Source of the DNA: Solibacillus sp. FSL H8-0538 | GTDB taxonomy: Bacteria > Bacillota > Bacilli > Bacillales_A > Planococcaceae | NCBI RefSeq assembly: GCF_038003525.1 | Contig: NZ_JBBOPI010000001.1 | Coordinates: forward strand, 2,099,001-2,163,000 | Direction: 5' to 3' | Length of the DNA stretch: 64,000 bases | Part shown: positions 1 through 64,000 of the stretch, one piece after another | Position numbering within the stretch: the first letter of the stretch is position 1 | Layout: every line of letters begins with the position of its first letter | Notes under the pieces: model-generated | Databases searched by the model: none | What the model was told of the DNA's origin: nothing | The model's input: the letters and a program-made list of their open reading frames with translations, nothing else | Program-made: the position numbers and the translations under genes

Positions 1-313
1 TGTTCTTAAAACTCAGCTTTCCTTGATACAAGCGGCCGACAATCTGTTCCGGTGACCAAGTTTTACCCAACTTTTCTTGAACAGCTTCTTTTAACTTGAC
101 TGTCAATTTTGACTTCGCACCACAGTTCAATTTATTGGCGTGATAGCGTACCTGTGCTTCTTCAGCTGTACAATTGGCATGTCTTCTTAATTCACGTGAA
201 ATGGTAGAAGGCTGTCGATTTAATTGTTTCGCAATTCCTCGGATCGAATAGCCTAGTTCAAGTAACGTCTCTATTTTCGTACGTTCCGATATGGTAAGAT
301 GTTTATAGCTCAT
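1..313 (-). CDS. IS30-family transposase, N-terminal part
   Basis: The reverse strand from ATG at 313 encodes a protein beginning MSYKHLTISERTKIETLLEL and continuing through an Arg-rich helix-turn-helix (GYSIRGIAKQLNRQPSTISR). That is the N-terminal DNA-binding region of IS30-type DDE transposases. A Shine-Dalgarno site (GGAGGAAATCGTT before the ATG) fits. The gene runs off the left edge after about 104 codons, before the catalytic DDE core, so whether the enzyme is intact cannot be judged. No stop or frameshift is seen in the visible part. Confidence 0.85.
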   Translation of the reverse strand, partial: MSYKHLTISERTKIETLLELGYSIRGIAKQLNRQPSTISRELRRHANCTAEEAQVRYHANKLNCGAKSKLTVKLKEAVQEKLGKTWSPEQIVGRLYQGKLSFKN

Positions 314-421
314 AACGATTTCCTCCGTTCAAATGTTGGCGTGGTAACTACATTTTACACGAGGTCGTTATGGGCTTCTTTTATTTACTCTTGGGTGTTG
401 CACTTAATATTACAATTCGTC
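1..421 (-). mobile_element. IS30-family insertion sequence, cut by window edge
   Basis: The transposase start and a terminal sequence of the type seen in IS30 elements (TTGGGTGTTGCACTTAATAT from 391, running to about 421) mark the 5' end of an insertion sequence read leftward. The remainder lies outside the window, so the other inverted repeat and any target duplication cannot be seen. The exact outer boundary is approximate. Confidence 0.75.
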
Positions 422-493
422 TTAACGAAATAAAGTGTATTAAACTAAAAAAATTAATACTTGAGTAAGGTGTGTTTGATAAAACCGTTCTGA

Positions 494-502
494 TGGTATA
501 AT
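494..502 (+). promoter_or_regulatory. Extended -10 promoter for the HxlR gene
   Basis: TGGTATAAT matches an extended -10 element (TGnTATAAT). A weak -35 (TTGATA) lies 15 bp upstream. It sits between the IS30 end and the HxlR gene and points toward the latter. A small hairpin (CGCAC/GTGCG, about 583-598) lies in the leader. Confidence 0.4.
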
Positions 503-642
503 TAATTACGCTGTTTTACTCGGAAATGATTTGTCTTAAGACTAACTTCATTCTACCTACAGTTTTCTCTATTGTGAAGAACGCACTTTTTTGTGCGGAG
601 GTTACCAAACGGTTACTACTATAAGTAAAGGAGTAAATGTCC

Positions 643-1023
643 ATGTCAGATACATTAAGAAAAGAGATCCAAGAAAGAATATTAAATCAAGATTATCATT
701 GTGAAAAAGAACTTACCTTATCGATTATTAGCGGGAAATGGAAAGTTGTTATTTTGTGGCATTTAGGTGTAGAAGGGACACATCGATTCAGCGAACTTCA
801 AAAACTTTTCCCGAAAATATCCCATAAAATATTATCAAATCAATTACGAGACCTGATAGAAGATGGAATTGTTCATAGAGAAGTGATTCCAGAAGTTCCT
901 CCGAAAGTCGAATATTCAATGACTGAACTTGGGATGACGTTATTACCAATCGTTGAGATGATGTATGAATGGGGGAAAAAACGAATAGATCAAATTAAAC
1001 AAGAAGAAAATTATCTCAAATAA
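643..1023 (+). CDS. HxlR-family winged-helix transcriptional regulator
   Basis: A protein of about 126 residues with the HxlR/MarR-like winged-helix fold: '[16 protein letters not shown]', the recognition-helix region '[20 protein letters not shown]' and the wing '[19 protein letters not shown]'. A single Cys lies just before the first helix (HCEKEL), at the place of the redox Cys of YodB and HypR, so thiol/electrophile or hypochlorite sensing is possible. Two ATGs are available. The RBS AAAGGAG at 627-633 is only 3 nt from ATG 637 but 9 nt from ATG 643, so 643 is preferred. The gene stands alone beside an IS30 element; its target is unknown. HxlR proteins often control divergent quinone- or aldehyde-detoxification genes, but none adjoins it here. 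Confidence 0.85.
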
Positions 1024-1599
1024 TGGAAAAACCAAATCATTTACGATGATATAAATCGCCTGTTCTGGCGGAAAAAGTAATATTGAATATAAAAAAAGAT
1101 GTTTTGTTGTATAAAAAATCTCGGACATATTCTTTACTTATGTTAAAAGGGCAGAAAGAAAATTAAGGTTTATCTTGTTCCATAATCGGGCGCTTTAATG
1201 GAGCAAGGGGCACAAAAATAATCAAACTTTTTTATAAAACCGATACTTAAATCTGCCGGATATGAATCCATTTTGATCAATCTTTTTTCAAAATAGATTC
1301 TTTTTATTTATCGTAAAATACTGGTTTGTCAGGTATCTTTGATCAAACTTTATTACAAATCAACAGTTGTATCCACTCAAACAAAGAAAGACAATAACTC
1401 TTTTGACACTATTACTTTTCGTTTTAAACCCTGATTTAATATTACTATTAATAAATTATCTTAAACCTTTTTGTTAAAAAATCTACCATTTTTAGACTTT
1501 ATTCTTTCGTGCCAAAAGCAAGCCTGAGCGATTCAAATAAAATTCCGCTCGCTCTCTTTCACTTATGCTACACTAACTTTGAAAGAGGAGGTTTTCACT
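1024..1599. other. AT-rich intergenic region with one hairpin
   Basis: No gene is supported in these 576 bases. The notable structure is an inverted repeat with arms CTTGTTCCAT (1174-1183) and ATGGAGCAAG (1198-1207) around a GC-rich loop. It may be an insertion-sequence end or small repeat remnant. The rest is AT-rich and featureless to the eye. Confidence 0.4.
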
Positions 1600-1977
1600 A
1601 TGCAACAGCTACAATTTGAAGCGTCTTGGAATAAAGCATTGGCTACTCAGGACCGACATACTATTGAAAAAATCTTTACTGAAACAAAGCAGCCCAACAG
1701 TTCCTGCATTCTTTGCTCCCCTATACGACAAGCAATCAACCATAAACAAGAGCTATTAGTTACCGTATTAGTCCATAACTTTACGGATCAACCCCTTACT
1801 TTTAATAAAACGCGAATAGTCTACCGCATGCAAGATGAGGTCATTGCAGACGAGAAATTCACTCTTCCCACATTAATAATCCCACCCCAAGTTAGCTTGC
1901 CTTGGACGTTTATATTTCCTAGTCTCAGCTATAGTCCGCTTGCTTCTTTTGAGAATGGGCGGTTAGAAATACTTTAA
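1600..1977 (+). CDS. SLAP-domain-like protein
   Basis: A 125-residue protein. The N-terminal stretch 'FEASWNKALATQDRHTIEKI' and the following beta-rich part ('LLVTVLVHNFTDQPLTFNKT', 'LPTLIIPPQVSLPWTFIFP') resemble SLAP domains of Bacillales S-layer-associated proteins. In that family a helical start precedes an immunoglobulin-like beta sandwich. There is no signal peptide or membrane segment, so a cytoplasmic role, as in S-layer export accessory proteins, is likelier than a surface one. An in-frame TTG at 1579 lies upstream of the RBS AAAGAGGAGG (1582-1591); the ATG at 1600 has ideal spacing and is taken as the start. A CxxC-like pair (SSCILC) is visible mid-protein. It ends at a bidirectional terminator shared with the convergent peptidase gene. 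Confidence 0.6.
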   Translation: MQQLQFEASWNKALATQDRHTIEKIFTETKQPNSSCILCSPIRQAINHKQELLVTVLVHNFTDQPLTFNKTRIVYRMQDEVIADEKFTLPTLIIPPQVSLPWTFIFPSLSYSPLASFENGRLEIL

Positions 1978-1991
1978 ACTCGAACCCAAAG

Positions 1992-2031
1992 AAAAAAAGC
2001 GCTGCTGAGAATTCTCATGCGGCGCCTTTTT
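1992..2031. terminator. Bidirectional intrinsic terminator
   Basis: A GC-rich stem centred on the 12-bp palindrome TGAGAATTCTCA, extended by GCGC/GCGC pairs, is flanked by an A-run on one side and a T-run on the other. It can end both the SLAP-type gene and the convergent peptidase gene. Confidence 0.8.
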
Positions 2032-2049
2032 GAGTATGGCTTTCATTGG

Positions 2050-3660
2050 TTAATTTGCTTCTTGGGCGATACTTGTTTTTACATAATTTATAAGTAAATG
2101 GAGGAGTTCCGGCATTTCTTCTAAGCCGCTCTTCACGTGGAGCCTTTCTGAAATTTGATGCGGATCTTTTCCAAATGGGCCAACATTTAAAACAGGTGCA
2201 TTAAATGTTGCAATGCTATCAAAAGGAATACTATACGTTTCTCCCCATACAGGTGTATTTTTTTCATACGTTTCCCACGTAGCATCCGTATTCAATTGAC
2301 AGTAGCTTAAATCACAAATACCATTAAAATAATGAATTTGCTCGAGAGGAATATTCTTTTTTTTCGCTTCTCCTAGTAATAGCTGAATGGCCCCCTGAAT
2401 AAGTGGATGATCCGACGAGTTGGCTGGCGGATAAAAAGGTGGCGCAAATAATAGGACAACTGCTGGTGTTAACTCCTGGCAATAAATAAGTAGCTGGTCA
2501 GCAATGCGCAACGATTTTTCGCGATCGTCTAGTAGATCATTTGCAATTACTTTCGAGATGATTGTTCGAACCTTTTCGTCGCCTAGCTTATCCAGCGCAT
2601 ATTGATACAACTTTTCAAAACGTATTGTGCGTATTTCCCCTACACCGTCCACCCTTTGCTTTTCACACATACTGTCATAGCGTGCTTGGCATTTTGACAT
2701 AGCCTCTGTTGCTACTTCTTCAAAAATCATCATAATATCCTCAGCACTACGTTTCATTAAAAAGACATTATACATCGCTGTCGCTCTATAAGGTGTTTGC
2801 GTTGAATAGCGGTCTTTTAAATCTTTCAGTTGTAATGAAACCGGTAATGGCGTGAACTCTCCATGTACTTCCTCAGTAAAACGCTCATTCCATTCCATTT
2901 CCGCCGTTAAAAATGCACTCATGAATGGTGCCGTTATACCTTTTAGTGGCTCGCCCACATGTGTTTCCTTTCCATAGAAGAGTGCTGCTGGCAAGATTTT
3001 ACCAATTGAACCTGAATAAATGTATTCCTTTAAATCTCCTGGTCCTTGTGTAAAGGAAGGCTCACTATTTAAAAATAACTTAACATCTAGATCTAGCTTT
3101 GTATTTAGTTCTGCAATATATTTTACCGCCTCACGCATCCCTGCTGAATTGACCTCTTCATCTGGGACCGTCACTAGTAGTATATTAATTGTCCATTGTT
3201 CATTAATTGCTCGTTCTAGTAATTGCATATGAAGGGCAAGTCCCATCTTCATATCCATGACACCACGTCCGAATAAGTACTCACCCGAAGCAACATCTTT
3301 CTGGGCAGATTCATTTAAAATACTCGGATTTTCATAAAAGGCTTTTGTCAATTCTTTTGGGTTTGTCGCAAGCGGCATTAATTCTCCGTATTCCTCAATT
3401 TGTACTGTGTCAAAATGACTAATTAGTACAACTGTTTCTCGAACCCCCTCAGTCTTATACAAAGCCGTAAGAAATTGTCTCCCCTTATCTACATCACAAA
3501 TTGTTAAATACTCTGGGTAGGACTGAAAAAAAGAGAGCTGCTGCAATTTTTGAAGCAATTTTTCAGAAAAAAGACATTCACCTTCTGTTAAAGTCTCACT
3601 TTCCCAACTAACAAGCTCATCCAATAGCACACGTAGCTTCTCTGACGTATTCCACATCAT
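2050..3660 (-). CDS. rocB: RocB-like M20 family metallopeptidase
   Basis: A 536-residue zinc peptidase/deacylase of the M20 family, RocB type. B. subtilis RocB, of similar length, belongs to the arginine-utilisation regulon, though its exact reaction is not settled. Metal-binding and catalytic residues are visible: H82-x-D84 in SHFDTV, D136 in GRGVMDMK, the catalytic pair E168-E169 in VPDEEV, E200 in FLNSEPS. A long lid insertion follows, as in other members. No signal peptide, so cytoplasmic. The start is one of two adjacent ATGs behind GAAGG/GAAGGG. It is a single-gene unit with no roc genes beside it, so the symbol reflects homology, not proven pathway. Confidence 0.8.
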   Translation of the reverse strand: MMWNTSEKLRVLLDELVSWESETLTEGECLFSEKLLQKLQQLSFFQSYPEYLTICDVDKGRQFLTALYKTEGVRETVVLISHFDTVQIEEYGELMPLATNPKELTKAFYENPSILNESAQKDVASGEYLFGRGVMDMKMGLALHMQLLERAINEQWTINILLVTVPDEEVNSAGMREAVKYIAELNTKLDLDVKLFLNSEPSFTQGPGDLKEYIYSGSIGKILPAALFYGKETHVGEPLKGITAPFMSAFLTAEMEWNERFTEEVHGEFTPLPVSLQLKDLKDRYSTQTPYRATAMYNVFLMKRSAEDIMMIFEEVATEAMSKCQARYDSMCEKQRVDGVGEIRTIRFEKLYQYALDKLGDEKVRTIISKVIANDLLDDREKSLRIADQLLIYCQELTPAVVLLFAPPFYPPANSSDHPLIQGAIQLLLGEAKKKNIPLEQIHYFNGICDLSYCQLNTDATWETYEKNTPVWGETYSIPFDSIATFNAPVLNVGPFGKDPHQISERLHVKSGLEEMPELLHLLINYVKTSIAQEAN

Positions 3661-3849
3661 AACCCTTCACCTTCCTCACTTGTGATTGATTTAGACAATC
3701 TATTTTTATTATTCTAATGTTATCATTCGATAATTATTTCCAGATACCTTTTAATCCATTTATAAAATACCACAGCATTGAGGTTTGGCTCGTTACTGAT
3801 TCATTGCTATTTTTTTAAGTGGCAACAAACCTTTTATAAAGTGTATTTG

Positions 3850-3940
3850 AAAGACATCACTCGCTCAAAATAGGGCTTGTTGATGTCTTTCTTATGTGGA
3901 TGAGAAACTTATACTTTCTGATCTACCAAAAATGAGCTAG
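3850..3940 (+). repeat. Two-hairpin dispersed repeat, copy 1
   Basis: The first part forms a hairpin with arms AAAGACATCA and TGATGTCTTT around a core (ACTCGCTCAAAATAGGG) shared with four other places in the window (near 31650, 35330, 42640 and 60115). It is followed by TTATGTGGAT, the start of the second hairpin. This copy is the most diverged in its second half. It lies between two minus-strand genes. Confidence 0.6.
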
Positions 3941-3943
3941 TAA

Positions 3944-4507
3944 TTAATTACTAGCTACAAATTGTCTAATTTTATTTATTCGATTACATAGAAAATTTTC
4001 AATATGATAGGGAGCTAAGTTCTGAATTTCTTCTGGATACACGAGCGGATCCAGTACAGGATAGTCCAAATCCCCCATAAAGTAATATGCTATTTTTGCA
4101 GTATAATCCTTCCCTAGTAATAATTTAGTGCCCTCTTTGCTTCCTGCATGAATATAAACCATTTCAGGATAGATCCCCATGTATACGCCGATTCTTAAAG
4201 CGGTGTCATAAACCCCTACAGGTCCAAATCCTTCGATTCTATGTTCATACACCCATTGCATGATTTCTTCAAAAGTAGTGGGCGTACCTAAAGCGGCCCA
4301 TGATTTTTTTAGCCTCATAATCATTTCATCACGTACTCTGTTTTTGCCTGCATAACTTCGGTGGCATACTCTTAACTTCGGTGTTTTGGTGTATACCGCA
4401 TATTCAATGACTTCATCAACTGGCCTTTTTCCTGCCTTACATTCGCTTAAAATCCAGTCATAATTATTATTTCGTTGATAAGCAGCGATTTCATATTTTA
4501 AGCTTAT
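3944..4507 (-). CDS. Conserved-looking hypothetical protein with apparent ATA start
   Basis: The reading frame is open from 4507 to 3944 (187 codons), but contains no ATG, GTG or TTG until the internal ATG at 4324. The best Shine-Dalgarno site, GGAGGGG (4519-4513), lies 5 nt before an ATA codon at 4507-4505. Translation would begin (M)SLKYEIAAYQRNN and give 187 residues. Starting at 4324 would remove a third of the protein and has no comparable RBS. The C-terminal half contains 'RIEGFGPVGVYDTALRIG', reminiscent of a helix-hairpin-helix turn, and 'VYIHAGSKEGTKLLLG'. I do not recognise the family and assign no function. Either AUA initiation or a recent ATG-to-ATA change is possible. Confidence 0.55.
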   Translation of the reverse strand: MSLKYEIAAYQRNNNYDWILSECKAGKRPVDEVIEYAVYTKTPKLRVCHRSYAGKNRVRDEMIMRLKKSWAALGTPTTFEEIMQWVYEHRIEGFGPVGVYDTALRIGVYMGIYPEMVYIHAGSKEGTKLLLGKDYTAKIAYYFMGDLDYPVLDPLVYPEEIQNLAPYHIENFLCNRINKIRQFVASN

Positions 4508-4776
4508 GAATTCCCCTCCGTTTTAATTTCTCTTATACCATCTTATAAATTAAGTGAAGCAATTATGCCTCAGACCGTTCCGATAAATTCTGTGGATTTC
4601 TACGCTACCATCGTCCGCCTACTGAAAATCTGTATTTTTCTAAAAGATATAGGCGTTGATTGAACATTGCGCCAACGAAACGAGGTTCATCCTCACCCAA
4701 TTTTTTTCACCCCCCTTCTCATAAAATCTATGTTATTATTTTTCTAGCTAATGTTATTTTTAAGGAGGTTCCTCAA

Positions 4777-5685
4777 TTGAAATTAAGAGTGTCTGCTGTA
4801 CAGTACCATCTACATACGATCAATCGTTTTGAGGAGTTTGAGGCACAGGTGACGCATTATGTGAAGGCTGCGGCTGAGTTTAATACGGAGTTTATTTTGT
4901 TTCCGGAGTTTTTAACGACACAGTTATTGTCGATTTCGACTAATGGCGAGGGGCAGCCGATTCACAATCTGCCAAATTATACGGAAGCTTATTTGCGTTT
5001 ATTTTCTTCGCTCGCTGCGGAATATGGCGTCTATATAATAGGAGGAACGCATGTAATCCGCAGAGAGGGCCGTTTGTACAATGTGGCGCATCTCTTTTCA
5101 CCGGATGGGCATATTGGCGAGCAGGCGAAGCTTCATTTGACACCGACAGAAGTGACGGACTGGGGCATTACGCCGGGTGAGTCTTTGCGAATTTTTGAGA
5201 CGGCTAAAGGGAAAATTGCCCTACTAACATGCTATGATATTGAGTTCCCAGAAGTGGTGCGCATGGTGCGGGGTATGGGTGCCGATGTGATTTTCTCTCC
5301 TTCTTGTACGGATGACCGTCACGGCTTTAATCGCGTTCGCTTTACGAGTCACGCGCGCACGATTGAAAACCAAGTGTATGTTGTATCGACTGGAACGGTT
5401 GGGTCACTTCCGAACGTGGACTTTATGCGTGGCAACTTTGGACAGGCTGCGGTAATTACACCAAATGATGTACCCTTCCCACCAAACGGCATTTTAGCGG
5501 AAGGTGAAATTAATAACGATATGATCATCACCGCCGATTTAGATGTGGCGCTTTTACAGGAAGTACGTGAGCGCGGGTCCGTGACGACTTGGCGAGATCG
5601 TCGCTTTGATTTGTACCCGGATCTTGGCAAAGTAGATGCAATAACATCAATGACAAAGGAAATTGTGTTCAACAAGGTAAACTAG
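4777..5685 (+). CDS. Carbon-nitrogen hydrolase (nitrilase superfamily)
   Basis: A 302-residue nitrilase-superfamily amidohydrolase. The catalytic triad is visible: Glu in LFPEF, Lys in QAKLHLTP, Cys in LLTCYDIEFPE. Such enzymes cleave small amides or related C-N bonds; the substrate is not evident. An upstream in-frame extension to 4660 is rejected, because AAGGAGG at 4762-4768 sits just ahead of the TTG at 4777. The sequence resembles the C-terminal half of two-domain YhcX-type proteins (GNAT plus nitrilase). The matching GNAT half is encoded separately about 1 kb away on the other strand. The next gene, also GNAT-like, starts 31 bp downstream, suggesting an operon. Confidence 0.85.
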   Translation: MKLRVSAVQYHLHTINRFEEFEAQVTHYVKAAAEFNTEFILFPEFLTTQLLSISTNGEGQPIHNLPNYTEAYLRLFSSLAAEYGVYIIGGTHVIRREGRLYNVAHLFSPDGHIGEQAKLHLTPTEVTDWGITPGESLRIFETAKGKIALLTCYDIEFPEVVRMVRGMGADVIFSPSCTDDRHGFNRVRFTSHARTIENQVYVVSTGTVGSLPNVDFMRGNFGQAAVITPNDVPFPPNGILAEGEINNDMIITADLDVALLQEVRERGSVTTWRDRRFDLYPDLGKVDAITSMTKEIVFNKVN

Positions 5686-5716
5686 TTTTTCATACTTATT
5701 AGGGGGAGTGTTTGAC

Positions 5717-6385
5717 ATGGAATACGTTCAAATTAACAATATTGAGGATCCTTTATTTCCAAAAATGCACAAGCTAATGCAAAATGTTTTTCCTGCGGAG
5801 GAAGTACTGGAGTATGAGTTGTGGAGAGAGCCTTTATTGGACCCGACAATTCGTATGTTTGTGGCAGTAGAAGAAGGCGAAGTTGTGGGCGCAACGGAAT
5901 ACCGGTTTTATGCTGACAAAAAGTTGTCCATGACCGACTTTACGATGATTGGTAAAGAAGGCATTGGCGTTGGTCCATTCCTTGCAAAAAAACGACATGA
6001 GGATTTAATGCAGCTGTCAAAAGCGCATAACGTTGAGTTAATCGGGGTGTTTGCGGAGATTTACGACCCATATCGCATTGGTAATCATGCATTCGGCGGT
6101 ATTCAAGCAATGAATCCATTCGTGCGTCGTGAAGTGCTTGCACATCTAGGCTTTAAACGATTGAATTTCTCGTATGTACACCCTTCCTGGACAAATGAAG
6201 GCGATGCGGTAACGGACTTAGATTTTTGTTTCCTTCCTTATCAAGAAATAAACGAATTAAGCGGACTTTTTATTGCTAATTTCTTAAAAGGCTATTATGC
6301 GATTTTATCTCACAAACCGGACGCATGGCATTTGATGATTGCTGCATTAGAATCAAAAGAAGAAGTTGAATTGCTTCCATTATAA
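5717..6385 (+). CDS. GNAT-like acyltransferase
   Basis: A 222-residue protein with a divergent acetyltransferase fold: a central strand 'MFVAVEEGEVVGATEYRFY' typical of GNAT strand beta4, then 'FLAKKRHEDLMQLSKAHNVELIGVFAEI' and a late 'LAHLGFKRLNFSYVHP'. The usual acetyl-CoA loop (Q/RxxGxG/A) is not clear, so activity is uncertain. The start is ATG 5717, spaced 8 nt from AGGGGGAG. The GTG at 5708 overlaps the RBS and is rejected. It follows the nitrilase gene closely, probably in one transcript, so the two may act on the same small metabolite. Confidence 0.6.
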   Translation: MEYVQINNIEDPLFPKMHKLMQNVFPAEEVLEYELWREPLLDPTIRMFVAVEEGEVVGATEYRFYADKKLSMTDFTMIGKEGIGVGPFLAKKRHEDLMQLSKAHNVELIGVFAEIYDPYRIGNHAFGGIQAMNPFVRREVLAHLGFKRLNFSYVHPSWTNEGDAVTDLDFCFLPYQEINELSGLFIANFLKGYYAILSHKPDAWHLMIAALESKEEVELLPL

Positions 6386-6540
6386 TAACAAAGTAGGCGT
6401 CTCAGGGAGTACTTTGAAACGTCTTCTTTCGCGATTATTTTGTTAAATGATTTTTTTATCCACTTAAATGTGTTCATTTTTTTCTACTAATAGTTGAATG
6501 AACTGCTCTCAGTTTTTTGATGAAATGAGCACCATCAGCA

Positions 6541-6670
6541 TCTAGGCTCGCCCTCAGAAAAGCGTTCGCCACAACGGAAATCAACGACATCTAAAACAAA
6601 AGCCAGTGCTTAAACGATGTCTCGTTCAAGAACTGGCTAAACTACTTTATAAACTTTTTCAATGCCCTCA
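6541..6670 (-). repeat. Dispersed repeat B, inverted copy
   Basis: Read on the minus strand this is near-identical to 42751-42872 on the plus strand. Both contain TATAAAGTAGTTTAGCCAGT, a hairpin built from CCAGTTCTTGAACGA and its complement, then GATGTCGTTGATTTCCGTTG and GGCGAACGCTTTTCTG. The hairpin is less perfect here (TTAAGCACTGGC). The flank ends in TTTTTCAATGCCCTCA, a tail also seen near 32412 and 43577. It fills most of the gap between two convergent GNAT-type genes. Confidence 0.7.
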
Positions 6671-6722
6671 AAATAGCTTGTGATTTTGTATAATCAGAAA
6701 GCCGTTTTCATCAAACTTAACG

Positions 6723-7385
6723 TTATTTAAACGGATTTTTCCACTCCATTAACAAACCGTAATTATGTGATTCTTCATCGTCTAAATAGTTGGGCACGAC
6801 ACATATTGGCGTACGTCCGCATCGCAGTAAAAAGGTAATGACGGGATCTTTTAATTCACCTGAAAGAACACACTCCACATATTGTTCAGGTGTTAGTTGC
6901 TCTGCATATTTGTGATAGCCAGGCATTCTTCCCCCTCCTAGGGCCCGGTCGAGTTGGTCATGAACTACACGCTCATACACCGATTGCATTAATAACTTCC
7001 CTAGGTCTAGCTTACGGTAGGCCGGCTTTACAGAAATATCGACAATATATAAGGTCTTCCCACTATTCTTATGATTTCGAATGGAGCCGTGATCGGTCGC
7101 TTCTTCCCACGTATGGAATGGGTTGTCCGGATCAAAATCAACTAATAAACCGGTAATCGAGCCGACAATTTCTCCGCCTATCTCTACACATAAAGCCCCT
7201 TCTGGATAATGCGTAACATGACTTTCTAGCTGCGCTTCACTCCACCAAAGCTCAGAAGGAAATGGCGGAGGAAAACATTGTTGTTGAATCATAATCAAGT
7301 CTTTGAAATCTTTTTTCTCATAGTTTCTCACTACTGCTAAAATGGGCTTTCCATCTTGAAATACATAGCCTTCTTTTCGATACAC
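6723..7385 (-). CDS. GNAT acetyltransferase, homologous to YhcX N-terminal domain
   Basis: About 220 residues of GNAT acetyltransferase. 'TLYIVDISVKPAYRKLDLGKLLM' covers strand beta4 and the acetyl-CoA loop. The loop itself reads RKLDLGK, with an Asp where a Gly is usual. 'ALGGGRMPGYHKYAEQLTPE', 'YVECVLSGELKDPVITF' and 'VPNYLDDEESHNYG' are the signature of the GNAT half of YhcX-type proteins, which are normally fused to a nitrilase domain. Here that domain is the separate gene at 4777. The frame is open to TTG 7403, but GGGGAGG lies inside those codons, so GTG 7385 (9 nt spacing) is the likelier start. Substrate unknown. Confidence 0.75.
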   Translation of the reverse strand: MYRKEGYVFQDGKPILAVVRNYEKKDFKDLIMIQQQCFPPPFPSELWWSEAQLESHVTHYPEGALCVEIGGEIVGSITGLLVDFDPDNPFHTWEEATDHGSIRNHKNSGKTLYIVDISVKPAYRKLDLGKLLMQSVYERVVHDQLDRALGGGRMPGYHKYAEQLTPEQYVECVLSGELKDPVITFLLRCGRTPICVVPNYLDDEESHNYGLLMEWKNPFK

Positions 7386-7412
7386 CAACAGCTTCCTCCC
7401 CAAGTCATCCCT

Positions 7413-9521
7413 TTATGATTCGCTTTTCAAATTTTTCATATAGTCATCAAAATCCTTGATATTCAATGGTTTACTAAAATAAAACCCTTGGCCAAATACG
7501 CAGCCATCTTTACTTAGTTCATCGACATGTTCTTGTAATTCGATCCCTTCAGCAATGACATTTAGACCGATTGTATTCGCTAAAGTTAATACAGCTTTTA
7601 CAATTGCGCTGCTCTCTTCATTCGTATGAATATCCTTGATAAAGGAGGCATCGACTTTCAACGTATTAATAGGTAGATGTTTAAGGTAACTGAGCGAGCT
7701 ATACCCTGTTCCAAAATCATCAACAGAAATATGGACACCCAGTTTTTGGATCTCTCTTAAAACGGGCAACGTACTTTTAACGTCAGCAAAAATACTTTCG
7801 GTCACTTCTAATTCTAGCCATTTTGGATGTAATTGAGTTTCTTTTAAAATTTCTTCAACTACATGAATAAAATTCGGCTCCACTAACTGACGGACCGAAA
7901 CATTAACAGATAACGTTAATGGCGGAAACCCATTTACCTGCCATTGTTTTGTTTGTCTGCAACTTTCTCTTAAAATCCATTCTCCTAACGGGGCAATTAA
8001 ACCTGTTTCTTCTGCCAAGGGTATAAATTTCCCTGGAGGAATTATTCCTAAATTCGGATGATTCCACCTCACCAAAGCTTCCATACCAAGTAGTTCATTC
8101 GTAGATATATTTAGTTTTGGCTGATACTCCAAATAGAACTGTTGCTCTTTAATCGCATTTCTTAAGGCAGTTTCAAGTAAATTACGTTCTAACGATTGAT
8201 TTTGGATCGTTGTATCGAATAGGATAAAATTATTTTTGCCACGTTCTTTTACATTATAAAGTGAATCATCTGCATTTTTGATTAGTTCTTCTGGAGATTC
8301 TCCATGTTCAGGGTAATTTGCTATGCCAATACTGCACGTGATTAAATGTTCCTGACCGTTAAATATTATAGGCGTTTGAAAATTCGTTAAGATGCGCTTA
8401 ACAATTGAAATTGTATCTTCCTCATCTGGCACATCTTTTAACAGGACAATAAATTCATCGCCCCCTAATCTGGCAGGCACGTCCGATTGGCGAATAGCCC
8501 CTCTGATTTTTTGTGCAGCTCCTATAATAACCGCGTCTCCTGCATCATGACCCCATTGATCATTAATTGATTTGAAATTATCTAAATCAATAAAAAGAAC
8601 CGACATTTTGGATCTCGATAATTTTCTATCCTCAATTTCAGTACGAAGCTGATTCATAAATGAACGTCGATTTGGAAAATTAGTCAAAGCATCATGATAA
8701 GCTAAATGATAAATTTTCTTTTCAATTTCTTTGCGACTACGTGTATCTCGTATGACCACTAGTAACAATTCATTCATTGAATAATTAGAACTGCTAATAC
8801 TACTAATATTTGCTTCAACTTCGAAATACTCTCCATTAACATTCCGAATTCTAAATTCTACAAGCCTTGTTTCTTTTTTTCTTCTAAAATATGAGTCAAT
8901 TTCTTTTTTGACAATTTCTACATCATCCGGGTGAATCAATTCAAACAAATTACTGTTTTCTAATAGCGCAAGGTTAATCTTTAATAAGGTTTGAAAAGAT
9001 GGGGATACATATTGAAAAGATCCGTTTCCTTCTATTAAAGAGACAAGATTAACTGTATTTTCGGCAATCAATCGATACTTTTCATTGCTTACCATTACTT
9101 CTTCCTCTAATTGTTTTTGCTTCGTAATATCAGTACGGATTGAGATGTATTGATACGGTATTTTCTTTTCATTCAAATATGGGACAATTGTTGTTTGTAC
9201 CCAATACATGGATCCATCTTTTTTTCTGTTCTTAATTTCACCTTTCCAAATTTGACCAAACCCAATCTGCTTCCACATTTCTTTGAAAAATGACTTCGAA
9301 TGATAGCCCGAATTCAATATCCGATGATCTTGTCCAAGCAATTCATTTCGGTCATATTGGGATACTTCACAAAAATGATCATTCACATAGGTAATCATGC
9401 CTTGTTGATCCGTAATCGCAACAATTGAAGATTGATCTAAAGCATATTCAATATCTTGAAGGGCTTTTATTTGTTTGGTCATATCCTCAACTCGGTTATT
9501 ATTATTATATTTGTTGTCCAT
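7413..9521 (-). CDS. PAS-PAS-GGDEF-EAL cyclic-di-GMP enzyme
   Basis: A 702-residue cytoplasmic signalling protein: a first PAS domain with PAC motif (about residues 25-140), a second PAS (about 150-275), then GGDEF (about 285-440) and EAL (about 455-700). RLGGDEF is intact and preceded by an RxxD inhibitory site (RQSD, five residues upstream), so diguanylate cyclase activity is plausible. The EAL domain keeps MEALVRW, the DDFGTGYSS loop and AEGIE, so phosphodiesterase activity is plausible too. There are no membrane segments; the PAS domains may bind haem, flavin or a small ligand. An N-terminal extension to 9557 is rejected: AAAGGAGC precedes ATG 9521. A second EAL protein is at 43.7 kb. Confidence 0.9.
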   Translation of the reverse strand: MDNKYNNNNRVEDMTKQIKALQDIEYALDQSSIVAITDQQGMITYVNDHFCEVSQYDRNELLGQDHRILNSGYHSKSFFKEMWKQIGFGQIWKGEIKNRKKDGSMYWVQTTIVPYLNEKKIPYQYISIRTDITKQKQLEEEVMVSNEKYRLIAENTVNLVSLIEGNGSFQYVSPSFQTLLKINLALLENSNLFELIHPDDVEIVKKEIDSYFRRKKETRLVEFRIRNVNGEYFEVEANISSISSSNYSMNELLLVVIRDTRSRKEIEKKIYHLAYHDALTNFPNRRSFMNQLRTEIEDRKLSRSKMSVLFIDLDNFKSINDQWGHDAGDAVIIGAAQKIRGAIRQSDVPARLGGDEFIVLLKDVPDEEDTISIVKRILTNFQTPIIFNGQEHLITCSIGIANYPEHGESPEELIKNADDSLYNVKERGKNNFILFDTTIQNQSLERNLLETALRNAIKEQQFYLEYQPKLNISTNELLGMEALVRWNHPNLGIIPPGKFIPLAEETGLIAPLGEWILRESCRQTKQWQVNGFPPLTLSVNVSVRQLVEPNFIHVVEEILKETQLHPKWLELEVTESIFADVKSTLPVLREIQKLGVHISVDDFGTGYSSLSYLKHLPINTLKVDASFIKDIHTNEESSAIVKAVLTLANTIGLNVIAEGIELQEHVDELSKDGCVFGQGFYFSKPLNIKDFDDYMKNLKSES

Positions 9522-9663
9522 TGGAATTAATGCTCCTTTAAAAAAATAGCTACACATTCCCTACTTTGTATACCTTTAATTAATAAAAACGAATCCTATA
9601 TCAGATAATTATATCATTTTTAAGGCGAATATATTAACTGTCAGTATTAAAAGTCTTATAAAC

Positions 9664-9701
9664 ACAAAAAAAGTACACGACTACAAAATCGTCACGTACT
9701 T
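9664..9701 (-). terminator. Terminator downstream of the rodA-like gene
   Basis: On the minus strand an AAGTAC...GTACTT stem with inner GAC/GTC-type pairs runs into a run of T. It lies downstream of the rodA-like gene and just upstream of the c-di-GMP enzyme gene. Confidence 0.6.
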
Positions 9702-9752
9702 CCATTCAGTAATATACGAGGAATATTCCCTTTTTTCTTCAAGCGATTCCAC

Positions 9753-9834
9753 AGGAAAATCGTGTATACGAATAGCACACTATTAATCACAAAAGGAAAA
9801 TCGTGTATACGAATAGCACACTATTAATCACAAA
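9753..9834. repeat. Perfect 41-bp tandem duplication
   Basis: Bases 9753-9793 and 9794-9834 are identical 41-mers (each starts AGGAAAATCGTGTATACGAA and ends TTAATCACAAA). They sit in a 480-bp gene-free gap between the c-di-GMP enzyme and the rodA-like gene. The rest of the gap (to 10038) holds no gene I can support. Confidence 0.9.
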
Positions 9835-10038
9835 CGAGTGCAACACCGAACTTTGGGTATTGTCCAAAAGTTCGAAAAAAACCACGAAAGAACATGTTCA
9901 TAATAATCGATTGACGATCAATAATTCGAAGTGAAAGCACAATTCCTACAAGCAGCGGTTACACAACTTGGATAATGGTGTGTCCTCAACTGTCTGACCC
10001 CATCTAGAACCTCAACTAGCAGGCTCCCTTATTGCCCC

Positions 10039-11211
10039 CTATTCCATCTCCCCCTCAGACTTGAACATATACCCCTCATACGATTTTTTAATTGATAACA
10101 CGAGACCGATTAACATCATATTCGATAGCAATGAACTACCACCGTAGCTAAGGAAAGGCAATGTCACACCCGTCACTGGTAATATGCCCATTGTCATGCC
10201 GATATTTTGGAATATTTGAAACGTTAGTAAGCCAATAATACCCGCGCCGGTTACGTAAGAAAAGTTGGTTTTCGCATGTAAAACGAGAATGACAATCCTA
10301 TGTAACAATAAAAAATAAATAAAAATAACGAGCGCTCCACCGATAAAACCCATTTCTTCCGCAATTGTTGAAAATATAAAATCAGTATGCTTCTCTGGAA
10401 CATATACTTCATTTTGTAAATAACCTTTCCCTGCAAGTTCCCCCGAGCCAATCGACAGAATTCCTTGCCGCGTTTGGTAGGCGGAATCACCATACTCAAA
10501 AGGCTGTAACCACCCGTTAATTCTCGAAATTTGATGCGGAGATAGCTGACCCAAAACATTTTCCGTATAAAAGCTATTGAAGTGAACATACATAACGACA
10601 ATGATGCTAATAATCGTTACAGGAATTAACGTTAACGTCAATAATAATTTTTTATTTAAGTTTGAAAAATAAATCATGGGGATTATCAACGCTAAATACA
10701 GCATGAGCATACCTGTATCTGGTTGTTCATAAACGATGAGCATTGGCGGAATTGTAATTATCCCTATTTTAAACAGCAGCCAGCAGCCTTGTTGTACAGT
10801 TGCCGCAATGAATTTTTCATCGTGTTTTTCGATGACGATTCCAACAACAAGTAAAAAAGCAAACTTCAAAAATTCAGATGGCTGAAACGTACCAATAAAC
10901 TTAATCTGATACCACGCTTTCGCTTCATTTATAGGACGTGCAATGCTCTCAGGTGCAAAAATTAAGCCAATTAACAATAAAGTGATGATCGCATAAAAAT
11001 ACCAAGAAACCTTTTTCAACTGGTCTAAGTCAAAAGAAGCTACACAAACTATAAGCACAATTCCTAAACAATAAAAAATGAGTTGCTTTAATACAAATGC
11101 CCCTGAATACTGTGAACTCATCACACTACTTGAATAGATAAAAAAGCAACTAATGATAGCTAAAACACATACGTATAACAAAATAGGTCTATCCACTATT
11201 TTAAGAAACAC
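10039..11211 (-). CDS. rodA: SEDS-family peptidoglycan polymerase (RodA/FtsW type)
   Basis: A 390-residue membrane protein with about ten hydrophobic segments. SEDS signatures are present: 'EKHTDFIFSTIAEEMGFIGG' (the loop with the catalytic Asp), 'GVTLPFLSYGGSSLL' near the C terminus and 'IGSGELAGKGY'. SEDS proteins polymerise glycan strands from lipid II with a partner class B PBP. Length and the lack of a long C-terminal tail fit RodA better than FtsW or SpoVE. The genome probably has several paralogues, so the symbol is a family-level call. It is a single-gene unit with a terminator downstream; no PBP lies next to it. Confidence 0.8.
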   Translation of the reverse strand: MFLKIVDRPILLYVCVLAIISCFFIYSSSVMSSQYSGAFVLKQLIFYCLGIVLIVCVASFDLDQLKKVSWYFYAIITLLLIGLIFAPESIARPINEAKAWYQIKFIGTFQPSEFLKFAFLLVVGIVIEKHDEKFIAATVQQGCWLLFKIGIITIPPMLIVYEQPDTGMLMLYLALIIPMIYFSNLNKKLLLTLTLIPVTIISIIVVMYVHFNSFYTENVLGQLSPHQISRINGWLQPFEYGDSAYQTRQGILSIGSGELAGKGYLQNEVYVPEKHTDFIFSTIAEEMGFIGGALVIFIYFLLLHRIVILVLHAKTNFSYVTGAGIIGLLTFQIFQNIGMTMGILPVTGVTLPFLSYGGSSLLSNMMLIGLVLSIKKSYEGYMFKSEGEME

Positions 11212-11319
11212 GGAATTTTCTCCTCTACTAAATAATTATCCAATATTTAGACGATAATGGTTCAATAGAGTTCCACATAATATGAATATTCCGACATTTC
11301 AACTAAGCTCAATAATTAT

Positions 11320-11541
11320 CTACTGTTCAGTTCCTTTCATTCCAAAACCTTCACCGAATTTTATTGAGTGTAATTGTCCGTTTGAAGCCCAATTTTCTCT
11401 TTCATACTCATCAAAAATAACGGTCACCCATTCTGCTTTTACATGTAATTTTTCCGCAGCTTCTTTAGTAATCGCTTCAACGAAATTTTGCTTTTGTTCA
11501 ATCGTTCTACCTTTAGCTATTTTCACTGTGATTATAGGCAT
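11320..11541 (-). CDS. 4-oxalocrotonate tautomerase family protein
   Basis: A 73-residue protein starting M-P-I-I-T-V-K. After Met removal, Pro1 would be the catalytic base as in the 4-oxalocrotonate tautomerase/YwhB family. The length (72 after processing) and 'GRTIEQKQNFVEAITKEAAE', the usual first helix, fit; 'VTVIFDEYERENWASNG' covers the second strand. These enzymes work as hexamers or similar assemblies and tautomerise 2-hydroxymuconate-like substrates. The physiological substrate in Bacillales is unclear. A GAGAGGA Shine-Dalgarno site precedes the ATG. It stands alone between the rodA-like gene and an EamA transporter. Confidence 0.85.
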   Translation of the reverse strand: MPIITVKIAKGRTIEQKQNFVEAITKEAAEKLHVKAEWVTVIFDEYERENWASNGQLHSIKFGEGFGMKGTEQ

Positions 11542-11660
11542 ATTACCAATCCTCTCTCATTTATTTTTGCTCACTACTGTCCCTGTATTCCCAATAAAGA
11601 ACCATGTATTTTTTGAATTATTTTATATACTTCCTCACTTCTTCAATGAAACCCTTTTAG

Positions 11661-11702
11661 TAAAAAAACAACCCAAGAAAATCATGATGATTTCTTAGGC
11701 TG
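11661..11702 (-). terminator. Terminator of the EamA transporter gene
   Basis: Minus-strand CCTAAGAAATCA and TGATTTTCTTGGG pair around a TCA loop and run into TTGTTTTTTT. Confidence 0.75.
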
Positions 11703-11731
11703 TCGCAGTTTATTTTTCTTCAATTTAACCC

Positions 11732-12625
11732 TTATTTTTTCCCGCTTGCAATCGATAAATAGCCGACGAATAACAGCATAAGTGCAACACCGACGAGCTG
11801 CCACGTCTGCATAATCGACCCGAGCCAGATCGCCGAAATGACCATTGCTGTTAACGGTTCGAAGCTTGATAGAATACTCGTTTCCACTGCTGAAATATAC
11901 TTCATACTACTTAGGAATAAGACAAAGGCAGTGGAACCAAGGAAAATAAGCGCCCCCATCATCCACAACATATTAGCATCCGCGAGTAGTGTCCATTCTG
12001 GCGTTGACCAAATTTGTCCCAGGATCGCGAATACAAGGCCACTAATCACCATGCCCCAGCCCACAACGGTTAGTACGCCCCATTCGTTCATTAAACGGAC
12101 GGGATATAATGTATAAAAGGCATATGTAAAACCTAGTAAAACACCCCACATAAGCGCTTTCTCACTCACAAGTAACGTTGATAGTGAGCCATTCGTTAAT
12201 AATAAATAAAGCCCCACTAGTGTGCCGACAATGCCAATAACCTGACTTCTCGGCGGTAGCTTTTTCTGCATAAAGGCAACATATAAAATAATAAATATCG
12301 GTGCTAGAAATTGCAGAAGTGTGGCAACGACTGCATCACTTTCTTCAATTGCCTTAACAAATGTGTATTGCAAGCCGACCATTCCAATAATACTAAAAAC
12401 CAGTAGCTGATTGCGCCACGCAGGTATTTTCCATACTTCAAATACCGGTTCCTTACGCACACCGATTAAGCATAGAATAAGCGTTCCTGCAATAATTAAC
12501 CGCACAGCAAGCATAAATTCTGCCGACATCTCTGTATTGTGAAGCATCCACTCCATCATTGGGCCAGTAGCACCCCAAAACATAGCGCCGACAACAACCA
12601 TAATAATTCCTTTCAAACGATCCAC
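11732..12625 (-). CDS. EamA/DMT-family transporter
   Basis: A 297-residue protein with ten predicted transmembrane segments in two EamA repeats (about 5-140 and 155-290). 'GAMFWGATGPMMEWML' in the first and 'SAVETSILSSFEPLTAMVIS' in the second are typical DMT features. Members export amino acids, metabolites or drugs across the cytoplasmic membrane; substrate cannot be deduced. Single gene with its own terminator. Confidence 0.85.
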   Translation of the reverse strand: MDRLKGIIMVVVGAMFWGATGPMMEWMLHNTEMSAEFMLAVRLIIAGTLILCLIGVRKEPVFEVWKIPAWRNQLLVFSIIGMVGLQYTFVKAIEESDAVVATLLQFLAPIFIILYVAFMQKKLPPRSQVIGIVGTLVGLYLLLTNGSLSTLLVSEKALMWGVLLGFTYAFYTLYPVRLMNEWGVLTVVGWGMVISGLVFAILGQIWSTPEWTLLADANMLWMMGALIFLGSTAFVLFLSSMKYISAVETSILSSFEPLTAMVISAIWLGSIMQTWQLVGVALMLLFVGYLSIASGKK

Positions 12626-12729
12626 AAAAAATCCTACTTCCTTTTCATTAGAAAAACCATAATATTAATATTTTTAGGTAGTTTACGAATCTATTTTATC
12701 ACGTCTCGACCTACTAGGAAAAGTGGATT

Positions 12730-13275
12730 TCATGCCAAAACATCCGTCTCAATGTAATTTTGTCCCTTCATATTAAAGAAATAGATGATGAGCATTACGT
12801 ACGCAAAGAGCACTGCAACAAGGAGAAATATGGCTGCCACACCCCCAGCTATTGACGAGGAATGTGTGAATACCTCAGGAGTGATCGCTACAATGAATAA
12901 AACCGTTAAAAAAAGATACTTGATTTTCTTTGTATACGCTTCCTGTCCAATAGGTCGTGCAATTTGCAGGCAAACCCTGAATAAATAATAATAGAAACTA
13001 AGCGATAACAAGGCATTCCCTAAGCCTAACAATGTCCACCCTAATGATAAATCTTGCTGTAAAGAACTAATAGTAAACATATAAATAATAATAATTGTAC
13101 CAAGTAAAATCGCTAGCCACTTTGCTACAACGGACCCCTCAAAGTGCTCAAGCTTTCCAAAGGCTGCTGCCATTAAAAAGAACCCAACAAAATCAGGAAG
13201 CCAGTCTATACCGATATTGATATCCAAGAAAATAAGAAAATGCCCGATAATTAGCGTTGAAAAAAAGTTTTGCAT
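12730..13275 (-). CDS. Multi-pass membrane protein of unknown function
   Basis: A 181-residue, strongly hydrophobic protein with about six membrane segments. The first is 'FFSTLIIGHFLIFLDINIGIDW' with 'LPDFVGFFLMAAAFG' directly after; this DINIG-DxLPDFVG pattern is seen in uncharacterised Bacillales membrane proteins. Its ATG immediately follows the TGA of the upstream gene (TGA|ATG at 13276/13275), indicating translational coupling. Because that upstream gene carries an internal amber codon, coupling would depend on restarts within the 3' part. No function is assigned. Confidence 0.65.
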   Translation of the reverse strand: MQNFFSTLIIGHFLIFLDINIGIDWLPDFVGFFLMAAAFGKLEHFEGSVVAKWLAILLGTIIIIYMFTISSLQQDLSLGWTLLGLGNALLSLSFYYYLFRVCLQIARPIGQEAYTKKIKYLFLTVLFIVAITPEVFTHSSSIAGGVAAIFLLVAVLFAYVMLIIYFFNMKGQNYIETDVLA

Positions 13276-14067
13276 TCAGTCAACTCCCTTTTTTAGTAGC
13301 TCCAGGATGACGTTTTCCGGTGGATAATTTAACGTCTCTCCGAATACGACCTGTGTCAGTGGTTCACCCTTCTGATCCACACCACTTAAAATAATATTGT
13401 GAAATGACTCATGCGCAAAACGGTAGTTATGTGTGTATTGAATGACTAGTTTTTCATTTGGTGCTGTTTCATACGGGAGCGTTAGCACTTCACCAGATGA
13501 ATTTTCTAGAACGAGCTCAGCTGTCTTAATCGTTGACGTCAGTGCTTCAATCTGAATTGATTCCGCAAGCGTCATGCTTAACTCTTTTTTATGTGAATTA
13601 ATTTCGATTAACAGTTTACTCTCGCTGTTCACGAAACTTATTTGTAAAGGAACTTGTACTGGTGCACTCTTTACGAAATGAAATTCCGCATACTGCAACT
13701 CATCCCGATGCTGTTTTAAAAAAGCAACATCCTCCAACGTTAAGTAAAAAACGGCATCCTTTAGCGCAACATATGTATAGTTTTCCCTTACTGGTATATA
13801 ATCAGGATCCCAAAACTAGATAAACCCATCTCCTAAATGGTAAAAATTACGCCCCCCAACTACGAAGAATTGTAGTACAACCGCGTCGCCACGATTCATT
13901 AAATAGCTTATGTCGAGTTGATTTTTTTCATAATCTTCAAATAGGATATGCTCTGTCACATCTAATATAAACGGCTTATCTAACTTTTGCTCTTCTCCAT
14001 ACCAAATACTCACGCAAATAACAATGGCTGTTGCACATAAACAGGCGATAAAACGTTTACTCAACAC
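13276..14067 (-). pseudogene. Secreted/anchored protein gene interrupted by one in-frame TAG
   Basis: One frame runs from ATG 14067 to TGA 13276 (264 codons) with a single TAG at 13818-13816. The first part (83 residues) starts with a membrane anchor or signal sequence (FIACLCATAIVICVSIWYG) and ends ...HLGDGFI. After the stop the frame continues FWDPDYIPVRENYTYVALKD and runs 180 codons more without interruption. The region between stop and the next possible start (TTG at 13737, without a good RBS) reads as normal coding sequence, so the two parts were one protein. A CAG-to-TAG change (Gln) is the simplest explanation. Function unknown; the beta-rich C-terminal part looks extracellular. Start-codon positions support one operon with the membrane gene after it. 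Confidence 0.8.
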
Positions 14068-14181
14068 ATCGGCCCCCTTTGCAATAGTGTAGCATAGACG
14101 GCAATTATATTGGAAAAATTAACAATATATAGGTATAACAGCACGTGAAAGTTGTTAATAGTATATGGAGGAGTGGATGAC

Positions 14182-14559
14182 ATGTATCGAACAATAGATG
14201 AACGTTTTGAGCTATTAGAAAAACAGCTTGAGAAGCAGGCATTTCAAATTAAATTAATGCAAAAAATAATTGCGGATCAACAGCAGTATGCACTATATGA
14301 TTTAATAATTTCAGCGAATATTTCAGAGGAAACATTTAGTGAACTGCATACCTTAACAAAACGCTATGAGCAGAAGCAGGAGCAATTACTTCCTGTTACG
14401 CTCAGTGATTTCGTTTATGATTTTCAGCGCATTATTGCAAAAGACGAAACAAACGCATATCCGCGCGATGTGTCGAGTTTGATTCCTCGCTGGCTCGGGG
14501 GGAATGCGGGTAATTTCGGCTTTTCTCAGAAGCTGTACGAGCAATTTTATGGAGATTAA
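14182..14559 (+). CDS. YhaI/DUF1878-like protein
   Basis: A 125-residue soluble protein. An N-terminal coiled-coil-like helix (ERFELLEKQLEKQAFQIKLM) precedes 'YALYDLIISANISEETFSEL' and 'LSDFVYDFQRIIA', a layout resembling DUF1878 (B. subtilis YhaI). That family has no firmly known role. GGAGGAG at 14167-14173 selects ATG 14182; the open frame upstream to 14152 is rejected. It is transcribed away from the amber-interrupted gene and ends at a strong bidirectional terminator. Confidence 0.6.
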   Translation: MYRTIDERFELLEKQLEKQAFQIKLMQKIIADQQQYALYDLIISANISEETFSELHTLTKRYEQKQEQLLPVTLSDFVYDFQRIIAKDETNAYPRDVSSLIPRWLGGNAGNFGFSQKLYEQFYGD

Positions 14560-14585
14560 ACCTTCCTATAGTCAAACCAGACAAA

Positions 14586-14617
14586 AAATCCCCGACGCAC
14601 TATATCGTCGGGGATTG
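14586..14617. terminator. Bidirectional intrinsic terminator
   Basis: AATCCCCGACG and CGTCGGGGATT form a near-perfect stem, with T-rich sequence on both sides. It serves the convergent YhaI-like and HEAT-repeat genes. Confidence 0.85.
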
Positions 14618-14623
14618 CTTGTT

Positions 14624-15058
14624 TTATTTACGGAGCTTTGCCATTTTTTCTTCAAGCCAAGCCATAAACTCATTTCCTTTAGAGCCTTCATACGCATCAT
14701 ACACATCTAAGCGCGTACGTTTTAATTTGTCTGCAAAATCTGCAACAGTCGAATCTTTCGGTAAGCTTTTTAAAATACGTATTAAAATTTTGTCCGTGCC
14801 CTTAATTAAATCGTATTTATGTGGCTGTGGTTTGGCCGCATTTTGACCAAAACCAACTAGTGCTTTATGTGCAGCTTCACGTACGGCTTGCACTGTGTCA
14901 TTTTCTAGACGATTATTTAGTAAATCGATTACTTTATCATCTTTATAGTTTGACAATTCCTTCACTGCATCTAAACGATCGCGCCAGCTAGAAGTATAGT
15001 TTGCCTTCTTTTTTAACTCTACATAGTTTTCTGGTAATTCTGTTTGAAATTTCGTCAT
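14624..15058 (-). CDS. HEAT-repeat protein
   Basis: A 144-residue protein. After an N-terminal lead, 'WRDRLDAVKELSNYKDDKVI' and 'DLLNNRLENDTVQAVREAAHKALVGFG' form one to two HEAT/PBS-lyase-type helical repeats. The C-terminal part is helical and charged (LEEKMAKLRK). HEAT repeats are protein-interaction scaffolds; partner unknown. Single-gene unit, convergent with the YhaI-like gene. Confidence 0.75.
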   Translation of the reverse strand: MTKFQTELPENYVELKKKANYTSSWRDRLDAVKELSNYKDDKVIDLLNNRLENDTVQAVREAAHKALVGFGQNAAKPQPHKYDLIKGTDKILIRILKSLPKDSTVADFADKLKRTRLDVYDAYEGSKGNEFMAWLEEKMAKLRK

Positions 15059-15386
15059 TATTATAAACTCCTCATATAGGCCATTTTAGGTTAGCCCAGT
15101 CTTTCTATTATAGAGGGTAACAGCCAAAAATGCAAAAGACCCCCAAAACGATGCCTTTCATTCATTTTTTTCTATCTACTATTGTTCACTACGATACCTT
15201 ATCATGTAGTCATGAAAAATAAGCCTGAGACCATTGTAATAATACACGACACAATATCATGTGCATGCATAGCAAAAATATTTCCCCTCAGTATGGATAT
15301 AAAGCACGTTCTGAAATATACAACTTACATCATGCAGCAATTAATATAACAAAGGCTTTAATTCCATCTTATTAGAAGGCAGGTTG
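15059..15386. other. Intergenic region, nothing recognised
   Basis: About 330 AT-rich bases between the HEAT-repeat gene and the esterase gene. I see no supported gene, strong hairpin or repeat family copy. Confidence 0.4.
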
Positions 15387-16322
15387 CTATTTCACATAGA
15401 TTTTCCGTTGTAAAAAGTCCCCGATTTTATCAATCGTTTCATTTATTTGAACTGTGAACGTATCGTTTTTTGTAAAATAACTATGCACAAGACCTTTTGC
15501 AATCGTAAGTTCTGCATCAACGCCTGCACTACGCAGCTTGTTTCCGTACTGAATTGCTTCATCTCGCAGTACATCATTTTCAGCAACAACGATAAAAGCT
15601 GGTGGTAAATCCGTAAAGTCCTTTGCGTGCAGCGGAGCCACTAATGGATTTTTCGCATCTTCCTGAGACCGGATGTAATAGTTACCAAACCACACCATTA
15701 CATCCTTATCTAAACCATACCCATTTCCAAACGTTTTATACGAATTACTGCTGTAGCTCAAATCTGTCACAGGATAAAGTAATAGCTGAGATGCGATTGC
15801 GCTCGGCTGCTCTTTTGCCAGTAAAGAGACTGCAATCGCTAAATTACCACCCGCACTATCGCCAGCAACTGAAATAATTTTTGGATTGCCGTTATACATA
15901 GCAGCATTTTCTTTTGTCCAGATGAATGCATCATAGGCATCATTAACAGGTGTCGGAAATTTAAATTCTGGTGCAAGACGGTAATCAACCGACAACACAA
16001 TGCTGTTTGTTTCATTTGCAAGTAACGCACAGCTCACATGGCATGTATTTAAATCATTTAACACCCAACCACCGCCATGATAATAAATAATAGTAGGAAA
16101 TGGTCCCTCCCCTATTGGAGTATAAATACGAACTGCAATATCCGCACCGTCACGAGCAATAAACTGCGTATCCTCAATAGACGCAAGAGGTGGAAGATCA
16201 GGTGTTGCTAGTGGCAAACAAGCACGCATACGACGCGCCTCAGTTGCTGTCATCGTTGTAATTGAAGGAAGTTTATTTGCTTTATATAAATAGCTTATTG
16301 TAATGTCCAGTAAGTACGTCAT
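15387..16322 (-). CDS. HSL-family (family IV) alpha/beta-hydrolase esterase
   Basis: A 311-residue esterase of the hormone-sensitive-lipase family. YYHGGGW is the oxyanion-hole motif; GDSAGG carries the nucleophilic Ser; the acid is Asp in ENDVLRDE; the base is His in GLVHSYF. The N-terminal cap region (about 1-60) is present. It hydrolyses short acyl esters; natural substrate unknown. There is no signal peptide, although the N terminus is moderately hydrophobic. Single gene. Confidence 0.9.
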   Translation of the reverse strand: MTYLLDITISYLYKANKLPSITTMTATEARRMRACLPLATPDLPPLASIEDTQFIARDGADIAVRIYTPIGEGPFPTIIYYHGGGWVLNDLNTCHVSCALLANETNSIVLSVDYRLAPEFKFPTPVNDAYDAFIWTKENAAMYNGNPKIISVAGDSAGGNLAIAVSLLAKEQPSAIASQLLLYPVTDLSYSSNSYKTFGNGYGLDKDVMVWFGNYYIRSQEDAKNPLVAPLHAKDFTDLPPAFIVVAENDVLRDEAIQYGNKLRSAGVDAELTIAKGLVHSYFTKNDTFTVQINETIDKIGDFLQRKIYVK

Positions 16323-16562
16323 TGTCGTTCACGATCCTTTTGTATGAGAGTTCATATGAATCCCTTTAATTCCAATTAACTTAGTATGTTATTAGTTTAA
16401 ACTATTTAGAGTGAAATTACAAATGGGGAGTTTACAGTTGTTTTTGACATGATGCTCGCAGTACTAAATCGCTGCCTAGGGGATCAATCTATTATGGTGG
16501 GGTGGGTATTTATCTAATCTTCGCGGTTATCTATCAAACTCCAAAATCCGAGTAAATAAATA

Positions 16563-16590
16563 AAAACACCCCGCGAGTTGCGAGGTGCCA
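16563..16590 (-). terminator. Terminator at the end of the Ter locus
   Basis: Minus-strand CACCTCGC and GCGGGGTG pair and run into TTTTTATTT, directly after the telA stop. A further 230 bases of intergenic DNA separate it from the esterase gene. Confidence 0.75.
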
Positions 16591-16594
16591 TAAT

Positions 16595-17737
16595 TTACAT
16601 TTTCTTTAATTTTTCATATTCTAGTTGCAGCTGTTCAATGCGTTTCCGTCCTTCTTCACGGTTACGCACTGTTTCGGCTTGAATTTGTTTCGTTTCTTCA
16701 ATGCCGGCCATAATTGTTTGCCACGTTTGTTCAATCGTTTCAATTTTAATGCTTGGACTACCTGCTTGACGTGCAATGTCCACAGAATTTTTACGGACAT
16801 TTTCAGCATTGCGAACGAGCATCTCATTTGTACGTTTATCAAGCTCCGCCATTGAGTCCGATACAAGCTTTTGACGTTGCATTGTTACTGCGTGGACTAG
16901 CCCTTGCTTAAAAATCGGAATCGTCGTGACAAACGCCGAGTTAATTTTACCGATTAAGTGGTTATTCCCTTGCTGCATTAAGCGGATTTGCGGAGCAGAT
17001 TGGAATGATACTTGCTGCGCCATTTCTAAATCATATCTACGTTGCTCCAGTAAATCAATCGCGCGATGGAACGTTTCTAACTCTAGAGCTGCTTGTTGAT
17101 CTCCTGCTTCAGTTCTTGATTTTAGCGCAGGTAGCTGTTGTTGTAGGTGCTCTACCTTCACTTCAATTGCCGCCACATGCTCACTTAATGAATGGAAATA
17201 ACTTAAGTTCTCGTCATACATTTGTTCAAGCTGCACTGTGTTGCGTTTCATTTCGATTTCGTATTTTTGAATCTCTGTATAAACCGCATCCACTTCTTTA
17301 TTCATCGTGTCGTATTTTGATAAAATGCGCTCTAGCTGTTCTTTACTTCTCGAGAACAGACGTTTAATGAAGCCGCCCTTTTTCTCCTCAGAAAAATCTT
17401 TCGGATCAAAGCGGTCCATAATTTTATTTAAATTATTCAGTAATGACGTCGACTTTTCTAAATTACTTGTTTTAATTGTTGCGAGCATTCGATCTGAAAA
17501 CGTCGAAATCCCCGTTGCCGTTTCTTTACCAAACTCTAGCACAGCGATTTGATTTTTTATATCAATTTTTTGTGCGAGAGTTTGCACTTGGGGCTCCTGT
17601 TTCAACGCTTCTTGACGCTGGCGAATTTGGGAAAGTTCTTCTGTAGATACTAATGCCTGTGGTGCTGCTTCAATAATTTCATTCACTGGTTCTTGTGTGC
17701 GTTTATCTAAATCTGCGAATAATGGATTTTCTGACAT
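16595..17737 (-). CDS. telA: TelA-family toxic anion resistance protein
   Basis: A 380-residue cytoplasmic coiled-coil-rich protein of the TelA/KlaA family (B. subtilis YceH and YaaN). Features: 'AVLEFGKETATGISTFSDRML' near residue 68, 'LNNLNKIMDRFDPKDF', a long helical middle, 'RQKLVSDSMAELDKRTNEML' and 'AENVRKNSVDIARQAGSPSI' toward the C terminus. The family is linked to tellurite and other envelope stresses, by an unknown mechanism. It is the last gene of the Ter locus, 118 bp after the TerD-type gene and followed by a terminator. The larger spacing leaves room for an internal promoter. Confidence 0.9.
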   Translation of the reverse strand: MSENPLFADLDKRTQEPVNEIIEAAPQALVSTEELSQIRQRQEALKQEPQVQTLAQKIDIKNQIAVLEFGKETATGISTFSDRMLATIKTSNLEKSTSLLNNLNKIMDRFDPKDFSEEKKGGFIKRLFSRSKEQLERILSKYDTMNKEVDAVYTEIQKYEIEMKRNTVQLEQMYDENLSYFHSLSEHVAAIEVKVEHLQQQLPALKSRTEAGDQQAALELETFHRAIDLLEQRRYDLEMAQQVSFQSAPQIRLMQQGNNHLIGKINSAFVTTIPIFKQGLVHAVTMQRQKLVSDSMAELDKRTNEMLVRNAENVRKNSVDIARQAGSPSIKIETIEQTWQTIMAGIEETKQIQAETVRNREEGRKRIEQLQLEYEKLKKM

Positions 17738-17855
17738 ATAAATCCCCCGTTCAATACTTAATTTGCTCCACTACTGTTACGTATGACTGTGTAAAAGGTT
17801 TCACTTTTCGACATTCACTATTATACAATGTATGCCATGCGATCCGGCATAAAAT

Positions 17856-18473
17856 TTATTTAGAGCCCCGACGCCAGCTCATGCCCCAGCCGTACGCATT
17901 ATCGAGTTGTTGATGACCGTCAAAATATTCAACTAAGCGCTCTACTTTAAATGTTTCATTATTGATATTTTCAATCATCGCGATTGCGCACATCCCTAGT
18001 CCTGGACGTGATTCATTTAAACGTACTTCAATATCTTGGCCACCAGGATACGTAACTGTCACGATGCCATCTGCTTGCGCCCAGTTAGCCACACCTTCAT
18101 AAATGAACGTATAGACGACTAAACGTTTAATTTGCTCTACTTTATTTCCATTTATACGTAAGTTTTCGCCGCCACTCACCGCACCAGTGCGATCATCACC
18201 GTCCAGTTGAATAAATGGCGCACTGTTGTATTGGCCAAATGCATTTCCCAACGCTTGCACACAGCCTTTTTGTCCGTTTTTTAATTCATATAAACATCCG
18301 AGATCTAAATCAATCCCATTGTTTTTGCCGAGTAGGCTTGATAAAAAGCCGCCCGATTTTTTTTGCTGATTCCAGTTTAAATTCACAACAATTTCACCTA
18401 ATGCACCTTGCTTCTTTTCTAAACTAATCGACTGCCCCTTTTTCGTTAACTCAATTTTGTTCAGATTTACCAT
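17856..18473 (-). CDS. TerD-domain protein, divergent
   Basis: A 205-residue TerD-type protein. It shares the opening 'LTKKGQSISLEKK...GEIVVNLNW' and the insert 'KSGGFLSSLLGKNNGIDLDL', a longer insert also found in the TerD paralogue at 24909. 'LDGDDRTGAVSGGENLRIN' replaces the usual calcium-binding stretch [13 protein letters not shown], so metal binding may be weakened or different; this resembles the TerA/TerD-like group. It lies 13 bp after the HAD gene and upstream of telA. Confidence 0.85.
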   Translation of the reverse strand: MVNLNKIELTKKGQSISLEKKQGALGEIVVNLNWNQQKKSGGFLSSLLGKNNGIDLDLGCLYELKNGQKGCVQALGNAFGQYNSAPFIQLDGDDRTGAVSGGENLRINGNKVEQIKRLVVYTFIYEGVANWAQADGIVTVTYPGGQDIEVRLNESRPGLGMCAIAMIENINNETFKVERLVEYFDGHQQLDNAYGWGMSWRRGSK

Positions 18474-18486
18474 TACATAACCCCCC

Positions 18487-19275
18487 CTATTTATTGTGTA
18501 AGATTTCGATTAAGCAATGCTCCGCAAATGCTGCGCCGCTTTTTTTAATAATTTCCAGTTCTTTGTAGGAGTCTGGATACCTGACAATTTCGCCATGCAA
18601 AGGTACAAAGCTGCGATTTGCATTGTAGAGCATCGTTAAATCCATCAATGAATCCCCCGCTGCGTAATGCTTGTCGAACTGTAATTTCCCCTTAACATAA
18701 TCAACTGCTGCACCCTTTGTTAGAACCTGTGGCAAAACGTAAAATTTCCGCCCGTGAACATAGCTCTCCCAGCCCTCAGAAAGTAAAGCCGTATGTAACA
18801 GCTGAATTTCTTCTACATCAATCGTTGCCTCGTCCAGTGCGAACATATAAAATAAATTTTCAACTTTATGTGTCCGTAAAAAATAAGGTTTACTTAGCTC
18901 GGTAGCAAAGCGTTTTGGAAGCTCGTCAAACGCAAGCGCCTGCTGCTGTATACGCCCGCGTAAATCCGCATCCCACGCCAAGTCGAGCTTGCCATCTTGT
19001 AAAATAATCCCACCATTTGCTACAACGACATATTTTGGTAGGATCTCCTGCTGAAATAGCGTTATGCGATTATACTGTATGAGTGACCTCGTTGTTACCG
19101 GAATAAAATGCGTCGTCTTTTGTAGCTCCTTTAAATCGGCAATTGCGGCTGGAGTCATAAACGACTGCTCCCTGCCCTCAAACCATTCAATACAAATTCG
19201 CTTTTCGGGCGCTGTGTTAACGGTGCGCTCCGAAAAAATTAAGGTTCGGTCTAGATCCGACGTAAAAAGATTCAT
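18487..19275 (-). CDS. HAD-family hydrolase of the Ter module
   Basis: A 262-residue HAD-superfamily phosphatase. Motif I is 'FTSDLDRTLIF' (DxDRT), motif II is Thr in IPVTTRS, a Lys lies in LTKGAAVDYV, and motif IV is AAGDSLMDLTML. The cap is of the Cof/SPP type. Its ATG overlaps the TGA of the StiP-type gene by 4 bp, so the two are translationally coupled. In published comparisons of Ter loci (Anantharaman, Iyer and Aravind) a HAD phosphatase belongs to the predicted nucleotide-like biosynthetic module. The substrate is not known. Confidence 0.85.
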   Translation of the reverse strand: MNLFTSDLDRTLIFSERTVNTAPEKRICIEWFEGREQSFMTPAAIADLKELQKTTHFIPVTTRSLIQYNRITLFQQEILPKYVVVANGGIILQDGKLDLAWDADLRGRIQQQALAFDELPKRFATELSKPYFLRTHKVENLFYMFALDEATIDVEEIQLLHTALLSEGWESYVHGRKFYVLPQVLTKGAAVDYVKGKLQFDKHYAAGDSLMDLTMLYNANRSFVPLHGEIVRYPDSYKELEIIKKSGAAFAEHCLIEILHNK

Positions 19276-20369
19276 TTATTCAGCTCCTTTATAAGCCCAC
19301 AACACGCGTACGTCATATCAGTATATGTCTCCACCTCTACTCCGCGTTCTTTTGCAAGTAAGTAAATATGCGATAAATCATGTTCATACACTGGATTCAC
19401 TAATATTTTCCACGGAACACGGCGTAACAGCACACGTGTCGTTTCACCGATTCCGGGTTTAATATGATGACTATTCGCGATGCCAAAATGCTGCTGAATC
19501 GTACGCACAGATTCCATCCCTTTCCAAGAAGGTTCTGGCTCATTCAAATCAATTTTATCCCCATTATTCGTTACGTTCGAAAACTGAGCCGCAATAGTAT
19601 CAATAAAATAATTCGACATGTCTACATTTTGTAGCTCTTTATAATATTTTGCCCCATGGAAATCACCTGACTTAATGAATGCTGGATTAAGTACTGTACG
19701 ACTGACGAGCCCGGACACAGTTGCATTTAAACATGCGGATGGAATTAAAAAATCATCACGTGTGCCGTAAATTTTCACGCTATGTCCTGGATCTGCAAGC
19801 ACAGCTAAACTGGGTTCAAGCGTGATGCCATCCGTTTCCTGTAGCAGCGCACATGCCTCCGATAGCTCATGAGTAATTGCGCCTTTTCCTGTCCAGCCAT
19901 CGACAAATTGTATTTGGCCAGTTGGATGCTGATGCAAAATATAGCGAATGGCCGTTTCGTCGATTCCACGACCACGAATAATGGAAATAGAATAGTGTGG
20001 GACCGACACCTCGTATTTAAATAACAAATAGCGCTTAATTAAAATTCCAATTGGCGTCCCGGCTCGCGCTAAGCTAACAAGCACCAAATCATTCAAGTTT
20101 TTCAGCGCCATGATTTTTTCGGCAACAGTGACAACTGCTTTTGATAGGCGCTCTGCGTACTGCGTCAAACTATGGTGAAATAGCTGAATATATTCCGCAC
20201 TTGGCTGATACTCTACGGGGAGCATTTCAGCATAATGCGTACCTGATTGAATCCGTTTTTCTCGTTCTGCAGTTTGTATTTCTACGTTCATATGGCTAAT
20301 GTCGCGTAGTAAAAATACAACATCTTCTCTAGCATAACTACCTAGTTGATCCGGTTCATATTTCAGCAT
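19272..20369 (-). CDS. StiP-family protein with PRTase-like and C-terminal Pelota-like domains
   Basis: A 365-residue protein of the StiP-family type found in Ter loci. 'LNDLVLVSLARAGTPIGILI' and 'FVDGWTGKGAITHEL' look like the phosphoribosyltransferase-related core. 'RVLLRRVPWKILV' followed by 'HIYLLAKERGVEVETYTDM' resembles a Pelota-type RNA-binding domain. It is usually annotated as a cysteine protease, but a transferase reading fits the neighbourhood better; this is inference. AGGAGGAG 7 nt before ATG 20369 selects this start over 20390. The PRTase/TRSP stop lies 13 bp upstream. Confidence 0.75.
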   Translation of the reverse strand: MLKYEPDQLGSYAREDVVFLLRDISHMNVEIQTAEREKRIQSGTHYAEMLPVEYQPSAEYIQLFHHSLTQYAERLSKAVVTVAEKIMALKNLNDLVLVSLARAGTPIGILIKRYLLFKYEVSVPHYSISIIRGRGIDETAIRYILHQHPTGQIQFVDGWTGKGAITHELSEACALLQETDGITLEPSLAVLADPGHSVKIYGTRDDFLIPSACLNATVSGLVSRTVLNPAFIKSGDFHGAKYYKELQNVDMSNYFIDTIAAQFSNVTNNGDKIDLNEPEPSWKGMESVRTIQQHFGIANSHHIKPGIGETTRVLLRRVPWKILVNPVYEHDLSHIYLLAKERGVEVETYTDMTYACCGLIKELNK

Positions 20370-20382
20370 CTCGTCACTCCTC

Positions 20383-21720
20383 CTAGTCATTTGTAAACGT
20401 AATAATATGAACGGAACGACACTGCTTTTGCAATGCCGCTACGAGCTCACGTAGCGCCCCTTCATCTAAAATCCTTTCAAACATTAGGAAAATATCATCA
20501 TAGTCATGCGTTCCGATATTGTATAAGTAATTAATAACTCCAGGAAATTCTGGGCTATGAAACACAAATTTATTGTAAATAAGTGACTTTTCATGTGCAT
20601 AAATCGGGCTTCTCGTCGTCGATTGATAATACACATCCGGTCCCATTTGAGATGCCACATACATCGGGTTATACATAAACTCTCCTGTACCAATAACTAA
20701 GCATTTCTTCCCTGTTCGCATTGCCACAAGCTTCGGAATAACAGTCTGTAGTCGCAGCGACATCTCCCCTTGCTCGATAGACGTTAAACTAAAGCGACCA
20801 CTTCCCATGTAGTACGGAATCTTATACTCCTCAAGTTGTGAACATAATGAACTCTCTTGCACTAGCTCAGATGCTACATAGTCTGCTATTGAAAAATAGT
20901 GCAACACATCCGTTTTCTCCCCAATCAAAAGCGACTGTGGCTCAGGTAATGTACCAATATTTTTTGCATCAAAATGGCCGCTCATCAATGCCACGCTATG
21001 AATCTTTATATTTAGCTCCTGCGCTAGTTGTTGGACTGCTTCTTGGTGCTCTGCATTGCGCCAATCCAAAATAGCTACTAAAGTAAACACTTTTAAATGT
21101 GGAAAACTGGTATGCAGCTGACGAATAATATTCAAATTTGTTTTGCCAGTTGTCATTTCATCGTCTACTAATACGACTTCTCCGTCACCATCAAAAAACG
21201 CAGGATTATGCAAATACACACGGTGACTAGAAGCATGGGAGTGCTCTTCTTCAAATGTAATAACTGGTGCCCGACACGCGAGTTGTTCACGTGTCGTATG
21301 CACAAACTGTACATCCCCTGTAAATGCATTAAAAAATGCGTGCCCAAGTGCGGTAGCCGTTTCAGCAAAGCCAATAATTTTCAGTGGCGTTGCTGAATTT
21401 AGTGGTGAATTTCTAATTTTTTCAATTGTCTCCTGCAACTGCTCTTGCGTTTTTAATGCTTCGACAATAGCTGCTGTCTGTGCGTTTTCTTGCTGCTGTC
21501 GTAGTTCTATAAAGCGACGTGCTAGTAACTCACTCGTTAGAATTGGTAGCTGTGGCGCAATCGCTAAATGCTTGCCAAGCACTTTACTAACGAATAGGAA
21601 GCGACGTTTTTCATTAATGCGCATCGCCATATCAAATAGCTGATGTTCTTCAAATTGATACGGATTGTTGACCAGTTTTATGGATGCTTCAATCTTATCT
21701 AAAATGTTGTAACTACTCAC
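20383..21720 (-). CDS. Phosphoribosyltransferase-domain protein with C-terminal TRSP domain
   Basis: A 445-residue protein. The PRPP-binding loop is 'EVVLVDDEMTTGKTNLNIIR' (about residues 187-206), with the upstream 'IIGFAETATALGHAF' typical of Ter-linked PRTases. The C-terminal third has 'MGSGRFSLTSIEQG' and 'CLVIGTGEFMYNPMYVA', features of the TRSP domain. The start is GTG 21720, overlapping the aldolase stop (GTGA). Families of this kind are thought to make a nucleoside-like product in the Ter stress system; no reaction is proven. Confidence 0.85.
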   Translation of the reverse strand: MSSYNILDKIEASIKLVNNPYQFEEHQLFDMAMRINEKRRFLFVSKVLGKHLAIAPQLPILTSELLARRFIELRQQQENAQTAAIVEALKTQEQLQETIEKIRNSPLNSATPLKIIGFAETATALGHAFFNAFTGDVQFVHTTREQLACRAPVITFEEEHSHASSHRVYLHNPAFFDGDGEVVLVDDEMTTGKTNLNIIRQLHTSFPHLKVFTLVAILDWRNAEHQEAVQQLAQELNIKIHSVALMSGHFDAKNIGTLPEPQSLLIGEKTDVLHYFSIADYVASELVQESSLCSQLEEYKIPYYMGSGRFSLTSIEQGEMSLRLQTVIPKLVAMRTGKKCLVIGTGEFMYNPMYVASQMGPDVYYQSTTRSPIYAHEKSLIYNKFVFHSPEFPGVINYLYNIGTHDYDDIFLMFERILDEGALRELVAALQKQCRSVHIITFTND

Positions 21721-22835
21721 GCTTTCACCTGCCCCATTAGTAAGCTCAAATAATTTACTTGCGGATTATACACCCCGTAAACTTGTGCACGCATTGAGAT
21801 TCGTTGTGCCCATAACACATGTGGATTCATTTCGTTCATTTTGTTATTGTAGGCACTTTTTTTGACGCCTATTTGCCCATTTGAATGGTGTAAAACTTCA
21901 ACGGCATCCAAATATTCCTCGTGCGTCACAACATAAAGTGCATTCACTGCCGTAATATGTGTCGGGTGAATGATTGTCTTGCCAATAAGCCCGTTTAACT
22001 GATCAAGTTGAACTTCACGGATTAATCCTTGCAGTGGTACATTGGTAGCAATCTCAGAATCCTCACTCGAAAAGTACTCCCAAACTGGACCGGACAACAC
22101 AAAATCCATATCCGCACGATTAAATAGATTAATTATATCTGTCAAGCAGTCTCGGACAGGCGCAATATCATAAATTGTCGTATTTACTTTGCGTCGTATA
22201 CCGTATAAACCACTAAAATCTGTCGCACCTACACGAATATTTAAAATATAATCATAATATTCGGTTAATATAGTTTTGATTTGTAACAATGCTTCCAATC
22301 TTGTTTCTTTATACATAATGTCTGCTGACTCTAATATCGGCATTGCATACAAACAGTAGCCAAGTTCATTTTGTTGTGCAACTAATTCTAAAAAGGCACG
22401 GCCATTAGACGCCGTAAATTTAGGTAATACATAACCCGTGAGAACATGCTGCGAGTCTCCGAGAAGCTCAATCATTTCCTTAAGTTGCTGCGGACTGCGC
22501 ACACGCATAAAAAGCAACGGTAACTGCTCAATTGTCAACTGTCCATTCTTCATCGCATCGTCTAGCTGACGGAATGTCTTTACTAAATTTTCTTTACCAG
22601 CAGCCACTTGCAAATCACCTAACGCATCCTCTAAATCAATGACAATGGATGTTAAAGATGAGAATTTCCGATTTATTATATCTGCCGCAATGGACTGTTT
22701 AATTGCAGGCATATAAAGCGCTGCACCTACACAATAACGTAGCTGTTCTTTTGGAGTATATTTTGTAAAATCAATAGGTTGTTTAAAAAATACACGATCC
22801 ACTTCAATTTGGTCGTCCAGCTGAAAAAGGCGCAT
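21717..22835 (-). CDS. CitE-like HpcH/HpaI aldolase family protein
   Basis: A 372-residue member of the citrate-lyase-beta/HpcH-HpaI aldolase superfamily. 'GAALYMPAIKQSIAADI', 'TSIVIDLEDALGD' (metal-binding Glu/Asp), 'LFMRVRSPQQL', 'YVLPKFTASNGR', 'IRVGATDFSGLYG' and 'IGKTIIHPTHI' match the family pattern. It heads the second half of the Ter locus and is coupled to the PRTase gene by a 4-bp overlap. In this context it probably makes or breaks a C-C bond in the unknown Ter metabolite. Confidence 0.85.
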   Translation of the reverse strand: MRLFQLDDQIEVDRVFFKQPIDFTKYTPKEQLRYCVGAALYMPAIKQSIAADIINRKFSSLTSIVIDLEDALGDLQVAAGKENLVKTFRQLDDAMKNGQLTIEQLPLLFMRVRSPQQLKEMIELLGDSQHVLTGYVLPKFTASNGRAFLELVAQQNELGYCLYAMPILESADIMYKETRLEALLQIKTILTEYYDYILNIRVGATDFSGLYGIRRKVNTTIYDIAPVRDCLTDIINLFNRADMDFVLSGPVWEYFSSEDSEIATNVPLQGLIREVQLDQLNGLIGKTIIHPTHITAVNALYVVTHEEYLDAVEVLHHSNGQIGVKKSAYNNKMNEMNPHVLWAQRISMRAQVYGVYNPQVNYLSLLMGQVKA

Positions 22836-22858
22836 ATCCTCATCTCCTTAAAGTATTA

Positions 22859-22889
22859 AAAAACTACTGCTGATAGGGCAGTAGTTTTA
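22859..22889. terminator. Hairpin between the two halves of the Ter locus
   Basis: AAACTACTGC and GCAGTAGTTT form a stem flanked by A- and T-runs. It lies between terC and the aldolase gene and could end or attenuate transcription from the TerD/TerC genes, giving the biosynthetic module lower expression. Confidence 0.7.
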
Positions 22890-22921
22890 GTTTGTGAATT
22901 TAACTAGTGTGACAATTGCAC

Positions 22922-23665
22922 TTACGCGACTTTCTTTTTGTTCATATAATGCACAACGAACGTGCCAGCAAATGCTAAAATAAGTACAACGAAAAATGCG
23001 TAATGTGATATGTGAACACCAAATACGCCGAGTAGCATTTTCAGTGCAATAATTCCGATTAAAATGAATGCTGTGTTTTCAAGCTCTGGTATACGATCAA
23101 TCAACGTTACGAAAACACCAGCAATTGTACGCATCATTAAAATCCCAAGCATACCACCGACTAATAGCACCCATACTTTGTCTGAAATTGCAAAGGCCGC
23201 TAAAATAGAATCTACAGAAAAGGCAATGTCCATCAGCTCTACTGAAATAACCGTAGCCCAGAACACACCAAAAATCCTTACGAGTGGCGTATTTTTTTTG
23301 AATTCCTTTGCATCATCGTCCTGAGCTTTATTTATGAAGTGTGAAATACAAATCCAGCCTAAATAAGCAGCACCAAACAGCTTCACATACCAGAATTTCA
23401 CTAAGTAAACACCGATACCTATGAATATAAAGCGGAAGACATAAGCCCCAATCATTCCATAAAGTAATGCTTTTTTACGTTGTTTTTCCGGTAGATGCTT
23501 AACAAGCACGGCTAAAACAAGCGCATTATCTGCAGATAATAATCCTTCGATAATGACTAATGAGAAAATTAACCCCCATGAAACAGGATCCGATAATACT
23601 TCTCCCCACATTTGCCAATCAAAGAACATGGCATATGTTTCAAAAATTTGCTTAATTACGTCCAC
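22922..23665 (-). CDS. terC: TerC-family integral membrane protein
   Basis: A 247-residue membrane protein with about seven segments, most similar in layout to B. subtilis YceF. The conserved acidic motifs are present: 'IEGLLSADNALVLAVLV' and 'ELMDIAFSVDSILAAFA', each placing Asp/Asn/Ser inside the membrane. TerC proteins such as MeeF/MeeY export Mn2+ and support metalation of exported enzymes; TerC also interacts with TerD-type proteins. It follows the third TerD gene by 32 bp. No yybP-ykoY riboswitch is visible upstream, so control is probably with the ter operon. Confidence 0.9.
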   Translation of the reverse strand: MDVIKQIFETYAMFFDWQMWGEVLSDPVSWGLIFSLVIIEGLLSADNALVLAVLVKHLPEKQRKKALLYGMIGAYVFRFIFIGIGVYLVKFWYVKLFGAAYLGWICISHFINKAQDDDAKEFKKNTPLVRIFGVFWATVISVELMDIAFSVDSILAAFAISDKVWVLLVGGMLGILMMRTIAGVFVTLIDRIPELENTAFILIGIIALKMLLGVFGVHISHYAFFVVLILAFAGTFVVHYMNKKKVA

Positions 23666-23697
23666 CTATAGACCTCCGATGATTACGTTAAATTTGA

Positions 23698-24276
23698 TTA
23701 AACACTTAGACCATAAGCGTTAACTAAAGCTCCTAGACCACCTTGATAGCCTGAACCGATTGCATTAAATTTCCAATCTGAACCATGACGATAGAGTTCA
23801 CAAAATACTACTGCTGTTTCAATTGAGAAATCTTCGCCTAAATCAAAGCGCAGTACTTCAGTTCCTAAATCTTCATCTACTAAACGCACGAATGCATTGA
23901 CAACTTGTCCGAAATTTTGACGACGGCCTTCTGCATCATGAATCGTTACTGTAATTGCAATTCGATGAACATCTGAAGGGACTTTATTTAAGTGGATTTT
24001 AATTTGTTCATCATCCCCGTCGCCCTCACCAGTACGGTTATCCCCTGTATGTTCAACAGAGCCCTCAATACTTTTTAAGTTGTTGTAGAAAATGAAATCA
24101 AGATCTTGACGACATTTGCCCTGGTCATTTAATAAAAATGCACTTGCATCTAAGTCAAACTCAGCCCCGCCATCAAAGTTTTTCACATCCCAGCCAAGTC
24201 CAATAATAATATTTTGTAAAGCAGGATTATCTTTTGTTAAATCAATCCGTTGCCCCTTGCTTAATTGAATCGCCAT
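23698..24276 (-). CDS. TerD-family calcium-binding stress protein (YceE-like)
   Basis: A 192-residue TerD domain protein. The opening '[20 protein letters not shown]', 'IGLGWDV', '[11 protein letters not shown]' and the Ca2+-binding segment '[17 protein letters not shown]' are canonical, as are '[16 protein letters not shown]' and the end '[18 protein letters not shown]'. TerD proteins bind Ca2+ and act at the membrane in tellurite, phage and envelope stress responses. Third of three consecutive paralogues, 29 bp after the previous one. Confidence 0.95.
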
Positions 24277-24305
24277 CAGACATTCTCCTCTCTCTATTTG
24301 TATTA

Positions 24306-24881
24306 TTAGCCTACTTGTAAACCAAAGTCATTACATAATGCAGCAAGTCCACCTTGATAGCCTGAGCCAATCGCAGCAAACTTCCACTCGCCGCTATGAC
24401 GATATAATTCACCTACTACTAACGCTGTTTCAATGGAGAAATCTTCGCCTAAATCGTAACGGATTAGCTCACTTGATTCATTGAAAATACGAATATAAGC
24501 ATTAGATACCATACCGAAATTTTGACCGCGATTTTCCGCATCATGAATTGTTACGGCAAACGTAATCTTTTCAATGCTTGCTGGGACAGCTGCTAGATCG
24601 ATTTTTACTACTTCATCATCCCCATCGCCATCACCTGTTAAATTGTCACCTGAGTGCACAACTGAACCGTTGCCACCAACTGTATTATTATAGAAAATAA
24701 AGCCTTCTGGTCCAGCTACCTTACCGCTTGCTTCTAGTAAAAAGATTGTTGCGTCTAAATCGAATTCATTACCGCCGTCGTATTTATTGACGTCCCACCC
24801 TAAACCTACATTTACCTTTGTCAAACCTGGATTTGTTTTTGTTAAGTCTACTTTTTGTCCTTTTGCTAATGAAACTACCAT
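24306..24881 (-). CDS. TerD-family calcium-binding stress protein (YceD-like)
   Basis: A 191-residue TerD domain protein: '[20 protein letters not shown]', '[20 protein letters not shown]', the Ca2+ segment '[17 protein letters not shown]', '[16 protein letters not shown]' and '[18 protein letters not shown]'. All acidic ligands are kept. Second of the three tandem paralogues, which probably arose by duplication; 27 bp from the first. Confidence 0.95.
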
Positions 24882-24908
24882 AAAAAATCCCTCCCTATTT
24901 TTATATAT

Positions 24909-25514
24909 TTAATATCTTTTGCAAATATCACTAATTGAAGCATCTTGTGTGCCTGTTCCTACTGCCGCAAACTTCCATTCATTGTCATGACGATAGATTT
25001 CACCTGTTATAAGCGTCGTTTGGTCTGAATAATTATCTGACAAATTATATTTTAGTAACTCCTCTTTAGTAGCAGGGTTTACAATACGAATATACGCGTT
25101 TTGGAGCATGCCAAAGTGTTGCTTACGACGTACACAATCATAAATATTTACGACAAAAATAAGCTTATTGTAGTTTTGCGGAACTGCATTTAACTCGATG
25201 TAAATTGTTTCGTCATCGCCGTCACCATCTCCTGTACGATTGTCTCCCGAGTGTGTCACCGAGTCATTCGCACCTTTTAAATTACCGAAGTATACGACAT
25301 CCGTCTTATCTTGTAGTCGGTCATTTTGAAGCATAATAACAGACGCATCGCAATCAATGTCAATCGGTGTTTTACTGCCAAGAAGTCCGCCTAATAATCC
25401 TCCTGACTTTTGTTGTACTGGATCCCATCCGAGGCCAACTATGATTTTATTTAACCCGGCATTGCCCTTTGTTAAATCAATCCGCTGACCTTTTTGCAAA
25501 TTAATAGACACCAT
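24909..25514 (-). CDS. TerD-family stress protein with inserted loop (YceC-like)
   Basis: A 201-residue TerD domain protein. After '[20 protein letters not shown]' and 'VGLGWDP' it carries the insert 'QQKSGGLLGGLLGSKTPIDI', as YceC does. The Ca2+ segment '[17 protein letters not shown]' is intact. GGAGGATTTA precedes ATG 25514; an in-frame extension to 25547 is rejected. It ends 'GTGTQDASISDICKRY', shorter than the paralogues. First of the TerD trio, 81 bp after yceG. Confidence 0.95.
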   Translation of the reverse strand: MVSINLQKGQRIDLTKGNAGLNKIIVGLGWDPVQQKSGGLLGGLLGSKTPIDIDCDASVIMLQNDRLQDKTDVVYFGNLKGANDSVTHSGDNRTGDGDGDDETIYIELNAVPQNYNKLIFVVNIYDCVRRKQHFGMLQNAYIRIVNPATKEELLKYNLSDNYSDQTTLITGEIYRHDNEWKFAAVGTGTQDASISDICKRY

Positions 25515-25595
25515 TAAATCCTCCCAACAGAAAATATTTAACATCACTTCTTAATTTTACATATTTTAGCATCAATTAACAAACATTCATTCCTA

Positions 25596-27233
25596 TCATT
25601 TCAACTTTTTTGAAATACGACGGAACATCGTCTTTAAATCGAGCTTTCTTTCGGGTTCCCCCTGCGCAATTTGCACATGTAATACATCACTTAACTTTTC
25701 GTCAAAGCTAATTTTCTCGAGCCGGTGCGTATCTAGTAGCTCGCCGGCAATAAAATGTTCAATACTTAACGAGCCACCCGGACTACAAATAATGACATCA
25801 AAGCCGAGCATGCTAAGGAACATCAAGAGAATCGCATCCTGCCTTTGCATTTGCCCACTTTCTTCTTCTTTAAACACAAGAAACGTTGGATTCAAATAAC
25901 TATAATCAAACTGCTGATACAGACGAATCACTTCATCTGGAATGAGCAGGAGCTGACCGAATAAATAGGTTTCATATTTTTTTTTCGATTCTTGCGGTAG
26001 GAGCTGGATATAGCCGCTTTCAATTAAACGAATGATCGTTCTGGCGACATTTCGCTGTGCCCCTAGTTGTAAATTTTTAAATGGCCAAACCGATAACCGA
26101 ATCATCTTTTCAATATCTAGCTGACCATTCGTGCTCGCATCCCGCATATGAAATTGCATATTCCCCTTCTGCAATGGGAGTAGCGGGAATGTTGTAGCAG
26201 TATACGTTGTTTTTTGATCGTGCAAGTATTTAATTTTAGTTACATAGTCTTGTCTGTTCAGCGATACGCCCTCAATTTTGGCAAATAATACAGGTAAATA
26301 CACCGTATCATCTTCATCAGTAAAGCCGTCACGTAAATATAATTGCGCATCAGATAAAATGAAAAGCTCATCGTATGTTGTATTTAATATGCGCGTGCGC
26401 GTTTCATAATCTGCATATTTCCACGGGTAATTCAGCGCTGGGTTTGTATAAAGTTGCTGACTCACCTGCTCGGACGCGCGTGATGTAATCGTTTGCACCC
26501 GTATCGGCTTATCGTAGGGAAAATCAAACACTTCAGTTGTTGTAGCTAGCTGTTTTGTCGGAAAATCTTGGATGCCGTAAGACGTGAAAATATCTTCACC
26601 ATTCGGCTCCACTACTACGATGTCACAGCCAAATAAATATAAGAAGTATAAAAAATATACTTCACTTTCCTTAGCAGGACCGTACCAGAAAATCTTTGGC
26701 ATCTCGACTTCAAACGGAGACTCCTGCAGCCATTCCGGGAAATAATGATTGGACCACTTCACAAAATCCAGTAAAATCCGTTGCATTAGATTACTTTGCA
26801 GTCGAGGAAACCGCTGCTCTAAAAATTCGAGCCATTTCCGAAGCGTCTGGGCAAAGTGATCGCGGTACGGACTGTTCATTAACGGCAGAAGTTGCTTGCC
26901 TGCAAAAAACGCCATAAAGCGGTTAATAGATAGCGGATTAACTTGATGGATTTGCAAAATATTCACAATCTCTGTGCGTTTTTGCGGGCTAATCAGTTTC
27001 GGCATATTGTCAAAAAGCAGCGTCCAATTAATGCCTTTATTTGTTATCGCGTATATATATTCCTGCGCTTCATATTCATTGTCTTCTATGCCTAGCAGTT
27101 GTATCGCAACACGCGTATGCAGTAATTCTCCATTTCCTTTTAAAAAAATCGGTCGCATAGACAATTTCAATGCGATCATTTCCTCCCAATGCTGAAGTGC
27201 TGTTTCTTCAAAATTCTGCGGTTTAAATAACAC
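25596..27233 (-). CDS. yceG: YceG-family protein of the Ter locus
   Basis: A 545-residue soluble protein matching the Bacillus YceG family found in Ter loci. It seems to contain two related halves: 'KIFWYGPAKESEVYFLYFLY...GCDIVVVEPNGEDIF' (about 170-215) and 'PTFLVFKEEESGQMQRQDAILLMFLSMLGFDVIICSPGG' (about 450-490), where 'LxxLGxDVxxxxPxG' recurs. That internal repeat suggests a duplicated Rossmann-like unit. The start is GTG 27233 with GGAGGG 9 nt upstream. It heads the operon behind a sigma-A-type promoter. Biochemical role unknown; part of the predicted Ter biosynthetic set. Confidence 0.85.
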   Translation of the reverse strand: MLFKPQNFEETALQHWEEMIALKLSMRPIFLKGNGELLHTRVAIQLLGIEDNEYEAQEYIYAITNKGINWTLLFDNMPKLISPQKRTEIVNILQIHQVNPLSINRFMAFFAGKQLLPLMNSPYRDHFAQTLRKWLEFLEQRFPRLQSNLMQRILLDFVKWSNHYFPEWLQESPFEVEMPKIFWYGPAKESEVYFLYFLYLFGCDIVVVEPNGEDIFTSYGIQDFPTKQLATTTEVFDFPYDKPIRVQTITSRASEQVSQQLYTNPALNYPWKYADYETRTRILNTTYDELFILSDAQLYLRDGFTDEDDTVYLPVLFAKIEGVSLNRQDYVTKIKYLHDQKTTYTATTFPLLPLQKGNMQFHMRDASTNGQLDIEKMIRLSVWPFKNLQLGAQRNVARTIIRLIESGYIQLLPQESKKKYETYLFGQLLLIPDEVIRLYQQFDYSYLNPTFLVFKEEESGQMQRQDAILLMFLSMLGFDVIICSPGGSLSIEHFIAGELLDTHRLEKISFDEKLSDVLHVQIAQGEPERKLDLKTMFRRISKKLK

Positions 27234-27296
27234 GAATGAATTCCCTCCAGTCTATCTCAAAAATGTTATGTAGAAATTTTACCGATGTATTATTAA

Positions 27297-27325
27297 ATTA
27301 TAAGTTATTTAATGCCTTTTTCACA
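27297..27325 (-). promoter_or_regulatory. Probable promoter of the Ter operon
   Basis: On the minus strand TGTGAA and TATAAT are separated by 17 bp, ending about 64 bp before the yceG start. The -35 is weak, consistent with activator- or stress-dependent use. Confidence 0.45.
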
Positions 27326-27463
27326 CGAAAGATGTAATTATTGAAGGAAATATCATTGTAAACAGCAGAATTCATCGTTCACTAGTGTAAATATTCCGAA
27401 AAATTAGAAACCAAGCAATATGTGTTACTATCAATATTAATCAAAAGTAAGGGGGCAATTTTT

Positions 27464-29455
27464 TTGAAATTATCTATTCGATGGCGCATTATTGGTCTTG
27501 TTATTTTAATCGTCATCGTCGGCTTAGGCAGTTTAGCAACAATCAGTTCCTTAATAATTACGAATAAAACGGAAGAATCCGTTGTAAACCAAAGTGAGAC
27601 GTTAGTGACACAAGTTTCGACAACGATTACAACCTTTTTATCTACATATGAAAAAGGTATTTCAGTTTTAGCTGCATCTGAAAATATTAAACAATTTTCT
27701 AATGCTGATCGTACATATAATAGTGAAGCAGATCAAGTTTATCGACAAGAGTTAGCAAACTTTTTAAAGAGCTTTGATGCTGCTTCGTCAGTTTATTTTT
27801 CTGATGGTGTAGAGACAATTATTGAACCGCATTTTGACGGAATTATTGGCTTTGACACGACGACACGTAGCTGGTATCAAAACAGTATGAAAAACCCGGA
27901 TTCTGTGCATTGGTCAGCACCATATATTGATGAGTCAACGGGCGAATATGCCATTACCGGCTCAATAGCAGTAAAAGAAGGCAATCAAATAATCGGTATT
28001 ATGGGTGTCGATTTACTATTATCGAACTTAACGGAAACGGTTTCTTCAATTGAACTTGGTTACGGGGGCTACCCGATTATTTTTGATAGCGCTGGTTCAG
28101 CAATCGTCCACCCAACGCTTGCTGGAGAAAATATGAGTAGTGAAAATTACGTTTCTAAAATACTGAAGGATCGTGAAATAACGAAACAACTGAAAACAGA
28201 AATTGGACAAAAGGATCATATTATCGCCTACACAAAAATCCCAGAAATTGGTTGGACTATTGGTGCGGTGTATAACCAAAAAAACCTTCAAGAAACAGCG
28301 AGCAGTATTCAAAAAATCATTTTCATTATTACGGTACTGATTTTAGCCGTGACATTTATTGTACTGTACTTCTTCATTTCACGTATGGTCAAGCCGCTTT
28401 ATACACTTGGCACATTAATGGAACGCGTATCAGACGGGGATCTAACCGTTCATATTGAAGTAAAGACACAGGATGAAATTGGCCGTCTTGCTCATCATTT
28501 CAATGACATGATTGGTCACATGAAAAATATTATTCGTGTAGTGCAGCATTCTGCAACAAACGTAGAGGACCGTTCACATCACTTGAGTGCGATGGCAGAG
28601 CAAACGAGTGCATCAAGCATTGAAGTGTCCATGGCAGTAAATGAAATTGCCGTTGGTGCCACAGAATCGTCTGAAAATGCAGATGAGGTAACGGAGCAAT
28701 CCGCATCACTAGGCAATCAAATTAATCGCATGCATGAACAGACAAGCGCTGTTCAAAAAGTGACGATGGAAGCAGGTCAATTAAATGGTACGGGTCAGGA
28801 AAAAATGTCTGCCCTTCTCACGAGCTTTGATAGTTCAGAAAAAGACTTACACGAAATGGCTCGTGTTGTAAGTGCACTTGAGGCAAAAATTACATCGATT
28901 GATTCTGTTATGAACGGTATCTCTGCGATTTCAGCGCAAACAAATTTACTCGCACTAAATGCATCAATTGAAGCTGCACGTGCCGGCGACCATGGCAAAG
29001 GCTTTGCCGTCGTAGCCGATGAAGTCCGCAAGCTAGCTGAACAATCTGCGGCATCAACAGAGCAAGTAAAAGCAACAATCACAGAGCTTCAAAAAGAATC
29101 ACATTCCGTTACTTCACAAATGAAGGAAATGGAGGAAACTTTCCATAATCAGGGCAGTGTTGTTGAGGATACTAACGCTGTTTTCAATCAATTGTCATCC
29201 TTAATCGATACAATTGAAGACTCGTTTGTCTCGGTTACTGAAGAAATACAAGGCATTATCGGCTATAAAGATCAAGTGGTCCATACTATTGAGCATATGG
29301 CGATTACTGCACAATCCTCTGCTGCTGCATGTGAGGAAGTAAGTGCTGCATCAGATGAGCAACTACGTGCCATCCAGTCTGTTGCCGAAGCATCAGAGCA
29401 GCTAAATAACTTAAGTAATGAGCTTTCTGTCGCTGTAAGTAAATTTAAATTATAG
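27464..29455 (+). CDS. Methyl-accepting chemotaxis receptor (dCache-HAMP-MCP)
   Basis: A 663-residue transmembrane chemoreceptor. TM1 is about residues 8-33; an extracellular dCache sensor follows, with '[20 protein letters not shown]' and '[11 protein letters not shown]' typical of the domain. TM2 is about 282-305, then HAMP ('[20 protein letters not shown]') and the signalling domain with the hairpin tip '[20 protein letters not shown]'. The start is TTG 27464, 8 nt after GGGGG. The ligand may be an amino or organic acid. It is the first of two adjacent receptor genes separated by a terminator. Confidence 0.9.
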
Positions 29456-29462
29456 TTTTAGG

Positions 29463-29495
29463 AGTTGTGCGGAATATTGTCGCGCAACTTTTTAT
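29463..29495 (+). terminator. Terminator between the two chemoreceptor genes
   Basis: AGTTGTGCG pairs with CGCGCAACT and is followed by TTTTTAT. Confidence 0.8.
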
Positions 29496-29566
29496 ATTAA
29501 AAATATTTCAACGTTTATGAAAATATAGTAAAATAGGGACCAGTCAATAACGAAAGGATGAATACT

Positions 29567-31564
29567 TTGGCACTTAATGCTTCATTAAAAACAAAAATTT
29601 TAGTCCCCCTACTATCCTTACTTGTCATCTCTTTTACCTTGCTTATTATCATTCTATCTAGTTCCAATGGTAAAGCACTAAAAGAAAATACTATTTCACA
29701 AAGCTCTACAATGATTGATAGCACGTCTGAAACAATTACTTCCTATTTTGCTCAATATAAAAATGGAATGAATTTACTTTCTCAAAATAAAGAGCTAATA
29801 ACCGTTGCATCTGAATCGGTTTCATCAGATTCCCTTCAAGTTGACGCACTTTATGAAGCACTTGTGCCGTTTACGGATATTTATAATGGAGTATTAAGTA
29901 CATATGTTGGTTTGGCAAATAAGCAAACTGTCATTACGCCCAATAACACAATTCCGGAAAACTATGATCCGCATTCCCGTGATTGGTATAAAGATGCTGT
30001 ACAGGCAAATGGTCCAGTCTGGAGCGAGCCATATATTGATGCATTTACAGGAGAGAAAGTCATTACAATCTCTCAACCGATTTATAAGGGAGATACTTTT
30101 TTAGGCGTGATCGCAACAGATTTAAGCCTTTCCTCTTTAATGGAAATGGTGCAAACCATTGATCCGGGCTACAAAGGCAATGTGATCCTTATAAGTTCAC
30201 TTGGTAATGCAATCGTCCATGAGTCCATTGAAGAAGAAAACTTATTCGAAATTAATGATTACGCCTTTTTAGAAAAATTACAACAAACTGACGAAGACAT
30301 TCATACAGAAGAAACGACATCTGGAATAACCATCTATAAGCGCGTATCAGATTTAAACTGGATTGTCGGAGCAGAATATGCAGAGAATAACGTAAATGCG
30401 CTTTCCAACTCAACAACGAAAACGCTTATCATTACCAGTGTTGTTGTGCTGATTCTAATGGCAGCTTTAATTTTATACATTGTCGGACGCCTCGTAAAAC
30501 CAATTAATCATCTAGAAAAGCAAGCACAACAAATTGCGACTGGTGATTTAACGGTTGAAATGGTGGCAACAAGCGCAGATGAAATTGGCCGACTGTCAAC
30601 ATCCTTTAATGAAATGGTGACAAAAACGAGCGCTACACTCCACCAAATTCAAGAATCTGTCAACCAGCTTAGCCTTTCCTCTGAAAGCTTAAATGCCTAT
30701 TCAGAAGAAATGAATGCAGTAAGTGATGAAATTGCTAAAGCAACGTCTTCTATTTCAGAAGATGCGTCGATTGTCAGTCAGGAAGCAGCGAATGCGGCCA
30801 GCTCATCTGCTGTTTTACAGGTGCAAATGGAAACTATTAATGAAAATACAGGGGTGCTCTCTTCTACTGCACATAATGTAGATTCAATTAGTCAAGAAGC
30901 GTTACAGCAAATTGAACATTTAGATCATGCGAACCATTCAATGCAGCAAAAAATTGGGCATATGCAAGAGGTAATCTCATCATTAGAAACAGGCATGGTA
31001 ACTATCGAAAGTATTACGACGATGATTACAAACATTTCATCACAAACAAATTTACTTGCACTAAACGCGTCGATTGAAGCAGCACGAGCTGGTGAACATG
31101 GGAAAGGCTTTGCTGTCGTAGCCGATGAAGTACGGAAATTGGCGGAGCAATCTGCTGAAGCTGCATCAAATGTTCAGTTAGCTATCCAAGGCATTTTATC
31201 GAAAACAAAAGAGGCTTCATATGAAATGCGTCAAACGAATGAGCAATTCGACGTACAGCTACAAGCAGTAGATCAAACGACTACTGCATTCCAGCAAATG
31301 TCAGCTCAAGTAACTGATATGCTTCAAGCCATTCATACAATCAATGAAGAAGTGTCAACCGCTACCGCCTCTTCTGCACTAATGCAAAAGCAAATGGCAG
31401 AAATATTAAGCGCTAGCGATCAAACCCTTGCCGCAACAGAGGAAGTGACAAGCTCTACTCACGAGCAAAGTCAGGCTACACATACAGTCGCAACAGCTTC
31501 TGAAGAACTGCTTGGCATGGCACACGAAATGAAACGCCTTATCGACCAATTTAAAATGAAATAA
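29567..31564 (+). CDS. Methyl-accepting chemotaxis receptor (dCache-HAMP-MCP)
   Basis: A 665-residue chemoreceptor with the same plan as its neighbour: TM1 (about 10-32), dCache domain ('[20 protein letters not shown]', '[13 protein letters not shown]'), TM2 (about 282-303), HAMP ('[20 protein letters not shown]') and MCP domain with '[20 protein letters not shown]'. The ATG at 29558 directly abuts the RBS AAAGGA, while TTG 29567 has 8 nt spacing and is preferred. The two receptors are clearly paralogous in layout but diverged in the sensor, suggesting different ligands. A strong terminator follows. Confidence 0.9.
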
Positions 31565-31569
31565 TAAAT

Positions 31570-31607
31570 GGAGAGGACTGCCTAGTAGGTAGTCCTCTCT
31601 TCGTCTT
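31570..31607 (+). terminator. Terminator after the second chemoreceptor gene
   Basis: GAGAGGACT and AGTCCTCTC form the stem, followed by TTCGTCTTT. Confidence 0.85.
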
Positions 31608-31644
31608 TAGAATATTGTAGTATTTAAACGTATGTAGAAAGATG

Positions 31645-31735
31645 AGAATAACACAACTCGCGCAAACTAGGGCGAGTTGATGTCCTTACATATGTGGAGA
31701 GGAAAATTATTCTTTCTTATCCACATAAAAAAAAT
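31645..31735 (+). repeat. Two-hairpin dispersed repeat, copy 2
   Basis: Hairpin 1 is AACTCGC / GGCGAGTT, followed by GATGTCCTTA. Hairpin 2 pairs TATGTGGAGAGGAAA with TTTCTTATCCACATA and runs into AAAAAAAA. This is the best-preserved full copy of the family in the window. Confidence 0.7.
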
Positions 31736-32479
31736 GCCCTTTTATGCGCAAAAGGACATTTAAATCAAGTCTACTATTAGGGGAAGACTTTATGCCACTC
31801 TTTATTAATATAGAGGGGGTTACGTTAGTATTTTACCCAAGAAATTGAAAATGGATACTTTTGTTTTTAATGTAAAAATTCTTTCGGTAATTTTTGTTTA
31901 ATATGTGCTTTTGTATGTGTAGAGTCCACAATTTTTTTTACTTTTGATAATTATCTTTCTAGTGCGATTTCTACTTTTTTTCGATAACCAAGTCTAATTC
32001 GCTTACATCTTGAACACGAAGCCTAAGGAATTTTATTAGTAAAATCGGAGCAATTTTGGAATCTTCTGGTGCCATATCTATGAAATACTTCAACGTCCTA
32101 TTGTATTATTAACGTTTGTCAATATCAGTATCAGATACTTCAAAAGTACCTTTTAATTATAGGTAATGTAAATTAACTCTGTTGTTTTTATGAAAATAAT
32201 GATTAGTAGTGAAAACTTACTACAACCGTGCCTTGCACAAAGCGCGAAGACGAACCGTAGGAGACCACTTCAGTGGGATCATGCGGTTTGTGCGCTTAGC
32301 AGGGTTGGAATTAGCTAGTACAACAACAGTAGCCTTTAAAAGCACTAAATGAAAAAAGCGAAGTATTCAACGATTGAATCGCCGAATACCTCCCTAAGCT
32401 AAATTATATGGACTTTTTCAGCGCCCTCAATACCCATATGGATGGTGACTTAGAAAGTTTTCAATTTAACGGTCCCAAC
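31736..32479. other. Gene-free region with decayed coding traces
   Basis: No intact gene is supported. On the minus strand around 32090-31970 there is a 40-codon open stretch (MAPEDSKIAPILLIKFLRLR...) with stops on both sides, preceded by 'KGTFEVSDTDIDKR' and two stops; it looks like the remains of a gene. Nearer the coat gene, 32335-32428 contains a hairpin (GTATTC...GAATAC) and the tail ACTTTTTCAGCGCCCTCA shared with other repeat copies. Confidence 0.4.
32224..32315. other. Structured intergenic element
   Basis: An extended imperfect hairpin: outer AACC.TGC pairs with GCAGGGTT; inner GACGAACCG...ACCAC pairs with GTGG...CGGTTTGT around a TTCA loop. No coding. It could be a small structured RNA or a repeat copy; strand is undecided. 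Confidence 0.35.
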
Positions 32480-33133
32480 CTACACCCTACGCACAATCTT
32501 CACGTGCTCTAAATTCACATACGTATTAGCCATTCTCGCTGATTGCATTTCAATAAATGGTCCATCCATTTTCATGATTTTTCCGATATGATATGGCTTT
32601 GTACTTTGATTCAAAATGACAAGCTCGTTTGTCATTTTCGCTAACTGTGCTGCTAATGTTGGTTCCAAGTCGGAAGGTGCTGCATTATCTCTATGCAGTC
32701 CGTAAGGCAATTGGTTGTGCGGATATGGAATAAGCGATTTCAAATGCTTACTTGCAATATACATCGTCTTATAAATCGGTGAATGGAATACAAAATAGTC
32801 CTGTAATACATGCGTAATATATCCGTGCAGGGACTCGTTACGCATGACATAAAGTTCTGTATAGAACCCTAGTGCTTGGGTAAGGATACCTGGTAAAGTC
32901 AATTCGTTTTTATTAATACTTGGCAACTCAGAGGGCTCTACCACAGCCTCATTCTCATTACTTGCTTTTGTAACATGCTGAATATGTTCAACCGGAATAT
33001 ACAAAAAATCAATTCCATTAAACAACACGACTATGTCACGACTTAAATCAATAATTGATCCTTTAATCAATGTATTTCCCGAAAGTTCAAGTGTAATCGT
33101 TTCTTTACCTGCATACTGAAGTAAATTGATCAC
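32480..33133 (-). CDS. Coat-associated-type protein (CotB/DUF2642-like folds)
   Basis: About 217 residues. 'LELSGNTLIKGSIIDLSRDIVVLFNGIDFLYIPVEHIQHV' and, near the end, 'PYHIGKIMKMDGPFIEMQSA...YVNLEHVKIV' are two Sm/SH3-like beta units of the kind seen in CotB and DUF2642 spore proteins. A middle unit 'LYVMRNESLHGYITHVLQDYFVFHSPIYKTMYIASKHLKSL' has the same rhythm, so three repeats are likely. The start is taken as GTG 33133 because GGAGG lies 6 nt upstream, inside the extension from 33151. It is the last gene of a four-gene unit beginning with a CotB-like gene. Location in the spore coat is inferred. Confidence 0.6.
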   Translation of the reverse strand: MINLLQYAGKETITLELSGNTLIKGSIIDLSRDIVVLFNGIDFLYIPVEHIQHVTKASNENEAVVEPSELPSINKNELTLPGILTQALGFYTELYVMRNESLHGYITHVLQDYFVFHSPIYKTMYIASKHLKSLIPYPHNQLPYGLHRDNAAPSDLEPTLAAQLAKMTNELVILNQSTKPYHIGKIMKMDGPFIEMQSARMANTYVNLEHVKIVRRV

Positions 33134-33147
33134 GCTCCCCCTCCCTC

Positions 33148-34491
33148 TCATTCAAATAGCCACATCGTCCATGCATATAAACTAAATAAACTCACAATTA
33201 ATCCAATTGGAATAACATAAACCGTAACTTTGAGATATTTCCCCCATGTGATGTGAATGCCGTTTTTTTTCAATATAAACATCCAAATAAGCGTTGCGAG
33301 TGTACCAATTGGCGTTAGGAGTGCACCGATATCACTTCCCAATACATTTGCTAAATATGCTATTTGTAACAGTAGTGGGCTTAAGTCCATATCCATAATG
33401 GAAAACGTACCAATCATGACAGCTGGAAGATTATTAAATACGTTTGAGAGTACAGTAGAAAGTACGCCAAACGCAATTGCAGCATTCATTGCATCTTGCT
33501 CAGCAAAGTCTTTAAGTAAGCGAATAATCATGTCATTGAATCCGACATTTTGTAGACCGTATACAAGGACATACATGTTGAAGGCAAATAAAAAAATATG
33601 CCAGGGCGACCCTTTAACTATATCAATTATTCCCGTTCTCGTTTTCATCCACCTGTAAGCAATCAAAATCAATGCACCTACAAGGCCAATCCATTCAATT
33701 GATATGCCTAGTGGGGTAAGCACAAAAAAGCTAGTTCTCGTCGCTACGACAATGATTAAACAAATTTTAATCATTTGCCAATCGATCACTTCTTCTTCCC
33801 GATTCGTACTAAGTGGATGGGCTGATGGATTCATTGTGTAGTGATGAGGAATAAATGTAATTTTCTTCGGCAGCTCTTTGTGAAAATACAAATATAAAAG
33901 CAATGCAATTATACAAATGCCAATCATCGACGGAACGAACATCATATTGACATAACTATTTAGGCTGAGGCCAATCATTTTTAGTGCGATTAAATTTGAA
34001 ATATTGCTGACGGCGATTGGAGCACTTGCTGCAGTGGCAATGAGAGCACCCGAAATTAAATACGGGAAGATTTGGTGAGGCTTAAATCGGAGAAGTTTGA
34101 CGATATGAATAATGATTGGTGTTGTAATTAAAATGCTCCCGTCATTATTGAACAGCATTGTTGTAAAGAAACATAGTAAATTCGTATAAATGTATAGTCG
34201 AGTGCCCGAATTCTTAGACTTGATAATGATATTATAAGCAATCCATCGAAAAAAACCGATGCTTTCAAGTACAATGGACATCATAATGGTAGATAGAATC
34301 GTTATTGCAGGGCCGCTGACAATTGTAACGATGCCCGAAACATCTTGCCACGAAACAATGCCCGTTATTAAAATAATGCCCGCACCAATTGTTGTGGGTA
34401 TTACTTCATTGATGCCAAACGGTCGCCACAACATGAATAATATTGTTAGCATAAAAACAACCATCATCAATGTAACCGAGCTATCCACCAT
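33148..34491 (-). CDS. ArsB/NhaD-type anion or ion transporter
   Basis: A 447-residue protein with 11-12 membrane segments of the ion-transporter superfamily that includes ArsB, NhaD and CitM. 'TTMLFNNDGSILITTPIII' and 'VLSNVFNNLPAVMIGT' are the paired hairpin motifs typical of the fold, and 'LGSDIGALLTPIGTLATLIW' is close to the ArsB signature. No arsR, arsC or arsD genes adjoin it, so arsenite export is not certain. The ATG at 34491 is preferred over 34509 and overlaps the end of a 47-codon gene. Its place between coat-type genes suggests a role during sporulation or germination. Confidence 0.75.
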   Translation of the reverse strand: MVDSSVTLMMVVFMLTILFMLWRPFGINEVIPTTIGAGIILITGIVSWQDVSGIVTIVSGPAITILSTIMMSIVLESIGFFRWIAYNIIIKSKNSGTRLYIYTNLLCFFTTMLFNNDGSILITTPIIIHIVKLLRFKPHQIFPYLISGALIATAASAPIAVSNISNLIALKMIGLSLNSYVNMMFVPSMIGICIIALLLYLYFHKELPKKITFIPHHYTMNPSAHPLSTNREEEVIDWQMIKICLIIVVATRTSFFVLTPLGISIEWIGLVGALILIAYRWMKTRTGIIDIVKGSPWHIFLFAFNMYVLVYGLQNVGFNDMIIRLLKDFAEQDAMNAAIAFGVLSTVLSNVFNNLPAVMIGTFSIMDMDLSPLLLQIAYLANVLGSDIGALLTPIGTLATLIWMFILKKNGIHITWGKYLKVTVYVIPIGLIVSLFSLYAWTMWLFE

Positions 34492-34624
34492 GCAAATCAG
34501 CCGCCTCATGCTTTGGAATTGTTGGTTTTGTAATTGGAATGCTTGGTTTCTTTTCGCGCGGAGTAGTCAAAAACAGCTTATAAAAAACCGCCCCAACTAT
34601 TGAAAAGTAGAGTAACATGAGCAT
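34481..34624 (-). CDS. Small single-pass membrane peptide
   Basis: A 47-codon frame behind the strong RBS GGGGGGA (7 nt spacing) encodes MLMLLYFSIVGAVFYKLFLT followed by a Pro/Lys/Thr-rich tail (TPREKKPSIPITKPTIPKHE). A single N-terminal membrane helix with a basic cytoplasmic or coat-facing tail is evident. It ends at TAG 34481, overlapping the start of the transporter gene by 11 bp, which suggests translational coupling and perhaps a partner subunit. Codon use and the RBS support it as real. Confidence 0.65.
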   Translation of the reverse strand: MLMLLYFSIVGAVFYKLFLTTPREKKPSIPITKPTIPKHEAADLHGG

Positions 34625-34660
34625 AAAATCCCCCCTTTCTCTCCAATAGTTGCGAACTTT

Positions 34661-35146
34661 TTATTTACGTCTATATGAATTTTTTGTTTGTTTACTATTA
34701 CCTTTTTCTTCGTTTGACTCTTTAGCTTTCGAACCTGCGCTAATGTTGCGAATATGGTACATCGATAGACGAATAACCTCACCATTTGAAATAATTGTGA
34801 CGTAATCCTTTGTTATTTCATCTAAAATGCCTTCAATCATTTCCGGACCGCCGCGATTTACCTTAATCCAATGATGATACAGGTTGCCTATTACCGATAC
34901 AAAATCCGCATCCTGTAAATATTCAAGTTTTTCCGGCATTTCCATATTAAATTTCAAGCCTGATTTCGTGTCAATTGTAAGGCTTTTAATATGTTGTGTT
35001 TTATAATAAACAACACCATCTTCTTCTGTAATTACTGTAAAATAATCATCCCCTGCAGCAAGGAGCTTTCCAATCCGAGATTCCGGTCCACCACGGTCTA
35101 CTTTAACCACTTTATCCATTAGCGACAGCAACATTTCCTTGTTCAT
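34661..35146 (-). CDS. CotB-like spore coat protein, short form
   Basis: A 161-residue protein with two CotB-type repeats: 'KVVKVDRGGPESRIGKLLAA' plus 'DGVVYYKTQHIKSLTI', then 'HWIKVNRGGPEMIEGILDEI' plus 'VIRLSMYHIRNISAG'. The RGGPE motif is diagnostic of CotB, an outer spore-coat protein in B. subtilis. The long Ser/Lys-rich tail of CotB is reduced here to a short polar end (KESNEEKGNSKQTKNSYRRK), so a CotG/CotH-dependent phosphorylated tail is missing. It heads the unit with the small peptide, the transporter and the second coat-type gene. Confidence 0.85.
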   Translation of the reverse strand: MNKEMLLSLMDKVVKVDRGGPESRIGKLLAAGDDYFTVITEEDGVVYYKTQHIKSLTIDTKSGLKFNMEMPEKLEYLQDADFVSVIGNLYHHWIKVNRGGPEMIEGILDEITKDYVTIISNGEVIRLSMYHIRNISAGSKAKESNEEKGNSKQTKNSYRRK

Positions 35147-35327
35147 TTCTAGCCCTCCTGTTTTTATTGTCTTGCTATCTATATGTAACTCTGACTACGG
35201 GCTTACTGTCAAAGGCCTATGTTTATCATAATTTGCATGTTGTTAAGACTCAGGGAGGTTTATTTACTATATTTGAGGAATTATTTGGGGCATTGACGAC
35301 TTTCTTTGTGAATTGTGAAAAAAAGTA

Positions 35328-35385
35328 GAAAAACACAACTCGTCTAAGATAGGCCGAGTTGATGTCCTTACTTATTCAACAAAAA
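35328..35385 (+). repeat. Two-hairpin dispersed repeat, partial copy 3
   Basis: Only the first hairpin (AACTCG / CCGAGTT, then GATGTCCTTACTTAT) is kept. The second hairpin is replaced by the argGH terminator, which begins at its end. Confidence 0.6.
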
Positions 35386-35420
35386 AAATCTGCCCCCAGC
35401 GTCTCCTAGGGGCAGATTAT
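35382..35420 (-). terminator. Terminator of argGH
   Basis: Minus-strand ATCTGCCCC and GGGGCAGAT form the stem and run into TTTTTTTTG. It lies about 130 bp after the argH stop. Confidence 0.8.
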
Positions 35421-35547
35421 GTAACCAATTTGGTTATTATTACCTATTTTTCACCCTCTGGCTACTCAATAGATAAGGTGCTGCAATTGTGCATCGCTGT
35501 ACAACGCATATTGAATGCTTTTTGAAAATTGTTTCGGTAATGGGTAC

Positions 35548-36918
35548 CTACAGACAAGCCTTCGCTTTTTCAAGTTGAACCTTTACTTGCTCGAAGCCCG
35601 TGCCTCCAAGAGAGTTACGTCGACGAACAGCTGCTTCTGGTGCAAGCACGTCATAAATGTCAGCTTCAAGTAGCTCGCTCTCTTTTTTCATTTCTTCAAT
35701 TGGTAAATCTAATAAATAGATGCCTTTTTGAATACATGTGAAAACAAGTTTCCCCGTTACTTCATGTGCTTCACGGAATGGCATACCTTTCTTTGCAAGG
35801 TAATCCGCTAGCTCTGTCGCATTACTAAAGTCACTATGCACCGCGTCATGCAAGCGTTGCGTATTAACCGTCATTGTGCGCACCATACCTTCAAAGATTT
35901 TTAGAGCGCCAAGGATTGTTTGCACTGTGTCAAACATCCCCTCTTTGTCTTCTTGCATATCTTTGTTATACGTAAGGGGTGTACCTTTTAGAACTGTTAG
36001 TAAGCCCATTAAATTCCCGTACACACGACCTGTTTTCCCACGAATTAGCTCAGCCATATCCGGGTTTTTCTTTTGTGGCATAATAGATGAACCCGTTGAA
36101 AAGGCATCATCTAACTCGATAAATTTAAACTCATCAGTTGACCAAAGAATAATTTCTTCGGCAAAACGCGATAAGTGCGTCATTAGCAATGAAGAATTTG
36201 ATAAAAATTCGACGATGAAATCACGGTCACTAACGGCGTCCATTGAGTTTGCATAAACGTTCGCAAAGCCTAGTAGCTCAGCCGATTTCAGGCGGTCAAT
36301 CGGGAAAGTCGTCCCTGCCATTGCACCAGCGCCAAGTGGTAAAATATCAATACGTTTAATCGATTCCGTGAAACGCTGCTTGTCACGCTCTAGCATCCAG
36401 AAATACGCCATTAAATGATGTGCGAATGAAATAGGCTGCGCACGTTGTAAATGCGTATAGCCAGGTGCGATCGTTTCAATATGATTCTCTGCTTGTGCTA
36501 AAAGTGTTTTTTGGAAGTTTTCGATTAAGCCGATTACTTCTACGACACGTTTTTTTAAGAACAAGTGCATATCCGTTGCTACTTGATCGTTACGTGAGCG
36601 TCCGGTGTGTAGCTTGCCACCAACTGGCCCGATTAAATCGATTAACATTTTTTCTAAGTTTAAATGAATGTCCTCGTTTGCCACCGTAAACTCCAGTTCG
36701 CCGGCCTCTGCCTTTGCGTTTAACTGTTTAAGCCCGTCAAGAATTTTTTCTACATCTGCAGCAGGTAAAATTTCTTGTGCGCCAAGCATAGTTACGTGAG
36801 CAACTGAACCTTCAATATCTTCCATTACTAATTGTTGGTCAAAGCCAATTGATGCGCCGAATTCGTCTACCCAAGCCTCAGCTGATTTTTGGAAACGGCC
36901 GCCCCATAATTTCGTCAT
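35548..36918 (-). CDS. argH: Argininosuccinate lyase
   Basis: A 456-residue enzyme that splits argininosuccinate into arginine and fumarate, the last step of arginine synthesis. Superfamily signature '[12 protein letters not shown]' is present, with '[17 protein letters not shown]' and '[17 protein letters not shown]' (catalytic His) as expected. Full length, cytoplasmic tetramer by family. It follows argG by 66 bp in one operon; a terminator lies beyond it. Confidence 0.98.
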
Positions 36919-36984
36919 GAATTACACCTTACCTTAGTTAAAAATGTGAGCGATACGCAACTTGCGCTCGCTCATCATTTGTCA

Positions 36985-38178
36985 TTATTTTTTGTTTACG
37001 CCTGCTGCAACTACTGTTGGAAGACCCCATAATTCGATAAAGCCTACAGCTGAGCCATGGTTGAATGCATCATCTTTAGAATAAGTTGCAAGTTTTTCGT
37101 TATATAGTGAGTTCGGTGATTTACGTCCTTCCACAATTACGTGACCTTTGAATAGTTTCACGCGAACTGTACCGTTTACATATTGTTGACTTTCGTCAAG
37201 GAATGCTTGTAGTGCTGGACGTAATGGAGAATACCATAAACCATCATAGATTAACTCCGATAGTTTTTTCTCGATTACTGGTTTGAAGTGAGCAAGCTCT
37301 TTTACAAGCGTGATATCTTCAAGTTCTTTATGTGCAGTTAATAATACTTTTGCACCTGGGATTTCGTATACTTCACGAGATTTAATCCCAACTAAACGGT
37401 TTTCAACGTGGTCAATACGGCCAACACCGTGTGCGCCAGCAACTGCATTTAATTCTTGGATTAAGTCAGCAAGTTTCATCTCTTTACCGTTAAGTGAAAC
37501 TGGTTTCCCTTTAACGAATTCGATTTCGATAACTTCAGCTGTATCCGGTGTGTTTTCGATTGCTACCGTTAAACCGTAAGCTTCTTCTGGTGGTGCAACC
37601 CATGGATCTTCCATAACACCCGCTTCGTTTGCACGGCCCCACAAGTTTTGGTCGATTGAGAATGGTGAATCAAGTGTCGCAGGAATCGGCACATTATGCT
37701 TCGCTGCATATTCGATTTCTTCGTCACGGCTCCAGCCCCACTCACGTACAGGTGCAAGAACTTCTAAATCTGGGTTTAATGCTTTAATAGAGATTTCGAA
37801 ACGAACTTGGTCATTCCCTTTACCTGTGCAACCATGTGCTACAGCATCAGCATTTGTTTCGTTTGCAATTTCAACTAACTTTTTTGAAATTAATGGTCGG
37901 CTAAGTGCAGATACTAATGGATACTTTTGCTCATACCAAGTATGTGCTTGTAATGATACTAAAGCGAAATCTTCTGCGAATTCGTCTTTTGCGTCGATCA
38001 TGTATGATTCTACTGCACCTACTTGAAGTGCTTTGTTTTTAATAAATTCTAGGTCTTTACCTTCACCAACGTCTAGGCATACTGCGATAACGTCCCAACC
38101 TTGTTCTGTTAACCAAGGAATTGCTACTGATGTATCAAGTCCACCTGAATATGCTAATACTACTTTTTTATTTGCCAT
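36985..38178 (-). CDS. argG: Argininosuccinate synthase
   Basis: A 397-residue ATP-dependent ligase joining citrulline and aspartate. The P-loop-like '[16 protein letters not shown]' opens the protein, and '[15 protein letters not shown]' is the family signature. The length is standard. First gene of argGH; the other arginine genes are not in the window. Upstream is a sigma-A-type promoter overlapping a probable AhrC/ArgR site. Confidence 0.98.
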
Positions 38179-38204
38179 GTTTCTTGCCCCTCCGATGTTT
38201 CAAC

Positions 38205-38270
38205 TGTATGTTTATACATTTGTTTAAAAGTTTATACACGAATAGTACCATGTTATAAAAATAAACGCAA
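38205..38270 (-). promoter_or_regulatory. argG promoter and possible AhrC/ArgR operator
   Basis: On the minus strand TTGCGT (38270-38265) and TACTAT (38247-38242) are 17 bp apart. Just downstream lie TGTATAAACATACA (38218-38205), a TGTAT/ATACA dyad, and a related half site GTGTATAAAC near 38239-38229. ARG boxes often come as such AT-rich tandem dyads; the match to consensus is only partial. Confidence 0.45.
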
Positions 38271-38432
38271 CTGTATTTATATAAAATTTTAGACTTTTTT
38301 GTGATATCTAAAAACTTCTTTTTCATTGGGTTTTTTCAATACTCGCTCACGCATTTTTTCGCTATTCTTTACAATTTCGCGCTTTTTTCTATTTATTCAT
38401 TTACGTGCATAAAAAAAGAACAATCAATAATC

Positions 38433-38942
38433 TTAGAAAGAACTGTAATGATTTCGTAAGAAGGACACGATTTCTTTATTATGTTCCTTCTTATCAGTAC
38501 GAAATTGCGCTCGTTGCTTTGACTTTTCATATAAGTAGCGCTCTTCTCTTGTTTGAGGCACAATTTGTGGTACAGTCGCAGGTTTCCTGTCAGCATCAAG
38601 TGCGATAAATGTGAAGTACGCAATCGAAGCGACTTTTGATTCCCCTGTTTTCATATTTTCCGCATACACCTTAATAAAAACCTCCATTGAACTTGATCCT
38701 GTCCAAATAACAAACGATTCGAATGTTACCGAGTCAGACGGGCGAATTGGATGAAGAAATTCCACCGTATCCACGGAGGCGGTTACACATTCTAAACGGC
38801 TATGCTTCGCTGCAGAGATCGACGCAACTTGGTCCATATCACTTAACAGCCTTCCCCCAAACAAGGTGTTGTGATTATTAAAATCATTCGGGAACACCCG
38901 ACTCGAACGAAACACCCTTGATTCATGACAAAATTTTTCCAT
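38433..38942 (-). CDS. Acyl-CoA thioesterase (hotdog fold, YkhA-like)
   Basis: A 169-residue hotdog-fold thioesterase. 'NHNTLFGGRLLSDMDQVASISAAKHSR' carries the conserved Asn-His and the Gly-rich turn of the BFIT/YkhA family; 'CVTASVDTVEFLHPIRPSDSV' and 'YFTFIALD' complete the hotdog. It hydrolyses acyl-CoA esters. The C-terminal 35 residues are charged and extend slightly past the usual end. Single-gene unit upstream of, and unrelated to, argG. Confidence 0.9.
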   Translation of the reverse strand: MEKFCHESRVFRSSRVFPNDFNNHNTLFGGRLLSDMDQVASISAAKHSRLECVTASVDTVEFLHPIRPSDSVTFESFVIWTGSSSMEVFIKVYAENMKTGESKVASIAYFTFIALDADRKPATVPQIVPQTREERYLYEKSKQRAQFRTDKKEHNKEIVSFLRNHYSSF

Positions 38943-39034
38943 TATACTACCCCTCAGTCTAAAAAACTTACATTTCTTATCGATTATACTATTATTTTCT
39001 AAAAAAACTATGAAAATCGCTATTTTAATATATA

Positions 39035-39063
39035 AAAGGACCGCTTAAGTTCAAGCGGTCTTC
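39035..39063 (-). terminator. Terminator of the SDR gene
   Basis: GACCGCTT and AAGCGGTC form the stem; on the minus strand it runs into CCTTTTATAT. Confidence 0.75.
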
Positions 39064-39067
39064 TAGT

Positions 39068-39817
39068 TTACTTCTTATTAAAAAATCCTCTACCTACAAA
39101 TTCAATGAGCCGCGGTGCTACAGCATAAAATTTACTTGTTAACCCCATCACCCGTGGTAAATTCACCTCTCGTACTGGTTTTTGAATCGTTTTTATAACC
39201 GCTTCGGCTACATAATCTGGTGTAATAAGAAATCGTTCAATCGAATTACGATAAGCATTCGTCGCATCGGCCTTTTGTAAAAACGGCGTGTCGATTGGTC
39301 CTGGATAAATAGCTGTGACAGGAATATGATGCTCTGCTAACTCTAGACGGAGTCCGTTCGCAAAGCCTGTCACTGCATGCTTACTCGCTGCATAAACGCT
39401 TGCTTTACGCGTTGCTACTTTACCCGCTTGCGAACTAATGAAAATGAAATGTCCGTGTCCTTGTGTAATCATTCTCGGTGCTAACCGTTTTGTTAAGTAA
39501 ATCGGCGCTTTGACGTTTACTTCAAGCATTTGGTTAATGTCCTCGTCCTCTAAATCATAAGCATTGGCGAAAATGCCTAGACCTGCATTTAGAATTGCTA
39601 CATCAATTTTTGGCAGCTCACTTACGACACGGTCAATGTCTTCAGTAACACGCAGATTTGCTTGGATCACATGTGCGCCAAGCCCCTTTAATGTAGCTAA
39701 TGCACTTTCATTACGGCCTGTCGCATAAACTGTGTAGCCTTTTGCAATGCATAATTCCGTAATTTTACGGCCAATTCCGCTCGTAGCCCCTGTGACAAAT
39801 ACTGTTTTTTTATTCAT
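39068..39817 (-). CDS. Short-chain dehydrogenase/reductase
   Basis: A 249-residue SDR. The NAD(P)-binding motif is 'TGATSGIGRK', then NAG in 'AILNAGLGIF', catalytic Ser in 'FISSQAGKVA', and YxxxK in 'VYAASKHA'. 'TGRNESALATL' with Arg after the second strand suggests NADP(H). Substrate unknown; the C-terminal 'GLTSKFYAVAPRLIEFVGRGF' resembles YqjQ-type SDRs. An extension to GTG 39838 lacks an RBS; ATG 39817 is 11 nt after AAGGGG. Confidence 0.9.
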   Translation of the reverse strand: MNKKTVFVTGATSGIGRKITELCIAKGYTVYATGRNESALATLKGLGAHVIQANLRVTEDIDRVVSELPKIDVAILNAGLGIFANAYDLEDEDINQMLEVNVKAPIYLTKRLAPRMITQGHGHFIFISSQAGKVATRKASVYAASKHAVTGFANGLRLELAEHHIPVTAIYPGPIDTPFLQKADATNAYRNSIERFLITPDYVAEAVIKTIQKPVREVNLPRVMGLTSKFYAVAPRLIEFVGRGFFNKK

Positions 39818-39875
39818 TTTTGTGTATACCCCTTCCACATACCGTTTACTCTATTTTACAGAAGAGACGGTAATG

Positions 39876-40751
39876 TTAGTAGGTATGATTTTGTTTTTTA
39901 AATAACAACAGTGATAGGACTAAAAAAACGATAATACTGAAGATTAAATAGCTAATGCTCATTGAGGAAGAAAGAATGCCGCCTTGCCATTCAAACACAA
40001 CACCGAATATTTTTTCGTACTCGGAACGAACAACCGCTTCAGTAAACACCGTCTCCAGTGAATCGCCCATCATTTCCTGACGCAATAGTGACGTATAATG
40101 ACTAATTGGGAAGGCCGTAATGATTTTTTGAACAAACTCCGGTAGCACGCCAATTGGCACATATACCCCACAGAAAAATCCAATTGCTGTGCCGACGATT
40201 GTACCAAGTGTTGAGAACGAAGATTGACGGTTAGTAAACAAAATGAGTACACAGTTCATGGCACTACTAGCCGTCACCCCTAGCGCAAGGAAGCCAATTA
40301 CCTTCAGCATAGCCGGAAACGCCAGAACATCTCCGCCGGTAGCGACAATAAATACTTCGCACAGCGCGAGACCAATAAGTGAAAAAGCCATACCGATTAT
40401 CCACGCATTGATGACATAGCTTAGCTGTAGTTGCAGTGCTCGCATCGGTGTTGTTAGTAAATCAAGGAATACCCCTTCTTCACGGTCACGCACATATAAT
40501 CCGAGGGCACCTAATGTTGTTGTAACACCCATAATGGACAGAATACCTGCGACCATCCATTCATTGACCAGTATTTTGACCCCACTAGTCATTGGAATCA
40601 TAGACTCGATCGCATCAAGCTGTGATTTTTGTAGAAACAGAATATAAAGAAATAACACAATAAACACAGAGAGCAGCGAGAAAAATACTTGCGTGCGATC
40701 CCGTCGAAATAGTTTATTATTACGCTGTAACAGATGTAGCAGTCCGATCAT
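39876..40751 (-). CDS. ABC-2 type export permease
   Basis: A 291-residue permease with six membrane segments: TM1 'FFSLLSVFIVLFLYILFLQ', 'ILSIMGVTTTLGALGLYVRD' with the following 'REEGVFLDLLTTPMRALQL' coupling region, and a final 'LIFSIIVFLVLSLLLFK'. AAGGAGG lies 9 nt before ATG 40751; the frame to 40769 covers the RBS. It overlaps the ATPase gene by 32 bp. Last gene of a LytTR/DUF3021/ABC operon; substrate unknown, probably a drug, peptide or lipid-like compound. Confidence 0.85.
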   Translation of the reverse strand: MIGLLHLLQRNNKLFRRDRTQVFFSLLSVFIVLFLYILFLQKSQLDAIESMIPMTSGVKILVNEWMVAGILSIMGVTTTLGALGLYVRDREEGVFLDLLTTPMRALQLQLSYVINAWIIGMAFSLIGLALCEVFIVATGGDVLAFPAMLKVIGFLALGVTASSAMNCVLILFTNRQSSFSTLGTIVGTAIGFFCGVYVPIGVLPEFVQKIITAFPISHYTSLLRQEMMGDSLETVFTEAVVRSEYEKIFGVVFEWQGGILSSSMSISYLIFSIIVFLVLSLLLFKKQNHTY

Positions 40752-41670
40752 TAGCTGTTCCTCCTTCATTTAACTGAATAAACACATCATCCATCGAGCC
40801 CTTGATCACTTCAAAAGATTGGATATATGATTTGATGTCATTTAATATGTCGAGTGCATGCAATGTAGACGGCACAGAAAATGTTACTACATCGCCTTTT
40901 TGTTCAAACTCCGACTGAATAATTTGGCTCACTTTTTCAAGCATAAATGGATTTTGAAGTGTAACCCGTACACGGTCAAGTGCATAGCGGTCCTTTAATG
41001 CATCCGGAGTCCCCTCTGCAATGAGCTGGCCTTCCTTTATCACAACGATGCGGTCCGCCACTACAGCTTCTTCCATATAATGCGTCGTTAAAAAAATCGT
41101 CATATTCGTTTCCTGTTGCAGGCGGCGAATGGCTTCCCATACAAAAATGCGCGTATGTGGATCGAGTCCCGTTGTCGGCTCATCTAAAAATAATATGGTT
41201 GGCTTGTGAATAAGCGCTCGAGCAATATCCGCGCGTCTCCGTTGCCCACCTGAAAGCTTTCCGTAATACTTCGCGGCAATATCCTCTAACTGTAAATAGG
41301 AAGATACAAATGCATAATTCTCTTCAAATTTCGCTTTTGACAGGCCGTATAACATGCCGCGGTGCCATATATTTTCATAAACCGTTAGCATATTATCAAG
41401 TGGATTTTTTTGTGGAACAACACCAATGCTTGAGCGAATTGCATGTTGCTCTTTCGCCCCTGTTAGCGTTACGCCATTCATTTTTATCGTACCGCTATCT
41501 TTTTCAATTAGCGTACAAAGCATTGAAATTGTTGTAGATTTTCCAGCGCCATTCGTTCCGAGAAAAGCAAATAAACTACCTTGAGCGACTGTGAATGAAA
41601 TATCTTTTACTGCTTGAAATGTCCCATAGCTTTTCGTTAAATTTTGCACCTCAATTATTGGCTTACTCAT
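40720..41670 (-). CDS. ABC transporter ATP-binding protein
   Basis: A 316-residue ABC ATPase: Walker A 'GTNGAGKST', Q-loop 'VVPQKNPLD', signature 'LSGGQRRR', Walker B 'TILFLDEPTTGLDP', H-loop 'TTHYMEEA'. The extra C-terminal domain of about 90 residues is typical of drug/lantibiotic exporters of the CcmA/DrrA type. Coupled to the DUF3021 gene by a 4-bp overlap and to its permease by 32 bp. Confidence 0.95.
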   Translation of the reverse strand: MSKPIIEVQNLTKSYGTFQAVKDISFTVAQGSLFAFLGTNGAGKSTTISMLCTLIEKDSGTIKMNGVTLTGAKEQHAIRSSIGVVPQKNPLDNMLTVYENIWHRGMLYGLSKAKFEENYAFVSSYLQLEDIAAKYYGKLSGGQRRRADIARALIHKPTILFLDEPTTGLDPHTRIFVWEAIRRLQQETNMTIFLTTHYMEEAVVADRIVVIKEGQLIAEGTPDALKDRYALDRVRVTLQNPFMLEKVSQIIQSEFEQKGDVVTFSVPSTLHALDILNDIKSYIQSFEVIKGSMDDVFIQLNEGGTANDRTATSVTA

Positions 41671-42080
41671 TGTGATCGCTCCTTTAATAAAGAATTAATT
41701 TCACTAACATCACGCTGTACAAGTACAAGTAAAATCGCCCAAACGATTACATAGGTAATTAACGTTGTAAAAATAAGTTCGAAAATAGATGCTAAGTTTT
41801 GCTCAAACCAGTTTCCAAACATACCGAATAAAAATACAAGACTATTTACTGCGGCATAATGAATAATGAGCAGGACAAGTATTGGTTTTTCAAGCGAAAA
41901 TATTCGGCTAACTAAACCGATTGCAATTCCAAGCCCCGCGCCAAGCACAGCCTGTTGTAAGAGAAACTTGCCATCAACTACTCTTTCCACCTCATGGTAA
42001 ACGTTGAGCGACATAATAATATACGTACATGATAACCCTAATAATAAGCCGATCAGTGCGGATTGAACCCATTTAAGCAT
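41667..42080 (-). CDS. DUF3021 membrane protein
   Basis: A 137-residue protein with four membrane segments (about 8-28, 42-62, 67-90, 100-125), of the DUF3021 type that regularly follows LytTR regulators. In such pairs it is thought to hold the regulator inactive at the membrane, but this is not shown for this one. Good RBS (AAGGAGGGGGAAGC); overlaps the regulator by 8 bp and the ATPase by 4 bp. Confidence 0.8.
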   Translation of the reverse strand: MLKWVQSALIGLLLGLSCTYIIMSLNVYHEVERVVDGKFLLQQAVLGAGLGIAIGLVSRIFSLEKPILVLLIIHYAAVNSLVFLFGMFGNWFEQNLASIFELIFTTLITYVIVWAILLVLVQRDVSEINSLLKERSQ

Positions 42081-42528
42081 GCTTCCCCCTCCTTAGCATT
42101 AAGCGTTCCTTTAAGAGCTTTAAATATTTTCGACTAATCGGCACCTCTACCCCATTAGATAAAACAGCCACCGTGGAAGAGAGCGCACGAAACTGAATTG
42201 ACGTTATCCGATTAAGCTGAATGAGTATCGACTTACTCGCACGTATAAAATCATCCTCAAACATAGCTTCAAGCTCGTAAATTTTATATTTCGTTTCATA
42301 TTCGGCCTCATCAAGTTGAAGAAATACTTTATTGTCCTCGGCATAAATCGTATAAATATCTTGTGGCTTTACTAAAAAAATCCCTTCCACATCATAGCCT
42401 TCAATTACTGATACTTTCGGCGTCTTTAAGCTTTCAACAAGCTGCGCCACTTTGTCCGTGTATTCATTCGTATGAATATGTACTTCCAGCTCTGTATATT
42501 GTTCTTCGATTTTCAAATGAACCTTCAT
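42073..42528 (-). CDS. LytTR-family DNA-binding regulator
   Basis: A 151-residue protein. The C-terminal LytTR domain (about 55-145) shows 'GIFLVKPQDIYTIYAEDNKVFLQL', 'YKIYELEAMFEDDFIRASKSILIQLNRI' and 'VPISRKYLKLLKERL', all characteristic. There is no receiver domain; the N-terminal 50 residues are beta-alpha and may sense or dimerise. Head of the operon, so it probably autoregulates and controls the ABC exporter through the DUF3021 partner. Confidence 0.9.
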   Translation of the reverse strand: MKVHLKIEEQYTELEVHIHTNEYTDKVAQLVESLKTPKVSVIEGYDVEGIFLVKPQDIYTIYAEDNKVFLQLDEAEYETKYKIYELEAMFEDDFIRASKSILIQLNRITSIQFRALSSTVAVLSNGVEVPISRKYLKLLKERLMLRRGKHA

Positions 42529-42637
42529 CTATGCACCTCCCTTAACAATAGTATAGTGGATTAATATCTGATTTTTCATATTTTTCTATAACAGGTTGTT
42601 TTTACTAGGTAAGTGGTTAATAAAGCGCCTTAACATC

Positions 42638-42730
42638 TTAGAAAGGCATAACTCGCTCAAAATGTGGCAAGTTGATGTTTTTGCTTATGTGGATGGAAAA
42701 GTTCTTCTTTCTTATCCACAAAAAAAACAT
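42638..42730 (+). repeat. Two-hairpin dispersed repeat, copy 4
   Basis: The core ACTCGCTCAAAATGTGGCAA and the second hairpin (TTATGTGGAT... / ...CTTATCCACA, then eight A) match copy 1 and copy 2. It lies upstream of the LytTR operon in gene-free DNA. Confidence 0.7.
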
Positions 42731-42739
42731 GCATCCAGA

Positions 42740-42880
42740 AAATGGACTGCACTGAAAAAGTCTATAAAGTAGTTTAGCCAGTTCTTGAACGAGACATCGT
42801 TCAAGAACTGGCTTTTTTCTTCGATGTCGTTGATTTCCGTTGCGGCGAACGCTTTTCTGGGGGCGAGCCTTGAGCCGCTT
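42740..42880 (+). repeat. Dispersed repeat B, forward copy
   Basis: Contains a perfect long hairpin (GCCAGTTCTTGAACGA and complement, 42776-42812) followed by GATGTCGTTGATTTCCGTTG. Matches the inverted copy at 6541-6670. The sequence on to about 43060 (GC-richer, with 'GAAGTCGTCGCCTCCACTCC') has no supported gene and may belong to a longer form of the element. Confidence 0.7.
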
Positions 42881-43135
42881 GGGGGAAATATAGGAACAAA
42901 GGCTAAGTACGCCACGTCCTGTGGCAACGCCTTTGTGACCAACATCGTGTTGGCCTCATTCCAGGGTCTCAAGCTGCTCGCTAATCCCCTAGAAGTCGTC
43001 GCCTCCACTCCAATCAACTTGTATCTGTTAAGTATAAATTCGTCATTCACTTATCTAAAATGAGCATTCCTTTTATAATGAAAGGAACGAATACTATCCA
43101 AAGTCAAACATACTATTTTGAAATTGAATAGTGAA

Positions 43136-43264
43136 TTGAAAAACGGACATGGGTACGATACCGTATCGGCTACGGGTCTATTTGGTATGGAAATTCAAGG
43201 TGCCACAACCATTTTTGCTGTAAGTCTGAAACGAATATTGAAGCTACTAAATGAAATAGAGTAA
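43136..43264 (+). pseudogene. Transposase C-terminal remnant
   Basis: A short frame reads LKNGHGYDTVSATGLFGMEI QGATTIFAVSLKRILKLLNE, ending in TAA 43264. This resembles the extreme C terminus of a DDE transposase ('GLFGMEIQGATTIFAVNLKRI'-type ending). The upstream sequence contains stops in this frame, so only the tail survives. The family (IS1182- or IS5-like) is a guess. Confidence 0.45.
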
Positions 43265-43277
43265 GGGATAGAGAAAG

Positions 43278-43326
43278 AAATAAGGCACTTTCCTGTTCAA
43301 AATTGAACAGGAAGTGCCTTATTTTA
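43278..43326. terminator. Strong bidirectional hairpin terminator
   Basis: AAGGCACTT, CCTGTTCAA and their complements make a stem of about 18 bp with A- and T-rich flanks. Probably the terminator of the lost transposase gene. Confidence 0.8.
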
Positions 43327-43352
43327 ATTTGAAAAAGATTCGTTATAATTAA

Positions 43353-43560
43353 AATGGGTCTTTACCAAAACATGTGCTTTACTTTAAATGAAAGAGTACT
43401 ACTTTATAAGCACATGGAACGGAAGGCGGCGACTCCTGCGGGAAAAGCGTGAGCCTTGAGACCCCGCACGAAGCGAAGCGGAGGAGGAGGCTCAAGCCAC
43501 GCCCGCGGAAAGCGTCCGCCTGGAGTGGAATGTGCTTTCAAGTACTGATTTTGTTGTAGA
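43353..43560 (+). repeat. GC-rich dispersed repeat C, long form
   Basis: Starts GGGTCTTTACCAAAACATGT, has CACATGGAACGGAAGGCGGC and ends TGGAGTGGAATGTGCT. Compared with the inverted copy at 62734-62858 it carries about 65 extra bases after GCGTGAGCC (positions about 43456-43520: CGAAGCGAAGCGGAGGAGG and GCGGAAAGCGTCCGCC). Terminal parts (AGCACAT... / ...ATGTGCT) are complementary. Confidence 0.8.
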
Positions 43561-43707
43561 GCCATTAATGTAAGTTTTTCAGTGCCCTCAGTAAATAGAC
43601 ACATGCCTTTTGGTTAATGGCTATTTTATTTTAAGGCTAAGTGATTTTAATAAAGACAAGATTCCAAAACCCCGTGCAATTACGCCTTGTTTAAGAACGG
43701 TTTGCAG

Positions 43708-44724
43708 TTATAAAAACAATGGCTTTTCAACAACATCTATAAAACGGGTTGGCTCTTCTGTTGGTTTGGCAAAATAATAACCTTGAAACAGTTCATAGCC
43801 AATTTTCTTCAGCCATAAAAAATCCGCGTACTCTTCAATTCCTTCTGCAAGTGGCACCGCACCAATTTCACAAGCCTTCAGGAAAAACTTGATTGCTACG
43901 CGCTGCTTGACGATATCATTTGAAACACCTTGTACATACTTTTTGTCCAGCTTCATGTAATTCGGTTTCAATTCAACTAATAAATCAATCGTACTAAAAC
44001 CCTCTCCAACATCATCTAATGCGTAAGCAAAACCTTTTTCGTGATAATATTTTAAAATATTCTTTAAATGCTCGATATCTTCCACATACTCTGACTCTAC
44101 CACTTCGAAAACAAATTGCTTCGGGTCAATATTTAATTGCTTAGCGAGAGTGACTGTTGATTGTAAGCAAAATTTTGGAGCATAAATAGACGTCGGAATA
44201 AAGTTAATAAATGTTCGCTTTTGCAATACAGCCGCATAACGTACGGCTGTCAAACGACATAAACGGTCAAGTGCATACAAGCGGCCGCGTAATTTCGCTG
44301 CATGGAACACTTCGTTTGGATACAGCATCGTCCCGTCCGCATTGCGAAAGCGTGCAAGTACTTCATACCCAAATATCCTTTGCTGTGCGTCTACAATTGG
44401 TTGCGAGTAACAAATTACCTGTTTATTTCGAATGACCTCATCGATCCAGTCAAGAGCGACAACCGTTCTCGCCTCTGTAATTGGTTGCCACTTGCCATCT
44501 TCAACTTTGAAATAAACGTTGTCAGCTTCCATTTCATCTAAACAAAAATCAAGAAACTCGCTCATGCCTGATTCCGATATTCGAAACGTATTTTGATTAA
44601 ATATTATTGTCAGATTTCGTCTAGTAAAGTGACTTTTTATCGCCTCTTTCATCGCCTCGTTTTTGTCGCCTTCCAGTTTGATATCATATTGTAATTCCGT
44701 TATTATGCAGTTTTTACAACCCAT
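43708..44724 (-). CDS. EAL-domain cyclic-di-GMP phosphodiesterase-like protein
   Basis: A 338-residue protein. The EAL domain spans about 95-330: 'GYEVLARF' (E-V-L in place of EAL), 'NFIPTSIY', 'FEVVESE', 'DDVGEGFSTIDLL', 'KLDKKYV', 'AEGIEEY' and 'LFQGYYFAKP'. The core metal residues appear kept, so it may still cleave or bind c-di-GMP. The N terminus has GCKNC, a CxxC pair, followed by a small alpha/beta region without recognised family. Two adjacent ATGs exist; GGAGG spacing (7 nt) favours the second. Single gene. Confidence 0.85.
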   Translation of the reverse strand: MGCKNCIITELQYDIKLEGDKNEAMKEAIKSHFTRRNLTIIFNQNTFRISESGMSEFLDFCLDEMEADNVYFKVEDGKWQPITEARTVVALDWIDEVIRNKQVICYSQPIVDAQQRIFGYEVLARFRNADGTMLYPNEVFHAAKLRGRLYALDRLCRLTAVRYAAVLQKRTFINFIPTSIYAPKFCLQSTVTLAKQLNIDPKQFVFEVVESEYVEDIEHLKNILKYYHEKGFAYALDDVGEGFSTIDLLVELKPNYMKLDKKYVQGVSNDIVKQRVAIKFFLKACEIGAVPLAEGIEEYADFLWLKKIGYELFQGYYFAKPTEEPTRFIDVVEKPLFL

Positions 44725-44727
44725 CAT

Positions 44728-45422
44728 ATTCCCTCCAATATTTCTATTAAGTTATTCGCTATTTTTAAAGGGTAGACTGTTTTCATTTGCAATTGTTGTA
44801 ATGCTCCGGCTCCGCCCAAATAAAATTTTCTAGCAGGTAACTACACTGCAAACTGATCGAGCTGTAGTTAAAAGTCTGGGTACAGTGTAAATACAACGCT
44901 TGTTATGGCCGACAATAATACTACTTTTTGGTTGAAATTTCTCTTCTACTCGATCCATTGAACAGACATTAGGCTAGCTCCAGATTAAAAATATTTGCCA
45001 GTCGTACACCATGGCTTGTAGAAGTAAAATATAAACAAGAACCTCAAGCTGTCCATCGCATTGCACCGATTTTTCTAAGTACCTCACCATACATTATTGT
45101 GAGCAATTTACCTCAGTCTGCTCCTACACCTCCTCCTTTTTTACATATGCTTAATTGATTGCTTCTATTATCGAACATCCTGTATTAGATAGATTCTTCA
45201 CTTTTAATATCAATTGGGGATGCTTTGTTTGTTAAATACGACGGCCATTTTCTAAACGCTCTGGTTCAACGACGTTACATCATTCTTTCCATTTACAAAT
45301 TACTTGTTTCGACGAGCCCCACATTCATGAAACTTGTTAAATTGTATAGGGCTTCACTCTATGTTCTCTATTTCCAAAAATTGTACAAAAACAAAAATTA
45401 AGGAGAATCATTTGAAAATAAC
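44728..45422. other. Gene-free region, decayed sequence
   Basis: About 700 bases between the EAL gene and the globin receptor. Short open stretches interrupted by several stops on the minus strand ('KWPSYLTNKASPIDIKSEES', 'LLTIMYGEVLRKIGAMRWTA') suggest an old pseudogene, perhaps a transposase. No intact gene or clear RNA. Confidence 0.35.
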
Positions 45423-45451
45423 TTGACTAAACATTGTACAAACATTATACA
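45423..45451 (+). promoter_or_regulatory. Promoter of the globin-coupled receptor gene
   Basis: TTGACT and TATACA are 17 bp apart, 36 bp before the start codon. TTGTACAA and TTATACAA motifs overlap the -10 and could bind a regulator. Confidence 0.6.
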
Positions 45452-45486
45452 ATAGTTATACAACAAATGAAAAGGTGGAATATAAA

Positions 45487-46788
45487 ATGCTGCAATTTTT
45501 CACGAAAAAAAAAGTAAGTATGCCGATCAATAGTGAGTTGATGACATTTCACCCTGTAATAAAGTTACACAATATGCCTGAATTACAAAAACAAATGAAG
45601 CTAATCGGAATGACAGAAGATGATTTGCGGCGTTTAAAATCATATCAACCGTTTATTCAAGCGGGTATTCAAGATATTACCAATGTCTTTTATGAACATG
45701 TGTTGGCGGTCCCATCACTGAAGGAAATTATTGAACAGAGAACGACCCTTGAGCGCTTAAAAATGACGGTGGGCAATTATTTTATTGCAATGTTTGATGG
45801 GGTATTTACTGAGGAAATCGTTGAAACTAAACGTAAGATGGCACGTATGCATTTTAAAATTGGGCTCGCGCCAAAATGGTATATGGGAACATTTCACCAT
45901 ATCCAAAAAATTATGTTTGAGTTAATTGTTAAAGACGTAAGCGATTCAAATGCTCGAATGGAAACGATGCATACCCTATCAAAATTTATTAACTTAGAAA
46001 TGCAAATTGTACTAGAGGAATATGAACAACAAAATATTCAACTGCGTAACGAGCAGTATAATGCAGTGAAAAATGAATTGAAAAGCAATATTTCAGCGAT
46101 TAGTGAAGATGTTGCAGAACTAACGGCAGAAACAAATAGCTCCCTTCAACAAATAAATGATTATACAACTAACTTAAATTACAAAATTGAGGAAAATGTT
46201 GAAATCGTTCATCATATTTATACGAATGCTAAACTGGGCAATGAGGACGTCAAACATCTTGAACAAGAGATGAAGCACATTGAATCAAGTACGAATGAAT
46301 TAGATGCACTCATTGTAAAACTGAAGCAATCGTCTGAGGAAATAATTGATATTGTATCAATGGTAAAGTCAATCGCCGACCAAACGAATTTATTAGCATT
46401 AAATGCATCGATTGAAGCAGCCCGAGCAGGGGAACATGGAAAAGGCTTTGCCGTTGTAGCACAAGAGGTTCGCAAACTTTCCGAACAGTCTAAACAATCG
46501 GTTGAAAGCATTACAATCCTTGCAAAAACGTCTACTACATTAACATCAAAAGCAGTCGTAACGATTGAAGAAGTAAAAGGACAAGTACTAAGCGGCTTGG
46601 ATGTATCGATCTCTACGCAATCAAAATTCGATCATATTTTATACGAAATCGAGCAAAATGAGTTACGTATAAAAGAAATCGAAAGCGATATTACGAGTTT
46701 AAGCCATATTATCCGTTCGATCGGCGATGACACGAGCACCATGGCTGACAAAGCAACGAACTTATACGACACCGCGATGAATTTATAA
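45487..46788 (+). CDS. hemAT: Globin-coupled aerotaxis receptor (HemAT-like)
   Basis: A 433-residue soluble chemoreceptor. The N-terminal protoglobin domain (about 20-185) includes the proximal haem ligand His122 in '[15 protein letters not shown]' and the distal-pocket Tyr69 in 'VFYEHVL', equivalent to His123 and Tyr70 of B. subtilis HemAT. The C-terminal MCP domain has '[20 protein letters not shown]'. There is no membrane segment. It should sense O2 and perhaps NO or CO. GTG 45475 lies in the RBS; ATG 45487 has 8 nt spacing. Convergent with nsrR, whose target hmp is also a globin. Confidence 0.95.
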
Positions 46789-46795
46789 CAAATTA

Positions 46796-46846
46796 AAAAG
46801 GGCTATGTCCAAGTCGATTTTTTCGTCTTAGACATAGCCCTTTATT
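46796..46846. terminator. Bidirectional terminator between hemAT and nsrR
   Basis: AAAGGGCTATGTC and GACATAGCCCTTT pair perfectly, with further AAG/CTT pairing inside. It ends both convergent genes and overlaps the nsrR stop codon. Confidence 0.85.
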
Positions 46847-47282
46847 CTTCAATACCTAAAAGCTTTAACAACGACTCTTGTGAATGCAAGAAATCCGAAA
46901 GCGTATATTTATCAAGCACCGCCAAATACGCTTGAAGTGCTTCATATAATACATTTTTCAACTGGCACTCGGACGAAATTTTGCATAAGTTATTTTCTGG
47001 ATTAAAGCACTCTACTAAATGGAAATCTTCTTCTGTCTTGCGAACAACAGCGCCAATATTAATTTCCTCTGGAGGGAGCGCTAGACGGATGCCACCGCCT
47101 CGCCCGCGAATCGTTTCAATGAGTCCATGCTGTCCTAGATCATATGTGACTTTCATTAAATGATTTTTAGATATTTGATACGTATCTGCTATTTCTTGAA
47201 TCGTCGCTAAATGATTTTGACCACGGATGCCAAGATACAAGAGCATACGCAGTGAATAGTCTGTATAGACGGTTAAGCGCAC
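46842..47282 (-). CDS. nsrR: NsrR, Rrf2-family NO-responsive repressor
   Basis: A 146-residue Rrf2-family protein. The helix-turn-helix is 'ATIQEIADTYQISKNHLMKV'. Three cysteines at 92, 100 and 106 (CFNPENNLC, then CKISSEC) match the [4Fe-4S] ligands of B. subtilis NsrR. NO damages the cluster and relieves repression. The start is GTG 47282 (MRLTVYTDYSLRML), giving the standard length; the longer frame to 47378 is rejected because it would run into the operator. Divergent from hmp. Confidence 0.92.
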   Translation of the reverse strand: MRLTVYTDYSLRMLLYLGIRGQNHLATIQEIADTYQISKNHLMKVTYDLGQHGLIETIRGRGGGIRLALPPEEINIGAVVRKTEEDFHLVECFNPENNLCKISSECQLKNVLYEALQAYLAVLDKYTLSDFLHSQESLLKLLGIEE

Positions 47283-47355
47283 TATCTCCACCAACTTTCT
47301 ATTTACTAGTATAACATCTTCCATCGTCACACATAATAAATGTGCCTGAAACTTT

Positions 47356-47416
47356 AAGATGTATTTTAAATACATCATTTGTGTCTATTTTGTTAAAGAT
47401 GCATTTTATATATTGC
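47356..47416. promoter_or_regulatory. Two NsrR-type operators between nsrR and hmp
   Basis: GATGTATTTTAAATACATC (47358-47376) is a near-perfect palindrome matching the B. subtilis NsrR site. A second, weaker copy begins GATGCATTTTATATATT (47398-47414). They lie between the divergent starts, so NsrR can repress both hmp and itself. Confidence 0.85.
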
Positions 47417-47466
47417 TTTAAATTTCCAATAGATGTATATTTATTACTGAAAGGACGTGGTCAAAC

Positions 47467-48627
47467 ATGTTACAACAAAAAATAATTGATACGATTAAAG
47501 CAACAGTCCCTGTACTAGAGGTACACGGTGTGGCAATTACAAAAACTTTCTACTCGAACCTATTTAAAGATAATCCAAGTTTACTAAACATTTTTAATCA
47601 CACAAACCAAAAGAAAGATCGTCAACAAACAGCACTTGCTAACACGGTTTATGCAGCAGCCGTACACATTGAAAATTTAGAGGCAATCGTCCCAGCTGTA
47701 ATGCAAATCGCACACAAACACCGCAGCCTTGGGGTATTACCAGAGCATTACCCAATCGTTGGTAAATACTTACTTGGTGCGATTAAAGAAGTATTAGGTG
47801 ACGCAGCAACACCTGATATCATCGACGCTTGGGCTCAAGCATACGGTGTAATTGCGGACATCTTCATTTCAGTTGAAGAAGATTTATACAGAGCATCAGA
47901 AGAAAGCGGCGGTTGGAGAATGTTCAAACCATTCAAAATCGCACGCAAAGAAGTGGAAAGCGATGTTGTTACTTCGTTCTATTTAACACCAGAAGATGGT
48001 TCTACACTTCCACTATATACTGCTGGTGAATACATTAGCGTACGTGTAGCTGTGCCTGGTGAGGAATATTTAATGATCCGCCAGTACACAATTACAGAAG
48101 GAACTGATAATGAATTCCGTATTTCAGTAAAACGTGAATCCGATTCTGAACCTGTTGGAGTTGTATCAAACTTCTTACACAGCGCAGAAGTTGGTACAGT
48201 AGTCGAGGTAAGTGCACCAGCTGGATTATTCACACTAGTAAAAAATGATTCACCTGTATTATTCATCAGCGGCGGCGTTGGTGTAACACCATTACAAAGC
48301 ATGCTACAAACAATCGAAGGTCGTAATGTTTCATTTGTCCAATGTTCACGAAATGAAAACGTGGCTGCATTCACAGAAACAGTACAAGCAAAAGTGGCTG
48401 AACTAGGCGGTACGTACAAAGCGTTGTACTCTGATACTGGAGGCTTTATTACAAAAGATATGATTGAAAAATTACTAGTTGCGGACACAGAAGTTTATGT
48501 TTGTGGACCAGCGCCTTTCATGGAAGCCGTTATTGCACTTCTTGTTGAAATTGGCGTAGGAGCAGATAAAATTCACTATGAATTCTTCGGCCCTGCAATG
48601 GCATTACAAATTAAAGTAACTCGCTAA
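47467..48627 (+). CDS. hmp: Flavohaemoglobin, nitric oxide dioxygenase
   Basis: A 386-residue Hmp. The globin domain (1-140) keeps Tyr29 (TFYSNLF) and proximal His85 ([10 protein letters not shown]). The FAD domain has 'IRQYTIT'; the NAD domain has '[14 protein letters not shown]' and '[10 protein letters not shown]'. It oxidises NO to nitrate with O2 and NADH, or detoxifies NO otherwise without oxygen. RBS GAAAGGA. Divergent from nsrR with NsrR sites between; a hairpin terminator follows. Confidence 0.97.
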
Positions 48628-48633
48628 TTCGTA

Positions 48634-48668
48634 GTCCCCTTGCCTATTTGTGGCGAGGGGATTTTTTG
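48634..48668 (+). terminator. Terminator of hmp
   Basis: CCCCTTGCC and GGCGAGGGG form the stem followed by ATTTTTTG. Confidence 0.85.
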
Positions 48669-48720
48669 TTGTGCCATAAGTTTGAGAGAGGGCAAGATGA
48701 TGTCATTTAACAATCCTGTA

Positions 48721-48760
48721 AAAAAAACCTGCTCAAAACTCACTTTTGAACAGGTTCATT
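48721..48760 (-). terminator. Terminator of the MBL-fold hydrolase gene
   Basis: Minus-strand AACCTGTTCAAAA and TTTTGAGCAGGTT pair and run into TTTTTTTT. Confidence 0.85.
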
Positions 48761-48766
48761 TTAGTT

Positions 48767-49708
48767 TTATGCTTTTTGATAATAATAAACATCGCCAGAC
48801 TTTTCATATGTGGCAAGGTTTTCATCCACCAAATAATCTAGCTGGCCGAGCGTTTCAGATAGCGTTAATCCTGGCTGTCTCGTATAAATTTTTGCAAATA
48901 ATTGCTGTGTTACTTCAAAAACAGATTTTGGCTCTTGTATCATTTCACGTACTTTTAATGCACGCTGCGCCTGACGTTCTAAACGCTCCTGAACGAGCTC
49001 CGATACATTGTATACTTCGTCCCCGTGACCTGTATAAACTTTCGATACATTTAAATCGCTCAGTTTTTTCAGCGAGGCATTATATTGCAGCAATGATTTA
49101 GGGCGCTCACCGGCTAATTCAAATGGTGGCTCCACTAAAGGATTAGACGAAACCTTCTCTAACAATAAATCGCCGCCAATGCATTCGCGTGTTCCATCTT
49201 CAACAAAAATGAGATGACTTTGTGCATGGCCAGGTGTTTCATACACTTGAAGTCCTGGATGCCCCGGCACTTCATCTCCCTCTGCTAAAAACTGAGTTAA
49301 TGGCGTCGTACCGAATAACTCAATTTCTCCACGCACCTTAATGATTTGATCAATATAGTTTTGCGGCACGCCTTCTAAGATCAACTGTTGGATGTAAAAT
49401 TTAGTATGATATTTTAGAAAGTCATCCGTTTGGCGCATCCAGTGATCGACGTATTTATGCCCAAGCACCGCGGCATCTGGAAACGCGTCGACCCAACCGG
49501 CATGATCCGGATGGTGATGCGTCAATACTACTTGCTCAATATCCTTCATATCATAGCCCGCAGCGCGAATCCCCCATTTTAAAGCCTCATAAGCTTCCTC
49601 TGTTTTCGGGCCGGCATCGAACAGCGTTAATGCATCGCCCTTTACTAGAAAAGCATTTACATCGCCAACCGCGTATGGCGTTGGAATAATAATTTTATGT
49701 AATTCCAT
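48767..49708 (-). CDS. Metallo-beta-lactamase-fold hydrolase
   Basis: A 313-residue MBL-fold hydrolase. 'VLTHHHPDHAGWVDAF' is the HxHxDH metal site; 'ETPGHAQSHLIFV' and 'GGDLLLEKVS' supply the next ligands and 'VYTGHGDEV' the last His. The C-terminal region (about 225-313) is a helical winged-helix-like domain, as in glyoxalase-II-like and YflN-type enzymes. Substrate not evident. Single gene, convergent with hmp. Confidence 0.9.
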   Translation of the reverse strand: MELHKIIIPTPYAVGDVNAFLVKGDALTLFDAGPKTEEAYEALKWGIRAAGYDMKDIEQVVLTHHHPDHAGWVDAFPDAAVLGHKYVDHWMRQTDDFLKYHTKFYIQQLILEGVPQNYIDQIIKVRGEIELFGTTPLTQFLAEGDEVPGHPGLQVYETPGHAQSHLIFVEDGTRECIGGDLLLEKVSSNPLVEPPFELAGERPKSLLQYNASLKKLSDLNVSKVYTGHGDEVYNVSELVQERLERQAQRALKVREMIQEPKSVFEVTQQLFAKIYTRQPGLTLSETLGQLDYLVDENLATYEKSGDVYYYQKA

Positions 49709-49839
49709 TAAAACATCCCCTTTGTATCTCTAAAAATGAATGGTTGTTCAGTCTATTTTACTCTTTTTTTAAAGTTTCGTCACGCAATAGGTTGACACTT
49801 TTTCATTACACTTATATAATTTTCGATAATTCCAAATTA

Positions 49840-50070
49840 ATGCGACGACGAAAACAAGTAAATTAATTGATGGTTGTAGAGAGTGTCGAACTGGTGAAAT
49901 CGACATAGCCCGCTCAATTAATCGAACCTCTTTCTGAGCAGTTATGACAACATAACCGTATCCTTTGCGATAAAAAGGCTTGAAAGTTGCACATTTATGT
50001 GAACTAAGGTGGTACCGCGGAAACTAGTAGCGTTTTCGTCCTTATATAAGGACGAGAACGCTTTTTATTT
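49840..50070 (+). ncRNA. T-box riboswitch, probably proline-specific
   Basis: The leader has the T-box core AAGGTGGTACCGCGG (50006-50020), then a terminator stem GCGTTTTCGTCC / GGACGAGAACGC with T-run (50030-50066). Stem I shows AGAGAG and GGTGAAA features, with AATTAATTGA / TCAATTAAT pairing. After the GAA of the specifier loop comes CCT, a Pro codon, near 49926. Binding of uncharged tRNA-Pro would prevent termination and switch on proC. The specifier register is the only doubtful point. Confidence 0.9.
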
Positions 50071-50090
50071 GTGTTTAAGGAGGATTTTAC

Positions 50091-50897
50091 ATGCAAAAAA
50101 TTGTATTTATCGGTGCAGGATCAATGGCAGAGGCGTTAATTCATGGTTGGGTAGTAAACGAAGTAGTTCAAGCAAAGCATGTGTACGTATCGAACCGCTC
50201 TAACCGAGCAAGACTTGAAGAATTAAATGTGCGCTACGGTGTACAAATGTTAGACAATATGGAGGAATTGCATGAAGCGGATTTAATTATTCTAGCAATG
50301 AAACCAAAAGATGCGAAAACGGCAATGGCTTCAATTGCACAGTATGTATCAGCGGAAACAGCCGTTTTGTCTGTCCTTGCCGGAATTTCCATCAATACGG
50401 TTGAGGAATGCCTTGGTGCCCGCGCGATCGCACGCGTAATGCCGAATACATCCGCAACCATTGGCATGTCGGCATCCGGTATCGCCTTCAATGAGCGCGT
50501 AACGAAAGTACAAAAAGCATTATACATGCAAATGCTTGAAGCGGTTGGCATCGTTATTGAAGTAGAAGAAGATAAGCTTCACGCAATCACAGCTCTTTCA
50601 GGTAGTGGTCCAGCCTATTTGTATTATTTACTAGAAGCATTCGAAAAAGTTGGATCAGAATTTGGCCTTCCAAAAGAGTTAGTTCGCAAGCTTATGGTCC
50701 AAACACTCGCTGGCTCCGCTGAAATGTTAAAAACAGTGAAGGAAGAGCCTGAAATCCTTCGCCGTAAAGTAACGAGCCCAGGTGGAACAACAGAGGCCGG
50801 TATTCGCGCGTTAGAATCGATGCATTTTAATGATGCCATTGCGAGCTGCATTCGCAGTGCTGAAACACGGTCACGTGAACTAGCTCGTGGTGAATAA
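50091..50897 (+). CDS. proC: Pyrroline-5-carboxylate reductase
   Basis: A 268-residue enzyme catalysing the last step of proline synthesis with NAD(P)H. The Rossmann motif is 'FIGAGSMAEALIHGW'; the family signature is 'GSGPAYLYYLLEAF' with 'TSPGGTTEAGIRALE' near the C terminus. Single gene under T-box control, as for proI in B. subtilis; proBA is not in the window. Confidence 0.97.
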   Translation: MQKIVFIGAGSMAEALIHGWVVNEVVQAKHVYVSNRSNRARLEELNVRYGVQMLDNMEELHEADLIILAMKPKDAKTAMASIAQYVSAETAVLSVLAGISINTVEECLGARAIARVMPNTSATIGMSASGIAFNERVTKVQKALYMQMLEAVGIVIEVEEDKLHAITALSGSGPAYLYYLLEAFEKVGSEFGLPKELVRKLMVQTLAGSAEMLKTVKEEPEILRRKVTSPGGTTEAGIRALESMHFNDAIASCIRSAETRSRELARGE

Positions 50898-50932
50898 GAA
50901 TAGTATTCTACTAGTCGAGAGGACCCGAAAAT

Positions 50933-51060
50933 TTAGAGCGTTTAAGGGTTAATTTAGTGCGTTTGGGGACGGGGTTAGTTCGTTCACCCTGGTCTTTAGT
51001 GCGTTCGGGTAACCGGTTAGTTCGTTCACTCAAATTTAATTAGTTCGATACACCAAATTC
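50933..51060. repeat. Degenerate 21-bp tandem repeat array
   Basis: TTAGNKCGTT recurs at 50933, 50954, 50975, 50996 and 51017 with exact 21-bp spacing, then at 51040 (23 bp). A degenerate unit may start at 50912. The second half of each unit varies but is G/C-rich in the middle copies (GGGGACGGGG, ACCCTGGTCT, GGGTAACCGG). It lies in the gap after proC, outside any supported gene. Confidence 0.8.
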
Positions 51061-51116
51061 AGTTTATGAACAAATGCTTGAAGCGCTACAACCTACTCCA
51101 GCAAAAACAACAAAAA

Positions 51117-51153
51117 AAAACGAGAAGCGACTTAATTCAAGCTTCTCGTTTTG
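51117..51153. terminator. Bidirectional terminator
   Basis: AACGAGAAGC and GCTTCTCGTT form the stem, with an A-run and T-rich flank. It ends the small membrane gene and possibly proC. Confidence 0.8.
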
Positions 51154-51158
51154 CTTAT

Positions 51159-51389
51159 TTAAAGTACTCCTGCTTTAATGCGTTTAACGATGGAATATGT
51201 AGTATAGACTGCCATTGGACCTAGGACAGCAGCGATAATAAGCCAAACATTTAATGCGTCGGCTGCTTTTAAAGCTTCTAAATTTGTTCTAATATACACG
51301 ACAACACCAAATAGTAATATATAGCTCATAAGATTTGGAAAAATAACAAGTAACCTTAATACAGCCGGTTTCATTCGTGGTTGGTTCAT
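51159..51389 (-). CDS. Small two-pass membrane protein
   Basis: A 76-residue protein with two membrane helices ('LLVIFPNLMSYILLFGVVVYI' and 'VWLIIAAVLGPMAVYTTYSI') and a basic end (KRIKAGVL). GGGGGAAGGA precedes ATG 51389; the frame to 51437 is rejected. Family not recognised; no function assigned. It lies between the 21-bp repeat array and a chemoreceptor gene. Confidence 0.65.
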   Translation of the reverse strand: MNQPRMKPAVLRLLVIFPNLMSYILLFGVVVYIRTNLEALKAADALNVWLIIAAVLGPMAVYTTYSIVKRIKAGVL

Positions 51390-51476
51390 AAATCCTTCCC
51401 CCTTTTTTTCATTATAACGAATATCCGCTCGGTGCATCCATTATTTTCTAAAAAGAATTTCGAACGTATTAAAAGA

Positions 51477-51525
51477 AGCTGTTCTAAGAAGTGTATTTTT
51501 CACTTTCTAGAACAGCTCTAATTAT
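51477..51525 (-). terminator. Terminator of the chemoreceptor gene
   Basis: AGAGCTGTTCTAGAAAGTG on the minus strand pairs with CACTTCTTAGAACAGCT and is followed by a TTCTTTT tract. Confidence 0.75.
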
Positions 51526-51529
51526 AAAT

Positions 51530-53524
51530 TTATAATTTATATTTACCTGTTGTATTTTGTAGTTCATTCGAAACATTGAATAATGAATCGACGGATGTAG
51601 CCATGTCATTCATACTCGTTACTTGTGCTGTCGCATAATTGGCCATTGAGTCCACTCGATTTGTTGTTTGTTTTGATAATAGTGCAACGTCTTCAAAAGA
51701 TGCGGTAATCTCCTCCGTGCTTGCGGCCATCTCTTCTGATGCGCTTGATACTTGGTCCACTTGATCGGAAATGACTTTAATACCCTCGGCAATTTGATGG
51801 AATGAAGACTGCGCATTATTTGCAATGTTGCGGCCTGCTTCTAATACTTGTGATGTTGATGTAATCGCATCAACAATTTGCACCGTTTCATGCTGTACGT
51901 CTGATACAACCGCCGAAATGCGCTCTGCTGCGACTTTTGATTCTTCGGCTAGTTTGCGAACTTCCTCTGCTACTACTGCGAAGCCTTTACCTGCCTCACC
52001 AGCACGTGCCGCTTCAATCGAAGCATTTAATGCAAGTAGGTTCGTTTGGTCTGAAATGCCTGTAATAACAGTCGTAAAGTCGCCAATCATATCCGACAAC
52101 TTCACTAATTCCTTGGTACGTTCTACAGATTTCTCTGTTTTGTCATGTAATTTTGATAATTCTATTAATAAGTTTTCTACAACATTTACACCATTAACGG
52201 CGTTTTCCTCTGTATCATTTGAAATATTGGAGATTTCCATAATTGATTCTGTAATGTGCTGAATGCCCCTTGCCAGTTCTTCCATTGCAAATGCGCTATC
52301 TTCAATGCTTTTCATCTGTGTTTTCGAGTCATTTGCAACCCCTACTGCTTCAGTCTGAATATCTCTCGAGGATACTGTCGTTTGCGATGCGTGATTATGA
52401 ATTTCATTCGTTGACTGATGGATAATTGTTGAGCGCTCTTTTAGCTCGAGCATAATACTTTGGAAGTTATCCATTACAGCATTACTTGCGGTAACGAGCT
52501 GACCAATTTCATCACCCGAATGAAGATCAATTCGTTTTGTTAAATCCGCTGCGCCACGACTAATGTCATTTAATGAATCACGAACACTTGTAATACGCTT
52601 AATTTGGCGTGAAATTGTTACATCTGTGATTCCCATTAAAATAGCAACCGCAATAATCGCTGCAATAATTGTTGCAATTAAAATGGTTGTTAATACTTTA
52701 TTAGAAATTGTAATAGCTAAATATGTACCATCAGAAAGCGGCATCACGTAGTTCATTACGCGTTCACCACTAAATTTTGATTTTTCATACTTCAAAGTCG
52801 TGATGTTGAAAGCAGAAGTTGCAAAACCAGCAGCCTCTAATGACAATTCTTTTGTTGCTGCAAGCACTGCACCAGCTTCATCAACGACTGCTGCGTATAA
52901 AACCGTTTCATCTAAGTATTGATTTAACTCATTCATGTAGAATTCTTTCCCGATTTTTGCTTCTAAATCCAGTAGCATTTGTCCGTTACGCGCCACTTGG
53001 ATAATTTTTGGGTTTGCAGGGTCCCAAGAGCCGACACCTACAAATTTGTAGAACTCACCGTCCACATCACGAATTTGTGCAGGTTGTGAAATCTCTGCTA
53101 CGTCGTTATTTAGAAGCTGCATATACTCGTATGCTTGGCCTGCTGGATCTGATCCAAAGTTAAAATCAATGTTCGGCGCAATTGACGTCACCGTTGTATT
53201 TCCCTTATCGTCTGTGCTCCATATCTCGTCAATGCCACCACGTTCAGCTAACGCCTTTAAATCTTCATGTGTGCCACCATTTTCTAATATCCATGAAATA
53301 AGTACAGATTCTGAGACCATTTCATCTTCCATAATGTTCTCTGACACTTCACGAGATAAAATGGCACCTTCTATTCCCAGGCGAATCGATTCAACTACTG
53401 CCTGGCCTTGCTTTTGAATGCTGTCATTGGTTGTTTTGTAAATAAAAGTTGCAAAAGCTGCGATAATAAAGACGACTGATACTAAAATTGGAAACATCAT
53501 TTTCCATTTCATTGATTTAAACAT
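51530..53524 (-). CDS. Methyl-accepting chemotaxis receptor
   Basis: A 664-residue transmembrane receptor. TM1 is about 8-29; a large extracellular sensor (about 30-275) contains '[20 protein letters not shown]' but does not show the clear dCache signatures of the pair at 27-31 kb. TM2 is a notably Ile/Ala-rich helix (about 278-302); HAMP follows ('[21 protein letters not shown]'), then the signalling domain with '[20 protein letters not shown]'. The start has GGTGG 7 nt upstream. Single gene; ligand unknown. Confidence 0.9.
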
Positions 53525-53741
53525 ATACGATCCACCAACTCTCTCTATTTCCTATATTTTACTTTACAATAGCGAATAAATTAATAAAATATTCAAAATC
53601 AAAAGTAAATAATTTAAGAGAAATTGATAATTTTCACAAAAATTTCGCTAACACACCATTTACTAACTTAAAAATATGTGTCTATACCTATTTATCCGAT
53701 ATAAAATAGGTATTTTATCGTATATTTATTCAAAGTAATTA

Positions 53742-54680
53742 TTATAATAATAGTAATTTCCCATGCTTCCAGTCAAACGTACTGTAATCATTGGCGATAA
53801 ACGTTGACGTGAAAATCGTACGGGCATCGCTTACTAAAGTTTGTAGGTCATGCGCTAGGAAACGTGCGCTAATATGGTTCAGTATGAGCGCTTTTGCATT
53901 AGCGTCATGAGCAATCCATGCCGCCTCAGTATTCGTGGAGTGTCCGTATTGAGCAGCAAGATGAATCGTTGCGTGATCAAAGGTTGCTTCGTGGATAACA
54001 ATGTCTGCATTCTCGCTTAGCTTTTGCGCGTTGACACAATATTTTGTATCGCCTAACACGGTCAGAGTAAAACCAGGCTTCGGCGGAGATGTAACGTCTG
54101 TACTATACACAATCGTACCATCATCTAAAGTAATATTACGTCCTGCCTTTAGTTGACCAAGAAGCGGACCTTTTGGCACACCAAGTTCTCTAGCTTTATC
54201 AATTAATAATTCACCTGCTAAAGATTTTTGTTCAATACGGTAACCAAAGCATTCAATGACATGCTCCAGCGGCATCGCAGTTACAGTAAATTGCTCATCC
54301 TCAAAAATAATACCTTCCTGCACTTCAACGAATTGAACTGGATATGATAAATGTGTTTTTGATAGCGCAAGTGTCATTTCGACCCATTCTTTTAAACCTT
54401 TTGGACCGTAAATTGTGACTAGCTCGTCTCCTCCTTGAAAGGACCGAGAACTTAAAAAGCCAGGTAGACCAAAAATATGGTCACCATGTAAATGCGTGAT
54501 AAAGATTTTATCGATTTTGCGTGGCTTAATCGTTGTATGAAGGATGCGATGCTGTGTTGCCTCACCGCAATCAAATAACCAAATGGTGCCGCGTTCTTCT
54601 AGCAACTTCACTGCAAGAGCACTCGTATTGCGCTCCTTTGATGGCATTCCTGCTCCAGTTCCTAAAAATTGTAGCTGCAT
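53742..54680 (-). CDS. rnz: Ribonuclease Z
   Basis: A 312-residue tRNA 3'-end endonuclease of the MBL fold. 'THLHGDHIFGLPGFL' is the diagnostic metal motif; 'FLGTGAGMPSKERNTSA' opens the protein; 'YSTDVTSP' , 'VLGDTKYC', 'IHEATFDH' and 'NHISARF' give the remaining ligands. Normal length for the short bacterial form. It removes 3' trailers from tRNA precursors lacking encoded CCA. Single gene. Confidence 0.95.
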   Translation of the reverse strand: MQLQFLGTGAGMPSKERNTSALAVKLLEERGTIWLFDCGEATQHRILHTTIKPRKIDKIFITHLHGDHIFGLPGFLSSRSFQGGDELVTIYGPKGLKEWVEMTLALSKTHLSYPVQFVEVQEGIIFEDEQFTVTAMPLEHVIECFGYRIEQKSLAGELLIDKARELGVPKGPLLGQLKAGRNITLDDGTIVYSTDVTSPPKPGFTLTVLGDTKYCVNAQKLSENADIVIHEATFDHATIHLAAQYGHSTNTEAAWIAHDANAKALILNHISARFLAHDLQTLVSDARTIFTSTFIANDYSTFDWKHGKLLLL

Positions 54681-54833
54681 ATCGTTCTCTCCTGTCTGTT
54701 TTTCGTATGATTATTATATGAATGAAGGCAGGGGTTTGTCTATTGTTAGTGGTCGTTAGGCTTTTATTCGGCGGTTGGAGCGGTTTATTCAGAGCCTCAA
54801 TATTTTTATTCAGAACTCCCCTCTCTTCAAACG

Positions 54834-54866
54834 AAAAGAAAACCACCTCGCATACCTGCGAAATGG
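54834..54866 (-). terminator. Weak terminator after the FtsZ-like gene
   Basis: ACCATTTCGCA and TGCGAGGTGGT pair with mismatches on the minus strand, followed by TTTTCTTTT. Confidence 0.45.
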
Positions 54867-54870
54867 TCCA

Positions 54871-55563
54871 TCAAATATTGTTATAGTTAATGATCACCTG
54901 TTCAATCGCCCGCGCGACAGTCAGATCTTTTAATTTAAAGTAATCAATTATGGATTCTTCCTTGTGCTCGGCTGCCAACACATTGACCTTGCTAAACTTT
55001 TGCAATCCCGCTAATCCTTTTTCCGCTTGGTGGCGACGTTTTTTACCTTCAAACATAGCTGGCATCGTTACTATCGCTTCCATTGAAATGCGATGACGTT
55101 TTGCGAGGCGGGCAATAAAAGGTGCTACACCTATACTTACACTACCGCCCATGCAGGCTACAAGTATGACATGATCATACGCACTCATTGCCTCAATAAT
55201 TTCCTGCTCATAAAACTCTGCTCGCGCTAATGTTTTCTCTGGGCTATTATTACCAAATTGCTCCTCCGCAGTTGTGAAAAATAATATTTTGCCATGAGGG
55301 CCTTCTATGTAATCTGGTACGTTGTCATAATAATCTTCAGTAATAGCTGCCGCGTCACCAATACCATGTGCCTTTAGTAAAACATCTGCTGCACTCGTTT
55401 CAGTCGGAACTTGCCCAACAATAATGGCACCTCGTTCTGCTTGATATAATGTTTTATGCGATTCAAATAATAATAATGGTACTTTTCTCGAATAATTCTC
55501 GCGGTAGCATTCGCCGATATTAATGCCAGCTGAGCCCAATAAAATGACTGCAATGTTCTTCAT
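54871..55563 (-). CDS. Short, divergent FtsZ/tubulin-like protein
   Basis: A 230-residue protein I relate to the FtsZ GTPase domain. Landmarks in order: N-terminal strand and Gly loop 'IAVILLGSAGINIGECY' (4-20) like the T1 region; 'PLLLFESHKTLYQAERGAIIVG' like FtsZ 'FIAVNTDAQAL...'; 'YDHVILVACMGGSVSIGVAP' (129-148), matching the strand and tubulin signature (MGGGTGTG in FtsZ) in altered form; 'IVTMPAMFEGKKRRHQAEKG' (164-183), matching 'VVTRPFxFEGxxRxxQAxxG'. It ends after the helix equivalent to H8, so the T7 loop with its catalytic Asp and the whole C-terminal domain are absent. ATG 55563 has 9 nt spacing from GGAGG. Single gene; role unknown. It may bind nucleotide or cap FtsZ-type polymers, but that is speculation. 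Confidence 0.7.
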   Translation of the reverse strand: MKNIAVILLGSAGINIGECYRENYSRKVPLLLFESHKTLYQAERGAIIVGQVPTETSAADVLLKAHGIGDAAAITEDYYDNVPDYIEGPHGKILFFTTAEEQFGNNSPEKTLARAEFYEQEIIEAMSAYDHVILVACMGGSVSIGVAPFIARLAKRHRISMEAIVTMPAMFEGKKRRHQAEKGLAGLQKFSKVNVLAAEHKEESIIDYFKLKDLTVARAIEQVIINYNNI

Positions 55564-55782
55564 CTGCAAGTCCCTCCTTCCTCTAGTCTTATCATAGTAT
55601 ACATGTAGCTTTATTGTACAGTTACTGACTATATTATACTCATTCTATGCATCACTCAACACATCGTATATATGGTTTTTGCAATTTTCTTTTTAGGTAT
55701 CATTAGTCTTATATTTTACTATTTTATTATCCAGATTCAAAAAACACACGAGAAGTGAATTTACCTTTTCTAATTAACTAAA

Positions 55783-55816
55783 AAACTTGTAAAATCGCTA
55801 TGATTTTACAAGTTCT
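55783..55816. terminator. Terminator of the HAD phosphatase gene
   Basis: AACTTGTAAAATC and GATTTTACAAGTT pair perfectly and run into TTTTTTAG on the minus strand, 10 bp after the stop codon. Confidence 0.85.
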
Positions 55817-55825
55817 TCTTAACTT

Positions 55826-56560
55826 TCAATATGCAACGCTAAGAGCACGAATGGTTTGTGCCACATGAGCTTCTGTTGTAAACTGCGTGGCATGAGCTTT
55901 CGCGATAGCATTATCCCCTACACAAATACTTTCTTTTGCATAATTAAACATCGAAATATCATTCGTGTCATTACCAAATGCGATAAATTCGTCTTCCTGT
56001 AAACCAAGCTTTTGGAGACCAGACCATTTATGTATACCAGCCGGGCTAATATCTAAAATGCCCTCATCGCCGTGCTTATGAACCGTTACGGCTAACCGTT
56101 CAATACGCTCCTCTATATCCTTACTTTGCGTAAACAACACAATTTTCACGATGCCATCGAGTTCCTCAAGCCTCACATTGCTTGCGGTTTTTTGCGGATC
56201 TAAGTTGCGGAAAATCGGATGCGACTTATCTCCGGTAAAACTATAATCCCAGCGGCCATCTACTAAATAAGGAAGACGAAATTCTTCAATAAGTTCTAAT
56301 AGTGCCTGCTTTGCGTCCTCCGGAAAACCCGCTACGTCAATTTCATTATTTTGATATACAAAAACACCATTGCCACCAACCATTCGAAAGCCGTGAAAGC
56401 TTTTCGGAAGAACCGGTAAAATATCACGAATTGGTCGGGCTGATGCAAAAATTACTTCATGCCCTGCTTCAACACAGCCATTTATAGCTGTACAAATATC
56501 CGCACTTAACGGCTGTCCTTTGAAGCAAATCGTGCCATCTAAGTCAAAAATAAACTTCAT
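55826..56560 (-). CDS. Cof-type HAD phosphatase
   Basis: A 244-residue HAD phosphatase. Motif I is 'FIFDLDGTI', motif II Ser in 'IFASARPIRD', Lys in 'GIHKWSGLQ', motif IV 'AFGNDTNDISMF'. The C2B cap (about 80-185) marks the Cof family, which hydrolyses sugar phosphates, flavin or thiamine pathway phosphates. It lies 66 bp after thiE and may be read from the thi operon, so a pathway link (for example HMP-PP or ThMP hydrolysis, as with Cof) is possible but unproven. ATG 56560 has the best spacing from GAGG. Confidence 0.85.
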   Translation of the reverse strand: MKFIFDLDGTICFKGQPLSADICTAINGCVEAGHEVIFASARPIRDILPVLPKSFHGFRMVGGNGVFVYQNNEIDVAGFPEDAKQALLELIEEFRLPYLVDGRWDYSFTGDKSHPIFRNLDPQKTASNVRLEELDGIVKIVLFTQSKDIEERIERLAVTVHKHGDEGILDISPAGIHKWSGLQKLGLQEDEFIAFGNDTNDISMFNYAKESICVGDNAIAKAHATQFTTEAHVAQTIRALSVAY

Positions 56561-56626
56561 CATCGTCACCTCAAAACAATTATACTTGAAGGGTGTTTTG
56601 AGGTGTATGATGAATTGCAATTTCTA

Positions 56627-57250
56627 TTAATATTGTCCTAAGTTAGCGATCGTTTGCTGCCTATTTGTACTTTGACAAATTGTTGAAATAACCGCAACGC
56701 CATCTGCACCGGCCGCACGTGTTGCCGATGCATTCGCTATTGTAATTCCTCCAATTGCAACAATCGGAAAATCAGGATAAAGTACACGCGCTTCGTGTAA
56801 GAACGTAACCCCTGCTGGAGCTTTCGCGTCGGCTTTAGACTGCGTAGCGAAAATTGGTCCAATGCCTACGTAATCTGCACCACCTTCTACGGCTAAATCT
56901 AGTTCTTCCTTTGTATGTACGGACACACCGACGATTTTCCCTAAAAACTGCGCGCGAATTTCCGCAAGCGCCTGATCACCCTGCCCAACATGCACACCAT
57001 TAGCTCCTAGTTTGCGTGCGAGTTCTACATCATCATTTACGATAAATGGCACATTATATTCCGCACATAATGCCTGGCAAGCGCGGGCAAATGCTTCTAA
57101 TTCATCGCCAACTAGTGCATGTTCACCCTTTTCCCGAAGTTGGAACATTGTAATTCCTGCCTGTAGCGCATCTTTTATCACGGCTAAAGGGGCATGTTGA
57201 CAGTTCGGCGTACCCATGATGAAGTACACTGATAAGTTACTGCGCTTCAA
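56627..57250 (-). CDS. thiE: Thiamine-phosphate synthase
   Basis: A 207-residue TIM-barrel enzyme that couples HMP-PP with THZ-P to give thiamine phosphate. 'FQLREKGEH', 'FIVNDDVELARKLGANGVHV', 'GQGDQAL', 'GVSVHTKEE' and 'YVGIGPIFATQSKADA' are the family landmarks. The start is TTG 57250 with GAGGTG 7 nt upstream, overlapping the end of thiD by 14 bp. Last thi gene of the operon. Confidence 0.95.
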   Translation of the reverse strand: MKRSNLSVYFIMGTPNCQHAPLAVIKDALQAGITMFQLREKGEHALVGDELEAFARACQALCAEYNVPFIVNDDVELARKLGANGVHVGQGDQALAEIRAQFLGKIVGVSVHTKEELDLAVEGGADYVGIGPIFATQSKADAKAPAGVTFLHEARVLYPDFPIVAIGGITIANASATRAAGADGVAVISTICQSTNRQQTIANLGQY

Positions 57251-58058
57251 TGATTTTCACCTCACACATTTGCTGCTGTTTATAAGCAAAGTGATTCGTT
57301 GGCCCGTGACCGTGTCCGATATTGAGCGGATTGGCAATCGCTAGTTGGACAAATTTTTTGGCTTCAATTATTGCCTCACGTAGCATCATCCCTTGGCCTA
57401 AAAAAGCGGTAATGGCTGCTGAAAATGTACAGCCTGTGCCATGTGTTTGGTTTGTCTCAATACGTTTACTTTGAATGGCTAGTTGTTTACCATCCGCAAA
57501 GAAAACGGTATCAATTGCATAATCGCCACTTAAATGACCGCCCTTCATCACGACACAGCCTACACCCATTGCCAAAATTTGCTGAGCTGCTTGGGCAATA
57601 TCCGCTTCCGTACGAATCGTTAAGCCGGTAATAACCTCAGCTTCTGGAATATTTGGTGTCAGCACTGTTGCTAGCGGTAATAGCTTAGTAGTCAATGCTT
57701 GCACAGAATCCTTTTGAAGTAGCGTCGCGCCGCCCTTTGCAATCATAACTGGATCGACAACTAATTGAATATCCTTACCTTCTAACGTTTCCGCCACTGT
57801 CCGAATAATATCTGCTGAAAATAGCATGCCTGTTTTCACTGCGCACACTGGCATATCACGGAATACCACGCTAATTTGCTGCTGAATAAAATCGGCAGGT
57901 ACAGGGAAAATGCGCTCCACACCTAATGTATTTTGTGCCGTTAATGCTGTAATCGAAGACGTTCCAAAAACGCCAAGCTCTTGAAAGGTTTTTAAGTCCG
58001 CCTGAATGCCGGCGCCGCCACCACTATCTGAGCCGGCAATTGTCATCACAATGTTCAT
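57237..58058 (-). CDS. thiD: HMP/HMP-phosphate kinase
   Basis: A 273-residue ribokinase-fold enzyme phosphorylating hydroxymethylpyrimidine twice. 'IAGSDSGGGAGIQADLKTF' and 'THGTGCTFSAAITAFL' (anion hole and catalytic Asp region replaced by the usual GTGC) are typical, with 'VVDPVMIAKGG' between. Overlaps thiM by 4 bp and thiE by 14 bp, so translation is coupled. Confidence 0.95.
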   Translation of the reverse strand: MNIVMTIAGSDSGGGAGIQADLKTFQELGVFGTSSITALTAQNTLGVERIFPVPADFIQQQISVVFRDMPVCAVKTGMLFSADIIRTVAETLEGKDIQLVVDPVMIAKGGATLLQKDSVQALTTKLLPLATVLTPNIPEAEVITGLTIRTEADIAQAAQQILAMGVGCVVMKGGHLSGDYAIDTVFFADGKQLAIQSKRIETNQTHGTGCTFSAAITAFLGQGMMLREAIIEAKKFVQLAIANPLNIGHGHGPTNHFAYKQQQMCEVKIIEAQ

Positions 58059-58807
58059 CCGATGTCACCTCGCGAAATTTTGTATAATGCATTTAACACT
58101 TCGACTTGGAACGAACCTAGCTTGCCTACTACAGCTGCACTAGTTGCGACTTCCTTATAGTCCTGTAACACCTGTTGTAAGTTACATAGTGCATCACCTT
58201 CTAGCGTAAGTGCCGCTGCACAAATTGCGCTAAGTAGACAGCCCGTTCCCGTTACTTGCGTCATTAGGGCATTTCCACCAGAACTATACAACGTCTTTTC
58301 ACCATCCGTTAACAGATCTGTTGGACCTGTAACGATGACTAGGCATTTGTACTTGTGTGCTACCTGCTTGGCAATTTCCTCTATATCCATTTCGCCATCG
58401 CCGCTGTCAACTCCTTTAGACTGCCACGGTACTCCCGCAATTGCTGCAAGTTCCCCAGCGTTACAACGAATTAAATGAAATTGAACTTTTTCTAAAAGCT
58501 CTTGCACCGTTTCTCTTCTATAAGCAGTAGCCCCGACACCAACTGGATCCAACACAACCGGAATACCGCGACCATTTGCGGTTTGACCCGCTATAAGCAT
58601 TGCTTCTCGCGTTCGTGCATTCAGCGTACCAATATTAATAAGTAGTGTATCGACTATGCTTGCCATATCTTGCATTTCAGCTACTTCATCCGCCATAATC
58701 GGCGACGCACCAATTGCGAGTAATCCATTCGCTGAGAAATTCGTCACAACATAATTTGTAATGCAGTGAACAAGTGGCTGTTGCAGACGGATTTTATACA
58801 TAGTCAT
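58055..58807 (-). CDS. thiM: Hydroxyethylthiazole kinase
   Basis: A 250-residue kinase that phosphorylates salvaged thiazole alcohol. 'VHCITNYVVTNFSANGLLAI' near the N terminus, 'PVVLDPVGVGATAYR' and 'VTGTGCLLSAICAA' (catalytic region; Cys in GTGC) are the family motifs. Overlaps tenA by 14 bp. Together with thiD and thiE it lets the cell build thiamine from salvaged moieties. Confidence 0.95.
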   Translation of the reverse strand: MTMYKIRLQQPLVHCITNYVVTNFSANGLLAIGASPIMADEVAEMQDMASIVDTLLINIGTLNARTREAMLIAGQTANGRGIPVVLDPVGVGATAYRRETVQELLEKVQFHLIRCNAGELAAIAGVPWQSKGVDSGDGEMDIEEIAKQVAHKYKCLVIVTGPTDLLTDGEKTLYSSGGNALMTQVTGTGCLLSAICAAALTLEGDALCNLQQVLQDYKEVATSAAVVGKLGSFQVEVLNALYKISRGDIG

Positions 58808-59477
58808 AATGCTTCACCTCATCTTGCCAGTTTTCAACTGTCCACGGCATTTCCCAAAATTTCCATTCGTAATAGCAGCTCTTCTCAAAATGCTGTTTAA
58901 AAATCGCTAGTTTTCCCGGTTGCTCTAATACATATTGATCCATTTTTACTTTTTGCTTTTCAATCGTCGCTTTAAAATCTTCGTTACTATACATCGCAAT
59001 CCATTCCTCGTACAATTTCACACCTGGCTTGGCATCACGGTATTTCTCGCCAATTTCCTGATACAGCCACGGACATGGGAACATTGCCGCAAACGCTTCC
59101 GCTACGTCCCCATTTTGTGCTGCATTATACATATGACTCACATAATTGTACGCAGCCGGTGCTGGTACAAAATTATCAAGCTCCTCATCTGTCACATTAA
59201 GCTCACGGAAAACAGTACGGTGTAATTCAAGCTCTGCTTCATTAATACCACGTGCTTGTCCAAGGAAATACTCGATTTCTTCATTTGTCACAGCTTTTGT
59301 CGCTGCAATCGCTAACACCTTTGTATAATGCTTTAAATAATACGCATCTTGCATTATGTAAAATTTAAATTTTTCTAACGGTAATGTCCCGTCAACAATT
59401 CCTTTTACAAAAGGATGGTTGAAGCTCCCTTCCCAATAAAGATCTGTTTCTTGTCTTACTTGTTCACAAAATGACAT
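58794..59477 (-). CDS. tenA: Thiaminase II / aminopyrimidine aminohydrolase
   Basis: A 227-residue helical enzyme that releases HMP from degraded thiamine (aminomethyl-pyrimidine). 'FNHPFVKGIVDGTLPLEKFK', Asp44 in 'IMQDAYYLKHYTKVL', catalytic Cys135 in 'FPCPWLYQEIG' and a late Glu in 'YEWKFWEM' match B. subtilis TenA. It lies 14 bp after thiT. Confidence 0.95.
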   Translation of the reverse strand: MSFCEQVRQETDLYWEGSFNHPFVKGIVDGTLPLEKFKFYIMQDAYYLKHYTKVLAIAATKAVTNEEIEYFLGQARGINEAELELHRTVFRELNVTDEELDNFVPAPAAYNYVSHMYNAAQNGDVAEAFAAMFPCPWLYQEIGEKYRDAKPGVKLYEEWIAMYSNEDFKATIEKQKVKMDQYVLEQPGKLAIFKQHFEKSCYYEWKFWEMPWTVENWQDEVKHYDYV

Positions 59478-59491
59478 TGATTTGTCCCCCT

Positions 59492-60073
59492 TTATGATTT
59501 CACCTCAACATAGTGCATCGGTGTTTGAATAAGCTGTGCCTTCGTCGTAAGCAAGGTCACACTACAAATGAGTGTTAAAATAAGTGACGGAATCGAATGA
59601 GAGGCATTGTAAATAATTGAATACAGCCAAACATTTTGATCTCCTGCATAGGCAGCAAAGAAAATAACACCTGATATAACGTGTACGCTAAACTTTAAAA
59701 ATCCACTTACAAGTACGCCAATGACAACATAAAACGTGACAACTTTCTTTTTCGCCAAACGATTTGCTTTTAGAATTGGCTGACGAAAAACACCGATTAC
59801 ACCAACAACCGCACTAGCCAAGCAATAATCTAAACCTGCCTGTGCCCAGTGATAAATCGTACCGCCCGTCGCAATTCCGAGTACACCAATAATAAATCCC
59901 GTCGTCATCCCAGCGCCTACACCCCAGCGCAAGCTCATGATAATAATCGGTAACATCATCAAGCTAAGCCCACCGCCCTGCGGCATAAACGTAAATGTTA
60001 ATAGATCAAAAATAAGCCCAATACTCGCAAAAATTGCAATTTCTGTCACCATACGTAGTTTATTATTTCGCAA
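59492..60073 (-). CDS. thiT: Thiamine transporter ThiT (ECF S component)
   Basis: A 193-residue membrane protein with six helices, the thiamine-binding S component of an ECF transporter. 'GLIFDLLTFTFMPQGGGLSL' and 'LPIIIMSLRWGVGAGMTTGF' and 'WAQAGLDYCLASAVVGVIG' match ThiT (Trp and Tyr/Glu-type residues of the thiamine pocket). AAGGAGG is 8 nt before TTG 60073; longer frames to 60193 run into hairpins of the leader and are rejected. It first needs the shared EcfAA'T module encoded elsewhere. Confidence 0.9.
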   Translation of the reverse strand: MRNNKLRMVTEIAIFASIGLIFDLLTFTFMPQGGGLSLMMLPIIIMSLRWGVGAGMTTGFIIGVLGIATGGTIYHWAQAGLDYCLASAVVGVIGVFRQPILKANRLAKKKVVTFYVVIGVLVSGFLKFSVHVISGVIFFAAYAGDQNVWLYSIIYNASHSIPSLILTLICSVTLLTTKAQLIQTPMHYVEVKS

Positions 60074-60157
60074 AATTTCCACCTCCTTTTCGGAGACGCA
60101 AGTGCAAATTAGTAAGACACATCTCCTAAAAAATTGTGCGAGCTGATATCTTTTTTT

Positions 60158-60197
60158 TATGTGGTTAAGAAAGTAGAACTTTCTTAACCACATAAAA
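60158..60197. repeat. Two-hairpin dispersed repeat, copy 5 (second hairpin)
   Basis: TTATGTGGTTAAGAAAGT and ACTTTCTTAACCACATAA pair perfectly. With GCGAGCTGATATC just before (60138-60150) it looks like a member of the repeat family at 3850, 31645, 35328 and 42638. In the thi mRNA it forms a third hairpin between riboswitch 2 and thiT. Confidence 0.65.
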
Positions 60198-60233
60198 ACG
60201 CTTCTTTGTACATGACAAAGAAGCGTTTTAAAT
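60196..60233 (-). terminator. Terminator controlled by TPP riboswitch 2
   Basis: Minus-strand AAACGCTTCTTTGT and ACAAAGAAGCGTTT pair and run into TTTTAT, just after the second aptamer. Confidence 0.85.
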
Positions 60234-60237
60234 CATT

Positions 60238-60316
60238 GCTCCCTACGTCAGTATTAACTGTTCCAGGTTCTAAGGGTCAGGTTTTAACCTTCTCAACACC
60301 ACAGTGTCCCCCCGCA
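60238..60316 (-). promoter_or_regulatory. TPP riboswitch 2 (thiT-proximal)
   Basis: The minus strand has the THI-box blocks: GTTGAGAAGG (variant of CTGAGA), ACCCTTAGAACCTG and GTTAATACTGACGTAGGGAG. Relative to the upstream copy it has a 2-nt insertion (GA) after GAACCTG, in the junction next to P4, and small P3 differences. It is followed by its own terminator, so it should act by transcription attenuation. Confidence 0.92.
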
Positions 60317-60418
60317 ATTAAAATATTCAATAGAAAAATGCAGTCACGCTTCGTTACACAAGAACTAAAAGCAAATTCAAGTCGAACGTGCGAATGCCAA
60401 GACAATTAAGTAACATAA

Positions 60419-60451
60419 AAGGCTCTCCAATAAGTTGGAGAGCCTCATGTA
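60419..60451 (-). terminator. Terminator controlled by TPP riboswitch 1
   Basis: Minus-strand AGGCTCTCCAA and TTGGAGAGCCT pair and run into TTTTATG. Confidence 0.85.
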
Positions 60452-60485
60452 CAAAGAATAAGCGTATATTACGCGTATGTACTTC

Positions 60486-60562
60486 GCTCCCTACGTCAGT
60501 ATTAACTGTCAGGTTCTAAGGGTCAGGTTTTAGCCTTCTCAACACCGAAGTGTCCCCCCGCA
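60486..60562 (-). promoter_or_regulatory. TPP riboswitch 1 (promoter-proximal)
   Basis: Same THI-box blocks as the second copy, with the usual GAACCTGACAGTTAATACTG spacing. About 170 bp upstream of the second aptamer. With its own terminator it forms a two-input, same-ligand control region, as described for the tenA leader of B. anthracis. Confidence 0.92.
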
Positions 60563-60695
60563 AATATTTTAATATCGTAACTATAGCACTGATTGAATTT
60601 TTTAGCAATTAAGACTGGCGCTTCATCAAATTTCTACTTGACGAAAATAATTCTAAAAATAAGACGAGCGATTTTGTCAAATCACCGAAAAGAAG

Positions 60696-60770
60696 ATACG
60701 ACTTATCCAAAAATAAGTGCAAAATGGATAGGATACTACTTAATGTCGCTTATTTGCGAATAAGTCGTAT
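60696..60770. repeat. Long inverted repeat upstream of the thi leader
   Basis: Arms at 60696-60717 and 60749-60770 pair as ATACGACTTAT / ATAAGTCGTAT and AAATAAG / CTTATTT, with a 4-nt internal mismatch, around a 31-nt loop. The flanks also resemble each other (GCGATTTTGTC on one side, GCGATTTGGTCG on the other). It occupies a 350-bp gene-free stretch between the riboswitches and mhqD. Confidence 0.75.
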
Positions 60771-60917
60771 AGCGATTTGGTCGAATATGCGAATCATGTG
60801 TTAAAAATTCAGTCACGTAAAGCTAGACTCCGATTGATTACAACTGTTGAAGATTGGAAACATGAAAAAAAATGATGATCATAGCGAGAACAGATGTCAG
60901 TATTGTACCTTCTATTT

Positions 60918-61523
60918 TTAAAATAAATTAGTGTACCATTCTTTTGCTGCTTCTACTTCATTCATCGTTAATTGGTGGCCAAAGTTTTCCCATTTCACTG
61001 ATACAGAAGCATTTGCATCTTCTAATAACTGTTGTAAATCTATTGATTCCTGTTGCGGGCAAATCGGGTCATTTACACCAGCAGCAATAAATACAGGCGT
61101 ACCTTTTAAATCAGGTAATTCAATCCCGCGTCTTGGTACCATTGGATGATGCAGGATTGCGCCTTTTAATGCATTATTAAAATGGAATAACAGACTTGCT
61201 GCAATATTCGCACCGTTTGAGTAGCCGATTGCGACAACGTTCCCTCGGTCAAAACCATATTCTACAGCCTTTTCATCTAAGAACGTATTTAGTTCTTTCG
61301 TACGCAAAATTAAATCTTCTATATCAAATACACCTTCTGCTAAACGACGGAAGAATCGGGGCATGCCGTTTTCCAACACATTGCCGCGCACACTCAGAAC
61401 AGCTGCTTCTGGGTCAACGATGTCTGCTAATGCTAGTAGACCATTTTCATCTCCACCTGTGCCATGTAATAATAGTAAAACTGGTTTTTTGGGATTTGTT
61501 CCTTGTTTATAAATATGGTGCAT
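60918..61523 (-). CDS. mhqD: MhqD-like carboxylesterase/hydrolase
   Basis: A 201-residue alpha/beta hydrolase. 'LLLLHGTGGDENGLL' is the oxyanion region, 'AIGYSNGANIAASLL' the nucleophile elbow, Asp in 'AAGVNDPICP', His in 'ENFGHQLT'. Resembles B. subtilis MhqD, part of the quinone-stress set. It follows mhqO by 30 bp and is probably cotranscribed. Confidence 0.85.
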   Translation of the reverse strand: MHHIYKQGTNPKKPVLLLLHGTGGDENGLLALADIVDPEAAVLSVRGNVLENGMPRFFRRLAEGVFDIEDLILRTKELNTFLDEKAVEYGFDRGNVVAIGYSNGANIAASLLFHFNNALKGAILHHPMVPRRGIELPDLKGTPVFIAAGVNDPICPQQESIDLQQLLEDANASVSVKWENFGHQLTMNEVEAAKEWYTNLF

Positions 61524-61553
61524 TACTCTAGTCTCCTTTAAATTACATTTTAT

Positions 61554-62495
61554 TTAATCCAATGGTGCTAATTGTGCTTCAATTTCTGCACGTTTATTTT
61601 CTAAAAATGGTGGTAAATCAAGCTTCTTTCCGAGATTCTCCACTGCTGCATCTACCGTAAAGCCTGGTCCATCCGTTGCGAGTTCAAATAAAATACCATT
61701 TTTCTCTCTAAAATATAAACTCTCAAAATAGTAACGGTCTGTTAGTTTTGACATCGTGAAGCCAAAGTCATGAATCCGTTTTTCCCAGGCGCGTAGTTCA
61801 GCACCATCTTTTACACGAATAGCAAGATGATGTATGCTTCCTTTACCAGGTTTTTCATTCGGTCCATCCTTCTCAATAACTAAAATTTCACCAAAACCTA
61901 AACCTTTCATGGATTGGTAAAGTGCCATGTTTTCTGAACGGCTTGCTAGTTCGTAACCAAATAAGTTTTCTAACGTATTTGCTAAACTCTCTAGAGATCG
62001 TACTGTCATTTCAACCGTACCCATTCCTAAAATTCGGTGCTCAGTTGGCACAGTCGAATGTTCCCACGCTGCCCAGTAATCAGGAACTTGCTCGCCGTTT
62101 TGATTCAGTAGGACCATTTGTAGTCCCTCTCTATCTTCGAAATGCAGTGCATCGCGACCAGCGTACTTTGTTATTTCCCCATGCTCCACATTTAAAAGCT
62201 TAAAACGGTCTTTCCAAAAAGCTAAGCTCGCCAGTGAAGGGACGAACAAACCGATACGTGTAATGGCATTCGTTCCACGATATGTTTTTCCGACCATTGG
62301 TATTTCAAAAAATGATAGCTCTGTTCCCGGACTGCCTGTTAAATCTCCGTAAAATAAATGATACATACTCGGAGCATCTTGATTCACCGTTTTTTTCACA
62401 CGACGTAATCCTAAGATGTCTTTGTAGAATTGATTGTTTTGCTGTGCGTTTTTCGTGATCATTGAAATATGATGATGTCCTGTAATTTGATTCAT
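61554..62495 (-). CDS. mhqO: MhqO-like ring-cleaving dioxygenase
   Basis: A 313-residue two-module glyoxalase/extradiol dioxygenase-fold protein. 'GHHHISMITKNAQQNNQFYK' and the second module 'GSIHHLAIRVKDGAELRAWE' place the metal His residues; Glu in 'NGILFELATDGPGF' is the third ligand. It corresponds to MhqO, thought to cleave hydroquinone-type compounds. ATG 62495 follows AGAGGTGA; the extension to 62513 is rejected. Expression is probably under MhqR, whose boxes lie upstream. Confidence 0.9.
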   Translation of the reverse strand: MNQITGHHHISMITKNAQQNNQFYKDILGLRRVKKTVNQDAPSMYHLFYGDLTGSPGTELSFFEIPMVGKTYRGTNAITRIGLFVPSLASLAFWKDRFKLLNVEHGEITKYAGRDALHFEDREGLQMVLLNQNGEQVPDYWAAWEHSTVPTEHRILGMGTVEMTVRSLESLANTLENLFGYELASRSENMALYQSMKGLGFGEILVIEKDGPNEKPGKGSIHHLAIRVKDGAELRAWEKRIHDFGFTMSKLTDRYYFESLYFREKNGILFELATDGPGFTVDAAVENLGKKLDLPPFLENKRAEIEAQLAPLD

Positions 62496-62545
62496 CAAAA
62501 TCACCTCTTTCATATAAATATCCTAAAAAATAGTTCGATTTACAT

Positions 62546-62629
62546 TATCTTTAATTCGAGATATATACTTAAAAAAATTTAAACTCTCACCTTATTTATT
62601 CCAAATTAATTTATCCTTAATTCGAGATA
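62546..62629 (-). promoter_or_regulatory. Two MhqR-type operators
   Basis: TATCTTTAATTCGAGATA (62546-62563) and TATCCTTAATTCGAGATA (62612-62629) both match the MhqR box (TATCTCGAATTCGAGATA-like) with one intact half each. They lie 66 bp apart, centre to centre, upstream of mhqO. Confidence 0.75.
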
Positions 62630-62733
62630 ATAATAGCATGGGGGGGTGTTTACTGTCAATTAACAATGCTTCTCAAAAGTGCCTCTAAATTGTAAAATCC
62701 TATTAAATTATTTGGCTATACACCAAAATCTGT

Positions 62734-62858
62734 ACTTGACAGCACATTCCACTCCAGGCTCACGCTTTTCCCGCAGGAGTTGCCGCCTTCCGTTCCATGT
62801 GCTTATAAAGTAGTACACTTTCTTTTAAAGAAAAGCACATGTTTTGGTAAAGACCCAA
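62734..62858 (-). repeat. GC-rich dispersed repeat C, short form
   Basis: On the minus strand it matches 43353-43560 at both ends: GGGTCTTTACCAAAACATGT, CACATGGAACGGAAGGCGGC, and GAGCCTGGAGTGGAATGTGC. It lacks the roughly 65-base central stretch of the long form. Confidence 0.8.
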
Positions 62859-62987
62859 TTATTTGTATCGACATTTTTAAAACTTATCTTTTCCGTTATA
62901 ATTTCCCCTTTTCAAACTGTATGAGCCTCCATTTATCAGCAACCTTCTTCTTATTTAATAATACCCCAGTCCGATTTCTCATAAAAA

Positions 62988-63028
62988 TAAACAACCACTC
63001 CGAACATTTGTCGAAGTGGTTGTTTTGG
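62988..63028 (-). terminator. Terminator of the qox operon
   Basis: ACAACCACTTCG and CGGAGTGGTTGT pair on the minus strand and run into TTATTTTT. Confidence 0.85.
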
Positions 63029-63031
63029 CTA

Positions 63032-63313
63032 TTACATATCCCAAAGAAGGATAAGTAATGTACCAACTATTGTAATGACTACTAAGCCAACGCCGTAACC
63101 AATTTTTGTGAAAATCATCCAAGAGTCTTCTGATTCTCTAGCGTGCATGAACACGATAAATTGAAGACCCGCTTGTAAGAATGCTGTAACAAGTAATACA
63201 ATTATGCCAGTTGAAACTGACATATCTGTGAAATAAACAAGTAATGCTACAGCTGTTAAAACTAATGATGCTACAAAGCCCATTACTTGACCGATAGGAA
63301 AGAATTTTGCCAT
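63032..63313 (-). CDS. qoxD: Quinol oxidase subunit IV
   Basis: A 93-residue, three-helix membrane protein ('IGQVMGFVASLVLTAVALLVY', 'IIVLLVTAFLQAGLQFIVFMH', 'VGLVVITIVGTLLILLW') typical of subunit IV of aa3-type quinol oxidases; the HARE(S) after helix 2 is characteristic. One base separates it from qoxC. Last gene of the operon. Confidence 0.92.
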   Translation of the reverse strand: MAKFFPIGQVMGFVASLVLTAVALLVYFTDMSVSTGIIVLLVTAFLQAGLQFIVFMHARESEDSWMIFTKIGYGVGLVVITIVGTLLILLWDM

Positions 63314-63314
63314 A

Positions 63315-63914
63315 TTACATCATTCCTTTCAAGTAGATGAAACTGAAGATGAAGATCCATACAACATCTAGGAAGTGCCAGTAAAGCGAGAAGATAAACG
63401 CTTTATTTGCTGTCACATGGTTTAGACCACGCTTAGAAATCTGGATGATGATTGCTAATCCCCAGAAGAAACCTAAAGTAACGTGAAGGCCGTGTGTACC
63501 TAGAGTTGTTAAAAGAATTGAAGTGAAGGCACTAACTGATAAACCTGCACCAATGTGTACATAGTGTTGGAATTCATAAATTTCTACACCCAAGAAGGCT
63601 AAACCTAAAACAAGTGTAATCCCCATGAATGTAAGTGTTGCTTTTTTACTTCCCAAACGCATAGCATGGATTGCTAAACCAATTGTAAAACTACTCGCTA
63701 ATAGTAAGAATGTTTCTGCTAAAACCGGTGTGATTTCAAAAATCTCTGCACCAATTGGGCCTGAACCCGTACGATCAACTAAAGTAAAGTACGATGCAAA
63801 TAATGTACCGAAAAGCATGATCTCGGCACCAAGGAAAATCCAGAAGCCTAAGATTTTTAGACGGTTTTCCTCTGTACTATACTCCAGCGGGCGAGAATGG
63901 TCGATGTGAGCCAT
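63315..63914 (-). CDS. qoxC: Quinol oxidase subunit III
   Basis: A 199-residue, five-helix membrane protein of the cytochrome oxidase subunit III family. The start 'HSRPLEYSTEENRLKILGFW' and 'GAEIMLFGTLFASYF' match QoxC, and 'LGTHGLHVTLGFFWGL' and 'YWHFLDVVWIFIFSFIYLKG' carry the usual His and Glu/Asp positions. Its ATG overlaps the qoxB stop by one base (TAATG). Confidence 0.95.
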   Translation of the reverse strand: MAHIDHSRPLEYSTEENRLKILGFWIFLGAEIMLFGTLFASYFTLVDRTGSGPIGAEIFEITPVLAETFLLLASSFTIGLAIHAMRLGSKKATLTFMGITLVLGLAFLGVEIYEFQHYVHIGAGLSVSAFTSILLTTLGTHGLHVTLGFFWGLAIIIQISKRGLNHVTANKAFIFSLYWHFLDVVWIFIFSFIYLKGMM

Positions 63915-64000
63915 TATTTTGCACCTCGCTTTTCATATTGTTTTTCAATTGCTTCTACTTCTTCAGCTGGAATGTAATAGCCTTCATCTTTTTCAAATGA
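63914..64000 (-). CDS. qoxB: Quinol oxidase subunit I, C-terminal end
   Basis: The last 28 codons of a frame entering from the right edge: SFEKDEGYYIPAEEVEAIEK QYEKRGAK, then TAA 63914. This matches the QoxB tail ('D(T)DYYVPAKEVERIERQY' in B. subtilis). Its position before qoxC supports the call. The haem- and copper-binding core is outside the window. Confidence 0.9.
   Translation of the reverse strand, partial: SFEKDEGYYIPAEEVEAIEKQYEKRGAK

Follow-up and report, generated by a model that had tools for sequence, protein, structure and literature searches.

Results

The window, a stretch of 64,000 nucleotides from the genome of Solibacillus sp. FSL H8-0538 (3.93 Mb, 2 contigs), carries on its minus strand, at positions 54871-55563, an ftsZ-like gene for a protein of 230 residues, with the ATG at 55563-55561 and the stop codon at 54873-54871. 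As judged from the PF00091 match, an AlphaFold2 model and VIA alignment, the protein comprises the N-terminal, nucleotide-binding domain of FtsZ and helix H7, with no T7 loop and no C-terminal domain. Ahead of the ATG lies the ribosome-binding region GGAAGGAGGGACTTGCAG (55564-55581, minus strand), with a good ribosome site, GGAAGGAGG. Directly 3' of the stop codon a terminator-like hairpin of 13 pairs is followed by TCTTTTCGTT (54840-54869, minus strand); two terminator-like sites are found in 54600-55900, against a mean of 0.8 in shuffled sequences, and promoter-like matches around the gene are not above chance (4, with 3.6 expected). The normal ftsZ of the genome (383 residues) lies about 1.2 Mb away, 3' of an open reading frame resembling ftsA, and a PF00091 search of the genome (E<=1) returns normal FtsZ, the FtsZ-like protein and none else. 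A sequence-only reading of the locus had placed here a stand-alone gene of this length with a good ribosome-binding site, and we find it as described.

The next gene downstream is rnz, encoding ribonuclease Z (53742-54680, minus strand; TIGR02651, 356 bits with a cut-off of 293), separated by 190 bases that include the hairpin; a HAD hydrolase gene and thi genes are the other near neighbours. In two genomes of genus g14, G031 and G190, rnz is a conserved neighbour and follows 6 bases past the ftsZ-like stop when counted to a GTG, or 15 bases past it in G031 if the likely ATG is taken instead. Directly 5' of the ftsZ-like gene these two genomes carry a gene whose best NCBIfam match is MhqD, at a score under its cut-off. 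The mhqD-like gene is adjacent in G031, yet in the window it lies farther upstream, separated from the ftsZ-like/rnz pair by the HAD gene and the thiamine genes (55826-61523); this difference is a rearrangement of the junction between genera. Within the genus of G031 the ftsZ-like gene is missing at rnz in 14 of 16 genomes, in several of which mhqD is directly upstream of rnz, and the members from genera g16 and g10 have neighbours other than rnz. In both g10 genomes the gene sits between two lipoprotein-like genes (L034, 696-2690; L044, 602-2886), the downstream one having a PepSY domain in L034, a setting distinct from that at rnz yet conserved. The ftsZ-like gene is an accessory gene. Dating of the insertion on the rnz tree gives 2 changes, with a single origin in 34% of bootstrap trees, and is compatible both with one gain at rnz followed by losses and with two gains. 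Elsewhere in the window, at 17856-25547, the translations indicate a TerD/TerC (tellurite/stress) operon-like cluster that also includes phosphoribosyltransferase-like and HAD-like genes.

At the level of sequence, the window protein resembles FtsZ far beyond chance expectation: PF00091 matches residues 3-196 over profile positions 1-179 of 190 (50.4 bits, cut-off 33, E=4.3e-13), and the best phmmer match to solved FtsZ chains has E=8.7e-10. The FtsZ equivalog TIGR00065 scores 63.7 bits, under its cut-off of 295.2, and PF00091 is the sole domain found, the FtsZ C-terminal domain PF12327 being absent. The AlphaFold2 model, computed from the aligned sequences of the seven family members without any canonical FtsZ, has a pLDDT of 85.4 and a pTM of 0.84, with low-confidence stretches at residues 62-66 and 68-70 (pLDDT below 50). 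The 50 Foldseek matches listed for the PDB all involve FtsZ, by itself or in a complex, the best having E 1.1e-10, and VIA-align places model residues 1-230 onto residues 11-204 of B. subtilis FtsZ 2vxy (Z 23.0, about 185 aa, 2.1 A). The predicted fold, together with the Pfam match, assigns the protein to the FtsZ/tubulin superfamily, with no new fold; the model is FtsZ-like, not a non-tubulin Rossmann fold. Its last element is helix H7 (residues 205-230; 54874-54951, minus strand; helix 205-229 by DSSP), which runs to the end of the protein and carries an FxxxD motif (F209, D213) retained in five of the seven family members. Because helix H7 of E. coli FtsZ is described as reaching residue 201 (PMC8456036), the window protein would consist of the N-terminal domain plus H7 and stop at about the start of T7; alignment and model agree with the earlier suggestion that it ends before that loop.

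Of the 261 genomes in the sample from the same taxonomic family (19 genera; probably Planococcaceae/Caryophanaceae), seven have a member of the ftsZ-like group, counted as a protein scoring far above ordinary FtsZ; these 261 genomes also form the order-level sample. The carriers belong to four genera: the window genome (g1), G031 and G190 (g14), G015 and G033 (g16), and G073 and G071 (g10). Identity to the window protein is 47-48% for the g14 pair, 21-26% for the g16 pair and 21-32% for the g10 pair, alignment-dependent. With the start codons chosen in this analysis the relatives measure 186-230 aa, and relatives that have FEGKKR and a similar GGxVS loop are present. PF00091 is above its cut-off also in G031, G190, G015 and G033; Pfam gives no match for either g10 protein. 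By hhalign, the other groups align to the nearest three members with E values of 6e-18 (g16) and 7.3e-15 (g10). The g10 model, built from its own two sequences only, has a pLDDT of only 60; it matches FtsZ with E 3.8e-8, aligns with 1w5f (Z 15.9, 175 aa, 2.7 A), and has PhuZ and CetZ among its fold matches. Beyond the family we used a threshold of E<=1e-14, which members scoring under ordinary FtsZ would escape: it returned 1 of 398 genomes in the class-level sample, the window's own, and 22 of 398 in the phylum-level sample, its own and 21 others, whose open frames span 358-415 aa and which we take as ordinary FtsZ. Nine of these 21 were fetched, and MGGGTGTG is present in all nine and the T7 pattern in eight. 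Two scans of the genome contig set gave no relative, and the known relatives in G031 and G190 were also missed there.

Second copies of a different kind were seen in genus g3, where four genomes (G203, G217, G248, G245; loci L045, L046, L047, L051) hold, beside normal FtsZ, a second, shorter FtsZ with open frames of 326-356 aa, an intact MGGGTGTG and the T7 motif; it is a paralogue distinct from the ftsZ-like family. In addition, G018 (g19) has two FtsZ matches.

Is the gene merely a remnant of ftsZ? Within genera, dN/dS is 0.135 for G031-G190 (0.075 for the neighbouring rnz of this pair), 0.195 for G033-G015 and 0.142 for G073-G071, and the ftsZ-like family is under purifying selection. Between the window gene and G031/G190, dS is saturated (pS 0.77-0.86, pN 0.33-0.35); purifying selection presumably acts on the window copy itself as well. 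A decaying duplicate or truncated pseudogene would account for a protein shorter than FtsZ and for the patchy spread (7/261). However, the T7 residues (N208, D210, D213) are absent in all seven members, with similar end points in the alignment, and the dN/dS values of the three pairs of relatives lie at 0.14-0.20; on these two grounds we reject the pseudogene, and family-specific conserved motifs and the good ribosome site also argue against it, making it extremely improbable. A split FtsZ with a separate C-terminal half was likewise rejected, as PF12327 has one over-cut-off match per genome, the normal FtsZ, in each of the seven carriers, and no stand-alone C-terminal domain passes the cut-off there. 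Three PF12327 matches fall under the cut-off, one of them in an aldehyde dehydrogenase-like open reading frame of G000 and the others in G015 and G071.

In FtsZ, loops T2 and T3 are described as contacting the beta and gamma phosphates, T4 the alpha and beta phosphates, T5 the ribose, and the T6 asparagine and H7 the base (PMC8456036). We followed these elements in a MAFFT alignment numbered by the window genome's own FtsZ, the T2/T3 part of which is loosely aligned. The T4 loop reads MGGSVSIG (residues 138-145; 55129-55152, minus strand), whereas all 60 loci collected through FtsZ matches have an MGGGTGTG frame, with frames picked by the pattern GGG[TS]G[TS]G and a few loci representing the same gene twice. 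The signature GGGTG(S/T)G is replaced by GGSVSIG in the window protein and by GGAVSSA, GGGTTSH and GQASGEL in relatives. Translation, alignment and PF00091 uphold both the altered signature loop and the order of FtsZ landmarks that had been noted from the letters. The T2 loop is ESHKT (residues 34-38; 55450-55464, minus strand), with HKT conserved in 5 of 7 members. Its His36 aligns with D46 of FtsZ, which is His in all seven, and N44 has become E, G or S; in S. aureus FtsZ, D46 and N44 are reported to hold Mg-bound waters, and D46A alone to suppress assembly (PMC8936486). The T3 region, LFFTTAEEQFGN (residues 94-105; 55249-55284, minus strand), is identical in the three closest members; its QFG is shared by five of the seven (the three nearest and the two from g10), and T3 is largely deleted in g16.

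The base and ribose side presents another picture. T5/H5 reads TMPAMFEGKKR (residues 166-176; 55036-55068, minus strand), and residues 171-183 are FEGKKRRHQAEKG; E139 is retained in every member, R143 is R or K in every member, and F183 and D187, like N25, are kept in 5/7. The T6 residue N166 is retained only in the two g16 members and is E or D in the window protein, G031 and G190. In the window protein, 2 of 4 FtsZ-invariant positions remain in T1 and 3 of 8 in T4. Six contact positions, for which we presume the exact numbers other than N25 and R143, are retained at 5/6, 5/6, 5/6, 6/6 and 6/6 in the g1, g14 and g16 members and at 1/6 in both g10 members. The same five keep 13-22 of 89 other FtsZ-invariant positions, taken from a reference of 48 FtsZ sequences that are not all distinct (Fisher p 0.007 to 3e-5, values that are descriptive, the six contacts having been grouped after the alignment was seen). 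N25 and R143 are among the contact positions given for FtsZ (PMC8936486). Given the contact roles of the individual loops in FtsZ and this pattern of retention, the base/ribose side is, by alignment, mostly kept and the phosphate side rebuilt, with T2, T3 and T4 rewritten.

Nucleotide binding may be weak, changed or lost, because some of the glycines of T1 and T4 are missing and Glu or Asp replaces the T6 Asn in the window protein and its two closest relatives. Outright loss would be expected of a pseudo-GTPase scaffold, in which the FtsZ fold would serve as a protein-binding platform. Three observations are compatible with such a scaffold: every member has lost part of the signature glycines, the three nearest no longer have the T6 Asn, and the g10 pair retains 1/6 contacts. 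Most contacts are nonetheless above background in 5 of 7 members, window protein included, in a grouping made post hoc, and the novel conserved residues are concentrated in the phosphate loops, so we regard the scaffold as unlikely.

Neither FtsZ nor tubulin has a complete GTPase site until the next subunit joins, which ties nucleotide chemistry to filament formation. For FtsZ, hydrolysis is reported to depend on contact between T7 of one subunit and the nucleotide bound by the adjoining one (PMC7010359). An isolated N-terminal domain is reported not to suffice for GTP hydrolysis (PMC8456036), an account with which the earlier expectation that such a protein could not hydrolyse GTP by itself would agree. 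On the N-terminal side, FtsZ-FtsZ contacts are assigned to the H6-H7 loop (region A), T5 (B), T3 (C) and H1/H2 (D) (PMC8936486). The window protein keeps 0 of 9 FtsZ-invariant positions in region A, where 6 gaps mark a deletion, 0 of 6 in D (T2-H2), 2 of 10 in C (T3) and 3 of 5 in B (T5). By this alignment, deletion or rewriting has affected three of the four contact regions. Interface retention does not differ significantly from what overall divergence would give, with p 0.1 for the window protein and p values of up to 1 for the others; despite this, the deletion of region A and the change of D46 are specific.

These surfaces bear on the possibility that the protein modulates FtsZ by mimicry. 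It would bind the C-terminal (plus-end) face of host FtsZ, docking there as the N-terminal face of a next subunit, and would cap or sequester it, blocking since T7 and the C-terminal domain are missing. All seven carrier genomes also contain a normal FtsZ, region B (T5) is partly retained with R143 as R/K throughout, and the C-terminal face is described as the plus end and a common target of SulA, MciZ and MinC (PMC11938149); moreover, N-terminal-only FtsZ has been called dominant negative, in an account that offers this as a likely explanation (PMC6050046). On the other hand, region A has been lost by deletion and regions C and D have been rewritten; D46, needed for the assembly of S. aureus FtsZ (PMC8936486), is His in all seven members; and inspection by eye of the neighbouring genes in the loci read revealed no division gene. 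The cap or regulator first put forward from the sequence stays as the main rival, if a rather unlikely one, and in the form of a simple cap it is weakened, because one contact region is deleted and two are rewritten.

The same early proposal included a sporulation-specific filament factor. Spo0A is matched in all seven hosts, and the window genome and both g14 carriers (3/7) combine it with a long SpoIIE match of about 305 bits, under the curated cut-off of 491. This role is disfavoured, and we hold it to be very improbable, because a full-length SpoIIE match was not found in 4 of the 7 hosts (g16 and g10); in addition, no sporulation gene was recognised among the neighbours in the loci read, and the filament surfaces are changed or missing.

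Discussion

What could half of a GTPase site do without the filament that completes it? Because half of that site is present and most of the docking surface is changed, we infer that the protein is a monomeric, non-polymerising, nucleotide-binding switch that is derived from FtsZ and acts on a partner protein, a reading to which we give somewhat less than an even chance. The protein would bind a guanine or related nucleotide as a monomer and would form no FtsZ-type filaments. Hydrolysis of GTP by the inter-subunit mechanism of FtsZ would be impossible for it, and any chemistry would rest on its own conserved set, namely H36, the AEEQFGN stretch of T3, E172 and R176. Its likely task would be that of a nucleotide-dependent switch or sensor on the partner. 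Taken together, the data suggest that a tubulin-type domain has been turned into a non-filament switch or a regulator of FtsZ. A selected family that has the nucleotide half alone would test whether, and how, this domain works by itself; if it acts on FtsZ, it would represent a natural dominant-negative control of division made from FtsZ. The protein is small and confidently modelled, which makes the question easily testable.

We also considered a mobile origin. A phage or plasmid source was rejected: tblastn returned one phage and one plasmid record, each covering under half of the query. The phage record, MT835570.1 (L099), labelled Bacteriophage sp. and obtained from a human faecal sample, encodes an FtsZ of full length and bacterial type within a high-GC contig and has the look of a piece of bacterial chromosome deposited under a phage label. 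NZ_CP048757.1, a 41-kb Campylobacter jejuni plasmid record, has ftsZ annotated at 23772-24122, an unusual gene to find on a plasmid. No relative was confirmed in the viral contig scan, PADLOC gave no defence-system match for the three of the seven proteins tried, and PHROGs, with six of the seven tried, matched the window protein alone, and weakly (E=0.016).

Among the matches listed and in the open full-text literature, with subscription papers outside the scope, we found no description of an N-terminal-only FtsZ family. It is possible, though doubtful, that the family forms an undescribed branch of the tubulin superfamily that keeps the nucleotide half only, has its polymerisation surfaces removed and its gamma-phosphate side rebuilt around the His and AEEQFGN, and would act as a filament-free monomeric switch or enzyme. 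By the features tested, the protein is none of FtsZ, FtsZl1 and FtsZl2. The latter two are described as diverged FtsZ-like proteins, typically found beside conventional FtsZ (Makarova and Koonin 2010, PMC2875224), and share both divergence and this co-occurrence with the ftsZ-like protein. FtsZl1 is further reported as lacking identifiable T6-H7 elements, a likeness, whereas it differs in carrying GGGTG(S/T)G and, past the FtsZ-like domain, a coiled coil plus a helical C-terminal domain, in the 1051 aa of its type protein and in neighbours that are often vWA, OmpA or kinase genes (PMC2875224); the window protein has 230 aa with nothing past H7, and its neighbours are rnz, HAD and thi genes. 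FtsZl2 is said to have all motifs, T7 included, and about 300 extra C-terminal residues (PMC2875224), features that the window protein does not share.

TubZ, PhuZ and CetZ belong to the same tubulin superfamily as the window protein, and their solved chains listed have 311-360 residues. TubZ is a weaker sequence match than FtsZ (phmmer E=0.26 versus 8.7e-10), and the best BFVD match of the window protein is a phage tubulin (E 4e-6). The plastid-division protein ARC3 is a plant protein with further domains. It is described as stromal, with an FtsZ-like domain, and as needed for placement of the division site (PMC4593956). The nearest solved relative, by sequence and by fold, is FtsZ itself (TIGR00065; PF00091 plus PF12327). 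Compared with FtsZ, the window protein is without T7, the C-terminal domain and the C-terminal peptide, its T2, T3 and T4 loops are rewritten and its H6-H7 loop is deleted; what it shares with FtsZ is the N-terminal fold, the order of elements up to the end of H7, FEGKKR and the base-side FxxxD.
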